From Aerococcus tenax (lineage in GTDB: Bacteria; Bacillota; Bacilli; Lactobacillales; Aerococcaceae), in assembly GCF_003286645.3 (NCBI RefSeq), contig NZ_CP127382.2:1488001-1552000 (forward strand): 64,000 nucleotides of DNA. The letters run 5' to 3'. The notes beneath the pieces were generated by a model. It searched no databases and had not been told where the DNA came from. It worked only from the letters and a program-made list of their open reading frames with translations. Shown in pieces: positions 1 through 64,000 of this stretch. Position 1 is the first letter of the stretch, and the number at the start of each line of letters is the position of its first letter. A program made the position numbers and the translations under genes.

Positions 1-318
1 CAACTGCATGAAGGGATTACTTTTTTCTTGGGACTGGGCGACCGCCTTAATATCTTCGGTTGAGGCTTCTTGGACACCGGTAATGGCAGTTAGTTCTTTA
101 TACACCTTATCGACATCGCCGGTACCGATAATGATTTGGTACTGACCGTTCACTTCAAAGGTCCCTTTGACCCCTTCGTTATTATCAATCGCTTCTTGGT
201 CAACAGCTTGACTATCTTTTAAAACTAAGCGTAAGCGGGTTGCACAGTGAGCAGCAGCAAGGAGGTTATCCTTACCAAGTGCGTCAGCAATATCTTGAGC
301 AACTTGTTTGTGATTCAT
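1..318 (-). CDS. scrA: Sucrose-type PTS enzyme II, EIIB end (partial)
   Basis: This is the N-terminal 106 codons of a PTS permease; the rest lies off the left edge. The translation starts [15 protein letters not shown] and contains HCATRLRL with the likely phosphorylated Cys at residue 25, the hallmark of a glucose/sucrose-family EIIB domain. A membrane EIIC domain should follow. The ATG at 318 has an AAAGGAG ribosome binding site just upstream. It diverges from a sucrose-6-phosphate hydrolase gene and a LacI-type regulator, so sucrose is the likely substrate: uptake with phosphorylation, then hydrolysis by ScrB. The substrate is inferred from context; trehalose or another beta-glucoside-type EII cannot be excluded from this fragment alone. 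Confidence 0.85.
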
Positions 319-334
319 GATTGGTCTCCTTTCA

Positions 335-353
335 GGTGAAAACGCTTTTACAC
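335..353. promoter_or_regulatory. LacI/CcpA-like site near the scrA start
   Basis: The stretch contains TGAAAACGCTTTTACA, an imperfect palindrome around CG that resembles LacI-family or cre sites. It lies between the presumed scrA promoter and its ribosome binding site, where binding could block transcription. Match to the cre consensus is imperfect, so the binding protein is unknown. Confidence 0.35.
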
Positions 354-385
354 TTAATATCTTATCAGCATTTTTATTTTATTTA

Positions 386-401
386 TGTCAATCGTTTGAC
401 A
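386..401. promoter_or_regulatory. Likely ScrR operator on the scrA promoter
   Basis: TGTCAATCGTTTGACA is an inverted repeat with perfect 6-bp arms. Bases 391-386 read on the minus strand give TTGACA, a perfect -35 box for scrA (its -10 is weaker, near 367-359). The half-site CGTTTGACA recurs at 458-466 on the scrB promoter, which supports control of both genes by the same LacI-type regulator, presumably ScrR. Confidence 0.6.
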
Positions 402-450
402 GAATAAATTTAAAAAATATTTTATGTGCATTTTAACTGAGCTTATCCTT

Positions 451-489
451 ATGAAAGCGTTTGACATAACAATCACTTTTTCTTATACT
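451..489 (+). promoter_or_regulatory. scrB promoter with overlapping operator
   Basis: A near-consensus promoter is visible: TTGACA at 461-466, a 17-bp spacer, and TATACT at 484-489. The operator-like ATGAAAGCGTTTGACA at 451-466 covers the -35 box and shares CGTTTGACA with the site on the scrA promoter. Repression by ScrR in the absence of sucrose is the natural reading. Confidence 0.7.
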
Positions 490-544
490 TACTGTAAATT
501 AAGCATTTGATTTTTGACCAATGATAAAGAAAGGAAGCCTATCC

Positions 545-2038
545 ATGACACAAGATCCCAAATGGACCCGGCAATTGCGTTACCAAGCCTATGAAGACTG
601 GCCAAGTGACTATCTGGGTCAGCTTAAAGAAAAAGTTGCCCACAGCCCCTGGCGCCAACACTACCACGTCCAACCAGAAAGTGGCCTACTCAATGATCCC
701 AATGGTTTTTCCTATTACAATGGTCGCTGGCAGCTTTTCTACCAATACTATCCAATGGGACCCGTCCATGGGCTCAAGTCCTGGTACCATCTCTCCTCCA
801 AAGATCTAGTCCATTGGAAAGATCACGGGATTGCCCTAGCACCCGATTCTCCCTACGATAGTCACGGAGTCTATTCAGGATCTGCCCTCCCCGTGGATGA
901 CCAGCTCTTTCTCTTCTACACAGGGAATGCTCGCGATAGGGACTGGCAACGCCATCCTTACCAGGTCGGCGCCTGGATGGATAAGGACTATCAATTCACT
1001 AAAATCGATCCACCCCTCATTAGAGCAGTTGAAGAGGGCTATACTGATCATTTTCGTGACCCGCAGATCTTCCCCTACCAAGACGGCTATCTGATGATAC
1101 TGGGCGCCCAAACCGAAGCGCTTAAAGGCCAAATCCTAGTCTACCAAGGCGACAATCTTAAGGACTGGAACTTTTTCGGTCCCCTAAAATTAACTAGCGG
1201 AGAAAGTGCCTATATGATGGAATGTCCCAATTATGTGAAAGTGGATGGGAAAGACCTGCTGATCTTTTGCCCGCAAGGCTTGGACCAGGATGAACTCAAC
1301 TATCAAAACATCTATCCCAATACTTATTTAGTCTCCGAGGCCATTGATTGGGAGAACTTGGCACTGAATGAGCCTAGTTCTATAAAGAATCTTGACGATG
1401 GCTTCGATGTTTATGCCACTCAGGCCTTTAACGCGCCTGACGGTCGGGCTTTAGCCGTGTCTTGGTTAGGTTTACCAGACCTGACTTACCCCGACGCGGA
1501 CTGGGGCTGGACCTCGGTCATGAGTTTGGTCAAGGAACTCCATTTTGACCAGGGTCATCTCCACCAACGACCAGTCAAAGAAATGGAGAGCCTGCGCCAA
1601 AGCCCTATCGCCATCAAGGAGACACTAGAATCAGGTCAAGCGTGGACCTATGATCCCGAAGACAATGCCTACGAAATAAATTGTTCATTGGCCGCTGACT
1701 CCAAGCTTGACTTTTTAATCATGAGTGATGAGAAAGAAGCTGCCGCCCTTCACATTGACGTGGACGTTCCAGCGGGCAGACTCACGGTGACACGGACCAA
1801 CCAGGGCGAACTCGTCAATCCTGAATACGGCCAAGTCCGGGAAAGTCACTTTAAGGGCGGAGAAGACCTCCAGCTACAAATCTTTATCGATGCCTCTTCC
1901 TTTGAAATTTTTGTCCAAGACGGCTGTAAAGTCCTTAGCGGCAGAATTTTCCCCAAAAAAGGACAAAGTCAGCTTATAATAAAGGGAAGTGGTCGTTTAG
2001 GGGGCAGGATCTATCCCCTAGAAAATATTAACAAGTAA
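545..2038 (+). CDS. scrB: Sucrose-6-phosphate hydrolase (GH32)
   Basis: A cytoplasmic glycoside hydrolase family 32 enzyme that splits sucrose 6-phosphate into glucose 6-phosphate and fructose. With the start used here (497 aa), the three family signatures are NDPNG near residue 50 (nucleophile Asp), RDP near 171 (transition-state Asp) and ECP near 226 (acid/base Glu). A C-terminal beta-sandwich region follows, and the length is typical. An upstream in-frame ATG at 521 has no ribosome binding site, whereas AAAGGAAG sits 8 bp before the ATG at 545, so 545 is preferred. It is transcribed with scrR, whose ribosome binding site overlaps the scrB stop codon. Confidence 0.93.
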   Translation: MTQDPKWTRQLRYQAYEDWPSDYLGQLKEKVAHSPWRQHYHVQPESGLLNDPNGFSYYNGRWQLFYQYYPMGPVHGLKSWYHLSSKDLVHWKDHGIALAPDSPYDSHGVYSGSALPVDDQLFLFYTGNARDRDWQRHPYQVGAWMDKDYQFTKIDPPLIRAVEEGYTDHFRDPQIFPYQDGYLMILGAQTEALKGQILVYQGDNLKDWNFFGPLKLTSGESAYMMECPNYVKVDGKDLLIFCPQGLDQDELNYQNIYPNTYLVSEAIDWENLALNEPSSIKNLDDGFDVYATQAFNAPDGRALAVSWLGLPDLTYPDADWGWTSVMSLVKELHFDQGHLHQRPVKEMESLRQSPIAIKETLESGQAWTYDPEDNAYEINCSLAADSKLDFLIMSDEKEAAALHIDVDVPAGRLTVTRTNQGELVNPEYGQVRESHFKGGEDLQLQIFIDASSFEIFVQDGCKVLSGRIFPKKGQSQLIIKGSGRLGGRIYPLENINK

Positions 2039-2051
2039 AGGAGTGCTGGTC

Positions 2052-3032
2052 ATGGCGATTACCTTAGCCGATGTGGCTAAAAAAGCCGGGGTGTCAGCAA
2101 CAACTGTTTCCCGGGTGATTAATAATTATGGCTATCTCAGTGAGAAGACCATTAAAAAAGTCCGCCAAGCCATGGAGGAATTAAAGTATCAACCCAATGC
2201 CTTAGCGCGGTCATTACAAGGTAAAGGGACGCAATTAATTGGTCTGATCTTTCCTAGTGTGGCCCATCCCTTCTACGGAGAATTAGTGGAGGCCTTGGAA
2301 AGCTGTTTTTTTGAAGAGGGGTATTACACCATCCTCTGTAATTCAGCTAATAATAAAGAAAAAGAGCGCCATTATTTGCGCATGTTGGCTGCTAACCAGG
2401 TGGACGGTATTGTGGCTGGAGCTCATAATATGGGAATAGAAGAATATCATCACTATCAAAAACAAGTCGTCTCCTTTGACCGCTATCTTTCCGAAGAAAT
2501 TCCCATTGTTGGTAGCGATAACTTCCAAGGGGGACAAATGGCGACAGAAATGCTGGCCCTCCGCGGAGCTAAAAGGATCGGAATCTTTACCGGTAGTCAA
2601 AAATCTGCCTCGCCGACCAACCAGCGTTTGGAAGGTTATCTCTCCGTCATCGAAGCCCAAAAGCTGAATCCCTATGTTTACCAGCTCCAAGAACAGCGGT
2701 CGCCTAGAATAGCCGCCCAACACATTCAGAGTATCCTGAAAAAGGACCAGTTGGACGGCATTTTCTGTACCGATGACCTGACTGCCCTACTGACCCTCGA
2801 TGCGGCCAAAGACTTAGGACTCCAGGTCCCCCACGACTTAAAAATTATTGGCTATGATGGCAGCCGTTTTATCCAAAACTACCATCCCGAACTTTCTACC
2901 ATTGTTCAACCCATCCAAGATTACGCCAATCTGATCGCTGATTTGTTAATTAAGAAAATTAAACAACCAGATAGCGACCTTAACCGCAATTACCAGCTAC
3001 CTGTGTCCTTCCTACAAGGCAAAACGTGCTAG
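2052..3032 (+). CDS. scrR: LacI-family sucrose operon regulator
   Basis: A 326-residue LacI/GalR-type repressor. The N-terminal helix-turn-helix reads ITLADVAKKAGVSATTVSRV, followed by a hinge and a periplasmic-binding-protein-like effector domain (GIFTGSQ, DGIFCTDD and IIGYDG segments). It lies directly downstream of scrB, only 13 bp from its stop. An in-frame GTG at 2043 is possible, but AAAGGAG at 2036-2042 is correctly spaced for the ATG at 2052. The likely role is sucrose- or fructose-responsive repression of the divergent scrA and scrBR units through the paired CGTTTGACA sites. Assignment to sucrose rests on position. Confidence 0.88.
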   Translation: MAITLADVAKKAGVSATTVSRVINNYGYLSEKTIKKVRQAMEELKYQPNALARSLQGKGTQLIGLIFPSVAHPFYGELVEALESCFFEEGYYTILCNSANNKEKERHYLRMLAANQVDGIVAGAHNMGIEEYHHYQKQVVSFDRYLSEEIPIVGSDNFQGGQMATEMLALRGAKRIGIFTGSQKSASPTNQRLEGYLSVIEAQKLNPYVYQLQEQRSPRIAAQHIQSILKKDQLDGIFCTDDLTALLTLDAAKDLGLQVPHDLKIIGYDGSRFIQNYHPELSTIVQPIQDYANLIADLLIKKIKQPDSDLNRNYQLPVSFLQGKTC

Positions 3033-3038
3033 CAAATA

Positions 3039-3078
3039 AAAAATGAGCTTTACCCCGATCTCGGGAAAGCTCATTTTT
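3039..3078. terminator. Bidirectional terminator between scrR and DUF4931 gene
   Basis: A 12- to 13-bp stem (AAAAATGAGCTTT pairing with AAAGCTCATTTTT) closes a short GC loop and has A- and T-runs on its two sides, so it can stop the convergent transcripts of scrR and the downstream minus-strand gene. Confidence 0.85.
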
Positions 3079-3085
3079 AGTTTAT

Positions 3086-3853
3086 CTAAAAAGGAAGGTA
3101 GTCTTGGAGTTCAGCAACTACCTTTTCCAGGTGTCCCTGGTAGGAAACCTGGCCAATCTTAAAGCCGATAAAATAAGGGCTAGCGATAAAGCGTGGGAAA
3201 ACCTTACAATAAAAACGTCCCCCCATGGGATAGAAAAAGAGGTTATAAGACCCGTTACGTGAACTGAAGTCATCCGTCAAAATATAGGTCACAATGCTTT
3301 GGACCGCATCCGCAAAGTCATCCAGCTGATCGAGATCAGCAATCGCGACATTAAATTCAGTCATTCCCATAATTGGTTGGGTGGACAAGGTAACGGTAAC
3401 ATCCCCCTTCTTGCCGACTTCTAACCCCTTAAAGGCATCCAGGCTAATTTCTTCATAGCCATCCTTATCCTTCAGTCCCACAATCTGTGAGTGAGGATGG
3501 CGCAAAGACCCGCCGGAAAGTGGACCATAATTTTTAAATAAGAGGACACTCTCAAATTGATCGTCTCCTAACATGTCTAGCCAACAATCAAAGGTGAAAC
3601 GAAAAATTTGGCGATTTTCTTCCTTACTATAGGTAGGGGTATCGGCCCAATGGTCTTGGGACTCAATCACCAGGGTTTGCACCGTATCATCCAGAGTGCG
3701 GTATTTATTCATAAGCCAAATCTTATCATCTTCTTCACGGAAGATATTGGTTAGCGCCTCGCGATCGCAGAAGGGACAATAAGCCCCCTCATTGCGATAA
3801 TTTTCCGGCTTTTGCGCCGCAATTTCCTTATGAAAAATCAATGGCTTTCCCAT
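3086..3853 (-). CDS. DUF4931 protein, GalT/HIT-like
   Basis: About 255 residues. It has CPFC near residue 26, a zinc-ribbon-like pair, and HPHSQIVG in the middle, which resembles the His-x-His active site of galactose-1-phosphate uridylyltransferase and the HIT superfamily. This suggests a nucleotidyl transferase or hydrolase fold, and it matches the description of DUF4931 proteins in Lactobacillales. The substrate is unknown. An earlier in-frame ATG (3889) has no ribosome binding site; AAAGGAGG lies 11 bp before the ATG at 3853, so that start is preferred. It is a single gene, convergent with scrR. Confidence 0.7.
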   Translation of the reverse strand: MGKPLIFHKEIAAQKPENYRNEGAYCPFCDREALTNIFREEDDKIWLMNKYRTLDDTVQTLVIESQDHWADTPTYSKEENRQIFRFTFDCWLDMLGDDQFESVLLFKNYGPLSGGSLRHPHSQIVGLKDKDGYEEISLDAFKGLEVGKKGDVTVTLSTQPIMGMTEFNVAIADLDQLDDFADAVQSIVTYILTDDFSSRNGSYNLFFYPMGGRFYCKVFPRFIASPYFIGFKIGQVSYQGHLEKVVAELQDYLPF

Positions 3854-4076
3854 AATGACAACCGCCTCCTTTATAATATCCATTGTCATTATCGCATATT
3901 TTTGAGGGATTGCCTAAGAAAAGCTTAAGTCGCGGTGGAAAAATTACTCTAGAAAGCCAATCGTTCTCTTAGGTACTATACTTTTATCAAAATAAAATTA
4001 ATCTATTGTTAAAGACAAAAAGCGGGTGTAGACTTATTTCTAAATAACTAAAAAATCATGGATACGGAGGTTAATT

Positions 4077-4550
4077 ATGGAAACAATCGACCAATTAGCG
4101 GCTATCGAAGAAATTAAACAATGTAAGGCACGATATTGGCGGGCAATTGATAGTAAGGATTTCGACCTACTTCAGACGGTATTTGCTGACGATGCCACTT
4201 TTGATACCTCACTAGTAGCCCATGACCCCATCAAGGGCCAACATCCACTCATCCCTCAAAAAACAACCCCTTCGACGTCGTGTGAAGAAATCATTCAAAA
4301 TGCTAAACGCTTGATGGGTAAGAATGTACAAAGCGCCCACATGGGACACATTCCTGAAATTGAAATCACTTCAGAAAATACGGCCCATGCCTACTTTCCC
4401 TTTGAAGACCGGGTAGTCAACCTAGGGGTGTCGGCCTTTATTGGTTATGGTTACTATGATGATTATTTTGAAAAAATCGACGGGCAATGGAAGGTTAAAG
4501 ACAGTAAAGTCTACCGTTACCGAGTTGTCTTTGATGATTTATTGGATTAA
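4077..4550 (+). CDS. NTF2-like (SnoaL-type) protein
   Basis: A 157-residue soluble protein. The pattern, an N-terminal helix pair (IEEIKQCKARYWRAIDSKDFDLL), a segment FADDATFD, and C-terminal strands with DGQWKVKDSKVYR, is typical of the nuclear transport factor 2 / SnoaL cone-shaped fold. Such proteins may be small enzymes or binding proteins; nothing here fixes the substrate. The ribosome binding site ACGGAGG is well placed before ATG 4077. A weak promoter (TTGTTA 4006-4011, TAGACT 4029-4034) may drive it. It appears monocistronic. Confidence 0.75.
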   Translation: METIDQLAAIEEIKQCKARYWRAIDSKDFDLLQTVFADDATFDTSLVAHDPIKGQHPLIPQKTTPSTSCEEIIQNAKRLMGKNVQSAHMGHIPEIEITSENTAHAYFPFEDRVVNLGVSAFIGYGYYDDYFEKIDGQWKVKDSKVYRYRVVFDDLLD

Positions 4551-4645
4551 AAAATGTGACAAGTGCTTCAAAAGACAAGACCACTGGAAGAAAAAGGCGT
4601 AAGAATTTTAACTCAAGCTCATTCTAATTTTTATCTATAGCTATG

Positions 4646-4697
4646 CAAAAAAGCAGAACAAGAACTAATTATTTTCAGTCTTGTTCTGCTTCTTTTT
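4646..4697. terminator. Bidirectional terminator
   Basis: A 13-bp perfect stem (AAGCAGAACAAGA at 4651-4663 with its complement at 4679-4691) is flanked by an A-run and a T-run. It lies between the convergent NTF2-like gene and the giant surface-protein gene and can serve both. Confidence 0.85.
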
Positions 4698-4741
4698 GTC
4701 TAATGCTCTTTAAATCAAGTGAGCATCATCCTATTTAGCGA

Positions 4742-7700
4742 TTAGTCTTCCTTATTGTTTTTGACTAATAAGGCACCACTACTTAGTAGTAATGAAGCAA
4801 TAATCACTGTCATCGCTGATGTCACTTCTGCACCTGTGGCTGGTAAGCTCACTTGTTTGTTTTGACCATCTTGTTCTTTATTTGTAGCCGATTCATTGTC
4901 CTTGGCCTTGAATGAATTGTCTGGATCAGCTTGTCCAGGAACTTGAGGAGCTGGATCGCTTGGTTGGTTTGGAACTTCTGGTCTTGGTTCAGCAGGTTCA
5001 TTCGGTACTTCCGGTGTTGGGTTATCTGGTACGCTTGGTACTCCTGGTGCTGGCTCACCTGGCACGTTCGGTACTTCTGGCGTTGGGTCACCTGGTACGT
5101 TCGGTACTTCCGGTGTTGGCTCACCCGGTACATTTGGTACTTCTGGTGTTGGGTCGCCTGGTACGTTTGGTACTTCTGGTGTTGGCTCACCTGGCACGTT
5201 CGGTACTTCTGGCGTTGGATTACCTGGTTGACCTGGTACTTCTGGCGTTGGGTTACCTGGTACCTTAGGCTCACCTGGTTTTGGAGTTTCTGGTTTGTTC
5301 GGAACTTTTGGTGTTGGATCGCCAGGTTTTGGTGTTCTTGGAGACTCTGGGCATGGTTTGCAGCATGGGATTTCGATCTCTTCCGTGGTGTGGTCTGAGA
5401 AGATGATGATCAGTTTACCTTGGCGGTTATAGATCTTCTGTACGCTGCGGCCATCCTTACCGTCCTTGCCGTCTTTACCATCGCGGACAAAGTGACGACT
5501 GGATTCATTGCCTTGGCCATCTTTAACGATTACCCAAAGGCCGGATTCACCTTTTTCATTCTTACCTGGAATGGTTTCGAGGCTTGATGACGCGCCGTCT
5601 TTACCGTCACGGACGAATTCACGGGAAACTTCATTGCCGTCGCCGTCGAAGACAATAATCCATTGGCCAGATTCACCGCGGCTGTTCTTGCCTTCTTCCA
5701 CCTTAACAGATGGGGTCTTGCCGTCGCGGATAAATTCACGGCTTAATTCATTGCCCTTGTCGTCGGTAATGATGACCCAAACGCCTTCGTTGCCTTGGCT
5801 ATCCTTACCTTTTTCGGTGCGGATGCGTTGAGACTGGCCATCCTTACCGTCCTTACCATCGCGTCCATCCTTACCGTCTTTGACAGTCGTGGTTGTGGTC
5901 GTGCCATCTGGATTCTTGATGGTGATGGTATGGCTGCCGTCACCGTTGTCTTTGACGCTAACTTCTGGGGACTTACCGTCCTTACCGTCTCTAACTGTGG
6001 TGTTGGTGGTCGTACCGTCTGGGTTCTTGATGGTAATGGTGTGGCTGCCGTCGTTATTGTTTCGGATAGAAACTTGAGGTGACTTGCCGTCCTTACCATC
6101 TTTACCATCGCGGCCATCCTTAACGGAACCTTCCGCTACAGCTGGTTGAGTCGTGTCTGGCTGGCCCGTCTTAGGATCTACTGGGTAGAACTTAATCGTG
6201 GTGGTGCCGTCTTGACCTTTCTCAACCACTGGGGCAAAAGTCTTACCGTCGATACCGTCGCGACCATCCTTACCGTCTTTGACAGTTGTCGTTGTGGTCG
6301 TGCCATCTGGGTTCTTAATAGTGATGGTGTGAGTCCCGTCGCCGTTATCCGTAGTGGTCACTTCTGGGGACTTGCCGTCCTGACCATTCTTCACGGTAGT
6401 GGTTGAAGTCGTGCCATCTGGATTCTTCACGGTAATGGTATGGGTCCCGTCGCCATTGTCCTTCAAGGAAACTTCTGGAGACTTGCCATCTTTACCATCT
6501 TTGACGGAGCCTTCTGCAACAGCTGGTTGCGTGGTATCTGGCTGGCCCGTCTTAGGATCTACTGGGTAGAACTTAATGGTGGTTGTACCGTCTTGCCCCT
6601 TCTCAAGGACTGGGGCAAAAGTCTTACCGTCGATACCATCCTTACCGTCGCGGCCGTCTTTACCATTTTGACCAGCCTTACCGTCTTTGACCGTGGTGGT
6701 AGTTGTTGTGCCATCTGGGTTCTTGATGGTAATGGTGTGGGTCCCGTTGCCGTTGTCCTTGGTGGTGACTTCTGGGGACTTGCCGTCCTTACCGTCACGG
6801 ACAAATTTAGCGGAAACGACTTCATCATCGGTAAACTTACCGTCACCGTTCTTGTCGTAGTAGTTGATGATCCATTGACCTTGTTCACCAGCTTCGTTAG
6901 GTCCAGTGACTACCGTCGTGTAGGCAGATTTACCGTCTTGACCAGCTGCACCCTGAGCGCCGTCTTTGACTTCGCCAGTAGCAACAGGTTCTTGGCTCTT
7001 ATCAACCTTACCCGTCTTAGGATCAACTGGGTAGAACTTGATGGTGGTTGTGCCATCTGCACCCTTCTCAACGACTGGAGCAAAGGTCTTGCCGTCGACA
7101 CCATTTGTGCCGTCTTGACCCTTGTCACCTTTCTCACCCTTGGCCCCGTCTTTGACGGTAGTTGTGGTGGTCGTGCCATCTGGGTTCTTGATGGTGATGG
7201 TGTGGGTCCCGTTGCCGTTGTCCTTAGTCGTGACTTCTGGCGACTTGCCGTCTTGGCCGTCCTTCACAAAAGTTTCACTAATGACCTTGTCGTTTTCTGG
7301 ATCTTTAACGGTGATCTTAGTACCTGCCTGGTTTCCAGGGGTATTTGGATCGAGGTCTTCCACCCGTTCCGTTTCAACGACTGGAGCCTTAGCGTCCTTA
7401 CCGTCTTTCACAGAGCCTTCTGCGACAGCTGGTTGACTTTCATCAGCCTTGCCGGTCTTAGGATCAACTGGGTAGAACTTGATGGTGGTTGTGCCGTCTT
7501 CACCCTTAGTCACAACAGGTGCATAGGTCTTGCCATCCTTACCGTCAGGGATAAATTGGGCAGATACCACTTCATCGTCGGTGAACTTGCCATCCGCGTT
7601 CTTGTCATAGTAGTTGATGATCCAACGGCCAGGCTCGCCGGCTGCGTTTGGTCCTTCAACAACTGTGGTGTAGGCAGACTTACCGTCTTTGACAGTACCT

Positions 7701-10700
7701 TCAGCCACAGGAGCTTGGGTTGTGTCAGCTTTACCGGTCTTAGGATCTACTGGGTAGAATTTAATGGTGGTCGTGCCATCTTGGCCCTTCTCAACGACTG
7801 GCGCAAAGCTCTTGCCGTCGATACCGTTCTTACCGTCTTTACCATCCTTACCGTTGACGCCATCTTTGACGAAAGTTTCGCTGATGACCTTACCGGTTTC
7901 TGGATCTTTGACCGTAATCTTGGTACCTGGTTGATTATCTGGAGTATTTGGATCGGCATCTTCAACCCGAGTGCTTTCAACGACTGGGGACTTGCCATCC
8001 TTACCGTTCTTAACAGTGGTGGTAGAGTTTACTGTGCCGTCTGGGTTCTTAGTGGTGATGGTGTGGGTACCGTCACCGTTATCTTTCACTTCAACCGTTG
8101 GGGATTGACCATCCTTACCATCGCGAACGAATTGGGCAGAAACGACTTCATCGTCGGTGAACTTGCCGTCGCCATTCTTATCGAAGTAGTTGATGATCCA
8201 GCGGCCTGGTTCATTGGCTGCATTTGGTCCTTCAACGACTGTGGTGTAAGCGGACTTACCGTTTGCACCGTCCTTGACTGCACCTTCTGCAACTGCTGGT
8301 TTGGTCGTATCGGCTTCACCGGTCTTAGGATCAACTGGATAGAACTTAATCGTGGTTGTGCCGTCTGCACCCTTCTCTACGACTGGAGCAAAGGTCTTGC
8401 CATCAGTGCCATCTTTTACCGTACCTTCAGCGACAGCTGGTTGTTCGGTGTCAGCCTTGCCGGTTTCTGGATTCACTGGGTAGAACTTGATAGAAGTTGT
8501 GCCGTCTTGGCCCTTAGTTACTACAGGAGCGAAGGTCTTGCCGTTCTTACCATCCTTAACTTCTGTTTCACTTGGGGTCCCGTCAACGACATTACCTTCT
8601 GCATCGCGAACTTGTGGGGTTACCTTGATGATCACACCATCGTTAGCGTCATTGCGGCGGGTTTCAACCTTAGGACTGAGACCGTCTTTACCGTCCTTGC
8701 CGTCCTTCACCTTGCCTTCTGCTACAGGGGCTTGGGTCATGTCTGGCTGTTTGGTTTCTGGGTTAACTGGGTAGAACTTGATGGTGGTTTCGCCGTCTTT
8801 GCCTTTTTCGAGGACAGGGGCGAAGGTCTTACCATCTTGGCCATCCTTGACGGTTCCTTCTGCTACGGCTGGTTGAGTTTGATCTGCTTTACCAGTTTCA
8901 GGGTTGACTGGGTAGAACTTAATAGAGGTTGTACCGTCTGCACCCTTCTCAACAACAGGAGCAAAGGTCTTACCGTCCTTGCCGTCTTTCCCATCTTTAC
9001 CGTTGCGGACAAATTGGGTTGAAACAATTTCGTCGTCGGTGAACTTGCCGTCGCCGTTCTTGTCGAAGTAGTTGATAATCCATTGACCTGGTTCACCGGC
9101 TGCATTTGGTCCTTCAACAACCGTTGTGTAGGCGGACTTGCCGTTAATACCGTCTTTGACTGTACCTTCTGCAACAGCTGGTTTGGTCGTGTCTGGTTGA
9201 CCAGTCTTAGGATCGACTGGATAGAACTTGATGGAAGTTGTGCCATCTTCACCCTTCTTAACGACTGGGGCGTAGCTTTGGCCGTCTTGGCCATTCGCAC
9301 CGTCTTTAACGAAGCTTTCGCTGATGACCTTGTTAGTTTCTGGATCTTTAACCGTAACCTTGGTGCCTGGTTGGTTACCTTCAGTTGTTGGATCGGCGTC
9401 TTCTACGCGGGTCGTTTCAACAACTGGGCTCTTACCGTCTTTGACTTCGCCAGTAGCGACTGGAGCCTTAGTCTTGTCAGGTTCACCTGTCTTAGGATCG
9501 GTTGGGTAGAATTTAATTGTGGTTACGCCATCTTGACCTTTTTCAACTACAGGAGTGAAGGTCTTGCCGTCTGCACCGTCTTTAACTTCACCAGAAGCGA
9601 CTGGATCTTTGGTCTTGTCAGCTTGGCCATCTTTACCAGCTGGGTAGAACTTGATGGTGGTCGTACCATCTTGGCCTTTTTCGACAACAGGAACAAAGGT
9701 CTTGCCATCTTGTCCTGGATCGCCTTTTTCACCCTTGGCACCATCTTGACCCTTTTCGCCGTCTTTAACGAAGCTTTCGCTAATAACATTGCCGGTTTCT
9801 GGGTCTTTGACAACTACCTTGGTACCTGCTTGGTTACCTGGGGTAGTTGGATCGGCGTCTTCTACGCGGGTCGTTTCAACAACTGGACTCTTGCCATCTT
9901 TGACTTCGCCAGTTGCCACTGGGGCTTTGGTCTTGTCAGGCTCACCGGTCTTAGGATCGGTTGGGTAGAACTTGATGGTGGTTACGCCATCTTGACCTTT
10001 TTCAACTACAGGAGTGAAGGTCTTGCCATCTGCGCCGTCTTTGACTTCGCCAGAAGCGACTGGATCTTTGGTCTTGTCAGCTTGGCCATCTTTACCGGTT
10101 GGGTAGAACTTGATCGTTGTCGTACCGTCTTGACCTTTCTCAACAACAGGTGTAAAGGTCTTGCCGTCTTGGCCATCCTTCACAGTGCCTTCAGCGACAG
10201 CTGGTTGACTTTCATCAGCCTTGCCAGTTTCTGGATTCACTGGGTAGAACTTGATCGAGGTGGTGCCATCTGCGCCCTTAGTTACAACAGGAGCAAAGGT
10301 CTTGCCGTTTTCACCGTTCTTACCGTCTTGGCCTTTCTCACCTGGATCACCTTTTTCACCCTTGTCGCCTTTAGCGCCGTCTTTGACTTCGCCGGTTGCG
10401 ACTGGGTCCTTAGTTTGATCAGCTTGGCCAGTCTTAGGATCGACTGGGTAGAACTTGATGGTTGACACGCCATCTTGGCCCTTAGTGATCACAGGAGCGT
10501 AGGTCTTACCGTCCTTAACTTCCGTTTCGGTTGGGGTACCGTCAACCACATTGCCTTGAGCATCACGAACTTGTGGGGTCACCTTGATGATGACACCATC
10601 GTTAGCGTCGTTGCGGCGGGTTTCAACCTTAGGCGTTAGGCCATCTTTACCGTCCTTAACTTCACCTGTCGCAACAGGGTTTTGGGTCTTATCAGCCTCA

Positions 10701-13700
10701 CCGGTCTTAGGATCAACTGGGTAGAATTTAATGCTGGTGACACCGTCTTGGCCTTTTTCAACCACTGGGGCAAAGGTCTTGCCATCGATACCATCTGTAA
10801 CGAAGCTTTCGCTGATAACAGCCCTGGTTTCGGGATCTTTGACCACAATCTTGGTTCCTGGTTGCTTGCCGTCAACACTTGGGTCAGCGTCTTCTACGCG
10901 GCTGGTTTCAACGATTGGAGTCTTCCCATCTTTCACTTCGCCAGTAGCAACTGGATCTTTGGTCTTGTCGGCTTGGCCATCTGCACCTGCTGGATAGAAC
11001 TTGATGTGGGTCACACCATCTGCACCCTTCTCAACGACTGGAACAAAGGTCTTACCGTCTTGGCCTTTCTCACCTTGGGCTCCGGTAGCGCCTGGATCAC
11101 CCTTGTCACCCTTAGCGCCGTCTTTGACTTCTCCGGTAGCTACAGGTTCTTGGCTTTCATCGGCCTTACCGGTCTTAGGATCGACTGGGTAGAACTTGAT
11201 AGAAGTTGTGCCATCTTCACCCTTCTTAACCACTGGCGCATAGGTCTTACCATCTGCACCTTTCTGGCCATCTTTAACTTCAGTTTCAGTTGGCGTGCCA
11301 TCAACGACATTGCCTTGAGCATCGCGAACTTGTGGGGTCACCTTGATGATGACGCCATCGTTGGTAGCGTTGCGGCGGGTTTCAACCTTAGGCGTTAAAC
11401 CATCGATACCGTCCTTAACCTCGCCAGTTGCGACTGGTCCTTGGCTCTTGTCCGGTTGACCTTGGGCATCTGCTGGATAGAACTTGATGTGGGTTGTGCC
11501 ATCTTGGCCTTTTTCTACGACTGGGACATAGGTCTTGCCGTTTTCACCTGGATCGCCCTTGTCACCCTTAGCACCGTCTTGAACTTGGCCAGTGGCAACA
11601 GGATTTTGGCTCTTATCTGCATTACCATTCGCATCTGCAGGGTAGAACTTGATGTGGGTCACACCGTCAGTGCCCTTTTCAACGACTGGGACGAAGGTCT
11701 TGCCGTCTTTACCCTTGTCGCCTTTTTCGCCATCCTTAACAAAGCTTTCGCTTAAGACGGTTTTACCTTCAGGATCCTTAACGGTTACTTTAGTGCCTGG
11801 TTGGTCACCATCTGTATTTGGATCAGCGTCTGCGACACGAGCCGTTTCAACGATTGGACTCTTGCCGTCTTTACCAGGATCACCCTTGGCACCGTCTTTA
11901 ACTTCGCTAGTTACAGGCTCGCCGTTAACCACTTCACCTTGTTCATTGTAAGAACGTGGGGTCAGGGTAATGATCACGCCATCGTTAGCTGGGTTCCGTT
12001 TAACGTCAACTAATGGGGGTAACCCATCGCGGCCATTTTGACCGGGATCACCTTTCTCACCCTTGTCGCCCTTCACGCCATCTTTAACAAAGCTTTCGCT
12101 GAGGACTTCTTTAGTGATTGGGTCTTTGAAGGTAACCTTGGTGCCTGGTTGGTTGCCGTTTTCTTTAGGATCAGCGTCCTCCACACGGGTGGTTTCGATG
12201 AGCGGAGTCTTGCCGTCCTTACCGTCGTTAACCTCACCAGTTGCAACTGGGTTCTTAGTCTTGTCGGCTTCGCCAGTTGGGGTAGCTGGGTAGAACTTGA
12301 TATGGGTAACCCCATCTTCGCCCTTCTCTACCACTGGGACAAAAGTCTTGCCGTTGGCGCCGTCTTGGCCCTTTTCGCCCTGGGCACCTTGAGCACCAGT
12401 GTCACCTTTAAGGCCTTGTTCACCCTTTTCGCCGTCTTTTACGACACCTTCAGCAACAGGTTTTTGAGCCTTGTCAGCTGTGCCGTCTGTCTTAGCTGGG
12501 TAGAATTTAATGGTGGTTTGTTTGTTAGGCTCATCGCGCTCAACGACAGGAACAAAGGACTTGCCGTCAGCTCCCTTTTCACCTTGAGCGCCTTGAGCAC
12601 CGGTCTCACCCTTTTCGCCGTCTTTTACGATGCCTTCAGCGACAGGTTTTTGGCTCTGGTCAGCTTTACCTTCTGCATTAGCTGGGTAGAATTTGATGGT
12701 GGTTTGTTTGTTAGCGTCATCACGTTCAACAACAGGAACGTAGGACTTGCCATCTAGGCCATCCTTACCCTTCTCACCTTGGGCACCAGTAGCACCAGTT
12801 TCACCCTTTTCACCGCGCTCACCTTGTGGACCTTGGATACCTGGATCGCCTTTTTCACCGTCTTTAACTTGACCGGTTGCAATCGGTTGTTGGTCTTTAT
12901 CAGGTGTGCCATCTTTTTTGGCTGGGTAGAACTTGATATGGGTAATACCATCCGCACCCTTTTCAACGACTGGGACATAGGTCTTGCCGTCTGTACCAGG
13001 TGCGCCGTCTTGGACTTCGCTGGTGGTTGGAGTCCCGTTTTCAACTTCACCTTTAGCATTGTAGTGACGAGGAGTTACAGTGATAATCACCCCATCGTTG
13101 GCTTGATTACGTTGAACGTCAACTAATGGTGTTAAGCCATCGCGGCCGTCCTTACCTGGCGTACCTTGAGCACCTTGTTCGCCCTTCTCACCTTGTGGGC
13201 CGCGTTCGCCTTGGTCACCTTTTGGACCTTGGGCGCCGGTTTCACCTCGAAGGCCTTGTTCACCTTGAGGACCGCGTTCGCCTTGGTCACCTTTTGGACC
13301 GGCGACACCTTGAGGACCCTGAGGACCAACTTCGCCGCGTTCACCTTTTTCGCCGTCTTTAACGGTACCTTTAGCGACTGGTTCTTTGCTGGTATCAGCA
13401 GAACCATCTGGCTTGGCTGGGTAGAACTTGATGGTCGTTTCTTTCTTCGCTTCATCACGAGTTACGACTGGAACGAAGGATTTACCATCAGCACCTTTTT
13501 CACCTTGGGCTCCGGTAGCGCCCGTTGCGCCTGTTTCGCCCTTGTCGCCTTTTGGACCTTGGGCGCCGTCTTTACCATCTTTAACGACACCAGTTGCAAT
13601 AGGATTCTTAGTGGTGTCAGCCGTCCCATCAGCTTTGGCTGGGTAGAACTTAATGGTAGTTTCTTTCTTAGCTTCATCGCGGTCAACGACTGGAACGTAA

Positions 13701-16252
13701 GACTTGCCGTCTTCGCCCTTTTCACCCTTGACGCCTTGTGGGCCAGCTACGCCTGGATCACCTTTAGCACCTTGTGGGCCTTGAGGACCAGCGACACCTT
13801 GGTCGCCTTTTTCACCTTTTGGACCTTGAGGACCGGCAACACCTTGTTCACCTTGTGGGCCACGTTCGCCTGGGTCTCCCTTAGAACCTTGAGCTCCGGT
13901 ATCACCTTTAAGGCCTTGTTCACCTTGTGGGCCGCGTTCGCCTTGAGGACCTTGAGGACCACGTTCACCAGTTTCACCTTTAGGACCGGCTACGCCTTGT
14001 GGACCTTGAGCTCCGGTGTCACCCTTAGGACCCTGTGGACCTTGAGCGCCAGTATCACCTTTTTCACCTTGGGGACCACGGGCACCAGTTTCTCCCTTGT
14101 CGCCTTTAGCACCTGGATCACCTTTATCACCCTTTGCACCGGGATCGCCTTTAAGACCTTTTTCGCCTTGTTCGCCCTTGAGGCCATCGTAAACAAAGGT
14201 TTCGTTAAGAGTTCTGCCAGTTGCAGGATCCGTTACGGTTACCTTAGTCCCTGGGCGGCCATCTTTAGTCCCACGTTCAGTTGTAATCTTAGGAGTACGT
14301 CCATCACGGGGAACGATGGTCTTACCTGGGCGGCTGGTGCGATCACCATCTCGAACGACTGCTGAGATTGTGTCTCCTTCGTTTAAGGCAGGCACATTAG
14401 GAATCTCAAAAGTTCCATCTGCTTTAGTACGTGTTTGGTAAGTTTTATCACCTACAGTTACGGTAATATCCTTGTTTGGTTCAGCTGTACCACTAATTGT
14501 AGTATCGCCAGATAAACGAGGATTCACTACTGGGGGTTCGATTGGTTGTTTTTGACCTTCTGGTAGTCCGACCCCAATCAGAATTTCAGCGTCAACAACT
14601 GGTTTTTCAACTTCACGACGAGTACCAATTTCTCCGAGATCGACACCCTTATAGGTACGAACCGTCTTAACAAGCCGGTCAACCCCTTCTTCCCCACGAC
14701 GTACTTCTTTACTTGAACCTACAGGCAGTTCAGTAGTCGTCTTATAGATGGTTTGGAATTTTACAGGTACTTTTTCGACTTTTTCACGCGAACCGAAGTT
14801 AGCATCTGGGTTTAGGTCACCTTGTTGGGTATTGTTTTCGTAGAAATAGTTACGGCGATTTACTGGGTCAGTTGTTCCAGGATTTGAACCCATAGCTTGG
14901 TTGAACATCCCAATTGTCGTCTTATAGTCTAACTTGCCATTCCAATCTTTAACCGGGACTGAGAATTTATAAACTAGAGGATAACCCTGCTGCACATCAT
15001 AGTTACTTAAAGCAAAGTCTGTCCCCATGGATAAACCGGCATAACCAGTAGCAGCTCCACTTGTTAATTGAATAGTTTTAGGTTGACGTCTTCTATTTCC
15101 TTCAATAACCGCTTGAGCTGGAACGCCTGTTGTAGGGTTATAGTTAAAGCCACTTCCTAGCTCGATACCAAAACGTGGTTGGTGATTAACCGATCCTCCT
15201 ATTTGAGCAGTTGACTTAGGATCTAGGCGATATTTTAGCTCAAAGTCAACCTTATTAGCTGCCCGATTAGGAACAGCTTTCAAGGTATAATGAGCATTAT
15301 TTACATTACCTGAACCAAAAACCGTTCCATCTGCTTGATGGGTAATCGGCGTATTCGCATTCCCTAAGGCAACAGGTGCGCCACCGACCCGCACCTCACT
15401 CGGAGTTTCAGGTGCGGCATAGAAGGTAAAGCCTGTGCGGCGTTTGTCGCCTGCGTATTGAACGCCGGCCTTGGAGACTTCTTCCATCAACTGGCGGCCG
15501 TTGCTGACTTTAGATAAATCAACATTCTTAACAATACCGTCGATCTCTTCGTCAGTGTAGATGTCCTTGAGCTCTGTTCTCAGCGCTTCTTGAGGATTAG
15601 CTGCCCCTAAGATTCTCTTAGCTAAACGGTCGAGGCCTGCATCACGGGCTGCTTCTGCAGAAGCACCTGGAACTTCAGAACCTTCAGTTGCCACATAGTT
15701 TCCTGCTTGGCTTTGAGGTGCTTCTTTTTTACCTTTGTCTGACAATTCACCCACTTCTGGAGAACCAGTATCAGCTGCTTTTTCTTCTTTATTTTCTTTA
15801 GCTTGGTCAGCTTCAGCTGGCGCTTGAGCCTTGTTTTCAGCTGCTGGCGCTTCTGTTGCTTCTTCCGCCTTAGTTGGCGCTTCCCCTACAGGTGCTGCTT
15901 CTGCTGCTGGAGCGACTTCAGCCGCTGGAGCTACTTCTGTTTCAGCCTTATCGCTAACAGAATCTGCTGGCGCAGGTGCTTCAACTTTTTCTACATTTTC
16001 ACTCTTTGCGGCATTTTCCAGTATTGCACTCTTATCAGCTGTGAGCGTGTGCGAGGAATTTGTTGGAAGTGAGCTTTCTTCAGCGTGGGTTTCATTAGCA
16101 ACAGCGCGAACTACCGAAGCGTCTCCCATGAAGAGTAAACCCATCGCAACAGCGACTGAGGCTACCCCAATGTTTAAACGTTTAATGCTGTAGCGGTAAT
16201 AGCGATTGCTATTTTTCTCCCGCAACAGTTTAAAATTATTTTTTCCTACCAT
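4742..16252 (-). CDS. Giant LPXTG collagen-like modular surface protein
   Basis: 3836 residues. Order: a YSIRK-type signal (YSIKRLNIGVASVAV, residues 21-35); an Ala/Glu/Pro-rich stretch to about 190; a unique region at 200-490 that may be the binding head; a G5-like segment at about 495-560; an Ig-like domain at 575-650; collagen-like Gly-X-Y triplets at about 690-849; then some 2400 residues of 33-47-residue modules joined by short GXY/DGKDG linkers; a CCxxC motif; a Pro-rich wall-spanning region (TPEVPNVPGEP repeats); LPATG near 3803; a hydrophobic helix; and KNNKED. Sortase should anchor it to the wall as a long adhesin-like stalk. By eye there are about 27 IKFYP modules, 7 RVEDADP, 5 RRNxxNDGVII, 4 WIINYxDKNGDG, 7 HTITxKNPDG and 3 WVI/WIIxxD modules. 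The ligand is unknown. The upstream ribosome binding site (AGAGAAAG) is weak. Confidence 0.95.
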   Translation of the reverse strand: MVGKNNFKLLREKNSNRYYRYSIKRLNIGVASVAVAMGLLFMGDASVVRAVANETHAEESSLPTNSSHTLTADKSAILENAAKSENVEKVEAPAPADSVSDKAETEVAPAAEVAPAAEAAPVGEAPTKAEEATEAPAAENKAQAPAEADQAKENKEEKAADTGSPEVGELSDKGKKEAPQSQAGNYVATEGSEVPGASAEAARDAGLDRLAKRILGAANPQEALRTELKDIYTDEEIDGIVKNVDLSKVSNGRQLMEEVSKAGVQYAGDKRRTGFTFYAAPETPSEVRVGGAPVALGNANTPITHQADGTVFGSGNVNNAHYTLKAVPNRAANKVDFELKYRLDPKSTAQIGGSVNHQPRFGIELGSGFNYNPTTGVPAQAVIEGNRRRQPKTIQLTSGAATGYAGLSMGTDFALSNYDVQQGYPLVYKFSVPVKDWNGKLDYKTTIGMFNQAMGSNPGTTDPVNRRNYFYENNTQQGDLNPDANFGSREKVEKVPVKFQTIYKTTTELPVGSSKEVRRGEEGVDRLVKTVRTYKGVDLGEIGTRREVEKPVVDAEILIGVGLPEGQKQPIEPPVVNPRLSGDTTISGTAEPNKDITVTVGDKTYQTRTKADGTFEIPNVPALNEGDTISAVVRDGDRTSRPGKTIVPRDGRTPKITTERGTKDGRPGTKVTVTDPATGRTLNETFVYDGLKGEQGEKGLKGDPGAKGDKGDPGAKGDKGETGARGPQGEKGDTGAQGPQGPKGDTGAQGPQGVAGPKGETGERGPQGPQGERGPQGEQGLKGDTGAQGSKGDPGERGPQGEQGVAGPQGPKGEKGDQGVAGPQGPQGAKGDPGVAGPQGVKGEKGEDGKSYVPVVDRDEAKKETTIKFYPAKADGTADTTKNPIATGVVKDGKDGAQGPKGDKGETGATGATGAQGEKGADGKSFVPVVTRDEAKKETTIKFYPAKPDGSADTSKEPVAKGTVKDGEKGERGEVGPQGPQGVAGPKGDQGERGPQGEQGLRGETGAQGPKGDQGERGPQGEKGEQGAQGTPGKDGRDGLTPLVDVQRNQANDGVIITVTPRHYNAKGEVENGTPTTSEVQDGAPGTDGKTYVPVVEKGADGITHIKFYPAKKDGTPDKDQQPIATGQVKDGEKGDPGIQGPQGERGEKGETGATGAQGEKGKDGLDGKSYVPVVERDDANKQTTIKFYPANAEGKADQSQKPVAEGIVKDGEKGETGAQGAQGEKGADGKSFVPVVERDEPNKQTTIKFYPAKTDGTADKAQKPVAEGVVKDGEKGEQGLKGDTGAQGAQGEKGQDGANGKTFVPVVEKGEDGVTHIKFYPATPTGEADKTKNPVATGEVNDGKDGKTPLIETTRVEDADPKENGNQPGTKVTFKDPITKEVLSESFVKDGVKGDKGEKGDPGQNGRDGLPPLVDVKRNPANDGVIITLTPRSYNEQGEVVNGEPVTSEVKDGAKGDPGKDGKSPIVETARVADADPNTDGDQPGTKVTVKDPEGKTVLSESFVKDGEKGDKGKDGKTFVPVVEKGTDGVTHIKFYPADANGNADKSQNPVATGQVQDGAKGDKGDPGENGKTYVPVVEKGQDGTTHIKFYPADAQGQPDKSQGPVATGEVKDGIDGLTPKVETRRNATNDGVIIKVTPQVRDAQGNVVDGTPTETEVKDGQKGADGKTYAPVVKKGEDGTTSIKFYPVDPKTGKADESQEPVATGEVKDGAKGDKGDPGATGAQGEKGQDGKTFVPVVEKGADGVTHIKFYPAGADGQADKTKDPVATGEVKDGKTPIVETSRVEDADPSVDGKQPGTKIVVKDPETRAVISESFVTDGIDGKTFAPVVEKGQDGVTSIKFYPVDPKTGEADKTQNPVATGEVKDGKDGLTPKVETRRNDANDGVIIKVTPQVRDAQGNVVDGTPTETEVKDGKTYAPVITKGQDGVSTIKFYPVDPKTGQADQTKDPVATGEVKDGAKGDKGEKGDPGEKGQDGKNGENGKTFAPVVTKGADGTTSIKFYPVNPETGKADESQPAVAEGTVKDGQDGKTFTPVVEKGQDGTTTIKFYPTGKDGQADKTKDPVASGEVKDGADGKTFTPVVEKGQDGVTTIKFYPTDPKTGEPDKTKAPVATGEVKDGKSPVVETTRVEDADPTTPGNQAGTKVVVKDPETGNVISESFVKDGEKGQDGAKGEKGDPGQDGKTFVPVVEKGQDGTTTIKFYPAGKDGQADKTKDPVASGEVKDGADGKTFTPVVEKGQDGVTTIKFYPTDPKTGEPDKTKAPVATGEVKDGKSPVVETTRVEDADPTTEGNQPGTKVTVKDPETNKVISESFVKDGANGQDGQSYAPVVKKGEDGTTSIKFYPVDPKTGQPDTTKPAVAEGTVKDGINGKSAYTTVVEGPNAAGEPGQWIINYFDKNGDGKFTDDEIVSTQFVRNGKDGKDGKDGKTFAPVVEKGADGTTSIKFYPVNPETGKADQTQPAVAEGTVKDGQDGKTFAPVLEKGKDGETTIKFYPVNPETKQPDMTQAPVAEGKVKDGKDGKDGLSPKVETRRNDANDGVIIKVTPQVRDAEGNVVDGTPSETEVKDGKNGKTFAPVVTKGQDGTTSIKFYPVNPETGKADTEQPAVAEGTVKDGTDGKTFAPVVEKGADGTTTIKFYPVDPKTGEADTTKPAVAEGAVKDGANGKSAYTTVVEGPNAANEPGRWIINYFDKNGDGKFTDDEVVSAQFVRDGKDGQSPTVEVKDNGDGTHTITTKNPDGTVNSTTTVKNGKDGKSPVVESTRVEDADPNTPDNQPGTKITVKDPETGKVISETFVKDGVNGKDGKDGKNGIDGKSFAPVVEKGQDGTTTIKFYPVDPKTGKADTTQAPVAEGTVKDGKSAYTTVVEGPNAAGEPGRWIINYYDKNADGKFTDDEVVSAQFIPDGKDGKTYAPVVTKGEDGTTTIKFYPVDPKTGKADESQPAVAEGSVKDGKDAKAPVVETERVEDLDPNTPGNQAGTKITVKDPENDKVISETFVKDGQDGKSPEVTTKDNGNGTHTITIKNPDGTTTTTTVKDGAKGEKGDKGQDGTNGVDGKTFAPVVEKGADGTTTIKFYPVDPKTGKVDKSQEPVATGEVKDGAQGAAGQDGKSAYTTVVTGPNEAGEQGQWIINYYDKNGDGKFTDDEVVSAKFVRDGKDGKSPEVTTKDNGNGTHTITIKNPDGTTTTTTVKDGKAGQNGKDGRDGKDGIDGKTFAPVLEKGQDGTTTIKFYPVDPKTGQPDTTQPAVAEGSVKDGKDGKSPEVSLKDNGDGTHTITVKNPDGTTSTTTVKNGQDGKSPEVTTTDNGDGTHTITIKNPDGTTTTTTVKDGKDGRDGIDGKTFAPVVEKGQDGTTTIKFYPVDPKTGQPDTTQPAVAEGSVKDGRDGKDGKDGKSPQVSIRNNNDGSHTITIKNPDGTTTNTTVRDGKDGKSPEVSVKDNGDGSHTITIKNPDGTTTTTTVKDGKDGRDGKDGKDGQSQRIRTEKGKDSQGNEGVWVIITDDKGNELSREFIRDGKTPSVKVEEGKNSRGESGQWIIVFDGDGNEVSREFVRDGKDGASSSLETIPGKNEKGESGLWVIVKDGQGNESSRHFVRDGKDGKDGKDGRSVQKIYNRQGKLIIIFSDHTTEEIEIPCCKPCPESPRTPKPGDPTPKVPNKPETPKPGEPKVPGNPTPEVPGQPGNPTPEVPNVPGEPTPEVPNVPGDPTPEVPNVPGEPTPEVPNVPGDPTPEVPNVPGEPAPGVPSVPDNPTPEVPNEPAEPRPEVPNQPSDPAPQVPGQADPDNSFKAKDNESATNKEQDGQNKQVSLPATGAEVTSAMTVIIASLLLSSGALLVKNNKED
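9388..10167 (-). repeat. Internal 459-bp tandem duplication in the giant gene
   Basis: The stretch starting at 9391 and the one starting at 9850 are nearly identical over about 320 bp, offset by 459 bp (153 codons). Each copy carries the same series of modules (two IKFYP modules plus a VETTRVEDADP module). This is the most recent-looking expansion in the repeat region and shows that module number can change by in-frame recombination. Confidence 0.75.
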
Positions 16253-16678
16253 ATTTTCAACTACTTTCTCTATGACGAATGAATTATCATCGACTCATGT
16301 TTTTTCTCGGGTGACACTAAAAATATTACCTAGTCAGTAAATCAAAAAAATCTGTGAATTACTAGAAGCTTTAGATTATTTTCATTAAAAAAATTAAATT
16401 AAATAATATTGTTCTTTTTTCAATAAATTAAATAAGCCCTATATATTGGGGTTTTCGGTGATTTTAATAAATTTTATTTAAGAAACGCAAATGTTTAAAG
16501 TGCAATTTATTGTATTTTTATATGTGTGGCCGTTCGGAAAGTTGTGATTAATTCTCTCTAAATTTGTCTTATTTATTATAAAATGCCGCTAAACTCAGTG
16601 GATTTTGGAACGTTTTTATACATATTTGTATTTATTTAAAAACAATTTTCTTTTAGCTTTGTTTTTTCTTGAAACACA
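16253..16678. other. AT-rich non-coding region upstream of the giant gene
   Basis: About 430 bp with no credible reading frame, RNA gene or repeat. It must hold the promoter and leader of the giant surface-protein gene on the minus strand, but I could not single out a convincing -35/-10 pair among many A/T-rich candidates. Confidence 0.5.
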
Positions 16679-16724
16679 CAAAAAAACCTCTAAGTTTTTG
16701 AAGCAAAGCTTCTAACCTAGAGGA
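16679..16724 (-). terminator. Terminator of the nucleoside hydrolase operon
   Basis: On the minus strand a hairpin (CCTCTAGGTTAGAAGC pairing with GCTTC...TTAGAGG) is followed by seven T residues. It lies just after the last gene of the transport/phosphoesterase run. Confidence 0.8.
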
Positions 16725-16752
16725 AATAAATTATTATATATATTCTATTCTT

Positions 16753-17712
16753 TTAGGGCAAGTGAGTCTCTAAATGCATAAAAGCCTCCATTAGTCGGTC
16801 AAAATAGCGGTCAGGATTAATTTTCATCACTACTTGCGCATTAGCCACCTGGTCAAAGCGGCCTTCCAAGTCTGCTACACAGAGCCCCTGGGCCAAGTTG
16901 CTATCGGTCACAATGGTCATAGCGGTTAAGGGAGCTGCTTCAACAAAGTCAGGGTCATAATAGACCATAAAGGCCATAACATCATGGATAATACAGCCCG
17001 GTAAGCTCTCCCGCTCTTGGTAGGTTTTGATTTGCCCATCAAATAAGGCATGGAATAGCTCAGAAAGCTTTGAAAAATGATCTTCTATAGCTTGAACAAT
17101 CTCAGGCGTATAAACAGCCTGGTAAGTAGCATCCAAACCACACATAGTGATCGGTGTTTGAGTCCCAATTTGCTGGTAAACGCTCTGGGCAGCCTGGGCA
17201 TCATAGCCATAGTTAAATTCCGTCACCGGCGTCAGCTTACCTTTATGGATACCACCGCCCATGGAATAAACCTGACCTAGGTCATTAACTAAGTCGGGCT
17301 CTTTTTCCAAACAACGAGCTAAATTAGTCAGTGGGCCCAATGTTAGAATATTCACCTTTTTAGGATTAGTCTTAACCGCTCGGATAATAAAGTCAACCGC
17401 GCTCTCTTCAGCCAAAAGCTCTTCTCGAGGAGGAAGCTCTAAACTCCCCATTCCCCTACCTCCGTGATAGGCTTGGCGCTGACTCGCTTTTATGACCGGA
17501 TTCCGACTCCTATAGTCTGAACCGGGGTACACCGGAGTGGTTAACCCCAGATAGTTGACCAAGCTAGTGGCATTGGCATTAATCTGATCTAAAGGCTGGT
17601 TTCCCTGAACCGTTGTGAGACCAAGTACTTCGATATCAGGCTGGCTGAGGGCCAGTAAGATAGCCAGGCTATCATCAGTACCGGGATCAGTATCAATAAT
17701 CACTTGACGCAT
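16753..17712 (-). CDS. Nucleoside hydrolase (IunH/Rih family)
   Basis: A 319-residue enzyme that hydrolyses the N-glycosidic bond of ribonucleosides to base and ribose. The calcium-binding signature DTDPGTDD is at residues 7-14 and the family pattern continues (NILTLGPLTNLA, MGGG, TEFNYGYDAQAA). Length is typical. Whether it prefers purines or pyrimidines cannot be told. The ribosome binding site AGGAGG precedes ATG 17712, and the start overlaps the end of the 2H phosphoesterase gene by 20 bp, so the two are translationally coupled. As the last gene of the run it suggests that the imported compound yields a nucleoside or similar ribosyl product. Confidence 0.9.
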   Translation of the reverse strand: MRQVIIDTDPGTDDSLAILLALSQPDIEVLGLTTVQGNQPLDQINANATSLVNYLGLTTPVYPGSDYRSRNPVIKASQRQAYHGGRGMGSLELPPREELLAEESAVDFIIRAVKTNPKKVNILTLGPLTNLARCLEKEPDLVNDLGQVYSMGGGIHKGKLTPVTEFNYGYDAQAAQSVYQQIGTQTPITMCGLDATYQAVYTPEIVQAIEDHFSKLSELFHALFDGQIKTYQERESLPGCIIHDVMAFMVYYDPDFVEAAPLTAMTIVTDSNLAQGLCVADLEGRFDQVANAQVVMKINPDRYFDRLMEAFMHLETHLP

Positions 17713-18373
17713 GGTTTCCTCCTGAGTAAGTATCAGTATTGAATAAAGGGTGAAAGGCTAGCATATCTTCATAGAAGGCCAGGTCTGGCTGGGGGAGGAG
17801 AAAAGGTTCTAGCTTTAAGCATTCTCCTTCTAGTTGCTGGCAGATGTCAGCGATAGCCGAACTCTCTTCTCCCAAAAGATAGGACAAGCTCATATGAAAC
17901 TGATAATCCTCTTCCAAGGGCAGTTGGAAGGCGTCCGCCAGTTGCCGACGGTAATTGCCTAAGCGGTGGTAGCTATCTACATCACTAGGCTCTAGGAGAA
18001 TAGCTTGAGGAATCAATCCCGCTACCTGCATTTTTATATTTTGCGGTTTAGCGACTTGATTAAAACGCTGCAAGAGAGCCTGTTTGATCTTTTGCCGAGA
18101 ATAGGTTTTGGGTAAGAAAGCTGGCCATTTGTCTGTCCCCTGGTCACGCTCCTTGAAAAGACCTAGGATAGTGATATGAAAACTTGATTTCGGTAAGAGG
18201 GCCAGTTTGTCTTGGTCTCTCTGTGGTAAAGTAGAAAAAGTTGCTTGTACCTGCTTTCCATAAGCGACGAGGTCGTCCATCGCCTCATTAGCAAAGGAAA
18301 TCACCGTATAGCCCGGATTAGAGACGACTTGGCCAGTCTTGGTAAATTTATCTTGCGGGTTGTTAATTTCCAT
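17693..18373 (-). CDS. 2H phosphoesterase superfamily protein
   Basis: A 226-residue protein with two His-x-Thr/Ser motifs, FHITIL near residue 87 and FHMSLS near residue 158, spaced as in the 2H phosphoesterase fold (LigT-like; closest to DUF1868 proteins). Members hydrolyse cyclic nucleotide or RNA 2',3'-cyclic phosphodiester bonds, so a cyclic or phosphodiester substrate is likely, but it is not defined here. AGGAAGG precedes the ATG. It lies between a PP2C-like gene (13 bp gap) and the nucleoside hydrolase (20 bp overlap). Together these point to stepwise processing of a nucleotide-like compound. Confidence 0.75.
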   Translation of the reverse strand: MEINNPQDKFTKTGQVVSNPGYTVISFANEAMDDLVAYGKQVQATFSTLPQRDQDKLALLPKSSFHITILGLFKERDQGTDKWPAFLPKTYSRQKIKQALLQRFNQVAKPQNIKMQVAGLIPQAILLEPSDVDSYHRLGNYRRQLADAFQLPLEEDYQFHMSLSYLLGEESSAIADICQQLEGECLKLEPFLLPQPDLAFYEDMLAFHPLFNTDTYSGGNHASSDY

Positions 18374-18386
18374 AAGTATTTCCTTC

Positions 18387-19193
18387 CTAAGTCACAATGA
18401 ATTCGACATAACACCGGTCATCAAAACTATTATCGCGGGGATTGAGCCCCTTAGTAGAGAGAAAGTCTCGAGACAATTGTGGATCTTTAGTCAATATCGC
18501 TTCTAGGTAGGACTCAGTTGCAGTAAAATCTTCCTTTATCTCTGGATAACCATCACTCGTTAGGGTGACCTGGTCCCCCGCTTGAACGGGAATGACCTGA
18601 ATTAAAGAAGCAGGGATGGATTCCCCATTGATCACTGCGTAGCCATATGGCGTGTCATCCTGGTTAGCAAAGCATGTAGCTTGGATAATCCAAGGCAATA
18701 TTACTTCCCGGCCCGGATCCTGAGCTTGATCTCCTCCCTGGTCTGCTTCAATGGCTAGTACCAATGAGCGCATCTGGCTTAAGACCTCATCGGATAGTTT
18801 GGGCTGGTAATAATTCTTACCATTAACCCGAGCTTGGCAGTCCCCCACCAGAAAAATTTTACCCAAATAATGGCTGTATAGGGCCATAACCGCCTGGAGA
18901 CCATATTCTCCCCGGTCTAAATCGAAAGTGACGTCTTGGTAGAAATTGTTAATGGCGGCATTGATAGTAGCTAAAATCTCTTCCAAGAGGGCTTCTTTTG
19001 ACAATTGGCCAAGCGCCTCTTTAATGATTTGGCTGGCTAGTTGACCTGTGGTTTTTCCATGGTAGTGAAAGTTCGATTTCGAACTGACCCCATCGATCAC
19101 AGCCACATAGTCTTCGCTGATAAAATAAGTGTCTTCACAAAGTGCTTGGTCAGGGTGCTTGCCCTGAATAAATTCCTTAATGACCTTAACCAT
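18387..19193 (-). CDS. PP2C-like protein phosphatase
   Basis: 268 residues with the motif series of PP2C-family Ser/Thr phosphatases: EDTYF near residue 20, VIDGVS at about 32-37, VGDCQARVNG near 117, TLTSDGYPEI near 212, and a C-terminal DDRCYV. These supply the metal-binding aspartates. It has no kinase partner or membrane segment nearby. Inclusion in a sugar/phosphate transport run is unusual; it may act on a small phosphorylated molecule or regulate the transporter. The ribosome binding site contains an uninterrupted run of seven G (19200-19206, read on the minus strand), which could slip and vary translation. A terminator-like hairpin (19221-19258) separates it from the preceding binding protein. 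Confidence 0.8.
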   Translation of the reverse strand: MVKVIKEFIQGKHPDQALCEDTYFISEDYVAVIDGVSSKSNFHYHGKTTGQLASQIIKEALGQLSKEALLEEILATINAAINNFYQDVTFDLDRGEYGLQAVMALYSHYLGKIFLVGDCQARVNGKNYYQPKLSDEVLSQMRSLVLAIEADQGGDQAQDPGREVILPWIIQATCFANQDDTPYGYAVINGESIPASLIQVIPVQAGDQVTLTSDGYPEIKEDFTATESYLEAILTKDPQLSRDFLSTKGLNPRDNSFDDRCYVEFIVT

Positions 19194-19220
19194 ATTATTC
19201 CCCCCCTTTCTTAATTCGCG

Positions 19221-19258
19221 AAAAAAGCTGGAGCATCCACTTACCCCAGCTTTCTCTT
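19221..19258 (-). terminator. Intra-operon terminator before the PP2C gene
   Basis: On the minus strand AAGCTGG pairs with CCAGCTT around a 15-nt loop, followed by TTTTTT. It should end most transcripts after the third binding-protein gene, leaving the PP2C, 2H phosphoesterase and nucleoside hydrolase genes to read-through or a weak internal promoter. Confidence 0.75.
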
Positions 19259-19265
19259 AATCAGA

Positions 19266-20573
19266 CTAGTTTAATAATTCATTAATTTCATCTTCTGCTT
19301 TAGGCAGTTCTTCAGAAGCAGACACGCCAGTAAAGATCCGGTCACGGGCATCTCTGAATTTCTCAGAAGCTTGTAAGCCATTGGTCCCTGGGAAGGATGA
19401 GAACGGTACTAAGTCTTCCATTTGACCATATGAGGTTTGATACATTTGATCTTCTTCAATCAATTTCTTCAAGGTTTCATTTTCAGTCGCATCGGTCGTT
19501 GGTGGGAGGTACCCAGTCCCTTCGTCCCAAATAGCGATATTGTCTGGTTCAAAGAGGAATTTAATAAATTTCCAGGAAGCTTCTTGTTCGGCTTCGTCTT
19601 GAGCAGTTACCGCTAAGAAGGAACCCCCAGCAGGAATGGCGCGTTCCTTGTCCCCAAAGCTTGGTAGTGGGATAGCTTTAGCATTAAAGCTGGCATTACG
19701 GGTAATGTTACCACGTTGGGCAATGGTGGAGTTAGTCATAGCCACGTCACCAGTAATGAATGATTGTTGGCCGTCAGCAGTTTGTCCATTAAAGACATAA
19801 CCTTCTTCAATACCTTCTGCCCATAGCCCCATAGCTTCAACAGCTTCATCAGAACCGATGGCTGTCTTACCGTCATCAGTAACCACTTTACCCCCGTTGG
19901 ATTCAATTAATTGTTGGGAAGTCCAGTTGTCGTTGGATTGGTCGATGTTTAAACCATATTTCCCGGTTTTATCTTTAACGGTTTTAGCCGCTTCAAATAA
20001 GTCTTCATAGGTCTTGATTTCATCTGGGTTGACGCCAGCTTCTGCAAGGAGGTCTTCATTGACGAAGATAACCGCAGTAGAAGCGGAGTAAGGGAATCCG
20101 AGAACTTCCCCTTCTAAGTTCTTAGCGAGGTTAGTGAACTCATCATGGAACTTGGTGTCCATATAGTCTTTATCTTCTTCAGCTGCATAGTTATCAATTA
20201 ACTCAGCAGGCTTCATGGATTCAAAGTTCTCATCGAAGTATTCCCGGTAAGCCCAACCAATTTGAACCACAGCAGGGTATTTCTTGGCTGCTGCTTGGGT
20301 TTGGAGGTTCTTCATCAAACCAACGTATAAACCTTCATTATACACAGGGGTCACGTGAACTTCATCTTGGGATTCATTGAATTTATCCACGAGTTCTTTG
20401 ACCTGTTGGCCCCCTTGGGTATCAGCATTACCATGCCAATATTCAATTTCAATCGGGCCGTCGCCCCCACCATTGTTACTTGCGGATTCTGAACCCCCAT
20501 TGCCACAGGCTGCAAGGGAGAGTCCAGCCAAGAGTGCCATGGCTCCCTTGAAGATTCTATTTTTTAATGACAT
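19266..20573 (-). CDS. ABC transporter binding lipoprotein (family 1), copy 1
   Basis: 435 residues. The signal peptide ends in the lipobox LAAC (Cys 23), so it is a lipid-anchored extracellular binding protein. The mature part begins IEIEYWHGNADTQGGQQVKEL, typical of UgpB/MalE-like family 1 solute-binding proteins for sugars, glycerol phosphates or phosphodiesters. It lies after the ATPase gene, apart from the two other binding proteins (23542-26204), with which it shares the same overall pattern but is clearly diverged. It may broaden the substrate range of the same transporter. No substrate can be assigned from sequence alone. Confidence 0.88.
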   Translation of the reverse strand: MSLKNRIFKGAMALLAGLSLAACGNGGSESASNNGGGDGPIEIEYWHGNADTQGGQQVKELVDKFNESQDEVHVTPVYNEGLYVGLMKNLQTQAAAKKYPAVVQIGWAYREYFDENFESMKPAELIDNYAAEEDKDYMDTKFHDEFTNLAKNLEGEVLGFPYSASTAVIFVNEDLLAEAGVNPDEIKTYEDLFEAAKTVKDKTGKYGLNIDQSNDNWTSQQLIESNGGKVVTDDGKTAIGSDEAVEAMGLWAEGIEEGYVFNGQTADGQQSFITGDVAMTNSTIAQRGNITRNASFNAKAIPLPSFGDKERAIPAGGSFLAVTAQDEAEQEASWKFIKFLFEPDNIAIWDEGTGYLPPTTDATENETLKKLIEEDQMYQTSYGQMEDLVPFSSFPGTNGLQASEKFRDARDRIFTGVSASEELPKAEDEINELLN

Positions 20574-20604
20574 CCTTCTTTAACCCTCTTTCTATATTAT
20601 ATTA

Positions 20605-21780
20605 TTATTTTTTATTAGCTGTTGGGACTTTGTGATCTTCTGCTCCGATTGGTAGTGGTTTTTGACCAGCAGATAAGCGCTTGGCATTAAGAATATTTTC
20701 TGGGTAGCCAATGGAATTCGTGGTATCGACATCAAAGAAATGTAAGTCATATTTTTCAAATTCCATATAAATCGGGTCCCCTGGATCAGCCAGGCGGATT
20801 TGGGTTAAGACCACCATGGGTTCGCCAGCGATATCCACATAGTTAGCGTAGTTAGCCCCTTGGTTCTCAACATGGCTGACTACCCCAGTGAAGGTGGTCT
20901 CGGTAGGATTCACAGTCACCTTGATCGCTTCTGGACGAATCCCCACTTTGAGGTTGCGGTAGTTACCTGCTTCAATATATTCTACCCATTCAGGGGCTAG
21001 TGGTGCCGATTGCTCATGGATAAAGAGTCGGCCATCCTTATAGGAACTGTTATCAAAGATATTCATCGGTGGGTTCCCAATAAAGCGGGCGGTAAAGATA
21101 TTAGCCGGGGTATGGTAAATATTTTCCGGTGAATCGATTTGCTGTAATTCCCCAAAGTTCAGTAAGGCAATCCGGTCAGCAAAGGTCATGGCCTCGATTT
21201 GGTCGTGAGTTACGTAAATCATGGTTTGTTGATAACGTCTATGGATATCCACCAAGGATTCACGGGCAGAGACCCGTAACTTAGCATCCAAGTTAGATAG
21301 GGGTTCGTCTAAAAGAAAGACATCACTATCTTTAACTGTGGCGCGGGCTAGGGCTACCCGTTGCCGTTGCCCACCAGATAATTCGGCGGGTTTACGTTGT
21401 AAGTATTTTTCTAAGTCTAAGGCATCCACTACTTCATTAACCCGGTTATCGATTCGGTCTTTGGGGACCTTGTTAACCTTAAGGCCATAAGTGATGTTGT
21501 CGTAAACATTCATATGGGGATAAAGGGCATAGTTTTGGAAAACCATGGCTACATTACGGTCTCCAGGAGCCACTTCATTCACTTTTTGTTCGTCAAACAT
21601 CAAATTACCATCCGTAATTTCTTCAAAGCCGGCAATCATCCGTAAGATGGTGGACTTCCCACAACCAGATGGGCCGAGTAGAACTAAACGTTCACCCTCT
21701 TCAACTGAGAAGCTCATGTCTTCCATGATGACGGTATCGCCATAAGCTTTTTTGATGTTATCTAATAAGATTCTAGTCAT
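20605..21780 (-). CDS. ABC transporter ATPase, UgpC/MalK type
   Basis: 391 residues. Walker A GPSGCGKST at 36-44, signature LSGGQRQRVALARA, Walker B VFLLDEP and the switch His region (VTHDQ) are all present. A C-terminal regulatory (TOBE/OB) domain of about 150 residues follows, as in MalK/UgpC ATPases of sugar and glycerol-3-phosphate importers. It should energise the two permeases encoded just upstream in the transcript. In this family such an ATPase can also be shared by other CUT1 systems. Confidence 0.92.
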   Translation of the reverse strand: MTRILLDNIKKAYGDTVIMEDMSFSVEEGERLVLLGPSGCGKSTILRMIAGFEEITDGNLMFDEQKVNEVAPGDRNVAMVFQNYALYPHMNVYDNITYGLKVNKVPKDRIDNRVNEVVDALDLEKYLQRKPAELSGGQRQRVALARATVKDSDVFLLDEPLSNLDAKLRVSARESLVDIHRRYQQTMIYVTHDQIEAMTFADRIALLNFGELQQIDSPENIYHTPANIFTARFIGNPPMNIFDNSSYKDGRLFIHEQSAPLAPEWVEYIEAGNYRNLKVGIRPEAIKVTVNPTETTFTGVVSHVENQGANYANYVDIAGEPMVVLTQIRLADPGDPIYMEFEKYDLHFFDVDTTNSIGYPENILNAKRLSAGQKPLPIGAEDHKVPTANKK

Positions 21781-21812
21781 TACTTGTTTACACTCCTTAC
21801 TTTGTCGCTAAT

Positions 21813-22655
21813 CTATTTAATACCGGCTGAGGTGAAGGTACCGATAATGTATTTTTGGAATACCAGATAGAGTAATAGCGGGATACTCATGGTAATCACT
21901 GATATTGCCATGGCAACGGTAAAGTCAGTACCACCTTCTGCCGACATAAAGAGTTGTAAGGCCAGTGGTAGGGTAAAGTTTTCTTCGGTTTTTAAGAAGA
22001 GGGATGGCCATACAAATTCATTCCAGGAATTGATAAAGAACCAAATCCCCGTCGAGGTCAATTGCGGACGAATCAAGGGTAAGATGATATCCTTCATAAT
22101 CCGCCAGTCAGAGATATTATCTAACTTGGCCACTTCAATCAGTGAATACGGGATATTCCGCATGGCTTGGTTCATCAATAAGATCCCGGTCGCATCAGCA
22201 ACTAAGGGGAAGACTACCCCAAAAATATTGTCTCCCAGTCCCATCCGGTTAATCATGAGGTAGTTAGGAATCATGGTTACCGTAAAGGGAATAAAGATGG
22301 AAGAAATAAAGAGAAAATAGGATGATTTCTTCGCTCTAAAGTCAAAGTAGACAAAGGCATAGGCAGCTAAGAAGGAAATCACTAACTTAGCCACCGTTAC
22401 AGTCGTGGCGATGGTAAAGGTATTCATCACGATCCTAAGTAGTGGTAAGCGGTCCATCAACTTGATGTAGTTATCAAAGACCGGTTGCAAAGGGATAAAG
22501 GCTAGGACATTGTCATAAACATCCGGGAGTCGTCTCAGTGAGGTTCCCAATGCAAATAAGATTGGCATTAACCAAATGATCACGATCAGGATGAAGATAA
22601 TGGTCCAAATGACATTACTTGCGCTCCATTTGCCCCTAGTTTGCATAGTAGACAC
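21813..22655 (-). CDS. ABC transporter permease, UgpE/MalG type
   Basis: 280 residues with about six membrane segments. The cytoplasmic EAA loop is visible as EVAKLDNISDWRIMKDIILPLIRP, the ATPase docking site of MalG-like permeases. The start overlaps the end of the preceding permease gene by 20 bp, so the two subunits are co-translated to form the heterodimeric channel. Confidence 0.9.
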   Translation of the reverse strand: MSTMQTRGKWSASNVIWTIIFILIVIIWLMPILFALGTSLRRLPDVYDNVLAFIPLQPVFDNYIKLMDRLPLLRIVMNTFTIATTVTVAKLVISFLAAYAFVYFDFRAKKSSYFLFISSIFIPFTVTMIPNYLMINRMGLGDNIFGVVFPLVADATGILLMNQAMRNIPYSLIEVAKLDNISDWRIMKDIILPLIRPQLTSTGIWFFINSWNEFVWPSLFLKTEENFTLPLALQLFMSAEGGTDFTVAMAISVITMSIPLLLYLVFQKYIIGTFTSAGIK

Positions 22656-23511
22656 CCCTTTCGCTGAACTTGAAGTTCAAGAACAGTAAGATAGAAAAGA
22701 GTAGCAAGGTCACTATGGACATGGCTGCCGAATAGCCGGTTTGGAAAAGAACAAAGGCATTCTTATAGGACTCATAAATCAAGTTGGATGAGGCGTTGTC
22801 CGGTCCTCCGGAAGTAATCACTGAGATTGGGGTATAGACGTATTGGAGACCGGTAACAATGGTCATAATGAATACGTATAAACCGGTTGAGGAGGACATG
22901 GGGACAACAATGTCCTTGAAGACGCGCCAGGAAGGAATTTTATCCAAACGCGCGCTTTCAATGACTTCATTATCAATCCCTGAAATCGCCGCATAGAGAG
23001 TAATAAAGTTATAACCAAAAACCTTCCAAGCGGTAATATAACAAATGACCACAATCACCAGGCTTTGGGAGGTTGACCAATTAGGGAGGTTAATCCCAAC
23101 AAAGCCTAATAATTTAGCCACTGGTCCTGAGGTTGGATTCAGGATCCAGTTGTAAACGATTGATCCAACCACCATTGAAATAAATGAAGGTAGGAAAAAT
23201 GCGGATTTAAAGAAGTCTTTGAATTTTGGAATTAAGAAATGGAGTACAAAGGCAATCACATAAGGAACAGCAAAGTTAACAACCAACAAGATAAGAATAT
23301 AGACCACGGTATTCCATAGGATCTTATAAGTTAGAGGGTCAGTAAACAAAGTGATGTAATTGTCAAAGCCGACAAAGGTCTTCTTAGGACTGACCATATT
23401 CCATTCAAAGAAACTCAAATATAAAGTATAGAGTGTAGGCCAAGCTACAAATATACCAAATATGAGAATGGCTGGTAGTAGATACCATAGCGGTTTATAA
23501 CGCTCTTTCAT
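22636..23511 (-). CDS. ABC transporter permease, UgpA/MalF type
   Basis: 291 residues, about six membrane segments, N-terminal segment PLWYLLPAILIFGIFVAWPTLYT, and an EAA-loop equivalent ESARLDKIPSWRVFKDIVVP. It pairs with the UgpE-type permease that overlaps its end. The position after two binding proteins and before the ATPase is the usual order B-A-E-C of Ugp-like importers. Confidence 0.9.
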   Translation of the reverse strand: MKERYKPLWYLLPAILIFGIFVAWPTLYTLYLSFFEWNMVSPKKTFVGFDNYITLFTDPLTYKILWNTVVYILILLVVNFAVPYVIAFVLHFLIPKFKDFFKSAFFLPSFISMVVGSIVYNWILNPTSGPVAKLLGFVGINLPNWSTSQSLVIVVICYITAWKVFGYNFITLYAAISGIDNEVIESARLDKIPSWRVFKDIVVPMSSSTGLYVFIMTIVTGLQYVYTPISVITSGGPDNASSNLIYESYKNAFVLFQTGYSAAMSIVTLLLFSILLFLNFKFSERGVYYAN

Positions 23512-23541
23512 ATTTCCTCACCTTCTAAATATCAAGCATTG

Positions 23542-24834
23542 TTATTTAATCAATTGGTTAATTTCATCCTGGGTCTTTTGTACTTCAGTATCCACGTCAG
23601 CCCCACCTAAGACACGGTCTTTGAGGTCAATGAGCATTTGTTCTGCTTGCATACCGGAGTTACCAGGGAATGGTGCCCATGGAACCAGATTTTCTAAGTT
23701 AGCATAAGCTGCTGGGAAGATTTTATCGTCTTTAATTAAAGTTTGTAATTCTTCGTTATCAGAAGCATCTTTCGTTGGTGGCACATAGCCAGTTCCCTTA
23801 GTCCAGGCAGCAATGTTGTCTGGTTCATATAAGAACTTCATAAATTTCCAAGCAGCTAATTGTTGGTCATCATCTTGGGCAGTCACCACAAGCATAGAAC
23901 CCCCAGCTGGTTTGTTAATTTCTTCGCCTTCAAAGGCTGGTGAAGGAATGGCTACTGCTTCAAAGTTGGCATTATTCATGACATTGGTCCGTTGGGCGAT
24001 GGTTTGGTGCCACATGCCAATGTTTCCTGAGATGAAGGCTTGTTGACCATCTTCTCCTGAAGCGTGAATAGCACTGCCTTCTTCAACCATGTCTTGATAG
24101 AATTGGTAGGTTTCTTTTCCTTTATCGTCAGCAAATGCGGCTTTGCCGTCTTTTAGCATTTGAGAGCCGTTAGATTCCACCATGGATTGGATATTCCAGT
24201 TATCTTCCGCTTCTTGGATATACAGGCCGGTGTGGTCAGTCTTTTCACTGATGGTTTGAGCCGCTTCTCGGATGTCTTCCCAGGTCTTGAGGTCATCTTT
24301 ATTGACCCCAGCTTCATTTAAGATATCCATATTCAAGTAAATTACCGGTACCGATAAGGAATAAGGTAAACCAACTTGGGAATCGTCATTGGCTGTCGCT
24401 AGGCTATAGATATTTTCTTCGAACTTATCGGTGATAAAACTACTGTCTTCAGTGGATAAGTTGTCAATAATTTCTTGGGGTTGGCTATATTCAAAGTTAT
24501 TGGCAAAGTATTCGCGGTAGGACCAGCCAATTTGTACTAAGGCCGGTACTTGACCAGCTGCAGCATTGGTTTGGAGGTTTTGCATTAGACCTTGGTACAT
24601 CCCCGATTGGAAAACACCGGTCACATGGACTTCATCTTGGGACTCGTTAAACTCATTAATCAGTTCAGTAACCGTTTGTCCCCCTTGGGTGTCGGCGTTA
24701 GGGTACCAATATTCAATTTCTACGGGGCCGTCAGAAGCATCACTATCGCCCTCTCCTGAGCTATTACCACATGCGGCGAGTGATAAACCTGTTAATAAGG
24801 TTAAACCACTTAATAACCATTTTCTAAGCTTCAT
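23542..24834 (-). CDS. ABC transporter binding lipoprotein, copy 2
   Basis: 430 residues, lipobox LAAC (Cys 22), family 1 binding-protein pattern (VEIEYWYPNADTQGGQTVTEL). It is nearly the same as the next upstream gene (24912-26204) over the whole length and even shares the sequence around the stop codon (ATCAAGCAT...TTATTTAATC), which marks a tandem duplication. The differences that matter may lie in pocket residues. Confidence 0.9.
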   Translation of the reverse strand: MKLRKWLLSGLTLLTGLSLAACGNSSGEGDSDASDGPVEIEYWYPNADTQGGQTVTELINEFNESQDEVHVTGVFQSGMYQGLMQNLQTNAAAGQVPALVQIGWSYREYFANNFEYSQPQEIIDNLSTEDSSFITDKFEENIYSLATANDDSQVGLPYSLSVPVIYLNMDILNEAGVNKDDLKTWEDIREAAQTISEKTDHTGLYIQEAEDNWNIQSMVESNGSQMLKDGKAAFADDKGKETYQFYQDMVEEGSAIHASGEDGQQAFISGNIGMWHQTIAQRTNVMNNANFEAVAIPSPAFEGEEINKPAGGSMLVVTAQDDDQQLAAWKFMKFLYEPDNIAAWTKGTGYVPPTKDASDNEELQTLIKDDKIFPAAYANLENLVPWAPFPGNSGMQAEQMLIDLKDRVLGGADVDTEVQKTQDEINQLIK

Positions 24835-24911
24835 TTCTCTACTCCTTTTCTTAAATTAAACTGAGAATCTTAAATGAATTGACATACTTAACTTCCAAAT
24901 ATCAAGCATTT

Positions 24912-26204
24912 TTATTTAATCAATTGGTTAATTTCATCCTGGGTCTTAGTGACTTCAGTCTCTACGTCAGCGCCACTTAAGATACGGTCTTTGAGGTCAA
25001 TAAGCATTTTTTCTGCTTGCATCCCGGAGTCTCCAGGGAATGGGGCCCAGGGGACCATGTTTTCTAAGTTCGCATAAGCAGCTGGGAAGATTTTATCGTC
25101 CTTAATTAAGGCTTGTAAATCTTCATTTTCAGAGGCATCTTTCGTTGGTGGCACATAACCTGTTCCAGCAGTCCATGCAGCAATGTTATCGGGTTCATAT
25201 AAGAACTTCATATATTTCCAAGCAGCTAATTGTTGTTCTTCATCTTGGCCAGTAACTACTAGCATGGATCCGCCGGCTGGTTTGTTATTCTCTTCACCTT
25301 CAAAGGCAGGCGAAGGAATCGCTACCGCTTCAAAATTAGCATTCTTCATGACATTGGTCCGGTGAGCAACTGATTGGTGCCACATACCGATGTTTCCTGA
25401 GATAAAGGCTTGTTGCCCCTCCTCACCAGTAGCATGGAGGGCGCTCCCTTCTTCAACCATATCTTGGTAAAACTGGTAAGTTTCCTTACCCTTGTCATCA
25501 GCAAAAGCAGCTTTGCCATCTTTTAGCACCTGTGATCCATTCGACTCTACCATAGCCTGAATATTCCAATTATCTTGAGCTTCTTGGATATAGAGACCAA
25601 TATGATCAGTATTTTCACTAATAGTTTGGGCTGCTTGGCGGATATCTTCCCATGTCTTCAGGTCGTCTTTATTAACCCCGGCTTCGTTCAAGATATCCAT
25701 ATTTAAATAAATAACAGCTACCGATAAGGAATAAGGTAGGCCGACTTGGGAACCATCATTAGCAGTAGCTAAGTTATAGATGTTTTCTTCAAACTTATCA
25801 GAGATAAAGCTACTATCCTCTTTTGATAAGTTGTCAATAATGTCTTGAGGTTGACTATATTCAAAGTTATTAGCAAAGTATTCACGGTAAGACCAACCGA
25901 CTTGAACCAGAGCTGGCGTCTTTCCCGCTGCAGCATTGGTTTGTAGGTTTTGCATCAAGCCTTGGAAGGTCCCTGATTGAAAGACACCCGTCACATGGAC
26001 TTCGTCTTGAGACTCGTTAAACTCATTAATTAATTCAGTGACGGTTGGGCCTCCTTTGGTATCACCATTAGGATGCCAATATTCAATTTCAATTGGCTCG
26101 TCTGAAGCAGCACTTTCATTGCCACCTGAGCTATTGCTGCAAGCGGCCAGCGATAAACCTGTAAGTAAGGTTAAACCACCCAACAACCATTTCTTTAGTT
26201 TCAT
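24912..26204 (-). CDS. ABC transporter binding lipoprotein, copy 3
   Basis: 430 residues with signal peptide MKLKKWLLGGLTLLTGLSLAAC. It is a tandem paralogue of copy 2: long identical blocks (NFEAVAIPSPAFEGEE, KDDKIFPAAYANLEN) with scattered substitutions. The gene is second in the run, after the metallophosphoesterase. Having two close copies plus a distant third suggests dosage or a shift in substrate specificity. Confidence 0.9.
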   Translation of the reverse strand: MKLKKWLLGGLTLLTGLSLAACSNSSGGNESAASDEPIEIEYWHPNGDTKGGPTVTELINEFNESQDEVHVTGVFQSGTFQGLMQNLQTNAAAGKTPALVQVGWSYREYFANNFEYSQPQDIIDNLSKEDSSFISDKFEENIYNLATANDGSQVGLPYSLSVAVIYLNMDILNEAGVNKDDLKTWEDIRQAAQTISENTDHIGLYIQEAQDNWNIQAMVESNGSQVLKDGKAAFADDKGKETYQFYQDMVEEGSALHATGEEGQQAFISGNIGMWHQSVAHRTNVMKNANFEAVAIPSPAFEGEENNKPAGGSMLVVTGQDEEQQLAAWKYMKFLYEPDNIAAWTAGTGYVPPTKDASENEDLQALIKDDKIFPAAYANLENMVPWAPFPGDSGMQAEKMLIDLKDRILSGADVETEVTKTQDEINQLIK

Positions 26205-26242
26205 TTGCCTACTCCTTTAAGCGATAACTAGCGACCAATAAC

Positions 26243-27025
26243 TTATAATCTTTGTTGCTTGTAGCGTTCCGTTATGGGATTGGTTGTCTTAGTAAAGACA
26301 TCAATCGTCTCATCATTCACTTCAACCACGGAATAACCCAATTGATCAGTAAAGAAAGCCACATCTCCAACTTGTTCTAAACCAAAAGCCAATGAAGCCG
26401 CCGTGTGTTGCGGGATATTTCTAACCATGGCATGGCGATTTTCATGAAGATGTCCGGTAAAAATTCCCCGTACATCGGACTCTTCTAATAGGTCCAGATA
26501 GCTGTCACTAATCTCCGTTTCGATCACTCCTGGTTCCCAACCGATGAGAAGAGGATGGTGGTGGAAAAGTAAGGTTCCCTTTTCACTAGGCTTGGCTAAT
26601 TGATCAGCTAACCAAGCTTCTAATTCTTTTGAAATGATACCGTGGTGACGACTTTGTTCGGCAGTATCTAAGATAATTAAGCGATAGCCTTGAAAATCAA
26701 CCACATAGTTCAATCCTTCATCAGCTTCCTTGCCGTACAAGGCTTGGTAAAAAGCTGCCTTATTGTCGTGGTTGCCCAATACATAATAAAGTGGCATATC
26801 TTTAGGCATGTAAGACCGCAATATCCGGTCAAGAGCCTGGTAATCTTCTACGCCACCATCATGAATCAAATCCCCTGTATTCACCACAAAATCCACACTA
26901 TTAAAATCGAAAGTCTCTAAAGCGTGAAAAAGTTTTTCATGGGGTTCATAGTCGATCCCAAACACTTCAAACTCGCCTTGGTAATTATCCAAGTAATGGG
27001 TATCCGAAAGATGCAAAAACTTCAT
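26243..27025 (-). CDS. Metallophosphoesterase, Icc/CpdA/GpdQ type
   Basis: A 260-residue calcineurin-like phosphoesterase. The dinuclear metal motifs are clear: LHLSDTHY (D-x-H) near the N terminus, VVNTGDLIHDGG (GD), YVLGNHDN (GNH[DE]), LLFHHHP and TGHLHENRH (GHxH). This is the class that includes cyclic-nucleotide phosphodiesterase CpdA and glycerophosphodiesterase GpdQ. No signal peptide, so it acts inside the cell. The in-frame start at 27043 is less likely; GGAAAGGAG stands 7 bp before ATG 27025. As the first gene of the transport run it probably hydrolyses the imported phosphodiester or phosphoester. Cyclic-nucleotide turnover is the alternative. Confidence 0.88.
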   Translation of the reverse strand: MKFLHLSDTHYLDNYQGEFEVFGIDYEPHEKLFHALETFDFNSVDFVVNTGDLIHDGGVEDYQALDRILRSYMPKDMPLYYVLGNHDNKAAFYQALYGKEADEGLNYVVDFQGYRLIILDTAEQSRHHGIISKELEAWLADQLAKPSEKGTLLFHHHPLLIGWEPGVIETEISDSYLDLLEESDVRGIFTGHLHENRHAMVRNIPQHTAASLAFGLEQVGDVAFFTDQLGYSVVEVNDETIDVFTKTTNPITERYKQQRL

Positions 27026-27194
27026 GTGATTTCTCCTTTCCATTAAAGTACATTGTCCATTTTAGCCAAGCAATGTAAATTCTAGGGCCGCTTTTGAGTA
27101 AAGTTTGTAAATAATAGGTATTTTTTCGGTAAATAAAAATAGGCCTTTTTACAAATGTTAACTAATGAGTAAATTTATAAGGAATGATTAAGAA

Positions 27195-27223
27195 ATCTCT
27201 AGGAAATGTTAATTAAATGTAAA
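27195..27223 (-). promoter_or_regulatory. Pho-box-like repeat and promoter of the transport run
   Basis: Read on the minus strand, TTTACA (27223-27218), five bases, then TTAACA (27212-27207), with the two hexamers 11 bp apart, followed by a weak -10 (TAGAGA, 27201-27196). This is the layout of PhoP boxes in Bacillus-type phosphate regulons. It faces the metallophosphoesterase gene. Control by phosphate is an inference. Confidence 0.5.
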
Positions 27224-27239
27224 AAGACCCGGAATTCGC

Positions 27240-27287
27240 TTTACATTAAATTTACAATACGCTAGAATAGTTTACGTAAAATTTACA
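27240..27287 (+). promoter_or_regulatory. Divergent promoter with 11-bp-phased TTTACA repeats
   Basis: TTTACA (27240-27245), five bases, TTTACA (27251-27256), then TAGAAT (27263-27268). The first hexamer also works as a -35 with a 17-bp spacer. A second pair, TTTACG and TTTACA (27271-27276, 27282-27287), has the same 11-bp phase. It precedes a 37-codon small gene. Confidence 0.55.
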
Positions 27288-27350
27288 TAAGGCCAATAAT
27301 TGGCCATGCTAAAAGGTAAAAATCAAAAACGAGAAAGGATGAAAACCATT

Positions 27351-27464
27351 ATGTTAAGATTTTTTGAACAACGCCGTCCTTACAAGAGCTTAGAACAAGT
27401 GCAACGTGAAGAAAGCAAACGTCAAGCTAAAGAAAAAGCCCAAGTATTAGCTCACGCTAAATAA
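27351..27464 (+). CDS. Small basic protein, 37 codons
   Basis: ATG TTA AGA TTT ... encodes MLRFFEQRRPYKSLEQVQRE and a charged, probably helical tail ending AKEKAQVLAHAK. It has its own promoter-like region, GAGAAAGG about 11 bp upstream, and a strong terminator 13 bp after the stop, so it is an independent transcription unit. An in-frame ATG at 27339 sits too close to that ribosome binding site. I do not recognise the family. The alternative is a small regulatory RNA that happens to hold a reading frame. Confidence 0.6.
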   Translation: MLRFFEQRRPYKSLEQVQREESKRQAKEKAQVLAHAK

Positions 27465-27476
27465 GCTATATAATGT

Positions 27477-27518
27477 AAGAAAAGAGGTTAGGACCATTCA
27501 CCTAACCTCTTTTCTTTA
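27477..27518 (+). terminator. Terminator of the small gene
   Basis: AAAAGAGGTTAGG pairs with CCTAACCTCTTTT around an 8-nt loop and is followed by CTTT; a strong GC-bearing stem. Confidence 0.85.
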
Positions 27519-27607
27519 CCAATTTTATTTAATGAACTTTTGCTATTCCGTCCTGTATTCACTTAGCGACTTGAAACCAATTTACCTGTTCTTGCCTTTA
27601 CTTATCT

Positions 27608-28180
27608 TTACAAGTCAATCCAATGATATAAATGCAAGCAATAACCAATATACTTATACAACTCTTGCAAGGCCATGTTTTGGGTATAGGGGTGATTTGG
27701 ATAGCTTTCCCCTTGAAAATAGGCGCTCACAAAATTGAGTTGGAAGCCGTAGTCGCGGTTAGCTCGCTCAAAAGCCAGCCGTGTCCGCCTCATGTGATAG
27801 TCACTAGTCACGACAATGGCAGAATGATAACCCAGATCATCCATAAGAGCTAGTGAAGTTGTCGCGTTGGTCCAGGTGGAAGTGGCCTGTTTTTCTTCGA
27901 TTAAGTTCTCCCGCTCGGCCCCCAATTGCTGGTAACCAGCAAATAAATCTTCGCCCACATCAGTATAGCGGGGAGAAACAATCATTTTATCAGCCCGACT
28001 ATAGCCTGCCTGCAGTAAGTGAACCGCCTTTTCAGCCCGTTCGACTGCCGGCCCCTCGGCCACGATAATTAAGTCACTGATTTGCGGTGCCTGGCCTTGG
28101 TCCAAGTGCTTGTAGAGGGATCTCAATCCTAGGCCAAGAAGCGCTCCTAGTGTGAGAGCAGGTAGCCATCTTCTTTTCAT
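27608..28180 (-). CDS. DUF218 (YdcF/ElyC/SanA-like) membrane protein
   Basis: 190 residues with an N-terminal membrane anchor (WLPALTLGALLGLGL) followed by a DUF218 domain: DLIIVAEGP, a central stretch with TSTWTNATTSL, and the characteristic VVTSDYHMRRTRLAFERA. Members act outside the membrane and have been tied to envelope maintenance and polysaccharide carrier metabolism, but no reaction is known here. A GTG at 28198 is in frame, but AAAGGAAG lies 7 bp before ATG 28180, which is preferred. Divergent from the arylsulfotransferase-like gene. Confidence 0.85.
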   Translation of the reverse strand: MKRRWLPALTLGALLGLGLRSLYKHLDQGQAPQISDLIIVAEGPAVERAEKAVHLLQAGYSRADKMIVSPRYTDVGEDLFAGYQQLGAERENLIEEKQATSTWTNATTSLALMDDLGYHSAIVVTSDYHMRRTRLAFERANRDYGFQLNFVSAYFQGESYPNHPYTQNMALQELYKYIGYCLHLYHWIDL

Positions 28181-28334
28181 TATTTGACTTCCTTTCACGA
28201 GTAAGCTTTGCTCTTTAAAGCTATTATTCTTGCAAATGACTTACCTTATTATAGCAATTTCCCCAACCATTTAATGGTTTTATCCCTATAATAAATAAAT
28301 CTTTTATGATAAAATGTACCTTCATGTTTAAAAT

Positions 28335-30125
28335 TTGCATTTAAAGGGGAGTTTTATCATTAAATATCTTATTATACTGGCCTTGTGCTTATTAGCTGGC
28401 TGTCAGCTGCCTAATCACACAAGCCAATCCCTCAGTGATTATAAGGAAATCTACCAACCGGTAAGTGACAAGGTTGAGTCAGGAGACAATCTTCTAAGCT
28501 TGAGTGACCAAGTCCAAAATCTCGACCTTTCCTATTATGATGAAGAGGTCCAAGCAAGTATCTCTGACCAGATCAGGAGTCTACAAAACCAACGTAAGTC
28601 CTATGATGATGGTCTCTTTATCATGAACCCATTTGGGACCTTCACTCAATCCATCTATACTTATCTGCCTGATCCTGACCAAGACATTGGCAAGGTGACC
28701 TATACCATCGAGTCTGAATCCAGCCATGCCCTCACTTTCCAACCAGTCAATTACAGTCAGGATTCAAAGGCTTATGAATTTACTATGATCGGTCTGGTGC
28801 CTAATGAAGCTAACCAGCTAACGGTTAATCTCTACGATGCTGATGATAACAAGTTAACCGACTATCAATTTCAGATTAGTGCCCCCGATATCCAGGCCAC
28901 TGACTACGAGACCAAAATGGAAGTCCTCTACGACTCTGGCAGGGAAGAACTGACAGAGGGGTTCTATGCCAGCATGGGGAGCGACCAGGATAATGCGAAG
29001 TTTTCCTATTTATATGATAATAATGGGCTCATTCGTTCTGAATTAGTCTCTGACGGCGGCCGTTTAGAAAACTACCAGTTTCTGGATAAACACCACCTCT
29101 TGATTAAAGCAAGCAATGGTAAACTAGCTGTTCTCAATGGCTTAGGTCAACCCGTTCGTATCTATGAACTGCCTAATCATTCTGTCCACCATGACTTTAT
29201 CGTCAATGAGAAAAAAGATGCGGCCTTCCTACTAACCACTAACGATCAGACGAACACCATTGAAGACACCATCACCTATCTCGATTTACGGACTGGTGAA
29301 AGTCAGGAACTGATCGACTTAAAGGCGATTTTTCCTAATTATTTCCAACCTGTGATGGCCACCCACCAAAACCGGGCTCAAAATGAGATCGCTAATTATT
29401 TAGCTGAAAATCCTGACCGAGACTATTCGGACATTGATTACACTGATGATGGCTTTAACGTCCTGGACGAAGAAGGTAATTTAACCAATTTAGATTGGAT
29501 TCATATCAATGCCATCGATGTGATCAATGGTGACGAGTTAATTCTTTCTTCTCGGGAAACCTCGTCCCTGATCAAATTATCCAATGTCTTTGACCAAGTG
29601 ACAGTCGACTATATTATTGGGCCTGAAGCAGTTTGGGCAGGGACAGGTTATGAATATTACCTGCTCACCCCTGACAGCGACTTTAAGCCCACTGGCGGCC
29701 AACATAGTGTTCGTTTCCAATCCAATGCGATTAATGATGGCTTTTACAATTTGACCCTCTTCGATAATAACTACTGGCGTCTGGACACTCGAGATGACCT
29801 AGTTATCGACCTGCCTCAGGAAATGAGCGAAGAATTTGATCCAGAAGTGCTTGACACTTACTCTTACTTTTATAATTTACAGGTGGATGAAGCGAGCGGG
29901 ACATATGACCTGGTGCAAGCCTTTCCAGTGCCCTATTCCTCCATCGTTTCCTCAGCCCAAGTCTATAAAGGCAACTATATTACTACCAGTGGGATGACGA
30001 ATATTCTCGGAGAATATAATCCCCAAGGTGAACTCATCCGACAATTTCAATTCTATGTCCCCCGCTGGACCTACCGTTTGGTGAAGTTGGACCTGCAAGA
30101 CTTCTTTTATGAAAATATCCTTTAA
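28335..30125 (+). CDS. Arylsulfotransferase-like lipoprotein
   Basis: About 596 residues if read from TTG 28335. The protein has a lipoprotein signal (KYLIILALCLLAGC), an N-terminal Ig-like domain (to about residue 180) and a propeller-like domain with LDWIHINAIDVINGDELILSSRETSSLIKL and GQHSVRF, which match the active-site region of PAPS-independent arylsulfate sulfotransferases (ASST). In that family a His is transiently sulfated and sulfate moves between phenols. AAAGGGGAG at 28343-28351 sits 7 bp before ATT 28359, after which the signal reads KYLII, so translation may start at this rare ATT rather than at TTG. Physiological substrates are unknown. Confidence 0.8.
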   Translation: MHLKGSFIIKYLIILALCLLAGCQLPNHTSQSLSDYKEIYQPVSDKVESGDNLLSLSDQVQNLDLSYYDEEVQASISDQIRSLQNQRKSYDDGLFIMNPFGTFTQSIYTYLPDPDQDIGKVTYTIESESSHALTFQPVNYSQDSKAYEFTMIGLVPNEANQLTVNLYDADDNKLTDYQFQISAPDIQATDYETKMEVLYDSGREELTEGFYASMGSDQDNAKFSYLYDNNGLIRSELVSDGGRLENYQFLDKHHLLIKASNGKLAVLNGLGQPVRIYELPNHSVHHDFIVNEKKDAAFLLTTNDQTNTIEDTITYLDLRTGESQELIDLKAIFPNYFQPVMATHQNRAQNEIANYLAENPDRDYSDIDYTDDGFNVLDEEGNLTNLDWIHINAIDVINGDELILSSRETSSLIKLSNVFDQVTVDYIIGPEAVWAGTGYEYYLLTPDSDFKPTGGQHSVRFQSNAINDGFYNLTLFDNNYWRLDTRDDLVIDLPQEMSEEFDPEVLDTYSYFYNLQVDEASGTYDLVQAFPVPYSSIVSSAQVYKGNYITTSGMTNILGEYNPQGELIRQFQFYVPRWTYRLVKLDLQDFFYENIL

Positions 30126-30130
30126 ACAAA

Positions 30131-30172
30131 AGACCTCAAGCTTAGGCAAATGCTAGCCTGGCTTGAGGTTTT
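30131..30172 (+). terminator. Terminator of the sulfotransferase gene
   Basis: ACCTCAAGC pairs with GCTTGAGGT, with an inner stem around TAGGC...GCCT, followed by TTTTTT. Confidence 0.85.
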
Positions 30173-30201
30173 TTAGTGAATTATTTTAAATTGGTCACTC
30201 T

Positions 30202-31530
30202 TTAATGAGGCGCGGTTGGCCCAGAAACGCTATCCCGCCCTCTTTCAATCTCTTCTTTAGGCATTGGATTAGGCATCTTATGCTCATGTTGTGAGGCACC
30301 TGACACCGCATCCTTACTTTCATTTTCTTCTTTATCCTTAGCTTTTGAAGTTGCCTTGGATACCGTATCTGGTCTTGGGCCACCCTCGCTAGCTTCAATA
30401 TAAGGTTTCTCAATGGCATGTTGGAGGTCATCATCAAGACCCGCTTCGTAGCGTTCTTGATACCATTGGTTAACGTCTTCAGCGGTTTCGCCCAAGAATG
30501 GGTTTGGTACATGTGGATCATGCAAGGTCCGGTCCCAAGAGGATTCCGCCGTATCAATAAAGGGTTTCCCATTTTGAACGGTTTCTAAGACCCCGAGATA
30601 GCGGCCTTTTTGGTCATAGATCGGACGATAGTGTAAGTAGACCTTATTCCCATTGCCCTTGGTGTACCACATGCTCTCACTGCGACGACGACCATGATGG
30701 AGGTCTTCCATAATCCCTTCCACCTTGGTACGGATTTGTGGTGGGTGGCAGTCAGAAACATTGCCCCCTAAAGTCACTGGAGAACGTGGCGTCCCCGCAT
30801 CTTCTTGGTGGCGGCGTTTATTATAGTAGAGGAAGCGGTTTTGCTTATCGACAAAAGAAATTTCCACTTCTAAGTTGTCAAGGATGGCTTGGACTTCATC
30901 CAAGGTTAACCAACCTGTTCCAAAATCTACCCGAGTATCGGTTTGGAAGGAGTAAGGTTCAGCGTCAGGATCTTCATCCCCTCTAGCATAGGCTAAGGCG
31001 CGGTCTAGGGCGTATTGCATCCCCATCGTGGTATAGGTTGCCCCAGAGACCACATCAAATTCACGCTTGCTGCCATCCTCTTTGATTTGTTGAATTAATT
31101 TTTCTGAGGCTTGGCCACCAAGTTCTGGGGTTTCAATCCCCCGATATTTGATATCGGTAATTTCATTCTCATCAACAGTCACTGCTAAGGTCACTTTCCC
31201 CTTGTAACCGTCCCCTTCACCATAATAGGTTCCTGGAGTGAATTCATTAGGTTCAGGTTCACCGGCCGCGATTCTTAAGGCTTCTTTGACCGCCTGAATG
31301 AGCCCTTCAGAGGAATGCGTGGCCCCTGATAGAACATCCACATCAGCACTTTGTTGGTCTAAGATTTGATTCACCAAGTGCTTGATGGCTAGGCTACCAA
31401 CGTTTTCTGAATCCGCTTCAGAAACTTGAATATCTTCAATCTTATCTTCACTTACTTTAACATCAACTTCTACCATATTCAGAAAGCCCTGAGCGGCTTC
31501 ATGGTAGGTGCCTGGTTTAAATTTTGCCAT
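30202..31530 (-). CDS. Double FMN-binding and PAS-domain fusion protein
   Basis: 442 residues without a signal peptide, thus probably cytoplasmic. Two FMN-binding domains carry the flavinylation-type motifs DVLSGATHSS (about residue 65) and DVVSGATYTT (about 162), where FMN is normally linked to a Thr by ApbE. A PAS-like domain follows (EISFVDKQNRFLYYNKRRH ... NVSDCHPPQIRTKVEGIM), of the type found at the end of DUF438 proteins, which can hold a cofactor. The C-terminal tail is charged and has two weak SGA/SGP echoes of the motif. It may be a redox carrier or sensor. Transport neighbours do not clarify the partner, and no ApbE is in the window. Confidence 0.75.
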   Translation of the reverse strand: MAKFKPGTYHEAAQGFLNMVEVDVKVSEDKIEDIQVSEADSENVGSLAIKHLVNQILDQQSADVDVLSGATHSSEGLIQAVKEALRIAAGEPEPNEFTPGTYYGEGDGYKGKVTLAVTVDENEITDIKYRGIETPELGGQASEKLIQQIKEDGSKREFDVVSGATYTTMGMQYALDRALAYARGDEDPDAEPYSFQTDTRVDFGTGWLTLDEVQAILDNLEVEISFVDKQNRFLYYNKRRHQEDAGTPRSPVTLGGNVSDCHPPQIRTKVEGIMEDLHHGRRRSESMWYTKGNGNKVYLHYRPIYDQKGRYLGVLETVQNGKPFIDTAESSWDRTLHDPHVPNPFLGETAEDVNQWYQERYEAGLDDDLQHAIEKPYIEASEGGPRPDTVSKATSKAKDKEENESKDAVSGASQHEHKMPNPMPKEEIERGRDSVSGPTAPH

Positions 31531-31687
31531 TTTATCCCAGCCTTTCTAAATCTTTATTGTATATATACCATTGTATAATAATCGATAGCTAAAAACCAAT
31601 GATATCTAGAACCCTTTGCTTATTTCTTTGCTTAATCAACCATATAAAAGTAAACTAGAGATAACTATTAAAGAAGGAGTCTGTTTA

Positions 31688-32275
31688 ATGTACGAAAAAA
31701 TGCTTAAAGACTCAAAAAGTAAGCGCCAGATGCTGGTCAAACTCTTTTGGTCGACTTTCTACCTCTCTGCCTTTACCTTTGGTGGGGGCTACGTCATCAT
31801 TACCCTCATGAAAAAGACCTTTGTCGATGACTTCGGCTGGATTGAAGAAGATGAAATGCTAGACCTGGTGGCGATTGCTCAATCTTCTCCCGGAGCAATC
31901 GCAGTGAATGGCGCCATCGTTATCGGTTATAAATTAGCTGGCTTTATCGGTATCTTAGTTTCTGTTTTAGGGACTATCTTACCACCCATGCTGATTATTT
32001 CAGTGATTGCCCTCTTTTACCAACAGTTTATCCAAAATTTCTGGGTTAAGACTCTCTTGGAAGGCATGCAGGCTGGCGTGGCAGCTGTTATCGCCGGCGT
32101 TGTCTTAGATATGGTCGCTGATGTCTGGCGGCGCAAGCAACCCATCTTGGTCATTATTATGCTAGCTGCCTTTATTGCCAATTACTTCTTTACCGTTAAT
32201 ATCATCTATATTATTTTAAGCTGCATTGGACTAGGAGTAATATACAGCTGGTTACAAAGTAGGAAAGGACGCTAA
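31688..32275 (+). CDS. Chromate transporter (CHR) half 1
   Basis: 195 residues, one CHR domain: FTFGGGYVIITLMKK near residue 25 and AQSSPGAIAVNGA near 70, with about five to six membrane segments. Short CHR proteins occur as pairs, each with one domain, that work together as an anion transporter. An ORF start at 31616 lacks a ribosome binding site; AAGAAGGAG stands before ATG 31688. Its stop is two bases from the ATG of the second half. Chromate export is the family name; the physiological ion may be different. Confidence 0.85.
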   Translation: MYEKMLKDSKSKRQMLVKLFWSTFYLSAFTFGGGYVIITLMKKTFVDDFGWIEEDEMLDLVAIAQSSPGAIAVNGAIVIGYKLAGFIGILVSVLGTILPPMLIISVIALFYQQFIQNFWVKTLLEGMQAGVAAVIAGVVLDMVADVWRRKQPILVIIMLAAFIANYFFTVNIIYIILSCIGLGVIYSWLQSRKGR

Positions 32276-32277
32276 TC

Positions 32278-32844
32278 ATGATTTATTTACAATTACTCAT
32301 CTCCTTTTTAAAAGTCGGAGCCTTTAGCTTCGGCGGTGGTTATGCTGCCCTCCCACTCATCCAAGAAGAAATCGTTGAAAATCATGCTTGGCTATCCATG
32401 CAGGAATTTACCGACCTGATCACTATTTCGCAAATGACCCCTGGTCCGATCGCTATCAATTCCGCAACCTTTGTAGGAACTAAGCTAGCTGGACCCCTGG
32501 GCGCTATGGTTGCCACTCTGGGTTCGATCTTACCTTCCATTATTATCGTAAGTATCATCGCGCGTCTCTACTTCAAATACCGTAACCTTAGTCTCTTACA
32601 AAACGTTCTAGTCGCCCTACGTCCTGCGGTGGTAGCTATGATTGCTGCAGCCGGCTTATTAATACTAATCGCTGCCTTTTGGGGAGAAGCTCCCATTGCC
32701 TTAACCAATATCAACTGGACCGCCGTAGTCATCTTTGGCCTCGCCTTAGCCATTCTCATCCGCTACAAAGTCAACCCAATTGTAGTGATCGTCATGGCAG
32801 GAGTCGTTAATGTTATATACCAAGCGGTTTTGATGGTGGTATAA
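32278..32844 (+). CDS. Chromate transporter (CHR) half 2
   Basis: 188 residues with the same CHR pattern as the preceding gene: FSFGGGYAALPLIQEE near the N terminus and SQMTPGPIAINSATFVGTKL in the middle. The two halves are adjacent and would be translated together. The real substrate is not known. Confidence 0.85.
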   Translation: MIYLQLLISFLKVGAFSFGGGYAALPLIQEEIVENHAWLSMQEFTDLITISQMTPGPIAINSATFVGTKLAGPLGAMVATLGSILPSIIIVSIIARLYFKYRNLSLLQNVLVALRPAVVAMIAAAGLLILIAAFWGEAPIALTNINWTAVVIFGLALAILIRYKVNPIVVIVMAGVVNVIYQAVLMVV

Positions 32845-32869
32845 AGGAAATTATTAGCCAATATACAGT

Positions 32870-32916
32870 AAAAAGACACTATTGAACGAGCTGGAAAACT
32901 GATTACAATAGTGTCT
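32870..32916 (-). terminator. Terminator downstream of the 50-residue gene
   Basis: AGACACTATTG pairs with CAATAGTGTCT; read on the minus strand a T-run follows the hairpin. It lies between the chromate transporter gene and the minus-strand small membrane protein. Confidence 0.75.
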
Positions 32917-32953
32917 ACTATAGACGAACTTAATTCATTTTTTCTAATTTGCA

Positions 32954-33106
32954 CTAAAAGATTAACTTAAATAAACCATAGGCTAATAAACCAAACACCA
33001 ATACTGATGGTATAATTCCAAAATTAAATTCGCCTTCTATTTGTCGACTGTCTCCTCGTTCTTCGTCAACAAATGACCATGACCCTATCCATTTTTCTTT
33101 ATTCAT
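32954..33106 (-). CDS. Small membrane protein, 50 residues
   Basis: Reading from ATG 33106 gives MNKEKWIGSWSFVDEERGDS, a polar stretch, then a hydrophobic segment IIPSVLVFGLLAYGLFKLIF that would span the membrane once. A GGAAAGAAAG run precedes the start and a terminator follows the stop, so it looks like a real small gene. I recognise no family. Confidence 0.5.
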   Translation of the reverse strand: MNKEKWIGSWSFVDEERGDSRQIEGEFNFGIIPSVLVFGLLAYGLFKLIF

Positions 33107-33610
33107 TATTTTCACTTTCTTTCCATCTTGAAAAGCGTAATCTGAAATGGTAAACTTTTATTACTAATCTTCCACTTAGGAGGACCACTTCCTAAACGAT
33201 TAGTGACTAAATTTTATTTCAAATTCTATTGTGAATAGTAGTAGCATGAATTTGAACTTTAAGAAGAAGTCTTCTAATGACCTCTTCTTTTTTTATTCAC
33301 TTCCCTTTTAAATCTAAGTATATTACAACTTAAGGGTGATGAATACTTTTTAAGAAAGCAAAAGTTTTAAGAAATTTCTAAATCATTGCCTCTATCAAGA
33401 TAATGAAGCTTATGTTAGGAAGGATTGTTGGAAAAGAGTAACTAAGACTAGCGACACTTAAATCTAAATATGTGATATAGCCTTTAAAGATTTTATTGAA
33501 GCTAATTTAGTTAGTAGCGAGATAATATAAAAAAGCGCCCCTTTGCAGGGCACTTCAATAAGAACTAATATATTATAACATATAAATAACTTGGTTAAAG
33601 GAGGTAATCT
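33107..33610. other. AT-rich non-coding stretch before the unknown membrane gene
   Basis: About 500 bp without a credible gene. It contains one weak + strand terminator-like hairpin (33261-33294, AAGAAGA pairing with TCTTCTT and a T-run) and one on the minus strand (33529-33555, short GC stem GCGCCCC/GGGCAC with a T-run). A stray reading frame near 33480-33530 gives FKDFIEANLV and stops at once; no transposase match was seen. Confidence 0.4.
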
Positions 33611-34261
33611 ATGATTACTACTCAAGATGCAACATACCTCGCTGGCTTATTCTTTTTAACGGCTATTGGATTTATTGTCAAAGCAATTTATGACAAATCT
33701 AAAGAGAAATCCGTTAAAAAATTTATGCTTGCTACATTAGTATCATTTTCATTTTCTTTATTGTTCGGTAGCAATTTCCTAAGGCTACATATTGATCCAA
33801 AAGATCCTAAAGAAACCCAAAATAGAATTGCTGAACTTGTGCACATCAATCCTAAAGAAGTTCAAGTGACTGATGAGGAGATTGGCGAAAACAAGTATAA
33901 AAAATATAACTTTGAATATAAAGCTAAAATGCTCACAAGGGATGAAAATACAAAAGTAAAAAGCATTGATTTTGATAATGTTGACAAACAATTTATTTAT
34001 AATTTGTTTAAAGAACTAAATTACCCTAAATTGAAGCAATTAGACGACTTAATACAAAATGACAGAGGCCTTTGTTTCGATTATATAGATAATTTAGGGA
34101 TTATGTTATCCTCAAATAAAGATCAAAACACTTTTAATGTATATATAACGTTTAATGAAGATAATGACTGGCTTTGGAGTACTAGAAAAGCAATTGAATC
34201 TACTTACAACAATAAGAAATCTTCATCTTCTAAACACTCATTATTAGACGAACTAAAATAA
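33611..34261 (+). CDS. Unknown AT-rich protein with two N-terminal membrane segments
   Basis: 216 residues. Two hydrophobic segments (about residues 10-28 and 38-56) are followed by a soluble, highly charged Lys/Asp/Asn-rich domain ending in a Ser-rich tail. Base composition is clearly lower in GC than its neighbours, and it sits just beyond the tRNA cluster, a common landing place for acquired DNA. A very good AAAGGAGG ribosome binding site lies upstream. I do not recognise a family or motif; a membrane-tethered accessory protein is all that can be said. Confidence 0.7.
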   Translation: MITTQDATYLAGLFFLTAIGFIVKAIYDKSKEKSVKKFMLATLVSFSFSLLFGSNFLRLHIDPKDPKETQNRIAELVHINPKEVQVTDEEIGENKYKKYNFEYKAKMLTRDENTKVKSIDFDNVDKQFIYNLFKELNYPKLKQLDDLIQNDRGLCFDYIDNLGIMLSSNKDQNTFNVYITFNEDNDWLWSTRKAIESTYNNKKSSSSKHSLLDELK

Positions 34262-34417
34262 AATAGTCCTACTTCCTCTTCTTCTATACGACAGATATTA
34301 AAAAATGCCATACCATTTCTGATATGACATTAATTATAAAAATTCCCATCAACGTTATTTGACAAAGAACCATTTAAAACTCATCGGAACACCTTTCGTT
34401 ACACTTTTTGCCAAGAC

Positions 34418-34472
34418 AAAAAAACGTTGTTATATCAAGCTTTTTAACAAAGTGATATAACAACGTTTTTTT
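34418..34472 (-). terminator. Terminator of the rRNA-tRNA operon
   Basis: A 19-bp perfect stem (AAAAAACGTTGTTATATCA with its complement) with T-runs on either side stands just after the last tRNA gene (Leu) in the direction of transcription. Confidence 0.9.
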
Positions 34473-34474
34473 AG

Positions 34475-34558
34475 TGCCGGCGGTGGGGGTCGAACCCACA
34501 CGTCCGTGAAGACACGGGATTTTGAGTCCCGCGCGTCTGCCAATTCCGCCACGCCGGC
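34475..34558 (-). tRNA. tRNA-Leu (CAA)
   Basis: Anticodon CAA in the minus strand with 7-bp acceptor stem (GCCGGCG/CGCCGGC), T-loop GTTCGACC and a long variable arm. Last gene of the cluster. Confidence 0.95.
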
Positions 34559-34569
34559 TTATATATAAA

Positions 34570-34640
34570 AGGCGGTAGCCGGATTTGAACCGGCGATAAA
34601 GGTTTTGCAGACCCGTGCCTTACCCCTTGGCTATACCGCC
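34570..34640 (-). tRNA. tRNA-Cys (GCA)
   Basis: Anticodon GCA; acceptor stem GGCGGTA paired with TACCGCC; T-loop GTTCAAAT. Confidence 0.95.
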
Positions 34641-34650
34641 ATATTTAATT

Positions 34651-34680
34651 AAAAACTAACCTCTTCTTTTAAGAAGAGGT
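34651..34680 (-). terminator. Hairpin between tRNA-Gln and tRNA-Cys
   Basis: ACCTCTTCTT pairs perfectly with AAGAAGAGGT; on the minus strand it is followed by TAGTTTTT. It may partly terminate or act as a processing site within the tRNA operon. Confidence 0.55.
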
Positions 34681-34714
34681 CTAAACAATTACCACTAGCA
34701 TGATAATCATCAAA

Positions 34715-34786
34715 CTGGGGTAGCTGGATTCGAACCAACGCATGACAGAGTCAAAGTCTGTTGCCTTACCGCTTGGCGATACCCCA
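34715..34786 (-). tRNA. tRNA-Gln (TTG)
   Basis: Anticodon TTG (GACTTTGACTC loop region); acceptor TGGGGTA/TACCCCA. Confidence 0.93.
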
Positions 34787-34792
34787 ATGTAA

Positions 34793-34867
34793 GGGCGAAC
34801 GAGGGGAATCGAACCCCCGAGTGTCGGAGCCACAATCCGATGCGTTAACCACTTCGCCACGTTCGCC
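34793..34867 (-). tRNA. tRNA-His (GTG)
   Basis: Anticodon GTG; acceptor GGCGAAC/GTTCGCC with C at the discriminator side, as usual for tRNA-His. Confidence 0.95.
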
Positions 34868-34893
34868 ATATATATGATATATAACAGGTTTAA

Positions 34894-34964
34894 CAGGGAC
34901 ACTAGGAATCGAACCCAGATCGACGGTTTTGGAGACCGTAGTTTTACCGTTAAACTATGTCCCT
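34894..34964 (-). tRNA. tRNA-Trp (CCA)
   Basis: Anticodon CCA in GGTCTCCAAAACC; acceptor AGGGACA/TGTCCCT. Confidence 0.95.
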
Positions 34965-34993
34965 ATTCTCAAATGAGAATAGTTATCATTTTA

Positions 34994-35074
34994 TGGAGGG
35001 AAGAGGATTCGAACCTCTGAACCCGAAGGAACGGATTTACAGTCCGCTGCGTTTGGCCGCTTCGCTATCCCTCC
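34994..35074 (-). tRNA. tRNA-Tyr (GTA)
   Basis: Anticodon GTA; long variable arm (class II) with CCGTTCCTTCGGG; acceptor GGAGGGA/TCCCTCC. Confidence 0.95.
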
Positions 35075-35081
35075 TAATGGA

Positions 35082-35154
35082 TGGTCCGAGACAGAATCGA
35101 ACTGCCGACACCTTGAGCTTCAATCAAGTGCTCTACCAACTGAGCTATCGGACC
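35082..35154 (-). tRNA. tRNA-Phe (GAA)
   Basis: Anticodon GAA (GATTGAAGCTC); acceptor GGTCCGA/TCGGACC. Confidence 0.95.
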
Positions 35155-35166
35155 CCATTATAAGAA

Positions 35167-35239
35167 CGGTCCGGACGGGATTTGAACCCGCGATCTCCTC
35201 CGTGACAGGGAGGCATGTTAACCCCTACACCACCGGACC
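35167..35239 (-). tRNA. tRNA-Asp (GTC)
   Basis: Anticodon GTC (CCTGTCACGG); acceptor GGTCCGG/CCGGACC. Confidence 0.95.
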
Positions 35240-35252
35240 AATATATGAATAA

Positions 35253-35325
35253 TGGAGAATGAGGGGCTCGAACCCCCGACATTCTGCTTGTAAGGCAGAC
35301 GCTCTCCCAGCTGAGCTAATTCTCC
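35253..35325 (-). tRNA. tRNA-Val (TAC)
   Basis: Anticodon TAC (GCCTTACAAGC); acceptor GGAGAAT/ATTCTCC. Confidence 0.95.
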
Positions 35326-35346
35326 TGGTTACTCTTAAAGAAGTAA

Positions 35347-35418
35347 TGACCCGTACGGGAATCGAACCCGTGTTACCGCCGTGAAAGGGCGGTGTCTTAA
35401 CCGCTTGACCAACGGGCC
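35347..35418 (-). tRNA. tRNA-Glu (TTC)
   Basis: Anticodon TTC (CCTTTCACGG); acceptor GGCCCGT/ACGGGTC. Confidence 0.95.
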
Positions 35419-35436
35419 AACAAAATAAATATAAAA

Positions 35437-35523
35437 CGGAGAGTAAGGGATTCGAACCCTTGAAACGGTCTCCCGTTTACACGATTTCCAATCGTGCTCC
35501 TTCGGCCTCTCGGACAACTCTCC
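35437..35523 (-). tRNA. tRNA-Ser (GGA)
   Basis: Anticodon GGA (GATTGGAAATC); long variable arm; acceptor GGAGAGT/ACTCTCC. Confidence 0.95.
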
Positions 35524-35557
35524 AATAGCTTAAAGCCTGAGGACTCACTCGCCATAA

Positions 35558-35631
35558 CTCCGCAAGTAGGACTCGAACCTACGACATCTTGATTAACAGT
35601 CAAGCGCTACTACCAACTGAGCTATTGCGGA
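35558..35631 (-). tRNA. tRNA-Asn (GTT)
   Basis: Anticodon GTT (GACTGTTAATC); acceptor TCCGCAA/TTGCGGA. First tRNA after the 5S gene. Confidence 0.95.
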
Positions 35632-35644
35632 ATAAAATAAGATT

Positions 35645-35760
35645 GCACGGCAACGTCCTAGTCTCACAGGGGGCAACCCCCAACTACATTCGGCGCTAAG
35701 AAGCTTAACTGCTGTGTTCGGGATGGATACAGGTGGGTCCTTCTTGCCATCGTCACCGTA
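35645..35760 (-). rRNA. rrf: 5S ribosomal RNA
   Basis: Read on the minus strand, contains the conserved CCGAACACAGCAGTTAAGC and GCGCCGAATGTAGTTGGGGG blocks; about 116 nt, ends approximate. Lies after the 23S gene and before the tRNA cluster. Confidence 0.95.
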
Positions 35761-35832
35761 CAATTTATTTTTTTGAGCTTGTTCGCTCAAAACTGAATCT
35801 ATCATGCCTTCCTTAAACCTCATACAACCTTA

Positions 35833-38743
<2,911 letters not shown>

Positions 38744-38941
38744 GGTTAAGTTGTATGATGCGAAAAGTTTTAAAACTCTTTCTTTTTCGGTTTTTACGCT
38801 TGGTAAAATTGGTTTATTGACATTTCTATCTCGCAAAAAATAGAAATGCGGAATGTTATGATAGTATTCAGTTTTCAAAGAACAATAGAGAGTTAGACCT
38901 CTCAAAACTAAACAAAGAAGACTCAAATATGTATTCCGAAT

Positions 38942-40503
<1,562 letters not shown>

Positions 40504-40599
40504 CATGAGCGTTGATAGCTCATTTGTTTGCTGACTAGTTATAGTCTGGTCTAGACTTATTGTTTGAATTGTTGGTTCATCAACAAAATGTTGATGCCC

Positions 40600-40650
40600 T
40601 ACACATTTGGTTCGTCTTCTTTGTTCAGTTTTCAAAGGTCTAAATCTTGC
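40600..40650 (-). promoter_or_regulatory. 16S leader with boxA-like antitermination sequence
   Basis: The minus-strand leader carries TTTGAAAACTGAACAAAG. A similar TTCTTTGAAAACTGAA lies in the 16S-23S spacer (38865-38885). These resemble boxA elements of rRNA antitermination. Confidence 0.55.
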
Positions 40651-40675
40651 CATCTTCTGTGACAGCGACTTAATT

Positions 40676-40705
40676 AGTATACCATAGCTTTCGGACGCTT
40701 GTCAA
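40676..40705 (-). promoter_or_regulatory. rRNA operon promoter, nearest
   Basis: TTGACA at 40705-40700, 18-bp spacer, TATACT at 40681-40676. Confidence 0.85.
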
Positions 40706-40791
40706 CAACTTTTTAAAAGTTTTTTTGAAGCAGTTGAACTTGGTTAATCAATTAAGTTTTACCAATCAGCTTTATCTGATCAGCAAGAATT

Positions 40792-40821
40792 ATTATAGCT
40801 CATCGCTAAGTTGTTTGTCAA
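40792..40821 (-). promoter_or_regulatory. rRNA operon promoter, middle
   Basis: TTGACA at 40821-40816, 18-bp spacer, TATAAT at 40797-40792; consensus hexamers. Confidence 0.85.
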
Positions 40822-40889
40822 CATTTTTTTGATTTATTTTCTTAAGTGTTTTAAGGAACAAATCATTTCTTGTGAGAAACAACTTTTAT

Positions 40890-40918
40890 AGAATACCAAG
40901 TCCCCCATTGATTGTCAA
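40890..40918 (-). promoter_or_regulatory. rRNA operon promoter, distal
   Basis: TTGACA at 40918-40913, 17-bp spacer, TATTCT at 40895-40890. Third of three tandem promoters before the 16S gene. Confidence 0.75.
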
Positions 40919-40991
40919 TAACTTTCTCCAACTTTTTTCATAATTAATTGCTCTTAGCTGTGCATATCCTACATAATCACTAGTCCTATCC

Positions 40992-41813
40992 CTATTTAGG
41001 CAAGTTCTTTTCCTTAAAACCGGTAAAATGATAAGCCATAATGAGTTGTCCGATACTTAATAGGATCACTAGAAATGCCATTAGACGATTATTTAAGTGA
41101 AAGTAGCCCCATAAGCTTGCCAGGAGGCTAGGTAGAATTAATGAAAGTAAACTGGCGCCGTAGCACTCCTTCAGATTATAAAAATCCAAGCGCTGAGCTA
41201 GCCGCAAGCGGTTGAGGGCCACAGCAGCTAATAGGCTATATAAGATAAGAAACAGTAAAAAGAGAATGTGACGCATGCCGACGAATAAGTATTTCTGGTT
41301 TTTACGATAATTTTTCTGATAGTTTTGATAGAACTGTTCCAGTAATTCCTGACTACTTAGCTTAGTCTGTGTTTTTCGATCATAAGGTGCGGAAAAGTCA
41401 TCGCCTTCTCGAGGTTGATAGACCATCATATCTTCTAGAAAGATTAAGGCCGAGGGATTATTCAGGAAAAGAGTGTCTAATTCTTCCAGTTCAGGTAAAA
41501 CCCCGATACTTATTGCTGGCGCATCTATTTTTTCCTTTTTCTCCTTAGCCCCATCTCGGGGAACTAATTGCCCTTCTTGGAGTTCATAGTCTTTTAGCTT
41601 CTGGTCAACACGTTGACTGGGGAAGTCAGCTAGTAATTCTTGGTAACTTTGGTCAAAGATTTCATTATTTACCCCCTCAAAGCGCCAAGCAAAGGGTAAG
41701 GTTAAAACTAAGCTTAGGGTAAGAATGACTATGACCATTCCAAAAGTGTTGAGTGAGCGCCTTTGTCGATAGACATAGGCAGAAGTAAAAATATTTTTTA
41801 AAGAAGAGCGCAT
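40992..41813 (-). CDS. DUF1189-like membrane protein
   Basis: 273 residues. One N-terminal membrane segment (MVIVILTLSLVLTLPFAW), an extracytoplasmic stretch of about 130 residues with charged and acidic parts, then three further membrane segments (HILFLLFLILYSLLAAVAL and two more). This matches the layout of DUF1189 proteins of Firmicutes, some of which lie beside maltodextrin genes; no activity is known. AAAGGA stands 7 bp before ATG 41813. Separate transcript from divergent proC. Confidence 0.6.
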   Translation of the reverse strand: MRSSLKNIFTSAYVYRQRRSLNTFGMVIVILTLSLVLTLPFAWRFEGVNNEIFDQSYQELLADFPSQRVDQKLKDYELQEGQLVPRDGAKEKKEKIDAPAISIGVLPELEELDTLFLNNPSALIFLEDMMVYQPREGDDFSAPYDRKTQTKLSSQELLEQFYQNYQKNYRKNQKYLFVGMRHILFLLFLILYSLLAAVALNRLRLAQRLDFYNLKECYGASLLSLILPSLLASLWGYFHLNNRLMAFLVILLSIGQLIMAYHFTGFKEKNLPK

Positions 41814-41876
41814 GAAGGGTTCCTTTCTGCTATGATATTTTCAGAAAATACTTGTAAGTGATAGGAGTGCGTATCT

Positions 41877-42674
41877 ATGAAAACCATTGCCGTTATTGGA
41901 GCTGGGAATATGGGCCAAGCCCTCATTGCCGGCTTACAATCCAGTGACCACCAAGCTCAGATAGAAATTAAGGCCGCTACTGCTAGCCAAGCGAGCGCAG
42001 ATAAAGTTGCAAAGCATTTTGACATTGCCTGCTCAACTGATAACCAGACCTGTGCCCAGGATGCTGACCTCGTCATTGTGGCAGTGAAACCTTATCTAAT
42101 GGACCAGGTGTTGGACGAAATCAAGAACAGTCTCAAAGCGGATGCCATTATCGTCACCGTGGCAGCTGGTTATAGTCTAAAACAAGCAGGGACAATTCTT
42201 GGCGACCAAGCTGCCATTGTCCGCATTATGCCAAACACTGCCGTAAAAATCGGCCAAGGGGTGATTGCGATGACTGCTAATGACCAGGTCTCCGCTAAGG
42301 ACTACCAAGCAGTTAAAGACTTATTCCAAGGACTAGGTTTAGTTGCCGAAGTCAGTGAAGACCAATTTGCCACCATCACGGGACTGTCTGGCTCTAGCCC
42401 TACCATTGTCTACATGCTGATCGAGGCCATGTCAGACGCCGGATGTCAACAAGGTCTCCCCCGGTCTCAAGCCCAAAGTTTAGCAGCCCAAACCGTTATG
42501 GGAGCAGCAGCCATGGTCGTAGAAACTGGCCAACACCCCGGTCAACTGAAGGATGCCGTCTGCTCCCCTGCTGGCACCTCCATTGAATGCGTTCGTAAGG
42601 CAGAGGAAAAAGGCTTACGAACCGCTGCCATGGAAGCTGTCATCGCTGCTTGCCAAAAAGCCAAGGACAAGTAA
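41877..42674 (+). CDS. proC: Pyrroline-5-carboxylate reductase
   Basis: 265 residues. Catalyses the last step of proline synthesis, NAD(P)H reduction of pyrroline-5-carboxylate. The N-terminal dinucleotide motif is GAGNMGQALI (residues 7-16); VAVKPYLMDQVL, RIMPNTAVKIGQG and LSGSSPTIVYMLIEAMSDAG are all ProC signatures. Length is typical. ATAGGAGTG precedes ATG 41877. No other proline gene is nearby. Confidence 0.95.
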   Translation: MKTIAVIGAGNMGQALIAGLQSSDHQAQIEIKAATASQASADKVAKHFDIACSTDNQTCAQDADLVIVAVKPYLMDQVLDEIKNSLKADAIIVTVAAGYSLKQAGTILGDQAAIVRIMPNTAVKIGQGVIAMTANDQVSAKDYQAVKDLFQGLGLVAEVSEDQFATITGLSGSSPTIVYMLIEAMSDAGCQQGLPRSQAQSLAAQTVMGAAAMVVETGQHPGQLKDAVCSPAGTSIECVRKAEEKGLRTAAMEAVIAACQKAKDK

Positions 42675-42735
42675 GCCAGCTAGCCGCACACATAGAACTC
42701 AATTTACAACAAGAAATTAGCTACTTGAAGCAAGA

Positions 42736-42766
42736 AGGGCTATCCCAGGATAGCCTTTTTTTATTT
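42736..42766 (+). terminator. Terminator of proC
   Basis: GGGCTATCC pairs with GGATAGCC, followed by seven T. Confidence 0.85.
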
Positions 42767-42795
42767 TTTTCAACTTAAGGCTGCTTAAGCTAGGT

Positions 42796-43251
42796 CTAAT
42801 CGATACCTTGGCAGTCAGAGCAGATTCCGTAGAACTCCAGGTGGTGGCCAGTAATTTTAAATTGAGTAGCCTCTACCGCATAGTCTTCCACTTCAGTTAG
42901 GGCTTGCTCAACTTTAGCCGCATCGGGATAATAGACATCGACGATTTTTCCGCAGTTTTGACAAATGATGTGATAGTGCTTTTTTAAGAAGAAATCGAAA
43001 TGGGTGGCCCCATCATTGGCACGTACTTCCTTGACAAGATTAATATCGGTAAAGATGTTCAAGGTGTTATATACCGTTGCTAAACTCACCGATTGATCTT
43101 CTTGGGAGAGCTCTTGATAGACTTGTTCAGCAGTAGGATGATGGTCAGCCACAATCAGATGTTTTAGTATTTTTTTTCGTGGGGAAGTTAGGCGAATACG
43201 GCGTTCTCGCAAATAAGCGACCGCATCGACATATAATTGCTCATAATCCAT
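42796..43251 (-). CDS. perR: Fur-family regulator, PerR-like
   Basis: 151 residues. The winged-helix part includes LTSPRKKILKHL and VSLATVYNTLNIFTDINLV; the dimerisation part has HFDFFLKKHYHIICQNCGKIVDV and a final CSDCQG, giving two CxxC pairs for structural zinc. A His/Asp-rich metal site is consistent with PerR (peroxide sensing) or Fur. PerR is favoured by length and the ATHFDFFLKKHYH pattern, not proved. It would repress iron-storage or peroxide genes elsewhere. The minus-strand -10 TATAAT lies inside an AATTATAATT palindrome at 43284-43293, possibly an autoregulatory site. Confidence 0.85.
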   Translation of the reverse strand: MDYEQLYVDAVAYLRERRIRLTSPRKKILKHLIVADHHPTAEQVYQELSQEDQSVSLATVYNTLNIFTDINLVKEVRANDGATHFDFFLKKHYHIICQNCGKIVDVYYPDAAKVEQALTEVEDYAVEATQFKITGHHLEFYGICSDCQGID

Positions 43252-43434
43252 GTGTTGTCTTCCTTTCCATCAGCCCTTTAGCTAATTATAATTGAAAGCC
43301 TGTAAAATATCATATTTTTCCCTTAAGTTGTTAAAATTCTCACTTATGCTTATTGAAGAAAATCATGCTATGCTATATAGTAATTCAAGGTCTTAATGGT
43401 ATCGATTAAAATAGAAAAGGACGATTAAAAACCA

Positions 43435-44550
43435 ATGAAATTAGGTGCTCGCACGATAAAAACCGGCATTGGCGTCATGCTAGCTATGGTGATCTCTAGC
43501 CTCCTACCCCATATTGAGATTATGCAACCAACATTTGTTGCGGTTCTAGGGCTGCAACAATCCGTCAAAAAAACCTGGTATACCCTATTTAGGCGGGGAG
43601 CTGCTGCTTTCTTAGGTGGCTTAACCGCCGTGGTCATGTCTTACTTCTTTGGAAATAGTCCCATTGTGGTTGGTCTGACCGTCATTATTTTTATCGCTAT
43701 TATGAATGCCATTCAACTCCAAGACGTGATCTCCCTGGCCACAATTACCGTAGTTATCATCATGCTACAGCCTGTCGATAACGTCAATGACTTAATCGGC
43801 ATTGCGACCTCCCGGGTGATTGAAAACATCCTCGGTGTGGTCATCTCCTTCTTGGTGAATGTCTTTATCATGCCACCTAAGTATGACAATGTCCTCTACA
43901 AGGAAATTTCGGACACTTCCTCAGAAGTATTGATTCGGCTACGAGCTATCTTGAGAAAAAATGGTGAATATTCTTCCCTGACTTCAGACTTGGACTGGGC
44001 CTATAAGCGGATCAACTATATTCGCGATCTCTTCCAACTTTCCAAAGAAGAACCCATTTGGTTTGCCAGTCGCAGGGTATCAAGGAAACGGCAGTTGGTG
44101 GTTTATCGGAGTTTCATCCAATCTTTATTAGATATGACTAATTTACTCCATACTATCCACACCCATACTAATATTCTCTTTGTGATTGATGATGACCTGC
44201 GGATTCAAATACGTGAGCGGATTGAAACTCTCTGTGCCGCCCATGAGCAGATCTTCCTTAAATTTGATGGCCGCATCTCACCGGCTGAAGTCAACTTCTT
44301 CCAGCCGACTAAGATTCGCCGCCAGGAGTTGATGAATCATATCATCAAGGAAACCGACCTCAACCGAGGCCCAGAAACAGAATCCTTGAACTACCGAATT
44401 GAGAAGAGCAACTCCTTAATCTTAATCACCGGAGCCATGATCAAGGTCGAGAGTTCTCTCATCCATCTTAATACCCTGGTCCGCTCCTACCATACCCATC
44501 ACGAAGAAGACCATGACCATTACGCCTTAAAAGATAAATTAGATAGTTAA
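43435..44550 (+). CDS. Aromatic acid exporter-family membrane protein
   Basis: 371 residues. The N-terminal half has about four to six membrane segments (IGVMLAMVISSLLPHIEIMQP, AAFLGGLTAVVMSYFFG, IVVGLTVIIFIAIMNAI, NILGVVISFLVNVFIMPPKYDNV), the second half is a soluble helical domain. This is the layout of FUSC/ArAE (DUF939) proteins, proposed exporters of aromatic acids. The substrate is unknown. AAAAGGA lies rather far (13 bp) before ATG. Runs on its own with a terminator after it. Confidence 0.8.
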   Translation: MKLGARTIKTGIGVMLAMVISSLLPHIEIMQPTFVAVLGLQQSVKKTWYTLFRRGAAAFLGGLTAVVMSYFFGNSPIVVGLTVIIFIAIMNAIQLQDVISLATITVVIIMLQPVDNVNDLIGIATSRVIENILGVVISFLVNVFIMPPKYDNVLYKEISDTSSEVLIRLRAILRKNGEYSSLTSDLDWAYKRINYIRDLFQLSKEEPIWFASRRVSRKRQLVVYRSFIQSLLDMTNLLHTIHTHTNILFVIDDDLRIQIRERIETLCAAHEQIFLKFDGRISPAEVNFFQPTKIRRQELMNHIIKETDLNRGPETESLNYRIEKSNSLILITGAMIKVESSLIHLNTLVRSYHTHHEEDHDHYALKDKLDS

Positions 44551-44610
44551 AAAGACTCGAGCTGATCAGTCGGTAAATGACCTGACAATGATAGGCTCGA
44601 GTTTTTCTTT
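44551..44610 (+). terminator. Terminator after the exporter-like gene
   Basis: ACTCGAGC at 44555-44562 pairs with GCTCGAGT at 44595-44602, followed by TTTTC. Confidence 0.75.
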
Positions 44611-44625
44611 TAATCGATAAATTGG

Positions 44626-46626
44626 CTAAGATTTTTCTGTTCCTTGCTGTTTCAAAATACTTAGCGACAGTTCCTCAACGACAAGGGGATGTTCATTACT
44701 TAACAAAGGCTTCTCTTCATCGGCAGCGAGAAAATGATAGTCTTTTGCCAAAAGCTGCCAATCACCATCTGGCAAGGTAAAACGAATGGTATTGGTCTGT
44801 CCATTAAATACCAGCAGGTAATCAGCGTCTTCTTCATGGTAAAGAAGAGCAATAATTTGAAAATCAGCCTTCAAAACCTCCACTGCCTGGTCAATGCTTT
44901 CGAAATCAGACAGGTGAAAGACTGGGTGAGCCTGGCGAAAAGCAATCAAATCCCTCAGATAGTCCACGGCATTCCGGTGTTTATCGCTCAAGGACCAGTC
45001 AATCTGGTTGATACGGTCCCCATGGCGGTAGGAATTACGGACACCTTGCTTAGTCCGGAAGAATTCCTGGCCAGCATGCAAGAAGGGGATGCCTTGACTT
45101 AGGAGAACGAGGCTATTGGCAAGCAGTTGCCGTTTTTGTCGCTTGGCTTGGCTTTCAAAGCTATGGCTAATGGCTAGTTTATCCCATAAAGTCCAGTTAT
45201 CATGGGCAGCCACATATTTTACCAATTGTAGGGGCGACTTAACATTAATGGCCAAGTTATTCAGCCGCTCCCCACCCAAGAAACTGGCTAAGAGGGTCCG
45301 CTCCACAGAAAACTTACCACTGGCATAACCGGTATCCATACCCTCCCCTTGGTCAGAGCCTTTGACACTGTCACGAAAATGGTCGTCAAAATAGGCAATC
45401 CGGGGAGTCTTATAAGCATTGACTAGGCAAGCCTTGTCCTTATCGGGCAGGTAGGTCCCTAAGTTCCACCCTTCCCCTAAGATAAGGATACTTGGATCAA
45501 TTTCATCTAAAGCTTGGCGGACTTGATTCATGGTCTTGACGTCATGGATCCCCATTAAGTCAAAGCGAAAACCATCAATATGGTACTCCTTGGCCCAGTA
45601 GCATACCGAGCGGACAATATACTCTCGCATCATCCTTCTTTCTGAGGCGGTATCATTCCCCACACCCGTCCCATTACTGATGGTGCCATCGGGATCACGA
45701 CGGAAATAATAGTTAGGGACAGTCAGTTCCAAAGGGTGGTTTATGTAATCATAGACATGGTTGTAGACCACATCCATAATTACACGAATGCCCGCTTGGT
45801 GGAGGGATTGGACCATGGTTTTCATTTCTTTAATCCGGCAGATGGGATCAGCAGAATCCGTGGCATAAGAACCTTCAGGAACATTGTAATCGCCAGGATC
45901 GTAACCCCAATTATAATTATCGCTATCCTCGATCCCTTCAATCACCGTCTTAAAGTCAGCCATGGGCAGGAGCTGGACGTGGCTGATCCCTAAGTCCTTT
46001 AGGTAGTCAAGGCCTGTACTCTGTCCTTGGGGCGTTTTAGTCCCTTTTTGACTGAGGCCCAGAAATTTACCCCGCCACTTGGGCTTGACGCCTGAATTAT
46101 CCGCACTAGTCAAATCTCTCACACTGGCTTCATAAATCACCGCTTGAGAAAGACTCTTTAGAGCGGGTGATTGGTCTTGGTCCCAATTTTTGGGGTTAGT
46201 CCGAGACAAATCAACCACCACACTGCGCTGGCTATTCTGAGTTGCTCCAAGGGCATATGGGTCTCTCGTAAAATTGGTCTTTCCATTAGGAAAGGACACC
46301 TTATAAAGATAGGCGGTATTATGCCAATCACCAGGAAGATCTAGACTAAAAACACCTCGTTCTTGACGTTGCATAGGATATTGGGTTTGTCGATTACTAT
46401 ATAAGTCCTGGTAAATGAGCAGGCTGACTTCATTGGCCAGGGGCGCCCAAAGCCGAAAACTGGTCGCCTCTGGCCGGTAGTTAGCCCCTAACTGGGCTTG
46501 ACTAGCAAAATAGTTATCGAATTCTGGAGCTCTGACCAAGTCATCCATGGCTTGGTCTAAGCTAGAGCCTTGGGGAGGGATCCCCTGGAGAATTTTATCT
46601 AAACGTTCTTCTAGTTGATTTTTCAC
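44626..46626 (-). CDS. pulA: Type I pullulanase (GH13)
   Basis: 666 residues, no signal peptide, so an intracellular debranching enzyme for alpha-1,6 bonds of glycogen- or pullulan-type oligosaccharides. An N-terminal CBM48-like domain (about 45-150) is followed by the GH13 barrel: the type I signature YNWGYDP near residue 237, VVYNH, the nucleophile in GFRFDLMGIHD, the acid/base in ILGEGW, and AAHDN. Length agrees with short bacterial type I pullulanases. The gene seems monocistronic, and no maltodextrin transporter lies next to it. Confidence 0.93.
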   Translation of the reverse strand: MKNQLEERLDKILQGIPPQGSSLDQAMDDLVRAPEFDNYFASQAQLGANYRPEATSFRLWAPLANEVSLLIYQDLYSNRQTQYPMQRQERGVFSLDLPGDWHNTAYLYKVSFPNGKTNFTRDPYALGATQNSQRSVVVDLSRTNPKNWDQDQSPALKSLSQAVIYEASVRDLTSADNSGVKPKWRGKFLGLSQKGTKTPQGQSTGLDYLKDLGISHVQLLPMADFKTVIEGIEDSDNYNWGYDPGDYNVPEGSYATDSADPICRIKEMKTMVQSLHQAGIRVIMDVVYNHVYDYINHPLELTVPNYYFRRDPDGTISNGTGVGNDTASERRMMREYIVRSVCYWAKEYHIDGFRFDLMGIHDVKTMNQVRQALDEIDPSILILGEGWNLGTYLPDKDKACLVNAYKTPRIAYFDDHFRDSVKGSDQGEGMDTGYASGKFSVERTLLASFLGGERLNNLAINVKSPLQLVKYVAAHDNWTLWDKLAISHSFESQAKRQKRQLLANSLVLLSQGIPFLHAGQEFFRTKQGVRNSYRHGDRINQIDWSLSDKHRNAVDYLRDLIAFRQAHPVFHLSDFESIDQAVEVLKADFQIIALLYHEEDADYLLVFNGQTNTIRFTLPDGDWQLLAKDYHFLAADEEKPLLSNEHPLVVEELSLSILKQQGTEKS

Positions 46627-46722
46627 TTAATAACCTCTTCGTATACTTCTTACTCACTCATCTTCTCCTTCATTATAACCAGGATGGGCGCATTTAGCTA
46701 TCTTGGCTATTGAAAGAAGCCA

Positions 46723-46770
46723 TAAAAAAAGCAGTCAGCTCTTAACTAATTGCTAGCTAGAGCTGACTAC
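46723..46770 (-). terminator. Terminator of the SGNH-like gene
   Basis: On the minus strand AGTCAGCTCT pairs with AGAGCTGACT, followed by seven T. Confidence 0.85.
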
Positions 46771-46813
46771 TACTGTTAAAGCCGCGTTCAAAACGACTGA
46801 TACAAGGATTAAA

Positions 46814-48028
46814 CTATTGTCCCTGTCCACCATAAGGGTTGGCCGGGGCTGGATTATTATTCCCAGCAGCTGGCGCTTGAGGAGCTGGGGCCTGTCCTTG
46901 CCCATTAGCGGGTTGTTGGTTAGGGGCGACTTGGGACTGCTGTTGCTGTTGTTGTCTTTGGGCTGCTTGAGCTTGGCGGTCCGCTTCCGCTTGGGCCGCT
47001 TCTCTTTGCTTAGCCTCTTCTTGTCTTTGTGACTCAGCGGCTTGACTTTGACGAGCAGCCGCTGCTTCAGCTTCCGCTTGGGCCGCTTGGGCTTCTTGAG
47101 CCTCCGCCTTCTTCTTATCTCTAATACTTTGACTTTCCTTAGCCATGGATTCTTCTAAGGCAGCCTTGTCATCATTTTTGCCTTGGAAGCCGTGACTTAG
47201 GTCAAAGTGTTCTTCCTGCAAGGCTTGACCAAAGAGATCAGCTAAGGCTTTAAAGCCTTGGTCATTGAATAGACCTGACTCTTGGTCATAGATCTTCTCA
47301 GGGTCAAAGTTCTTCGCCTCGAAAGCCTTATTGAGGTCCATGATATTTATATGCGAGTCTTCTAAGGCTTGGATTAAGCGGACTAAGAAGCTGCCGTATG
47401 TGCCCTGGCCATTAGCCGCTTCACTATAAGATGGTAAAGCCAGGAAAACGATATTGGTTTCTGGGGAAGCAATCCGTAGATGGCCATAGACTTGTTTCAA
47501 ATTAACTAAGGTATCTTCAAGGCTTCTCCCTTGGGCAAAGTCCACTTCACTGGTCAAGGGAAGGATTAATAAATGTGGTTTTTCCTTAGCCACCTGGTCA
47601 ACCAAGTCACTCGTTAATAAGGACTGGCTACTGTGGCCTGCATAGTCATAAGCTTGAACGTTTAAATCCAAGTCTGCTGCTTGGCCTTTCGACTTAATGA
47701 GCTCGCTTAGCCATTGGTCACTTTCTCCTTGAACCTTAACCGTAGCCACTTTGGCTTGGGTTCCTGCTTGGTTAATATAGGCTAAATAATCGCTAAGAGT
47801 CGCTCCTTGACGCTTATCTTCAAAACGTTTAGCTGCCTGACTGTGATCACTGGTTTTTGGCGCTTGACTTTCTACCTGGCTACTTGCTTGGCTTTTTGAC
47901 TCATAGGCGACATTATTTTGCCCTATTTGTCTTTGCTTACCAATCAGGTAAAAAGCAGCCACTAAGAGGACAGTAATTATTGTCGCAATAATAGCTATCT
48001 TACGCTGTTGATCTCTAGATGTGTTCAT
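46814..48028 (-). CDS. SGNH-like membrane-anchored protein with coiled-coil tail
   Basis: 404 residues. A membrane anchor at 12-30 (IAIIATIITVLLVAAFYLIG), a linker, then about 190 residues that look like a degenerate SGNH hydrolase fold (VATVKVQGESDQWLSELIK, LLILPLTSEVDFAQG, NIVFLALPSYSE, NIMDLNKAFE, FNDQGFKALADLFGQAL). The usual GDS nucleophile motif and the Asp-x-x-His near the end are not evident, so catalytic activity is doubtful. The C-terminal third is a coiled-coil rich in Gln, Ala and Glu, ending in a Pro/Gln/Asn/Gly-rich tail. It probably lies outside the membrane, perhaps in the wall. No family name beyond this can be given. Confidence 0.65.
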   Translation of the reverse strand: MNTSRDQQRKIAIIATIITVLLVAAFYLIGKQRQIGQNNVAYESKSQASSQVESQAPKTSDHSQAAKRFEDKRQGATLSDYLAYINQAGTQAKVATVKVQGESDQWLSELIKSKGQAADLDLNVQAYDYAGHSSQSLLTSDLVDQVAKEKPHLLILPLTSEVDFAQGRSLEDTLVNLKQVYGHLRIASPETNIVFLALPSYSEAANGQGTYGSFLVRLIQALEDSHINIMDLNKAFEAKNFDPEKIYDQESGLFNDQGFKALADLFGQALQEEHFDLSHGFQGKNDDKAALEESMAKESQSIRDKKKAEAQEAQAAQAEAEAAAARQSQAAESQRQEEAKQREAAQAEADRQAQAAQRQQQQQQSQVAPNQQPANGQGQAPAPQAPAAGNNNPAPANPYGGQGQ

Positions 48029-48126
48029 CTAACTTGCTCCTCTCCTTCTTCTTAAAAGATTGTAACATGAGACTGCTCCAAAAACGAGAAAAAAATATTT
48101 TACCTATACACTATTCCTTAAGCTAT

Positions 48127-48134
48127 GTTATACT
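48127..48134 (+). promoter_or_regulatory. Extended -10 promoter of ntdP
   Basis: TGTTATACT (TG plus TATACT) with no clear -35; extended -10 type. Confidence 0.55.
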
Positions 48135-48178
48135 ATTTTTGACTTTGGTTTTTCCAAGTGAAGAAAGTAGGTCATGTG

Positions 48179-48766
48179 ATGTATCATCCAAAAGAAGGAG
48201 AATTCATCACAGTCAAAAGTTATAAACATGACGGCTCACTCCATCGAACATGGCGCGACTGTTTGGTCCTAAAAACAAGCGAACAAAGTATTATTGCTTG
48301 TAACGACCACACGCTCGTTACCGAATCTGATGGTCGCCGTTGGGTGACACGTGAACCCGCTTTACTCTATTTTCATAAAAAATATTGGTTCAATATTGTC
48401 ACCATGTTAAGGCAGAACGGTGTCTCATATTATAGTAACCTAGCTTCTCCCTATGTCATTGACGAAGAAGCCTTGAAGTATATCGACTATGATTTAGATA
48501 TTAAAATTTTCCCTGATGGGGAAAAACGCCTGTTAGATATTGACGAGTATTTAGAGCATGGTCATGAAATGCATTATTCTAAAGAATTAGATATAATCAT
48601 TAAAAGCCATCTCAAAGAGTTAGTACGCTGGATCGAGGAAGAAAAAGGTCCCTTTTCTAAACCTTATGTCGATCTCTGGTACGAACGCTACTGTCAGCTG
48701 ACCCAACGTCGGAAGCGACGGAAGAAAAGCTACAAATATAAGAAGAAAAAGCGGATTCAGTCGTAA
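48179..48766 (+). CDS. ntdP: Nucleoside tri-/diphosphate phosphatase (DUF402)
   Basis: 195 residues from ATG 48179. The sequence [62 protein letters not shown] and [13 protein letters not shown] closely follows the S. aureus NtdP family known to hydrolyse nucleoside tri- and diphosphates. A Lys/Arg-rich tail ([19 protein letters not shown]) is longer than usual. An upstream in-frame GTG at 48158 is possible; no site is perfectly placed, so the start is uncertain by about 20 bases. Single gene with a terminator. Confidence 0.88.
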
Positions 48767-48838
48767 TAAGATCATCAGACTGTGATGATTAAGCAGATAG
48801 CGTCATACGCTATACCTTTTCAAGTGATTAAAGTCTTG

Positions 48839-48880
48839 ATAAAAAACGTCGACACCATAGAGTGGTCGACGTTTTTTTAT
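48839..48880. terminator. Bidirectional terminator after ntdP
   Basis: AAAAAACGTCGAC pairs with GTCGACGTTTTTTT around ACCATAGAGTG; A-run and T-run make it usable from both sides. Confidence 0.85.
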
Positions 48881-48916
48881 CATGCGACTTAACTAAGCTG
48901 AGCTTATCCCAGTTTT

Positions 48917-49003
48917 CTCCACTTGCTATAGCTGTTCGAAACATAGCGAGTTACAGATATAGTATGCGTAGCGTTCTTGCCTTTTGGCGCGCTTGTCGCA
49001 CTC
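48917..49003 (+). repeat. Dispersed repeat, copy A (5'-truncated)
   Basis: Carries the core CTTGCTATAGCTGTTCG, then ACAGATATAGTATGCGTAGC, and the tail ending GCGCTTGTCGCACTCT. The core can fold into a 10-bp stem (CTATAGCTGT with ACAGATATAG, one mismatch). Non-coding, downstream of ntdP. Confidence 0.75.
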
Positions 49004-49032
49004 TACCCAAACCTGCTCCAAGCGCAAGGCAA

Positions 49033-49178
49033 GCGTCCACTTCAGAAAATGACGACAAATCCTCGATAAGAATTTTTACGTCTTTTTCTTCCAGTTGCTG
49101 TAGCTGTAGGAAGCGTTAGCGACGTACAGATATAGTATGCGTAGCGATCTTGCCTTTTGGCGCGCTTGTCGCACTCTT
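49033..49178 (+). repeat. Dispersed repeat, copy B
   Basis: Runs from GCGTCCACTTC to CACTCTTA, ending right at the mutY stop codon. It shares TTCCAGTTGCTGTAGCTGT, ACAGATATAGTATGCGTAGC and the tail TTTTGGCGCGCTTGTCGCAC with copies A and C. Together A and B fill most of the gap between ntdP and mutY. Confidence 0.75.
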
Positions 49179-50391
49179 ATTGATCAAGATAATCTTTTAA
49201 GGTCTGCCAAATCTTCATTTGGACGGTAGGATAGGCATGACGGTTAAGGTCATGCAAGAAAACCCAATCATTATCTTCTTGGCCTTGCCAGCCTTTTTCG
49301 GCTGCGGGGGATAATTTAGCATAGTAGAGGTCAATCTCCCAAAGTCGGTGAGAAAAGACATGGCGGACATGGCCGATGGATTTTTTCATTACGACTGGTC
49401 TAATATCATAAACTGCCTCTGCTTCAGCAACCAGGTTTTGGTAAGGCTGGCGCTCTTCTCCCCCTTGTTGATCACTTTTTTCTTGGTTAGCTACTTCAAA
49501 AAGCGGAACCGTCCACAAATTAGCCAAGAGACCCTGGCTGGGACGCTTTTCAATCAGATACTGGCCTTGACTATTCTCCAGCAAAAGTGCTTGGTAGTGA
49601 ATAGTTTTGGATTTGGTTTTGGATAATTTCACCGGATAATCCAACTCGGTTCCGGTCAGGGTAGCTAGGTTAAAGTCTTTGATGGGACTAATATCACTCA
49701 AGGGCTTCTTAGCGGTTTCGTAACTACTACCCAAATCCATTAGTGCCTGGTTAAAGTCCCCTGGCCGCTCATCGCCCATCACATAAGCCACTACTTCACG
49801 GAAGATAGCGTGGTTCTTTTGCCGGCTAATATCAGCGTTAATGGTAAAGAGGCGGCTGAAAACTCGCATGGCATTTCCATCAATGGCGGGTACGGCCTGA
49901 CCAAATGCAATAGAAGCAATGGCGCCAGCCGTATAAGGTCCAATCCCGGAAAGTTTCATCAGTTCCTTAGCGGTTCGGGGAAATTGCCCTCCATAGTCAT
50001 TCACAATCTCCTGAGCTGCCCGGTGGAGGTTTTTAGCTCTAGAGTAATAGCCTAGTCCGGCCCAATGTTTCAGTAGGTCATCTTCTTCTGCCGCTGCCAG
50101 GTCCTCGACAGTGGGAAAGGCTTGTAAAAAGCGTTGGTAGTAAGGAATGACAGTATTGACCTGGGTTTGCTGCAACATAATCTCTGATATCCAGATTTGG
50201 TAAGGGTCCTTACTTTCTCGCCAGGGCAAATGACGCCCTTCCTTGTCGTACCAATCAAACAAGGTCTTACGAAAAGCCTGGTTGGTTTGTTCGCCCCAGA
50301 CTTCAACTCCCGCAATGGTCGGCCCTAAATCAACAATAGCTGATTGTCCGAGCCAATCCTTTGGGGAAAAATCTTGGTTACTTCCGCTCAC
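49177..50391 (-). CDS. mutY: A/G-specific adenine glycosylase lacking the Fe-S motif
   Basis: 404 residues. It removes adenine paired with 8-oxoguanine. The helix-hairpin-helix domain has WISEIMLQQTQVNTV (catalytic Glu), LSGIGPYTAGAI and PAIDGNAMRVFSR (catalytic Asp), and a C-terminal NUDIX-like domain reads 8-oxoG. Where most MutY proteins have four Fe-S cysteines (C-x6-C-x2-C-x5-C), this one has DLGSSYETAKKPLSDISPIKDF: no Cys at all. Cluster-free MutY proteins are reported in some Lactobacillales. It starts at GTG 50391; the GTGA overlaps the TGA of recX, so the two are co-translated. Confidence 0.92.
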   Translation of the reverse strand: MSGSNQDFSPKDWLGQSAIVDLGPTIAGVEVWGEQTNQAFRKTLFDWYDKEGRHLPWRESKDPYQIWISEIMLQQTQVNTVIPYYQRFLQAFPTVEDLAAAEEDDLLKHWAGLGYYSRAKNLHRAAQEIVNDYGGQFPRTAKELMKLSGIGPYTAGAIASIAFGQAVPAIDGNAMRVFSRLFTINADISRQKNHAIFREVVAYVMGDERPGDFNQALMDLGSSYETAKKPLSDISPIKDFNLATLTGTELDYPVKLSKTKSKTIHYQALLLENSQGQYLIEKRPSQGLLANLWTVPLFEVANQEKSDQQGGEERQPYQNLVAEAEAVYDIRPVVMKKSIGHVRHVFSHRLWEIDLYYAKLSPAAEKGWQGQEDNDWVFLHDLNRHAYPTVQMKIWQTLKDYLDQ

Positions 50392-51404
50392 AGTTCTCCT
50401 TCTTCCTCTGCCTGCCTTATGGCCGCATCGATAGCTTCACTCTTAAAGCCACGGCCAAAAAGCATGGTTTTTACTTTAAAACGTCGTTCTTTCTCATCCA
50501 AATTCCAGTACTTCTTCCAATAGCGTTTAAAATACTTATTCAAAGCCGCACTCTCATCACGATCTAGCTGGTCAGACTCTTTTAATTGGGATAAGACTTG
50601 GCCAATTAAATCATTATTGTAGCCCTTCTTATAGAGGAATTGCTGTAATTTCTCCTCTGCTTTAAGGTTAGAATTCTTCCTAAGTAAGCTAGGCAACTTC
50701 TTTTTAGCCAAGTGTTGAGCATTTTCCATTTGATCAGCCTCACTATACTCCAACAAGGCTTGGTCAATGGTGTCTTCACTAAGCCCCTTTTCCTTCAGTT
50801 CCATAGCAATCACCTTGGGGCCTTTTCGATTGATGGTTTTTGCCGTTCGGGTATAGGACTGGCCGTAATAGAGGTCGTTAACTAGGGATAAGTCTTCCAA
50901 TTTCTCCATGACCGTATCAATGGTCGCTTGGGAATAATCTTCCTTAGCTAAGCGTTGGCTAACCTGCTTTTTCGACCGTAAACTATGACTTAAATAATTT
51001 AAAGCAATCTGATAGGCCCGATTATCGCGTTCACTAGCTAGGATATTTTTGCTTTCTTCTTGGCCTAGGTACTGCCCCTTAGACAGGGCGTAACGAACTA
51101 GGGTATCTTCACTAATCCCAAAAGCAAAGTCACCGTCAAGGTAGACATTATAACGTTTCTTATGGCGCTTTTGAGCTTCAATCATGGTGATCTTGCCTGA
51201 TAAAATCCTCTCCTGGTCTTGGTCTAAGCCTTCTGGGTCAGAGGAAGTGGCTAGTTTCCTAGGACGATAACCGCTTTTTTTAGTCTTTCTTTTTGGCCTG
51301 GTCAGTTGGTCACTTTCATCGGCTAAGGCTCTGACTCTTTTTGGGCGGGACTTTTTCTCCGGACTGATCTCACTTAATTTTACTGGCTGATTATCTTCTC
51401 GCAT
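50388..51404 (-). CDS. recX: RecX family regulator
   Basis: 338 residues. RecX limits RecA filaments. The helical repeat regions show YALSKGQYLG, LSHSLRSKKQVSQRLAKEDYSQ and LVNDLYYGQSYTRTAKTINRKGPKVIAMELKEKG, typical of the family. An N-terminal extension of about 70 basic residues (RPKRVRALADE, RPKRKTKKSGYRPRK) is unusual; many family members begin nearer to ITMIEAQKRHKKRYNVYLDG. It is the first gene of a pair with mutY. Confidence 0.85.
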   Translation of the reverse strand: MREDNQPVKLSEISPEKKSRPKRVRALADESDQLTRPKRKTKKSGYRPRKLATSSDPEGLDQDQERILSGKITMIEAQKRHKKRYNVYLDGDFAFGISEDTLVRYALSKGQYLGQEESKNILASERDNRAYQIALNYLSHSLRSKKQVSQRLAKEDYSQATIDTVMEKLEDLSLVNDLYYGQSYTRTAKTINRKGPKVIAMELKEKGLSEDTIDQALLEYSEADQMENAQHLAKKKLPSLLRKNSNLKAEEKLQQFLYKKGYNNDLIGQVLSQLKESDQLDRDESAALNKYFKRYWKKYWNLDEKERRFKVKTMLFGRGFKSEAIDAAIRQAEEEGEL

Positions 51405-51453
51405 GTTTCCACCATTCCATACGCTTAGTCTGAGCTAGATTTCAATAATTGTT

Positions 51454-52311
51454 CTAGATCAGACTTTTTTCACTTTGCTGTTCTTGATAATATTCTTTAA
51501 AAAATAAATAAGACTGCATTTTCTCTATCGGATTTTCGATTAAAGGATTCGATAGGAGGTCTAGATAATAACTCTGCCACAAGTGGTAGGCAAATTCAAG
51601 TTGGGCTTTGATTTGTACATTTTTAACCGGTAAAACTAAAGAAGTCGATGCAACCGTTTCGATGGTCACCGGTCGTCCCCCTACCGGGAAGAAGTGAAAG
51701 TATTTCACCAAGTTGAGGTTTAAGTAGCCGTGAAAATTTTGGTTACGATAACGCAGAGGCATCAATAAGTGCTTCCCCAGAAAGAAGGGCCTAAGCCAAG
51801 TATTTCCCAGGTCCACTGGCTCTTGAACCAGTCGATCAGTCATTTGCGTTTTTAGGGTTGATTTTAATAATTGGTCCAAAGTACACCGACTCCGGTACAA
51901 GAAGCCCTCACTGGTTAAGATCAAAGACCCCTTTAAATAGGCTTTATCTGTGTGATTTTTTAGCAAACGGCCTTTGACTTCTAAAACCATTAGGGTATCC
52001 TCACGAAAATGCCCGATACTCCGCGGAACTTCCTCAGCTATCCGATAAGCTCTAATCAGGTCGTCAGCCTCCACTAAAGAAAGGTACTTATGCGGTAAAT
52101 TCAAGGCATAGTGCTGGCAATGGTCACTATCCTTATTTGAAATAAGGGAAGAATTGTCAGATGACCGAGTTGCTTCTGGGACCTCATTAGCTAGGGGCAC
52201 CTTAGCTGGTGACTCTAGTGATTGGGCCTCACTGGTATTTACAGCAGCAGGATCTTCTCCCACTTGAGACGGGGACATATGGCAAGACGTTAGCGACATG
52301 TTTTCCAACAT
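51454..52311 (-). CDS. Probable ComK-family protein with N-terminal extension
   Basis: 285 residues. The C-terminal 170 show a pattern like B. subtilis ComK: a start YRSRCTLDQLLKST, then HLLMPLRYRNQNFHGYLNLN, VKYFHFFPVGGRPVTIETVAS, SLVLPVKNVQIKAQLEFAYH. These line up with ComK's IFLFPT-, GWISHVHVKEF-, TEVTFSNGKTMELPISYNS-, QVYRTAW-region. The first 90 residues are a Ser/Asp/Glu-rich extension without a recognised domain. ComK activates late competence genes. Upstream, AAAACTTCCTTTT at 52434-52446 is an AAAA-N5-TTTT box as ComK uses. AAGGAG precedes the ATG. Assignment is by eye and needs a profile search. Confidence 0.5.
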   Translation of the reverse strand: MLENMSLTSCHMSPSQVGEDPAAVNTSEAQSLESPAKVPLANEVPEATRSSDNSSLISNKDSDHCQHYALNLPHKYLSLVEADDLIRAYRIAEEVPRSIGHFREDTLMVLEVKGRLLKNHTDKAYLKGSLILTSEGFLYRSRCTLDQLLKSTLKTQMTDRLVQEPVDLGNTWLRPFFLGKHLLMPLRYRNQNFHGYLNLNLVKYFHFFPVGGRPVTIETVASTSLVLPVKNVQIKAQLEFAYHLWQSYYLDLLSNPLIENPIEKMQSYLFFKEYYQEQQSEKSLI

Positions 52312-52433
52312 TTCTGGTACTCCTTCATTGTATTAGTTCTCAGTTATTGAGAAACCATTTTTAAGATAGCATATATTCTTCAAGTAAAGACTATCTTTAC
52401 TTAAAGCTAATCCATTTTTTACCAGGAATTTAC

Positions 52434-52495
52434 AAAACTTCCTTTTAAACGCTTACATCCGCATTTTTACCTAAAATTTACCCTGATTTTACAAA
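52434..52495. promoter_or_regulatory. ComK-like AT-boxes and TTTAC repeats upstream of the ComK-like gene
   Basis: A perfect AAAA-N5-TTTT box lies at 52434-52446; 8 bp further a weaker partner (ACAT-N5-TTTT, 52455-52467) has the right spacing for a ComK site. Beyond it TTTACC, TTTACC, TTTACA occur at exact 11-bp steps (about 52466-52493), a pattern also like Pho boxes. No plus-strand gene follows, so the target should be the minus-strand gene or an unknown RNA. Confidence 0.4.
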
Positions 52496-52596
52496 AGCCT
52501 CCCCTTGTTTGCCTAGTTCTCTTTGAGCATTCCTTCTGCCTTTACATAGTGGCCTTTGAATAGCTAACTAGCAAGCATATCATTTTAAAGCATTAA

Positions 52597-52639
52597 AAAA
52601 CAACAAATCCCTAGATTAGATTCTAGTTATTTGTTGTTT
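52597..52639 (-). terminator. Terminator of the small HTH gene
   Basis: AAACAACAAAT...CTAGA pairs with TCTAG..ATTTGTTGTTT; on the minus strand a run of T follows. Confidence 0.8.
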
Positions 52640-52681
52640 CAAGGTCTTACGCACCTAGCTATTCCGTCTTTGATATCAGTT

Positions 52682-52945
52682 TTAGAAGTGCACATCGACA
52701 ACGAGGTGGCCACCTACAGCATTAACAATTTCTTGTAGGGTACCTAAACTAATATTTTGTTGACGTGATTCAACCCGTGAGATATAACTTTGCTTACGCC
52801 CAGAAATATCCGCTAATTGAGCCTGGGATAGCCCCTTTTCTTGACGGATTTTTAGCAACACATCAGAAGCCTTAATACTTGCTTGTTGTCTTGCAATATT
52901 TTTTTCATCAAGGGATAGGTCTTCTCTATGCGTATCCATATTCAT
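52682..52945 (-). CDS. XRE-type helix-turn-helix protein
   Basis: 87 residues. A short charged N terminus, then an HTH: SDVLLKIRQEKGLSQAQLADISGRKQSYISRVESRQQNISLGTLQEIVNAVGG. This size and shape is common for antitoxin-like or small phage-type regulators, but no toxin gene is next to it. It is flanked by a terminator. An in-frame second Met at residue 3 could also be used. Confidence 0.8.
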   Translation of the reverse strand: MNMDTHREDLSLDEKNIARQQASIKASDVLLKIRQEKGLSQAQLADISGRKQSYISRVESRQQNISLGTLQEIVNAVGGHLVVDVHF

Positions 52946-53108
52946 CCCCTCCTAAATATTTCACACAACTCATCATAATATTTTTAATAAACATATATCC
53001 TATATTTATATTATACATAAATCATAAGATAATGCATAGATATAAACTTTGGATGAGCTATCTCAAATATTTATAAATTCCCAGCAAAGTGAACCCGTCA
53101 AGAAAATA

Positions 53109-53116
53109 GGGGGGGG
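53109..53116. repeat. Homopolymer of eight G
   Basis: A run of eight G in non-coding DNA between two HTH genes; such tracts can slip during replication. No open reading frame crosses it. Confidence 0.5.
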
Positions 53117-53201
53117 AACAGGAAAGCCAATCAATAGATATAGGCTCTTGACATGGACTAAAAAGGTAATTAATCAAAGCGATTGTAGGGCTACAAAAGG
53201 A

Positions 53202-53549
53202 CTAGTCTTCTTGGCCTAAGTGAGTGAGCAAATAGGTCACTAAGCAACCTGCTCCAAAGCCAAGCAAGAGATGACTCCAGTTAAAGCGCTTCACTTCCTC
53301 ATCATCCAAACGCGTTGGAATTACCCGGCCGGTTGCTTCAGAAATATCCTGGATATCCTCATTTAACAATTCTTCCATCGGTTGATCAAAAATCGATGAT
53401 AATAATATTAAGTTTTCCACGTTGGGATAGCTTTTATTATTTTCCCAATTAGACACTGTTTGTTGGGTGGTTTTTAGATAACTCGCCAATTGTCCTTGGG
53501 AAATATTATTTAGCTCACGTTGTTCTTTAATTACTTGACCAATTTTCAT
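53202..53549 (-). CDS. XRE-type regulator with C-terminal membrane segment
   Basis: 115 residues from ATG 53549 (GAGGAG 7 bp upstream; TTG 53564 is a less likely start). An N-terminal HTH (IGQVIKEQRELNNISQGQLASYLKTTQQTVSNWENNKSYPN split across helices 1-4) is followed by a linker and a C-terminal hydrophobic segment LLLGFGAGCLVTYLLTHL. Membrane-linked XRE regulators may sense envelope signals. No obvious partner. Confidence 0.8.
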   Translation of the reverse strand: MKIGQVIKEQRELNNISQGQLASYLKTTQQTVSNWENNKSYPNVENLILLSSIFDQPMEELLNEDIQDISEATGRVIPTRLDDEEVKRFNWSHLLLGFGAGCLVTYLLTHLGQED

Positions 53550-53665
53550 CTTGCCACTCCTCAATAATAGACAATAATTCTCATTCTTTATTAGTATACA
53601 AGATTATTGGTAGGAGGACAAATGCTTATTCTTATTCATTAAAGCTTGATTTTCTTAGCTAGCCC

Positions 53666-53694
53666 TTGTCAAGACTGAAGAATTGGTGTATAAT
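53666..53694 (+). promoter_or_regulatory. Promoter of uraA
   Basis: TTGTCA at 53666-53671, 17-bp spacer ending TG, TATAAT at 53689-53694. The leader (53695-53770) holds a small hairpin (GGCTAAATTAGCC) but no recognisable riboswitch. Confidence 0.8.
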
Positions 53695-53770
53695 TTCGAA
53701 GATTTGGGCTAAATTAGCCGCTTTATTTTAGCTTAGGGGATTTCCCTTGTGATTTTTGGAAGGAGATACT

Positions 53771-55063
53771 ATGACATCAGCAGAAAATTTAATGAAAATG
53801 AATTATGACATCGAGGATCGGCCTCCACGTGGTGAGGGACTGCTCCTAAGTTTTCAACACGTCTTCGCTATGTTCGGTGCAACCATTCTGGTCCCCTTAA
53901 TCTTAGGTCTACCGGTATCGGTTGCTCTCTTCTGTAGTGGGATTGGTACCTTAATTTACCACTTCGCTACCCAAAATAAGGTGCCTGTTTATCTGGGCTC
54001 ATCCTTTGCCTTCATTGGCGCTATGGCCCACGCTATCGAACAGTTAGGTGGCGATATTTCCGCGGCTCAAACTGGGGTCATGCTAGCCGGCGGAATCTAT
54101 GTCTTAGTGGCTCTTTTGGTTAAAATGTTAGGGAGTAGCTGGATTGACCGCCTCCTACCTCCAATTGTTATCGGTCCCATGATCATTGTCATCGGTTTGA
54201 GTCTATCCTCATCTGCTGTCACTAACGCAGGATTCACTCCAGACGGGACCTGGCAACAAATGTTGACTGCCCTAATTACCTTCCTGATCTGTGCCTTTGT
54301 TAATGTTTATGGACGGGGATTTATTCGGGTGATTCCTTTCTTGATTGGTTTAGTTGGTGGTTACATTGTTGCTGCCTGCCTAGGCCTAGTCGATATTAGT
54401 CCAGTGGCTGACGCCGCTTGGTTTGAAATCCCTGATTTCTATTTACCTTTTAAGACACCATTCTTTAACAGCTATCAACTTAACTTTGGTCCAGAAGCCA
54501 TTGCCATTTTACCAGTGGCGGTAGTCACCATTTCTGAACATATTGGTGACCATACTGTCTTAAGTGAAATTTGTGGCCGTCAATTTCTCAAGAATCCTGG
54601 TCTCCACCGGACTTTGATGGGTGACGGGATTGCGACCTCGGTTTCTGCCTTCCTAGGTGGACCTGCCAATACCACTTACGGAGAAAATACTGGGGTTATT
54701 GGCCTCACCCGAGTGGCTTCGGTTTCCGTTATCCGTAATGCCGCTCTCTTGGCGATCATGCTCAGTTGCTTGGGTAAATTCACCGCCCTCATTTCAACCA
54801 TTCCAGCAGCTGTCCTCGGTGGCATGTCTATCCTCCTCTATGGGGTCATTGCAAGTAACGGCCTCAAAGTCTTAATTGAAGCCCGGGTAAACTTCAACCA
54901 AGTCCGTAACCTGGTCATCGCCAGTGCCATGTTAGTTCTCGGTCTAGGAGGCGCAGTGCTTAAATTAGGGGCCTTTACCCTTTCTGGAACCGCCCTCGCT
55001 GCTATGGTAGGGATTATTCTTAACTTACTCCTACCTGAAATTAAAACCCTGAAGACGAAATAG
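53771..55063 (+). CDS. uraA: Uracil permease (NCS2 family)
   Basis: 430 residues from ATG 53771 (GGAAGGAG just upstream; an in-frame TTG at 53756 is within this site). About 12-14 membrane segments. Characteristic blocks: FAMFGATILVPLILGLP, VYLGSSFAFIGAM, GPMIIVIGLSLS, VVTISEHIGDHTVLSEICGR, and GGPANTTYGENTGVIGLTRVAS. It takes up uracil by proton symport. Its own promoter and terminator suggest a single-gene transcript. Confidence 0.9.
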   Translation: MTSAENLMKMNYDIEDRPPRGEGLLLSFQHVFAMFGATILVPLILGLPVSVALFCSGIGTLIYHFATQNKVPVYLGSSFAFIGAMAHAIEQLGGDISAAQTGVMLAGGIYVLVALLVKMLGSSWIDRLLPPIVIGPMIIVIGLSLSSSAVTNAGFTPDGTWQQMLTALITFLICAFVNVYGRGFIRVIPFLIGLVGGYIVAACLGLVDISPVADAAWFEIPDFYLPFKTPFFNSYQLNFGPEAIAILPVAVVTISEHIGDHTVLSEICGRQFLKNPGLHRTLMGDGIATSVSAFLGGPANTTYGENTGVIGLTRVASVSVIRNAALLAIMLSCLGKFTALISTIPAAVLGGMSILLYGVIASNGLKVLIEARVNFNQVRNLVIASAMLVLGLGGAVLKLGAFTLSGTALAAMVGIILNLLLPEIKTLKTK

Positions 55064-55072
55064 AAGTGATTA

Positions 55073-55108
55073 AATAGCTGGGATAGCTCTTCTCAGCTAT
55101 TTTTTAAT
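55073..55108 (+). terminator. Terminator of uraA
   Basis: AATAGCTG pairs with CAGCTATT, with TTTTTT after it. Confidence 0.8.
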
Positions 55109-55163
55109 CTTCATTTTTCTAGTAATATTTAAAAAAATCTTTGAAAGAAGCCCTTCAAATCAA

Positions 55164-55172
55164 TGGTATAAT
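55164..55172 (+). promoter_or_regulatory. Extended -10 promoter of galE
   Basis: TGGTATAAT; the nearest TTGAAA is about 20 bp away, so extended -10 recognition is likely. Confidence 0.5.
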
Positions 55173-55224
55173 AAGAATAATCAGTGAATTTTACCAAGTA
55201 ATTAAATGAATAAAGGAGAGACTT

Positions 55225-56238
55225 ATGTCCATTTTAGTTACAGGCGGAGCGGGCTATATTGGTTCGCATACCGTTATTGAATTAATCAACTCTGGCTACG
55301 AAGTTGTTATTGTCGATGACTTCTCTAATAGTAAGCCAACCGTTCTTGACCGCATCGAAAGAATTGCTGGTAAGCGCCCGACTTTCTATGAAGCCAATAT
55401 CTTAGATGGGGATGCCTTACGCCAAATCTTTGAAAAAGAATCCATCGATGCTGTCATTCACTATGCAGCCTTTAAAGCGGTCGGTGAATCGGTTGAAAAA
55501 CCTATTGACTACTATCACAATAATATGGGTGGACTCCTTCAAGTATTAAAAGTAATGAAGGAATTTGGTGTGAAGGAATTTGTCTATTCTTCAAGTGCCA
55601 CGGTCTATGGGATGAATAATGTCTCCCCCCTAACCGAAGACTTACCAACCAGTGCTACCAATCCATACGGCTATAGTAAGGTCATGGGCGAACAAATCTT
55701 AAAAGATACCTACAAGGCTTACCCTGACTGGTCCATTATGATCTTACGCTACTTCAACCCTATCGGGGCCCACGAAAGTGGCCTGATTGGTGAAGACCCC
55801 CAAGGCGTCCCTAATAATATCATGCCTTATATCACCCAAGTAGCCATTGGTAAGTTAGAAAAATTACATGTTTTTGGTAATGACTACGATACCCATGATG
55901 GTACTGGAGTCCGCGATTACCTCCACGTAGTTGACTTGGCTAAGGGCCATGTTGCAGCCATCGACTACGCCAATAAGCACCAAGGCCTAGAAATTGTCAA
56001 CTTAGGCACCGGTCAAGGCTACTCTGTCCTCGACCTGGTCAATACCTTCCAAGAGGTCAACCAAGTTGAGCTTCCTTATGTGATTGACGAACGCCGGGCT
56101 GGTGATGTAGCTGAATGTTATGCTGACCCATCCTACGCTAAAGAGCTACTGGGTTGGGAAGCAGAAGAAGATTTAGCTGACATGTGCCGGGATTCCTGGC
56201 ACTGGCAAGAAACCTGCCCTAACGGCTACGAAGGTTAA
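55225..56238 (+). CDS. galE: UDP-glucose 4-epimerase
   Basis: 337 residues. Interconverts UDP-glucose and UDP-galactose. NAD motif GGAGYIGSHT (7-16), then YAAFKAVGESVEKP, SSSATVYG, the catalytic Tyr-x3-Lys in NPYGYSKVMGE, and RYFNPIGAHESGLIGEDP. Length and order are typical. AAAGGAG precedes the ATG. No Leloir genes follow, so it may serve wall or capsule sugars. Confidence 0.95.
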   Translation: MSILVTGGAGYIGSHTVIELINSGYEVVIVDDFSNSKPTVLDRIERIAGKRPTFYEANILDGDALRQIFEKESIDAVIHYAAFKAVGESVEKPIDYYHNNMGGLLQVLKVMKEFGVKEFVYSSSATVYGMNNVSPLTEDLPTSATNPYGYSKVMGEQILKDTYKAYPDWSIMILRYFNPIGAHESGLIGEDPQGVPNNIMPYITQVAIGKLEKLHVFGNDYDTHDGTGVRDYLHVVDLAKGHVAAIDYANKHQGLEIVNLGTGQGYSVLDLVNTFQEVNQVELPYVIDERRAGDVAECYADPSYAKELLGWEAEEDLADMCRDSWHWQETCPNGYEG

Positions 56239-56249
56239 AGAACTTGAAA

Positions 56250-56282
56250 AGAGTTTGTCGCTTCAGGCAGGCTCTTTTTTGT
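56250..56282 (+). terminator. Weak terminator after galE
   Basis: AAAGAG pairs with CTCTTT with a long loop and a T-run. Confidence 0.5.
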
Positions 56283-56401
56283 TAGCTAATTTTAATCAAC
56301 AAGTTCTCCTAGTTTTACCGAAAGCTTCTTAGCTAGCTTGCATGTTCATCCTAAAATGTTTAAACTAGAGAAAACCTGTTTAAATGAAGAAAGGAAAGCC
56401 T

Positions 56402-57283
56402 ATGTCAGATTCACAAGGGCCCAGTTTTTCCTGGCACAAGTTGGTCCAGGAAATCCTAGCCACTCTCAAATCCCTCATTAAGATGCTGGCCCGCCTCGTT
56501 TATTATCTCATTGATCAGCTGACCCGCATCCTGCTACCGCTCTTTCGAAGAATTGACCGCGTCCTGCCCCACAGAAACAAACAAAACAAGGATCAAGACA
56601 GTCCTTTCAAGCATCAAGTCCAAGAAAAGGTCAATAGCCAACTCCAGCCTGGCTTAACTCCTCTTAAAAGCTTCTGGCAAAAACTATCCCTCCCCCTCCA
56701 ATGGGGAGTGGCCCTTGGCGTTTTGGGACTAGTCTTCTTCCTAGCAAGCCCCAGTTATCAGGGGACGGCTAGTGATAACCTCTTAGGTCTCAAGGCACAA
56801 TCCTCACAACTAACTGGCCAAGACCATTACCAAGCTGATAACTGGGAGATTGACCAAGACGATGTCTCAGTTTATCATGGGCCAGAGGAAAAGGAGCCAG
56901 CCGACCAGGCCTTGACCACTAAAGACCAGGACCATGCCTCAGCTATTCTCGACGAAAAAGTCGCCCAGTATGAGTCTAAACGAGCTCGTTACCCAAGAAG
57001 GGCAACAAAAATCAAGCGATCAGGGGAAGAAAAAGCGACGGATTCCAAGCTGGCACAAGAGTCCATTGAGCCAGATAGCTCAAATGCTGGCAGTGAGTAT
57101 CCCTCCCAGTCTCCTAAGACAGAAGAGAGCCAGGTCCAAGCTGGAGGCAGCTACCAAGTTCAGGCTGGCGATAGTCTCTACCGCATTGCCCAAGACCATG
57201 GCATGACGGTCGACGAGCTCATGGACTTAAACGGCATGACCAGGCCTGCGCTTATGCCTGGTCAAAGGATTAAAGTCAAATAA
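56402..57283 (+). CDS. LysM-domain membrane protein
   Basis: 293 residues from ATG 56402 (GAAAGGAAAG upstream; ATG 56384 is not supported). The N-terminal 100 residues contain amphipathic, Leu/Arg-rich helices, then a membrane segment (WGVALGVLGLVFFLASP, about 100-116). A long acidic, Ser/Asp/Lys-rich linker leads to one LysM domain (YQVQAGDSLYRIAQDHGMTVDELMDLNGM) at the C terminus. With the LysM outside, it would bind peptidoglycan near the septum or wall. Enzyme motifs are absent. Confidence 0.8.
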   Translation: MSDSQGPSFSWHKLVQEILATLKSLIKMLARLVYYLIDQLTRILLPLFRRIDRVLPHRNKQNKDQDSPFKHQVQEKVNSQLQPGLTPLKSFWQKLSLPLQWGVALGVLGLVFFLASPSYQGTASDNLLGLKAQSSQLTGQDHYQADNWEIDQDDVSVYHGPEEKEPADQALTTKDQDHASAILDEKVAQYESKRARYPRRATKIKRSGEEKATDSKLAQESIEPDSSNAGSEYPSQSPKTEESQVQAGGSYQVQAGDSLYRIAQDHGMTVDELMDLNGMTRPALMPGQRIKVK

Positions 57284-57317
57284 GACAGAAGGCTTCCCCC
57301 TCTACTATTTGATAAAG

Positions 57318-57367
57318 CAAAAAAGACTAGCCACATAGCTTTAACAGCTAGGGCTAGCCTTTTTTTC
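57318..57367. terminator. Bidirectional terminator between LysM gene and D-lactate dehydrogenase
   Basis: AAAAAAGACTAGCC pairs with GGCTAGCCTTTTTTT, imperfect centre; serves both convergent genes. Confidence 0.8.
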
Positions 57368-57389
57368 TCTATATTTTATCTGTTAATGA

Positions 57390-58385
57390 TTAGTTAACAC
57401 GTAATTCAGTATCGCCAGTTTCAATCACTGATTTTGTAGCATTCAAGGCATGGAAGACCATGTTTTGAACGGATTCATCAGTATAGTAGGCAATATGTGG
57501 GGTGTAGGATACTGCTGGGTGGTGTAATAAACGTAAGAAGGTTTGGTCAACAATCCCCTTATGTGACCAGTCATGTTTGACATAGTCAAATTCGTTTTCG
57601 TAGGTGTCTAACATAGCAGCTTGTAAATGACCTGCATCAAGAGCGTCAAGTAAAGCGTCAGTGTCAATTAAAGCCCCACGACCAGCATTGATAATCACAG
57701 CGCCTTCCTTACATTGTTTGAGTAAGTCAGCGTTAAATAAATGATAGGTATCATCAGTTGAAGGTAAGTGAAGGGAAATAATGTCGGCTTCTTTCACACA
57801 TTCTTCTGGTGTGTCACGGTATTCCAATAAGTCCCCTAATTTGTCATTTGGATAGAGGTCGTAACCAAGGATCTTGCAGCCGAAGCCTTTGAAAAGACGA
57901 GCAGTTGCTTGACCAATACGGCCAGTACCTAAGATAGCAACGGTCTTAGTCCCTAAACGTTGTCCACGGATATAGAGAGATTCTCTGAAATCATGGTGGT
58001 TAGAATGATCTCTAACGGTATATAATTTACGGATAGCGTTTAAGGCTTGTGCTAGAGTGTATTCAGCAATGGATTCTGGTGAATAAGCTGGCACATTAGA
58101 AATGATCACGTCATTTTCAGCAGCTAATTCAAGGTTGTAAGGGTCGAAACCAGCCATACGTTGAGCAATGTTCTTAATACCAAAGCTCTTTAAAACTGGG
58201 TAAACGCTGTCTTCTAGAGGAGTATATTGGTAGGTAGATACCCCATCGTAGCCTTCACAACGGTCAACAGTTGCTTCAGAAAGAATATCTGCGTCAAGGG
58301 TCAATTCAACATTGTTGTCTTCGCCCCATTTTTTAGCGAGATCTTCTTCTTGTTCGCTGACACCATACATATAAATCTTAGTCAT
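57390..58385 (-). CDS. ldhD: D-lactate dehydrogenase
   Basis: 331 residues from ATG 58385, where AAAGGAT is well placed (an upstream GTG at 58418 also opens the frame). NAD-dependent 2-hydroxyacid dehydrogenase: NAD motif ILGTGRIGQATARLFKGFG, active-site Arg in NAGRGALID, a Glu/Asp in LDTYENE and a His in YTPHIAYYTD. The match to ldhD is by length and the HIAYYTDESVQNM region. It reduces pyruvate to D-lactate, regenerating NAD. A TGTGAA-CC-TTCACA palindrome at 58406-58419 and a TTGTGAA half-site at 58536 lie upstream, possible redox-regulator sites. Confidence 0.92.
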   Translation of the reverse strand: MTKIYMYGVSEQEEDLAKKWGEDNNVELTLDADILSEATVDRCEGYDGVSTYQYTPLEDSVYPVLKSFGIKNIAQRMAGFDPYNLELAAENDVIISNVPAYSPESIAEYTLAQALNAIRKLYTVRDHSNHHDFRESLYIRGQRLGTKTVAILGTGRIGQATARLFKGFGCKILGYDLYPNDKLGDLLEYRDTPEECVKEADIISLHLPSTDDTYHLFNADLLKQCKEGAVIINAGRGALIDTDALLDALDAGHLQAAMLDTYENEFDYVKHDWSHKGIVDQTFLRLLHHPAVSYTPHIAYYTDESVQNMVFHALNATKSVIETGDTELRVN

Positions 58386-58405
58386 CACTTTCATCCTTTC
58401 ATAAG

Positions 58406-58419
58406 TGTGAACCTTCACA
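58406..58419. promoter_or_regulatory. TGTGAA/TTCACA palindrome upstream of ldhD
   Basis: A perfect 6-bp inverted repeat with a 2-bp centre, 21 bp before the ldhD start codon. Similar half-sites are bound by Rex or Crp/Fnr-type regulators, but the spacing fits neither consensus exactly. Confidence 0.4.
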
Positions 58420-58634
58420 TTATTAATCTATTTTGCATAGATTACATATTCACATGAATAATTTTAAAAGAGGCAAAAGCCTTTGTCAAGCGATTTTTAG
58501 CGGTTCTTTTTAAATGATTTAAATAAAATACACAATTGTGAATTAATTAGACAATTCGCACTTTTTTACTTTAGACCTGGCTTTAGTTATACTGGTTAAA
58601 GCACTTATTCTCATCGATAAAAAGGAGATTAATC

Positions 58635-59168
58635 ATGAAAATTACGGTTTACTGTGGGTCCAATTTAGGGATCAATGAACGTTATGAACACCTGATCTGG
58701 CAATTAGGTGAATGGATTGGCCAGAACAATCACCAGTTGGTCTATGGGGGTGGTCGGACTGGTTTAATGGGGACCATTGCCACTGCTGCCAGCCAAAGCG
58801 GAAGTCAAGTCATTGGGATTATCCCCCTAGTCCTAGTCGAGGCCGAAGTCGCCAATTACGATATCCATCACTTAGAGGTCGTTGATACCATGAATCAACG
58901 CAAAGAAAAACTGATGGAATTAGCCGACGCCATGATTATCTTTCCCGGGGGCTTGGGAACCATGGAAGAACTCTTCGACAGTTTGGTCTGGAAACGCCTG
59001 GCTAAGAAGCAGACCCCCATCATCATTTACAATGTGGACCACTTCTATGACGTCCTCCACTCCCTTCTCAAGACCATGGTCTCCGAAGCCTTCATGCCCC
59101 AAGAAGAATTAGAGCAAATCCACTTTGTTTCTTCCCTAGCTGAAATCGAGACGATTCTCAACCACTAA
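58635..59168 (+). CDS. LOG family protein (5'-monophosphate phosphoribohydrolase type)
   Basis: 177 residues. The LOG signature PGGLGTMEELFD and the N-terminal GGGRTGLMG are present. Homologues cleave cytokinin-type or AMP-like nucleotide 5'-monophosphates, releasing the base. Physiological role in bacteria is uncertain. AAAAAGGAG precedes the ATG. Monocistronic, followed by a copy of the dispersed repeat. Confidence 0.9.
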   Translation: MKITVYCGSNLGINERYEHLIWQLGEWIGQNNHQLVYGGGRTGLMGTIATAASQSGSQVIGIIPLVLVEAEVANYDIHHLEVVDTMNQRKEKLMELADAMIIFPGGLGTMEELFDSLVWKRLAKKQTPIIIYNVDHFYDVLHSLLKTMVSEAFMPQEELEQIHFVSSLAEIETILNH

Positions 59169-59187
59169 AAAAGCGATTTTCTTAAAG

Positions 59188-59331
59188 AGAGTGTGACAAA
59201 AGTCAAAAGAGCCCTGAAGAGCTACGCATACTATATCTGTAACTCGCTTGCACTTCGAACAGCTATAGCAACTGGAACAAACTATGAAGATAGGCGAAAG
59301 TCTATCGCACGTAGTTCGTGAAGTGGACGTC
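59188..59331 (-). repeat. Dispersed repeat, copy C (inverted)
   Basis: On the minus strand this reads GACGTCCACTTC, about 60 bp, TTCCAGTTGCTATAGCTGTTCG, then GAGTTACAGATATAGTATGCGTAGC and a tail ending TTGTCACACTCT. It matches copies A and B at 48.9-49.2 kb. The stop of the LOG gene is 20 bp away. Confidence 0.75.
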
Positions 59332-59373
59332 AGGGCTGACTTTTGGAACACATTTTGATTAGAAAAGTTCGTA

Positions 59374-59406
59374 TTAAAAAAAGACTGAGACTTTTGTCCC
59401 AGCCTT
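59374..59406 (-). terminator. Terminator of the ADP-ribosylation cassette
   Basis: On the minus strand GGCTGGGAC pairs with GTCTCAGTC and is followed by seven T. Confidence 0.75.
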
Positions 59407-59433
59407 ACTATTGAGAAAATCGCTTTTAACTTA

Positions 59434-60462
59434 TTAAGAGAGAATAAGATCGACGAGTAGTTCAGGCGTCATGTGACTGATATAGTTTTCCAGTTGGACA
59501 TCTTCCAGAGCCTTTAATAGGTCGTCTCGGCGCATCTTTACACCAATTAATTGCTTTTCTAATTCAGCAATATCGGATTGGCCAAAGAAATCGCCCCAGA
59601 TCTTGCATTGGCTAATCTTACCATCCTCAACCTCAATAGAAATTTCGACCGTTCCTACTTGGTCGAAGTGGTCATCACGGTTGTAAGTGTATTGCGGAGC
59701 TTTGCCATAGTTCCAATCCCAATTCTTATATTTTTCCTTGGCTAATTGGTCAATCCCTTGCCAATCTTCCTCGGTTAATTCATATTGCTTAATTTGTCCG
59801 AAGTCCTCGACATCAAAGAGTCGGCAAACTAAGGCTTCAAAGAGCTCATCCATGGACATGGCTTGAAATTCTGGCGCTAAGGCTGGACGAATCGGCGCTA
59901 CCCGACTTTTGACCGACTTAATTCCCTTAGAAATAATTTTCTTTTGGTTAGGGTTTAAGGCCTTCACCATGGCTTCAGCATCAATATCAAAGAGGAGGGA
60001 GAAACCACCATAGACCCGGTCACCGACTAAGGTCATGGCAGCGCCCGACACCTTCTTATCGCCTAGGTACATGTCATTACGACCCTTGGTGTGTAAACCT
60101 TGAACCCCCATGTCCTCTAGAGCCTTGATACCTGGTTGGTACATTTTTTCAAAATTACCAAATAAATCATTGGATTTGTGGTCAGCTAAGAAGCAGACAT
60201 TGATGGCGCCACGGTCACAGTAAACTGCTCCACCACCAGTATCGCGGCGGACCACTTGAATATTTTCTTGGTCGATATAGTCTTGGTTGACCTCAGCCCG
60301 GGCATTTTGATACTTACCAATTTCTACTTTAGGGTCACACATATAGGGAAAGAGAATGTCCTCATCCAAGAAAATATGGCTTTGGGCATAGACTTGAGCT
60401 GCCAAGGCTAGTGCCCCGTCATAAATCCGTTGACCATCACGTTTTAAATCAATTAAATACAT
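59434..60462 (-). CDS. lplA: Lipoate-protein ligase A
   Basis: 342 residues. Attaches lipoate to target lysines using ATP. The family signature RRDTGGGAVYCDRGAINVCF (residues 74-93), KVSGAAMTLVGDRVYGG and KSVKSRVAPI are visible, as is the C-terminal accessory domain. It is the last gene of the cassette, 18 bp after the SirTM gene. In known cassettes this LplA2-type ligase lipoylates GcvH-L, allowing the sirtuin to modify it. Confidence 0.93.
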   Translation of the reverse strand: MYLIDLKRDGQRIYDGALALAAQVYAQSHIFLDEDILFPYMCDPKVEIGKYQNARAEVNQDYIDQENIQVVRRDTGGGAVYCDRGAINVCFLADHKSNDLFGNFEKMYQPGIKALEDMGVQGLHTKGRNDMYLGDKKVSGAAMTLVGDRVYGGFSLLFDIDAEAMVKALNPNQKKIISKGIKSVKSRVAPIRPALAPEFQAMSMDELFEALVCRLFDVEDFGQIKQYELTEEDWQGIDQLAKEKYKNWDWNYGKAPQYTYNRDDHFDQVGTVEISIEVEDGKISQCKIWGDFFGQSDIAELEKQLIGVKMRRDDLLKALEDVQLENYISHMTPELLVDLILS

Positions 60463-60480
60463 TTTTTCTCACTTGTCCTT

Positions 60481-61353
60481 TTAAAGTTCACATAATGTTT
60501 GTTGAATATCGTCAGTCAAGCGCAAGCTTTGGTCTTTAATGGATGGTGGAATATGGTAAGGTTTTTGGTTCATCATCACATAAAGGGCTTTGGGATTTTC
60601 CTTGGTCCACGCTTGGAAGGGTTGGCGAATAAATTGTGGGGTGGTATTTCCCACACCAATTTCTAAATAAAGTATCTTGTCGTATTGGTTTTTCTTAACA
60701 AAGTCTTCATAAGCTGCTTGGTGGACCTGCCAGTCCTTATCCTCTACCATGCCATTTTCTGCCGTGCGCTTATTTAACTCCAAGGGGGCGCCGCAATTTG
60801 GGCAATAAGGAACAAGTTCACTAGGAATCCGCATATTTTCTTGTTCCTTAGCCATGCGATAGAGCAAGGCGTCATCGCGATAGGTCACTGGCTGGCAATG
60901 CTTTTTACACTGCATGAGAACATACTTCCCTTGGTAGTAGTGCACCTTATCCATGTCATAGCCAGCCTTAGGAAAGGCGTTATCAGCATTGGTGGTAATA
61001 ATAAAGTAATTTTTTCCTTGAAGGTATTGGTTAAAATGTTGGTAGGCCTTACCAGCTTCTTGTTCAATCCCATTCATAATGGCAAAGCGACTGGCAAAAG
61101 CCCAATATTCTTCCAGACTGGGGTAATCATAGAGGGAAGCTTGCAACATATCAAACAAATTAAACTTTTCAATAAAGTCAGGAAATGCCTGCTCAAAGCG
61201 CTCCCCCACATAGGTAAAGCCGTCAGCAGCTGACATGCCAGCACCGATCCCCACCAAGATGGCCTGGGCTTCTTCCATTAAGGCCCGCAAAAGGTCTGAT
61301 TCATTATTATAATTTTGGCTTAAAGCTTGCCAAACTGTTTCTTTATCACTCAT
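60481..61353 (-). CDS. Class M sirtuin (SirTM) ADP-ribosyltransferase
   Basis: 290 residues. Sir2-like Rossmann fold with GIGAGMSAADG (37-45 region), TTNADNAF, and a zinc-ribbon (MQCKKHC, YCPNCG). This microbial subclass is known (S. aureus, S. pyogenes) to mono-ADP-ribosylate lipoylated GcvH-L rather than deacylate. It begins one base after the macrodomain gene stop and is followed by lplA. The genetic order strongly supports the SirTM assignment. Confidence 0.9.
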   Translation of the reverse strand: MSDKETVWQALSQNYNNESDLLRALMEEAQAILVGIGAGMSAADGFTYVGERFEQAFPDFIEKFNLFDMLQASLYDYPSLEEYWAFASRFAIMNGIEQEAGKAYQHFNQYLQGKNYFIITTNADNAFPKAGYDMDKVHYYQGKYVLMQCKKHCQPVTYRDDALLYRMAKEQENMRIPSELVPYCPNCGAPLELNKRTAENGMVEDKDWQVHQAAYEDFVKKNQYDKILYLEIGVGNTTPQFIRQPFQAWTKENPKALYVMMNQKPYHIPPSIKDQSLRLTDDIQQTLCEL

Positions 61354-62166
61354 CTACTCTTCCCCTTCTAGTCTGTCAATTAAGTCCTGATATAAATGAA
61401 GGTCTTGGTCCAAATAAACATTGAAAATCACTTGCAAAGATGATCCGCTTTTCTTTAAATAGTCTCTTACTGTATTGAAGGCAATTTGAGCAGCGAGATC
61501 ATTAGGGAAGTGGAACTCGCCCGTAGAAATACATGGGAAAGCCAAGCTCGTCAACCCCAGTCGATCGGCCTCTTTTAAGCAGGAAAGATAGGACTGCTTG
61601 AGAAGATTTTGGCGGATGGGACTGACCCGGTCAGATTCAATTCTTGGGCCCACGGTATGGAGAATATACTTAGCCGGCAAGTGGTAAGCTGATGTTGTCT
61701 TGACCTTGCCAACCGGCTCATTGTGGCCCTGGTCTTCCATGATATCGTTCAATGCTAGCCGCAAGCGGACACCGGCGCGGGTTTGGATGGTATTATCAAT
61801 GCACTTATGGTTAGGGATAAAACACCCTAATAGAAAGGAATTCGCTGCATTGACAATCCCATCAACTGCTAAGCGGCAGATATCCCCTTGCCAGAGATAA
61901 ATCCGGTCTAAGGCTGGTTCTAATTTGTCCAGACTAACGGTCCCTTCTTGGTCACGCCAACGCTTTAAATACTCATCTTCTAAGTCCAGGTAATCCTCAC
62001 TAATAGGCCAGGCGGGACGGGTATTAATCAGAGCCCGCCACTTGTCATGCATGGAATAATCCCCATAGTCAGGCCTATCTTCAACCTTCCTTCTGAGATA
62101 GTATTTATCACTTCGCTCGGCTTCTAGGTAATCAATCATTTGCCTTAGCAATTCTTCTGCTGTCAA
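61354..62166 (-). CDS. Macrodomain ADP-ribosylhydrolase (SirTM-linked)
   Basis: 270 residues. A leading region of about 90 residues precedes the macrodomain: GDICRLAVDGIVNAANSFLLG, TVGPRIES and CISTGEFHFPND. The stretch GCFIPNHKCIDN has Cys-x5-His-x-Cys residues like the zinc-binding macrodomains of these cassettes. It removes ADP-ribose from the target. It starts at TTG 62166 after GGGGGGAG; a terminator-like hairpin (62182-62219) separates it from gcvH-L. Its stop abuts the SirTM start. Confidence 0.9.
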   Translation of the reverse strand: MTAEELLRQMIDYLEAERSDKYYLRRKVEDRPDYGDYSMHDKWRALINTRPAWPISEDYLDLEDEYLKRWRDQEGTVSLDKLEPALDRIYLWQGDICRLAVDGIVNAANSFLLGCFIPNHKCIDNTIQTRAGVRLRLALNDIMEDQGHNEPVGKVKTTSAYHLPAKYILHTVGPRIESDRVSPIRQNLLKQSYLSCLKEADRLGLTSLAFPCISTGEFHFPNDLAAQIAFNTVRDYLKKSGSSLQVIFNVYLDQDLHLYQDLIDRLEGEE

Positions 62167-62181
62167 GATACTCCCCCCAAT

Positions 62182-62219
62182 AAAAAAATCCTATGCTAAA
62201 GGTGTGACCTCTAGCACAG
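62182..62219 (-). terminator. Terminator-like hairpin between gcvH-L and macrodomain genes
   Basis: On the minus strand TGTGCTAGAGG pairs with CCTTTAGCATA around TCACA and is followed by seven T. It should lower expression of the downstream genes relative to gcvH-L. Confidence 0.75.
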
Positions 62220-62236
62220 AATCATTCAATATCACC

Positions 62237-62569
62237 CTAGGCTTCTTCTAAAGCGTCAAATTCAGCTGGGTCGACATCTTTTAAGCGAACAATCCAGTTT
62301 TCTTCGCTTTTAGCAGAATTCAATAAGGAAGGTTGGTCAACCACTTCAGTATGGCGTTCAACCACGGTTCCCTTGAGCGGGGAGTGAATTTCCATCACGG
62401 TTTTTGATGCTTCAATATTTAACAAGGCAGCATCTTTTTCAACTTGGTCTTCTTGGGCAAATTCAGCATAGCCCACTGTACCGATATCATCTTGTAGTTC
62501 TGGAGTCATGGATACCGTATAAAGATCGCCATTTTGTTCTACAAATAAGTAATTTCCACGTTTTGTCAT
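62237..62569 (-). CDS. GcvH-like lipoyl carrier protein (GcvH-L)
   Basis: 110 residues, no signal. Lipoyl domain with the lipoylation Lys in [19 protein letters not shown] (Lys 56). It is shorter than glycine-cleavage GcvH and no other gcv gene is present, so it is the GcvH-L class target of SirTM rather than part of glycine cleavage. AAAGGAG precedes the ATG. First gene of the cassette. Confidence 0.9.
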
Positions 62570-62761
62570 TCTTCATTCTCCTTTTGTTTAAATTTATGTT
62601 GGAGCAAATCGCTGGCTCCAACTTATCCTTAACTATTCTAGCACAGAAGTGAGAGAGACCCAAAAATTTAAATCTCTTTTAAGTGATTAAATAAATGATA
62701 ATTTTCTTTGTAAATAATATCGTTTTTTATTATCCAAAAAATTAATTTTCCTTTTAAGGAC

Positions 62762-62796
62762 CAAAAAAAGACTGTGACAAAAGCCACAGTCTCACT
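62762..62796 (-). terminator. Terminator of the TM-helix-repeat protein gene
   Basis: On the minus strand GACTGTGGC pairs with GTCACAGTC around TTTT, followed by seven T. Confidence 0.85.
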
Positions 62797-62813
62797 TTAT
62801 TTATCGCTTACTT

Positions 62814-64000
62814 TTAGAATTGAGAGTGGTCACCATCTTGGTCCTTCTTGTCTGCTTCACCCTCATGTAATTTATGATCAAGGTGTTCTAATTGCTTCTT
62901 AGCAAAGTCACGTCCACCTAAACCAAAGGCTAAGGCAAAGGCAACTGCAGCTCCACCAACAATGAACATGAAACCAGTATTAACAATGGTTTGGGCAAAT
63001 TGTAATTGGTCAAGAGCCATGAAGATAGCCAGAGCAATTAAACCATATTGAACAATATTAGCTAAAATATTGGATCCGGTTGATTCTTTGAGGAATTGGG
63101 ATAAGAGATTTCCACCAACAACCCCTAAGATCAGAATGATTACAGCAGATAATACTAATGGTAGGTAGGCAATAATTGCAGCACCAATAGTATTTAAGAC
63201 TTCTAATTGAAGGACATTTAGAGCCTCAACAAAGAAGAAGATGACAATGACTGCTTTGACGATATTGGCAACGATCGCTGATAATTTCACGTTGACATCG
63301 CCACTAGCATTAAGATACTTGGTATATTTATTGATATTAGCTGCTTCCAGTAAGTTTTCGATCAAGTCGCCAACTAACTTAGAAACTAGGCCACCCACAG
63401 CAATCAAGATCGCTGCTACCAAGATATTTGGAATAGCCGCTAACATCATATTTAAGACATTAATAATTGGACGGCTAATCGATTCAATACCTAAAACTTC
63501 TAAAGCAGCGGTTAATAGTGGGATGAAGAGTAAAACATAAACAATGGTTGCGCCAACTTTGGCTAATTTATTACCACTTGGTGCAGCGTCCACTTGGTCT
63601 TTAACCGTTTCACCAACAGCACCTTCAGATTTGTTAACCAGTTTATTCATCCAACCATCGATGTCAACCTTTTCGAGCAGGCCTTGTACCAAGTCGCGGA
63701 CAAATCCGCAGAGGTAGAAAGCCAATACCAAGATAAGTCCAGAACCAATAATATTTGGAATGAAAGCAAAGAACTTATCGAACATATTGGTGATTGGTTC
63801 AAGAACGCCACCGATATTTAAACCATTTAAAATCGCCGGTAAGAAGAATACAAAAACCAAGTAATAACCGACACTGGCTACTGTTTTAATAACACCCTTG
63901 GCATCTGATTCATTCTTGGCCACTCCCCATTTTTGGAAAGTGCGGTCAGCGTGAATGGCACGCAGGCCTTTGACAATCAATTTACGTACAATTACCGCAA
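62814..64000 (-). CDS. Membrane protein with conserved TM-helix repeats (partial)
   Basis: At least 395 residues; the frame stays open to the right edge, so the true start lies outside. Several repeated membrane units each run NIGGVLEPITNMFDKFFAFIPNIIGSGLILVLAFYLCGFVRDLVQ or similar, as in PF05552-type proteins related to small-conductance mechanosensitive channel families (CmpX-like). About eight to ten membrane segments and a C-terminal charged tail (EHLDHKLHEGEADKKDQDGDHSQF). Channel activity is inferred only. The internal TTG at 63980 is not a credible start. Confidence 0.75.
   Translation of the reverse strand, partial: AVIVRKLIVKGLRAIHADRTFQKWGVAKNESDAKGVIKTVASVGYYLVFVFFLPAILNGLNIGGVLEPITNMFDKFFAFIPNIIGSGLILVLAFYLCGFVRDLVQGLLEKVDIDGWMNKLVNKSEGAVGETVKDQVDAAPSGNKLAKVGATIVYVLLFIPLLTAALEVLGIESISRPIINVLNMMLAAIPNILVAAILIAVGGLVSKLVGDLIENLLEAANINKYTKYLNASGDVNVKLSAIVANIVKAVIVIFFFVEALNVLQLEVLNTIGAAIIAYLPLVLSAVIILILGVVGGNLLSQFLKESTGSNILANIVQYGLIALAIFMALDQLQFAQTIVNTGFMFIVGGAAVAFALAFGLGGRDFAKKQLEHLDHKLHEGEADKKDQDGDHSQF

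What the first reader, a model, noticed from the sequence alone, without database searches (positions are those of the whole stretch)
4742..16252. 3836-residue collagen-like wall protein built from about six kinds of repeat module
Beyond simple Gly-X-Y triplets, the protein alternates short collagen-like linkers with at least six different 33-47-residue modules, each ending in a V/F-K-D-G junction. By eye I count about 27 IKFYP, 7 RVEDADP, 5 RRNxxNDGVII, 4 WIINYxDKNGDG, 7 HTITxKNPDG and 3 WVI modules. The shared exit motif suggests one fold type diversified in situ. Together with an N-terminal unique region (200-490) this could be a long adhesin reaching through the wall.
Basis: partly seen in the sequence, partly recalled or inferred. 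Interest (0 to 1): 0.8.

Follow-up and report, generated by a model that had tools for sequence, protein, structure and literature searches.

The report
Giant collagen-like bacterial surface fibre protein
This gene of an Aerococcus bacterium encodes a very long wall-anchored protein with an adhesin-like tip on a stalk of collagen segments and 53 small modules, and its only three cysteines sit at the base of the stalk, where they might clamp three chains together.

The parts
4742..16252 (-). whole gene: 3836-aa wall-anchored collagen-like protein
16097..16252 (-). YSIRK-type signal peptide region (residues 1-52, end approximate)
   Evidence: PF04650 21.8 bits, cut-off 20; TIGR01168 33.9, cut-off 20.2
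15434..15664 (-). helical region, residues 197-273; a similar region occurs in other YSIRK proteins
   Evidence: model; 29-34% matches in G002, G003, G014
14810..15358 (-). predicted PsrP-type (KRT10-binding region) beta domain, residues 299-481
14567..14794 (-). G5 domain, residues 487-562
14306..14545 (-). Big_6 / Bap C-repeat-like domain, residues 570-649
14183..14299 (-). shorter RVEDADP-like module at the entry to the stalk, residues 652-690
13706..14182 (-). longest collagen-like stretch, 53 uninterrupted Gly-X-Y triplets
5477..13705 (-). array of 53 modules (27 I, 7 R, 5 N, 4 W, 7 H, 3 V) joined by in-phase triplet linkers
9029..9064 (-). EF-hand-type loop of W module 1
   Evidence: sequence; PF00036 37.7 bits for the protein, cut-off 25.4, three stretches; profile of the W modules matches calcium-binding proteins there
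8147..8182 (-). EF-hand-type loop of W module 2
   Evidence: best PF00036 stretch, residues 2685-2705
7571..7606 (-). EF-hand-type loop of W module 3
   Evidence: sequence
6821..6856 (-). EF-hand-type loop of W module 4
   Evidence: sequence
5351..5365 (-). CCKPC: the only three cysteines of the protein, at the wall end of the stalk
4934..5350 (-). proline-rich repeats, presumed wall-spanning (ends approximate)
   Evidence: sequence, by eye
4832..4846 (-). LPATG sortase motif
   Evidence: TIGR01167 16.4 bits, cut-off 15.9; PF00746 15.7 bits, under its cut-off 20; sequence

Best explanation
A sortase-anchored adhesin. Three identical chains wind into one long stalk in which Gly-X-Y triple helix alternates with small three-stranded beta modules, one from each chain at every module level. 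The N-terminal end carries a PsrP-type ligand-binding domain with G5 and Bap-like spacers. The modules re-nucleate and brace the triple helix, and the W modules probably bind calcium. The cysteine cluster at the wall end links the three chains by disulfides and so fixes their register. Shown: anatomy, triplet phase, conservation, cysteine placement. Predicted: tip fold, three-strand modules. Inferred: trimerisation, calcium binding, disulfide clamp, ligand binding.
For: 53 of 53 linkers are multiples of three with Gly in phase (one Gly to Ala); 47 are non-empty. In 15 Aerococcus sequences 554 of 559 linkers are multiples of three; the other five each contain a module that my patterns missed and leave a multiple of three without it (subtraction by hand). 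In PclA 23 of 23 hand-parsed linkers are multiples of three. One-residue length differences do occur inside modules (I 43/44, H 34/35). 43 KG(D/E) motifs in the linkers, 16 in the first; that such motifs stabilise collagen helices is recalled. Tip fold and PclA homology. Cysteines: 3 in 3836 residues, all within 5 residues; CCxxC in 11 of the 13 relatives P0001-P0013, the other two ending before that point. Of the LPXTG frames reached from the 30 YSIRK matches in four genomes, 8 of 8 with collagen triplets have a close cysteine pair near the wall end, against 2 of 13 without; Fisher p = 0.0002, shared ancestry not corrected. Of proteins P0027-P0131, 94 of 105 have exactly two cysteines, paired just after the last triplets; named ones are mostly S. 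pneumoniae, with 67 distinct C-terminal ends among the 105. Paper passages: PclA mediates adherence (PMC9276737); E. coli phage-type EPcl collagens are trimers, with Col lengths differing typically by multiples of three (PMC3368898).
Confidence: 0.55

Rival explanations
1. Monomeric beads on a string: modules fold alone as single-chain beta units and the triplet linkers are flexible spacers, as in repeat stalks of other adhesins.
For: Single-chain model with pLDDT 79.7; many linkers of 0-3 residues.
Against: Strict triplet phase of linkers in Aerococcus and PclA; an uninterrupted run of 53 triplets.
Confidence: 0.2
2. The stalk is trimeric, but the cysteines do something else: metal binding, an intrachain bond, or a covalent link to another wall component. 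(Shares the trimer with the best explanation.)
For: CCxxC, CGTC and CGC also resemble metal or redox motifs (recalled); two proteins without collagen have such a pair; no PF13462 or PF01323 match in G001.
Against: The pair sits at the stalk end while spacing and flanks differ between families.
Confidence: 0.3
3. Biofilm or aggregation scaffold rather than host adhesin: the tip binds like cells or matrix, as Bap, Aap and SasG do. Both roles may hold.
For: G5 and Bap-like domains match SasG/Aap and Bap structures; a passage reports self-aggregation of A. urinae strains (PMC8380466).
Against: The tip domain is closest to the PsrP KRT10-binding region, and PclA was shown to mediate adherence to host cells (passage).
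Confidence: 0.3
4. Decaying gene: the giant ORF is often broken and is kept intact in only some strains, so it does little.
For: Frame split in 3 of 3 held genomes with the orthologous N-terminus; P0005 lacks the anchor end.
Against: Intact here and in P0001-P0004; pN < pS in 265 of 266 module pairs. Sequencing error or phase variation is not excluded as cause of the splits.
Confidence: 0.1

Closest known systems
[quoted passage not shown]
   Same: Related N-terminal beta domain running into the G5 region (hhalign 97.5%, 226 columns), collagen triplets alternating with short modules ending in DG, CFSR repeats, DxNxDG-like loops, cysteine pair at the stalk end, LPXTG.
   Different: Under half as long (1697 aa, 22 hand-parsed modules); no match to my I, R, N, W or V patterns; the alignment does not cover the helical region.
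CFSR proteins (Pfam PF19079, TIGR04203)
   Same: HTIT modules match far above cut-off (421 bits v 27; 259.9 v 60).
   Different: The other five types have no family of their own among the hits; in the I/W area PF00036, PF18067 and PF16480 pass their cut-offs, of which I take the last two for chance resemblance.
Scl1/Scl2 of Streptococcus pyogenes
   Same: Collagen-like region, LPXTG anchor.
   Different: Below NCBIfam cut-offs (112.8 v 400; 195 v 325); beta modules alternate with collagen here.
PsrP binding region (3zgi), SasG/Aap G5, Bap C repeats
   Same: Predicted domain folds of the tip.
   Different: Stalks differ: no serine-rich or E/G5 repeat array here (by eye).
EPcl collagen-like proteins of E. 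coli prophages
   Same: Collagen stretches with non-collagen domains; trimers shown there (PMC3368898 passages).
   Different: Different domains; a 180-aa module query found no match in 50,697 phage records.
Collagen III C-terminal cystine knot (recalled)
   Same: Adjacent cysteines at one end of a triple helix.
   Different: Analogy only; no homology.

Membership tests
CFSR / PclA-like collagen wall proteins | CFSR repeats (PF19079 / TIGR04203) | tested here: met
   421 and 259.9 bits, far over cut-offs
CFSR / PclA-like collagen wall proteins | collagen triplets flanking the repeats | tested here: met
   PF01391 185.7 bits; 214 triplets in linkers
CFSR / PclA-like collagen wall proteins | export signal and LPXTG anchor | tested here: met
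   PF04650, TIGR01168 and TIGR01167 over cut-off; PF00746 under its own; LPATG in the sequence
PclA family | homologous N-terminal domain | tested here: met
   hhalign 97.5%, E 6e-12; BLAST 29% over 212 aa
Scl1/Scl2 | NCBIfam cut-off for SclA/SclB | tested here: not met
   112.8 v 400; 195 v 325
PsrP (serine-rich repeat proteins) | binding-region fold | tested here: met
PsrP (serine-rich repeat proteins) | serine-rich repeat stalk | tested here: not met
   none seen in the sequence
EF-hand-type calcium loop (W modules) | loop over Pfam cut-off | tested here: met
   37.7 v 25.4 bits
EF-hand-type calcium loop (W modules) | helix-loop-helix around the loop | tested here: not met
   the model shows strands around the loop and one three-residue helical turn
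Trimeric collagen-like proteins | homotrimer with triple helix | not testable with these tools
   only indirect: triplet phase
Trimeric collagen-like proteins | interchain disulfide knot | not testable with these tools
   only cysteine placement

The most novel reading that the evidence does not exclude
Gram-positive wall collagens solve the chain-register problem of very long triple helices as animal collagen III does: a wall-end interchain cystine knot (CC, CCxxC, CGC or CGTC) clamps three chains, and from there a mixed series of beta modules, most of them uncatalogued, re-nucleates the helix again and again, with like modules pairing across the three chains.
Probability: 0.3. Interest if true: 0.75.

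Novelty: new variant of a known kind. Interest (0 to 1): 0.5.

Why it matters
If right, it would show how bacteria build triple-helical fibres of perhaps more than 180 nm (642 linker residues, at a recalled rise of about 0.29 nm per residue; modules not counted), and would give a simple sequence marker and a simple bench test for trimerisation in a family that includes a pneumococcal adhesin. It also names a candidate adhesin in Aerococcus, a genus with urinary pathogens. In the four paper searches on Aerococcus (listings, with passages of two papers) I saw no mention of this protein.

Full report
What is there. The ORF runs on the minus strand from 16252 to 4742 and encodes 3836 residues. From N to C: YSIRK signal peptide; a low-complexity stretch rich in A, E and P (by eye); a helical region (about 197-273); a beta domain (about 299-481); a G5 domain (487-562); a Big_6/Bap-like domain (570-649); a shorter RVEDADP-like module (652-690); 53 uninterrupted collagen triplets (691-849); 53 modules joined by triplet linkers (850-3592); a short terminal element ending in CCKPC (3630-3634); proline-rich repeats; LPATG.

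Patterns give I (IKFYP) 27, R (RVEDADP) 7, N (RRN) 5, W (WIINY) 4, H (HTIT) 7, V (WVI) 3, exactly as reported. H is the known repeat CFSR (PF19079) and TIGR04203. The other types have no family of their own among the hits. In the I/W area the EF-hand family PF00036 passes its cut-off, as do PF18067 (36.4 v 27 bits) and PF16480 (29.1 v 27.9), which I take for chance resemblance.

Triplet phase. All 53 linkers, counted from the module at 652-690 to the last V module, have lengths divisible by three; 47 are non-empty, and Gly sits at every third place except in one KDA. In the window plus 14 Aerococcus relatives (P0001-P0013, P0132), 554 of 559 linkers recognised by pattern are multiples of three; the other five (one each in P0004, P0008 and P0012, two in P0132) each hide a module that my patterns missed, and taking it out by hand leaves 12, 108, 21, 132 and 6 residues. 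P0012 also holds KDA and one more linker without Gly (QDV). There are 123 distinct non-empty linker strings, but they are related, so no probability is given. PclA shows 23 of 23 in my hand parse, in which one module start (KDSVSP) is ambiguous. One-residue differences are seen within modules, not in linkers. I take this as indirect evidence that the linkers form triple helix.

Relatives. The N-terminal domain finds Aerococcus proteins at 66-86% identity (A. mictus, A. urinae, A. sanguinicola and A. loyolae among those named; P0009-P0011 over only 44-45% of the query), and Dolosicoccus, Staphylococcus carnosus and Nosocomiicoccus at 30-38%. NCBI already names several 'collagen-flanked surface repeat-containing protein'. 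PclA's N-terminal domain aligns at 97.5% probability. The IKFYP profile is found in 6 of 60 relatives and in 6 of 395 genomes of the order, the same six, all in one family; named loci are Aerococcus, Dolosicoccus and Atopobacter, and at protein level it also occurs in Nosocomiicoccus. That the genus is Aerococcus rests on G002, whose contig C31 is identical over 17859 bases to the named Aerococcus locus L009. The A. tenax record CP127381 holds a relative. Numbers of modules differ between relatives, and P0004 holds an H/I hybrid module.

Intactness. Of 18 sequences checked (the window, P0001-P0016 and P0132), five have both YSIRK and LPXTG: the window and P0001-P0004. Several others are partial records. 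P0005 has the cysteines but a different end without LPXTG. In the three held genomes with the orthologous N-terminus the frame is split: G001 1153 + 1937, G003 2570 + 1622, and G002, where YSIRK lies in a 151-aa frame ahead of the 3782-aa frame. Inactivation, phase variation and sequencing error cannot be told apart here.

Selection and origin. No exact 60-mer repeat in the gene; pN < pS in 265 of 266 equal-length pairs of modules of one type. The modules are conserved and old, not recent copies.

Cysteines. The protein has three cysteines, all in CCKPC between stalk and proline-rich region. CCxxC is found in 11 of P0001-P0013; P0007 and P0008 end before that point. As a control I read the frames behind all 30 YSIRK matches in G001, G002, G003 and G014. 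Frames with an LPXTG-type end and collagen triplets: L021, L022, L023, L024, L061, L066, L068, L073; 8 of 8 have a close pair (CC, CCxxC or CGTC), 140-226 residues from the end in the six for which one search gives it; for L021 and L022, C-terminal halves of split frames, the motif was seen. The L073 frame has no YSIRK, and its locus is split too. Frames with an LPXTG-type end and no such triplets: L055-L059, L063 (minus strand), L067, L069-L072, L074, L076; 2 of 13 have a close pair (L055 CPIC, L070 CGKC). Not counted, for lack of a recognised LPXTG end: L060, L062, L064, L065, L075 (masked in part), L077 (contig end), L078, a second frame in L024, and the N-terminal parts of split frames; also an antisense frame in L063. 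Fisher p = 0.0002, shared ancestry not corrected. In P0027-P0131, 95 of 105 have exactly two cysteines, both in a close pair; in 94 the pair follows the last triplets, in P0110 it does not. 103 of 105 hold such a motif somewhere; in P0051 it is far from the end. Most of these 105 have no name in the list; those named are mostly S. pneumoniae, and the 105 have 67 distinct C-terminal ends. DsbA-like families: PF13462 in 2 of 3 genomes, not in G001; PF01323 in 0 of 3.

Interpretation. The simplest reading is a trimeric adhesin stalk with a PsrP-like tip. Trimer, calcium, disulfide clamp and ligand are inferred, not shown. The clamp is attractive because very long repetitive chains need a fixed register, but metal binding or an intrachain bond is not excluded.

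Context. By eye, without family searches, the neighbours look like sugar and nucleoside metabolism genes with a LacI-type regulator nearby. The nearest held genome has the same flanks; in the loci of G002 and G003 they were not found. I saw no neighbour like PclR, the activator beside pclA (passage). The scan lists one terminator-like stem inside the 3' end of the gene; by eye the sequence downstream also shows an inverted repeat followed by six T, with a loop longer than the scan allows.

Noticed in passing
window 4931-14365, plus strand: Several long antisense ORFs (up to 860 aa at 6440-9022) overlap the gene; probably a by-product of its composition. Not examined.
   Followed up: no
L021 (G001), L022 (G003), L023 (G002), L073 (G014): The frames of this gene, or of a collagen-like relative in G014, are split in these held genomes. 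Cause unknown; not mended.
   Followed up: partly
window 23542-26204: Two adjacent, very similar solute-binding protein genes (430 aa each), with a third relative at 19266-20573 (by eye).
   Followed up: no
window 15434-15664; G003:C1:423957-424247 and 1419334-1419618: The helical N-terminal region recurs at 33-34% identity in other YSIRK proteins and has no Pfam match.
   Followed up: partly
P0004 residues 3457-3511: A hybrid module that starts as HTIT and ends as IKFYP, a sign of in-frame recombination between module types.
   Followed up: partly
L055, L064, L070, L074: Some non-collagen wall proteins of these genomes carry few cysteines near the wall end, in two of them as a pair (CPIC, CGKC).
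   Followed up: partly
CP127381.1 (A. tenax, L020): A 592-kb record labelled plasmid, typed non-mobilizable, carries a 3515-aa relative near phosphonate transport genes.
   Followed up: no
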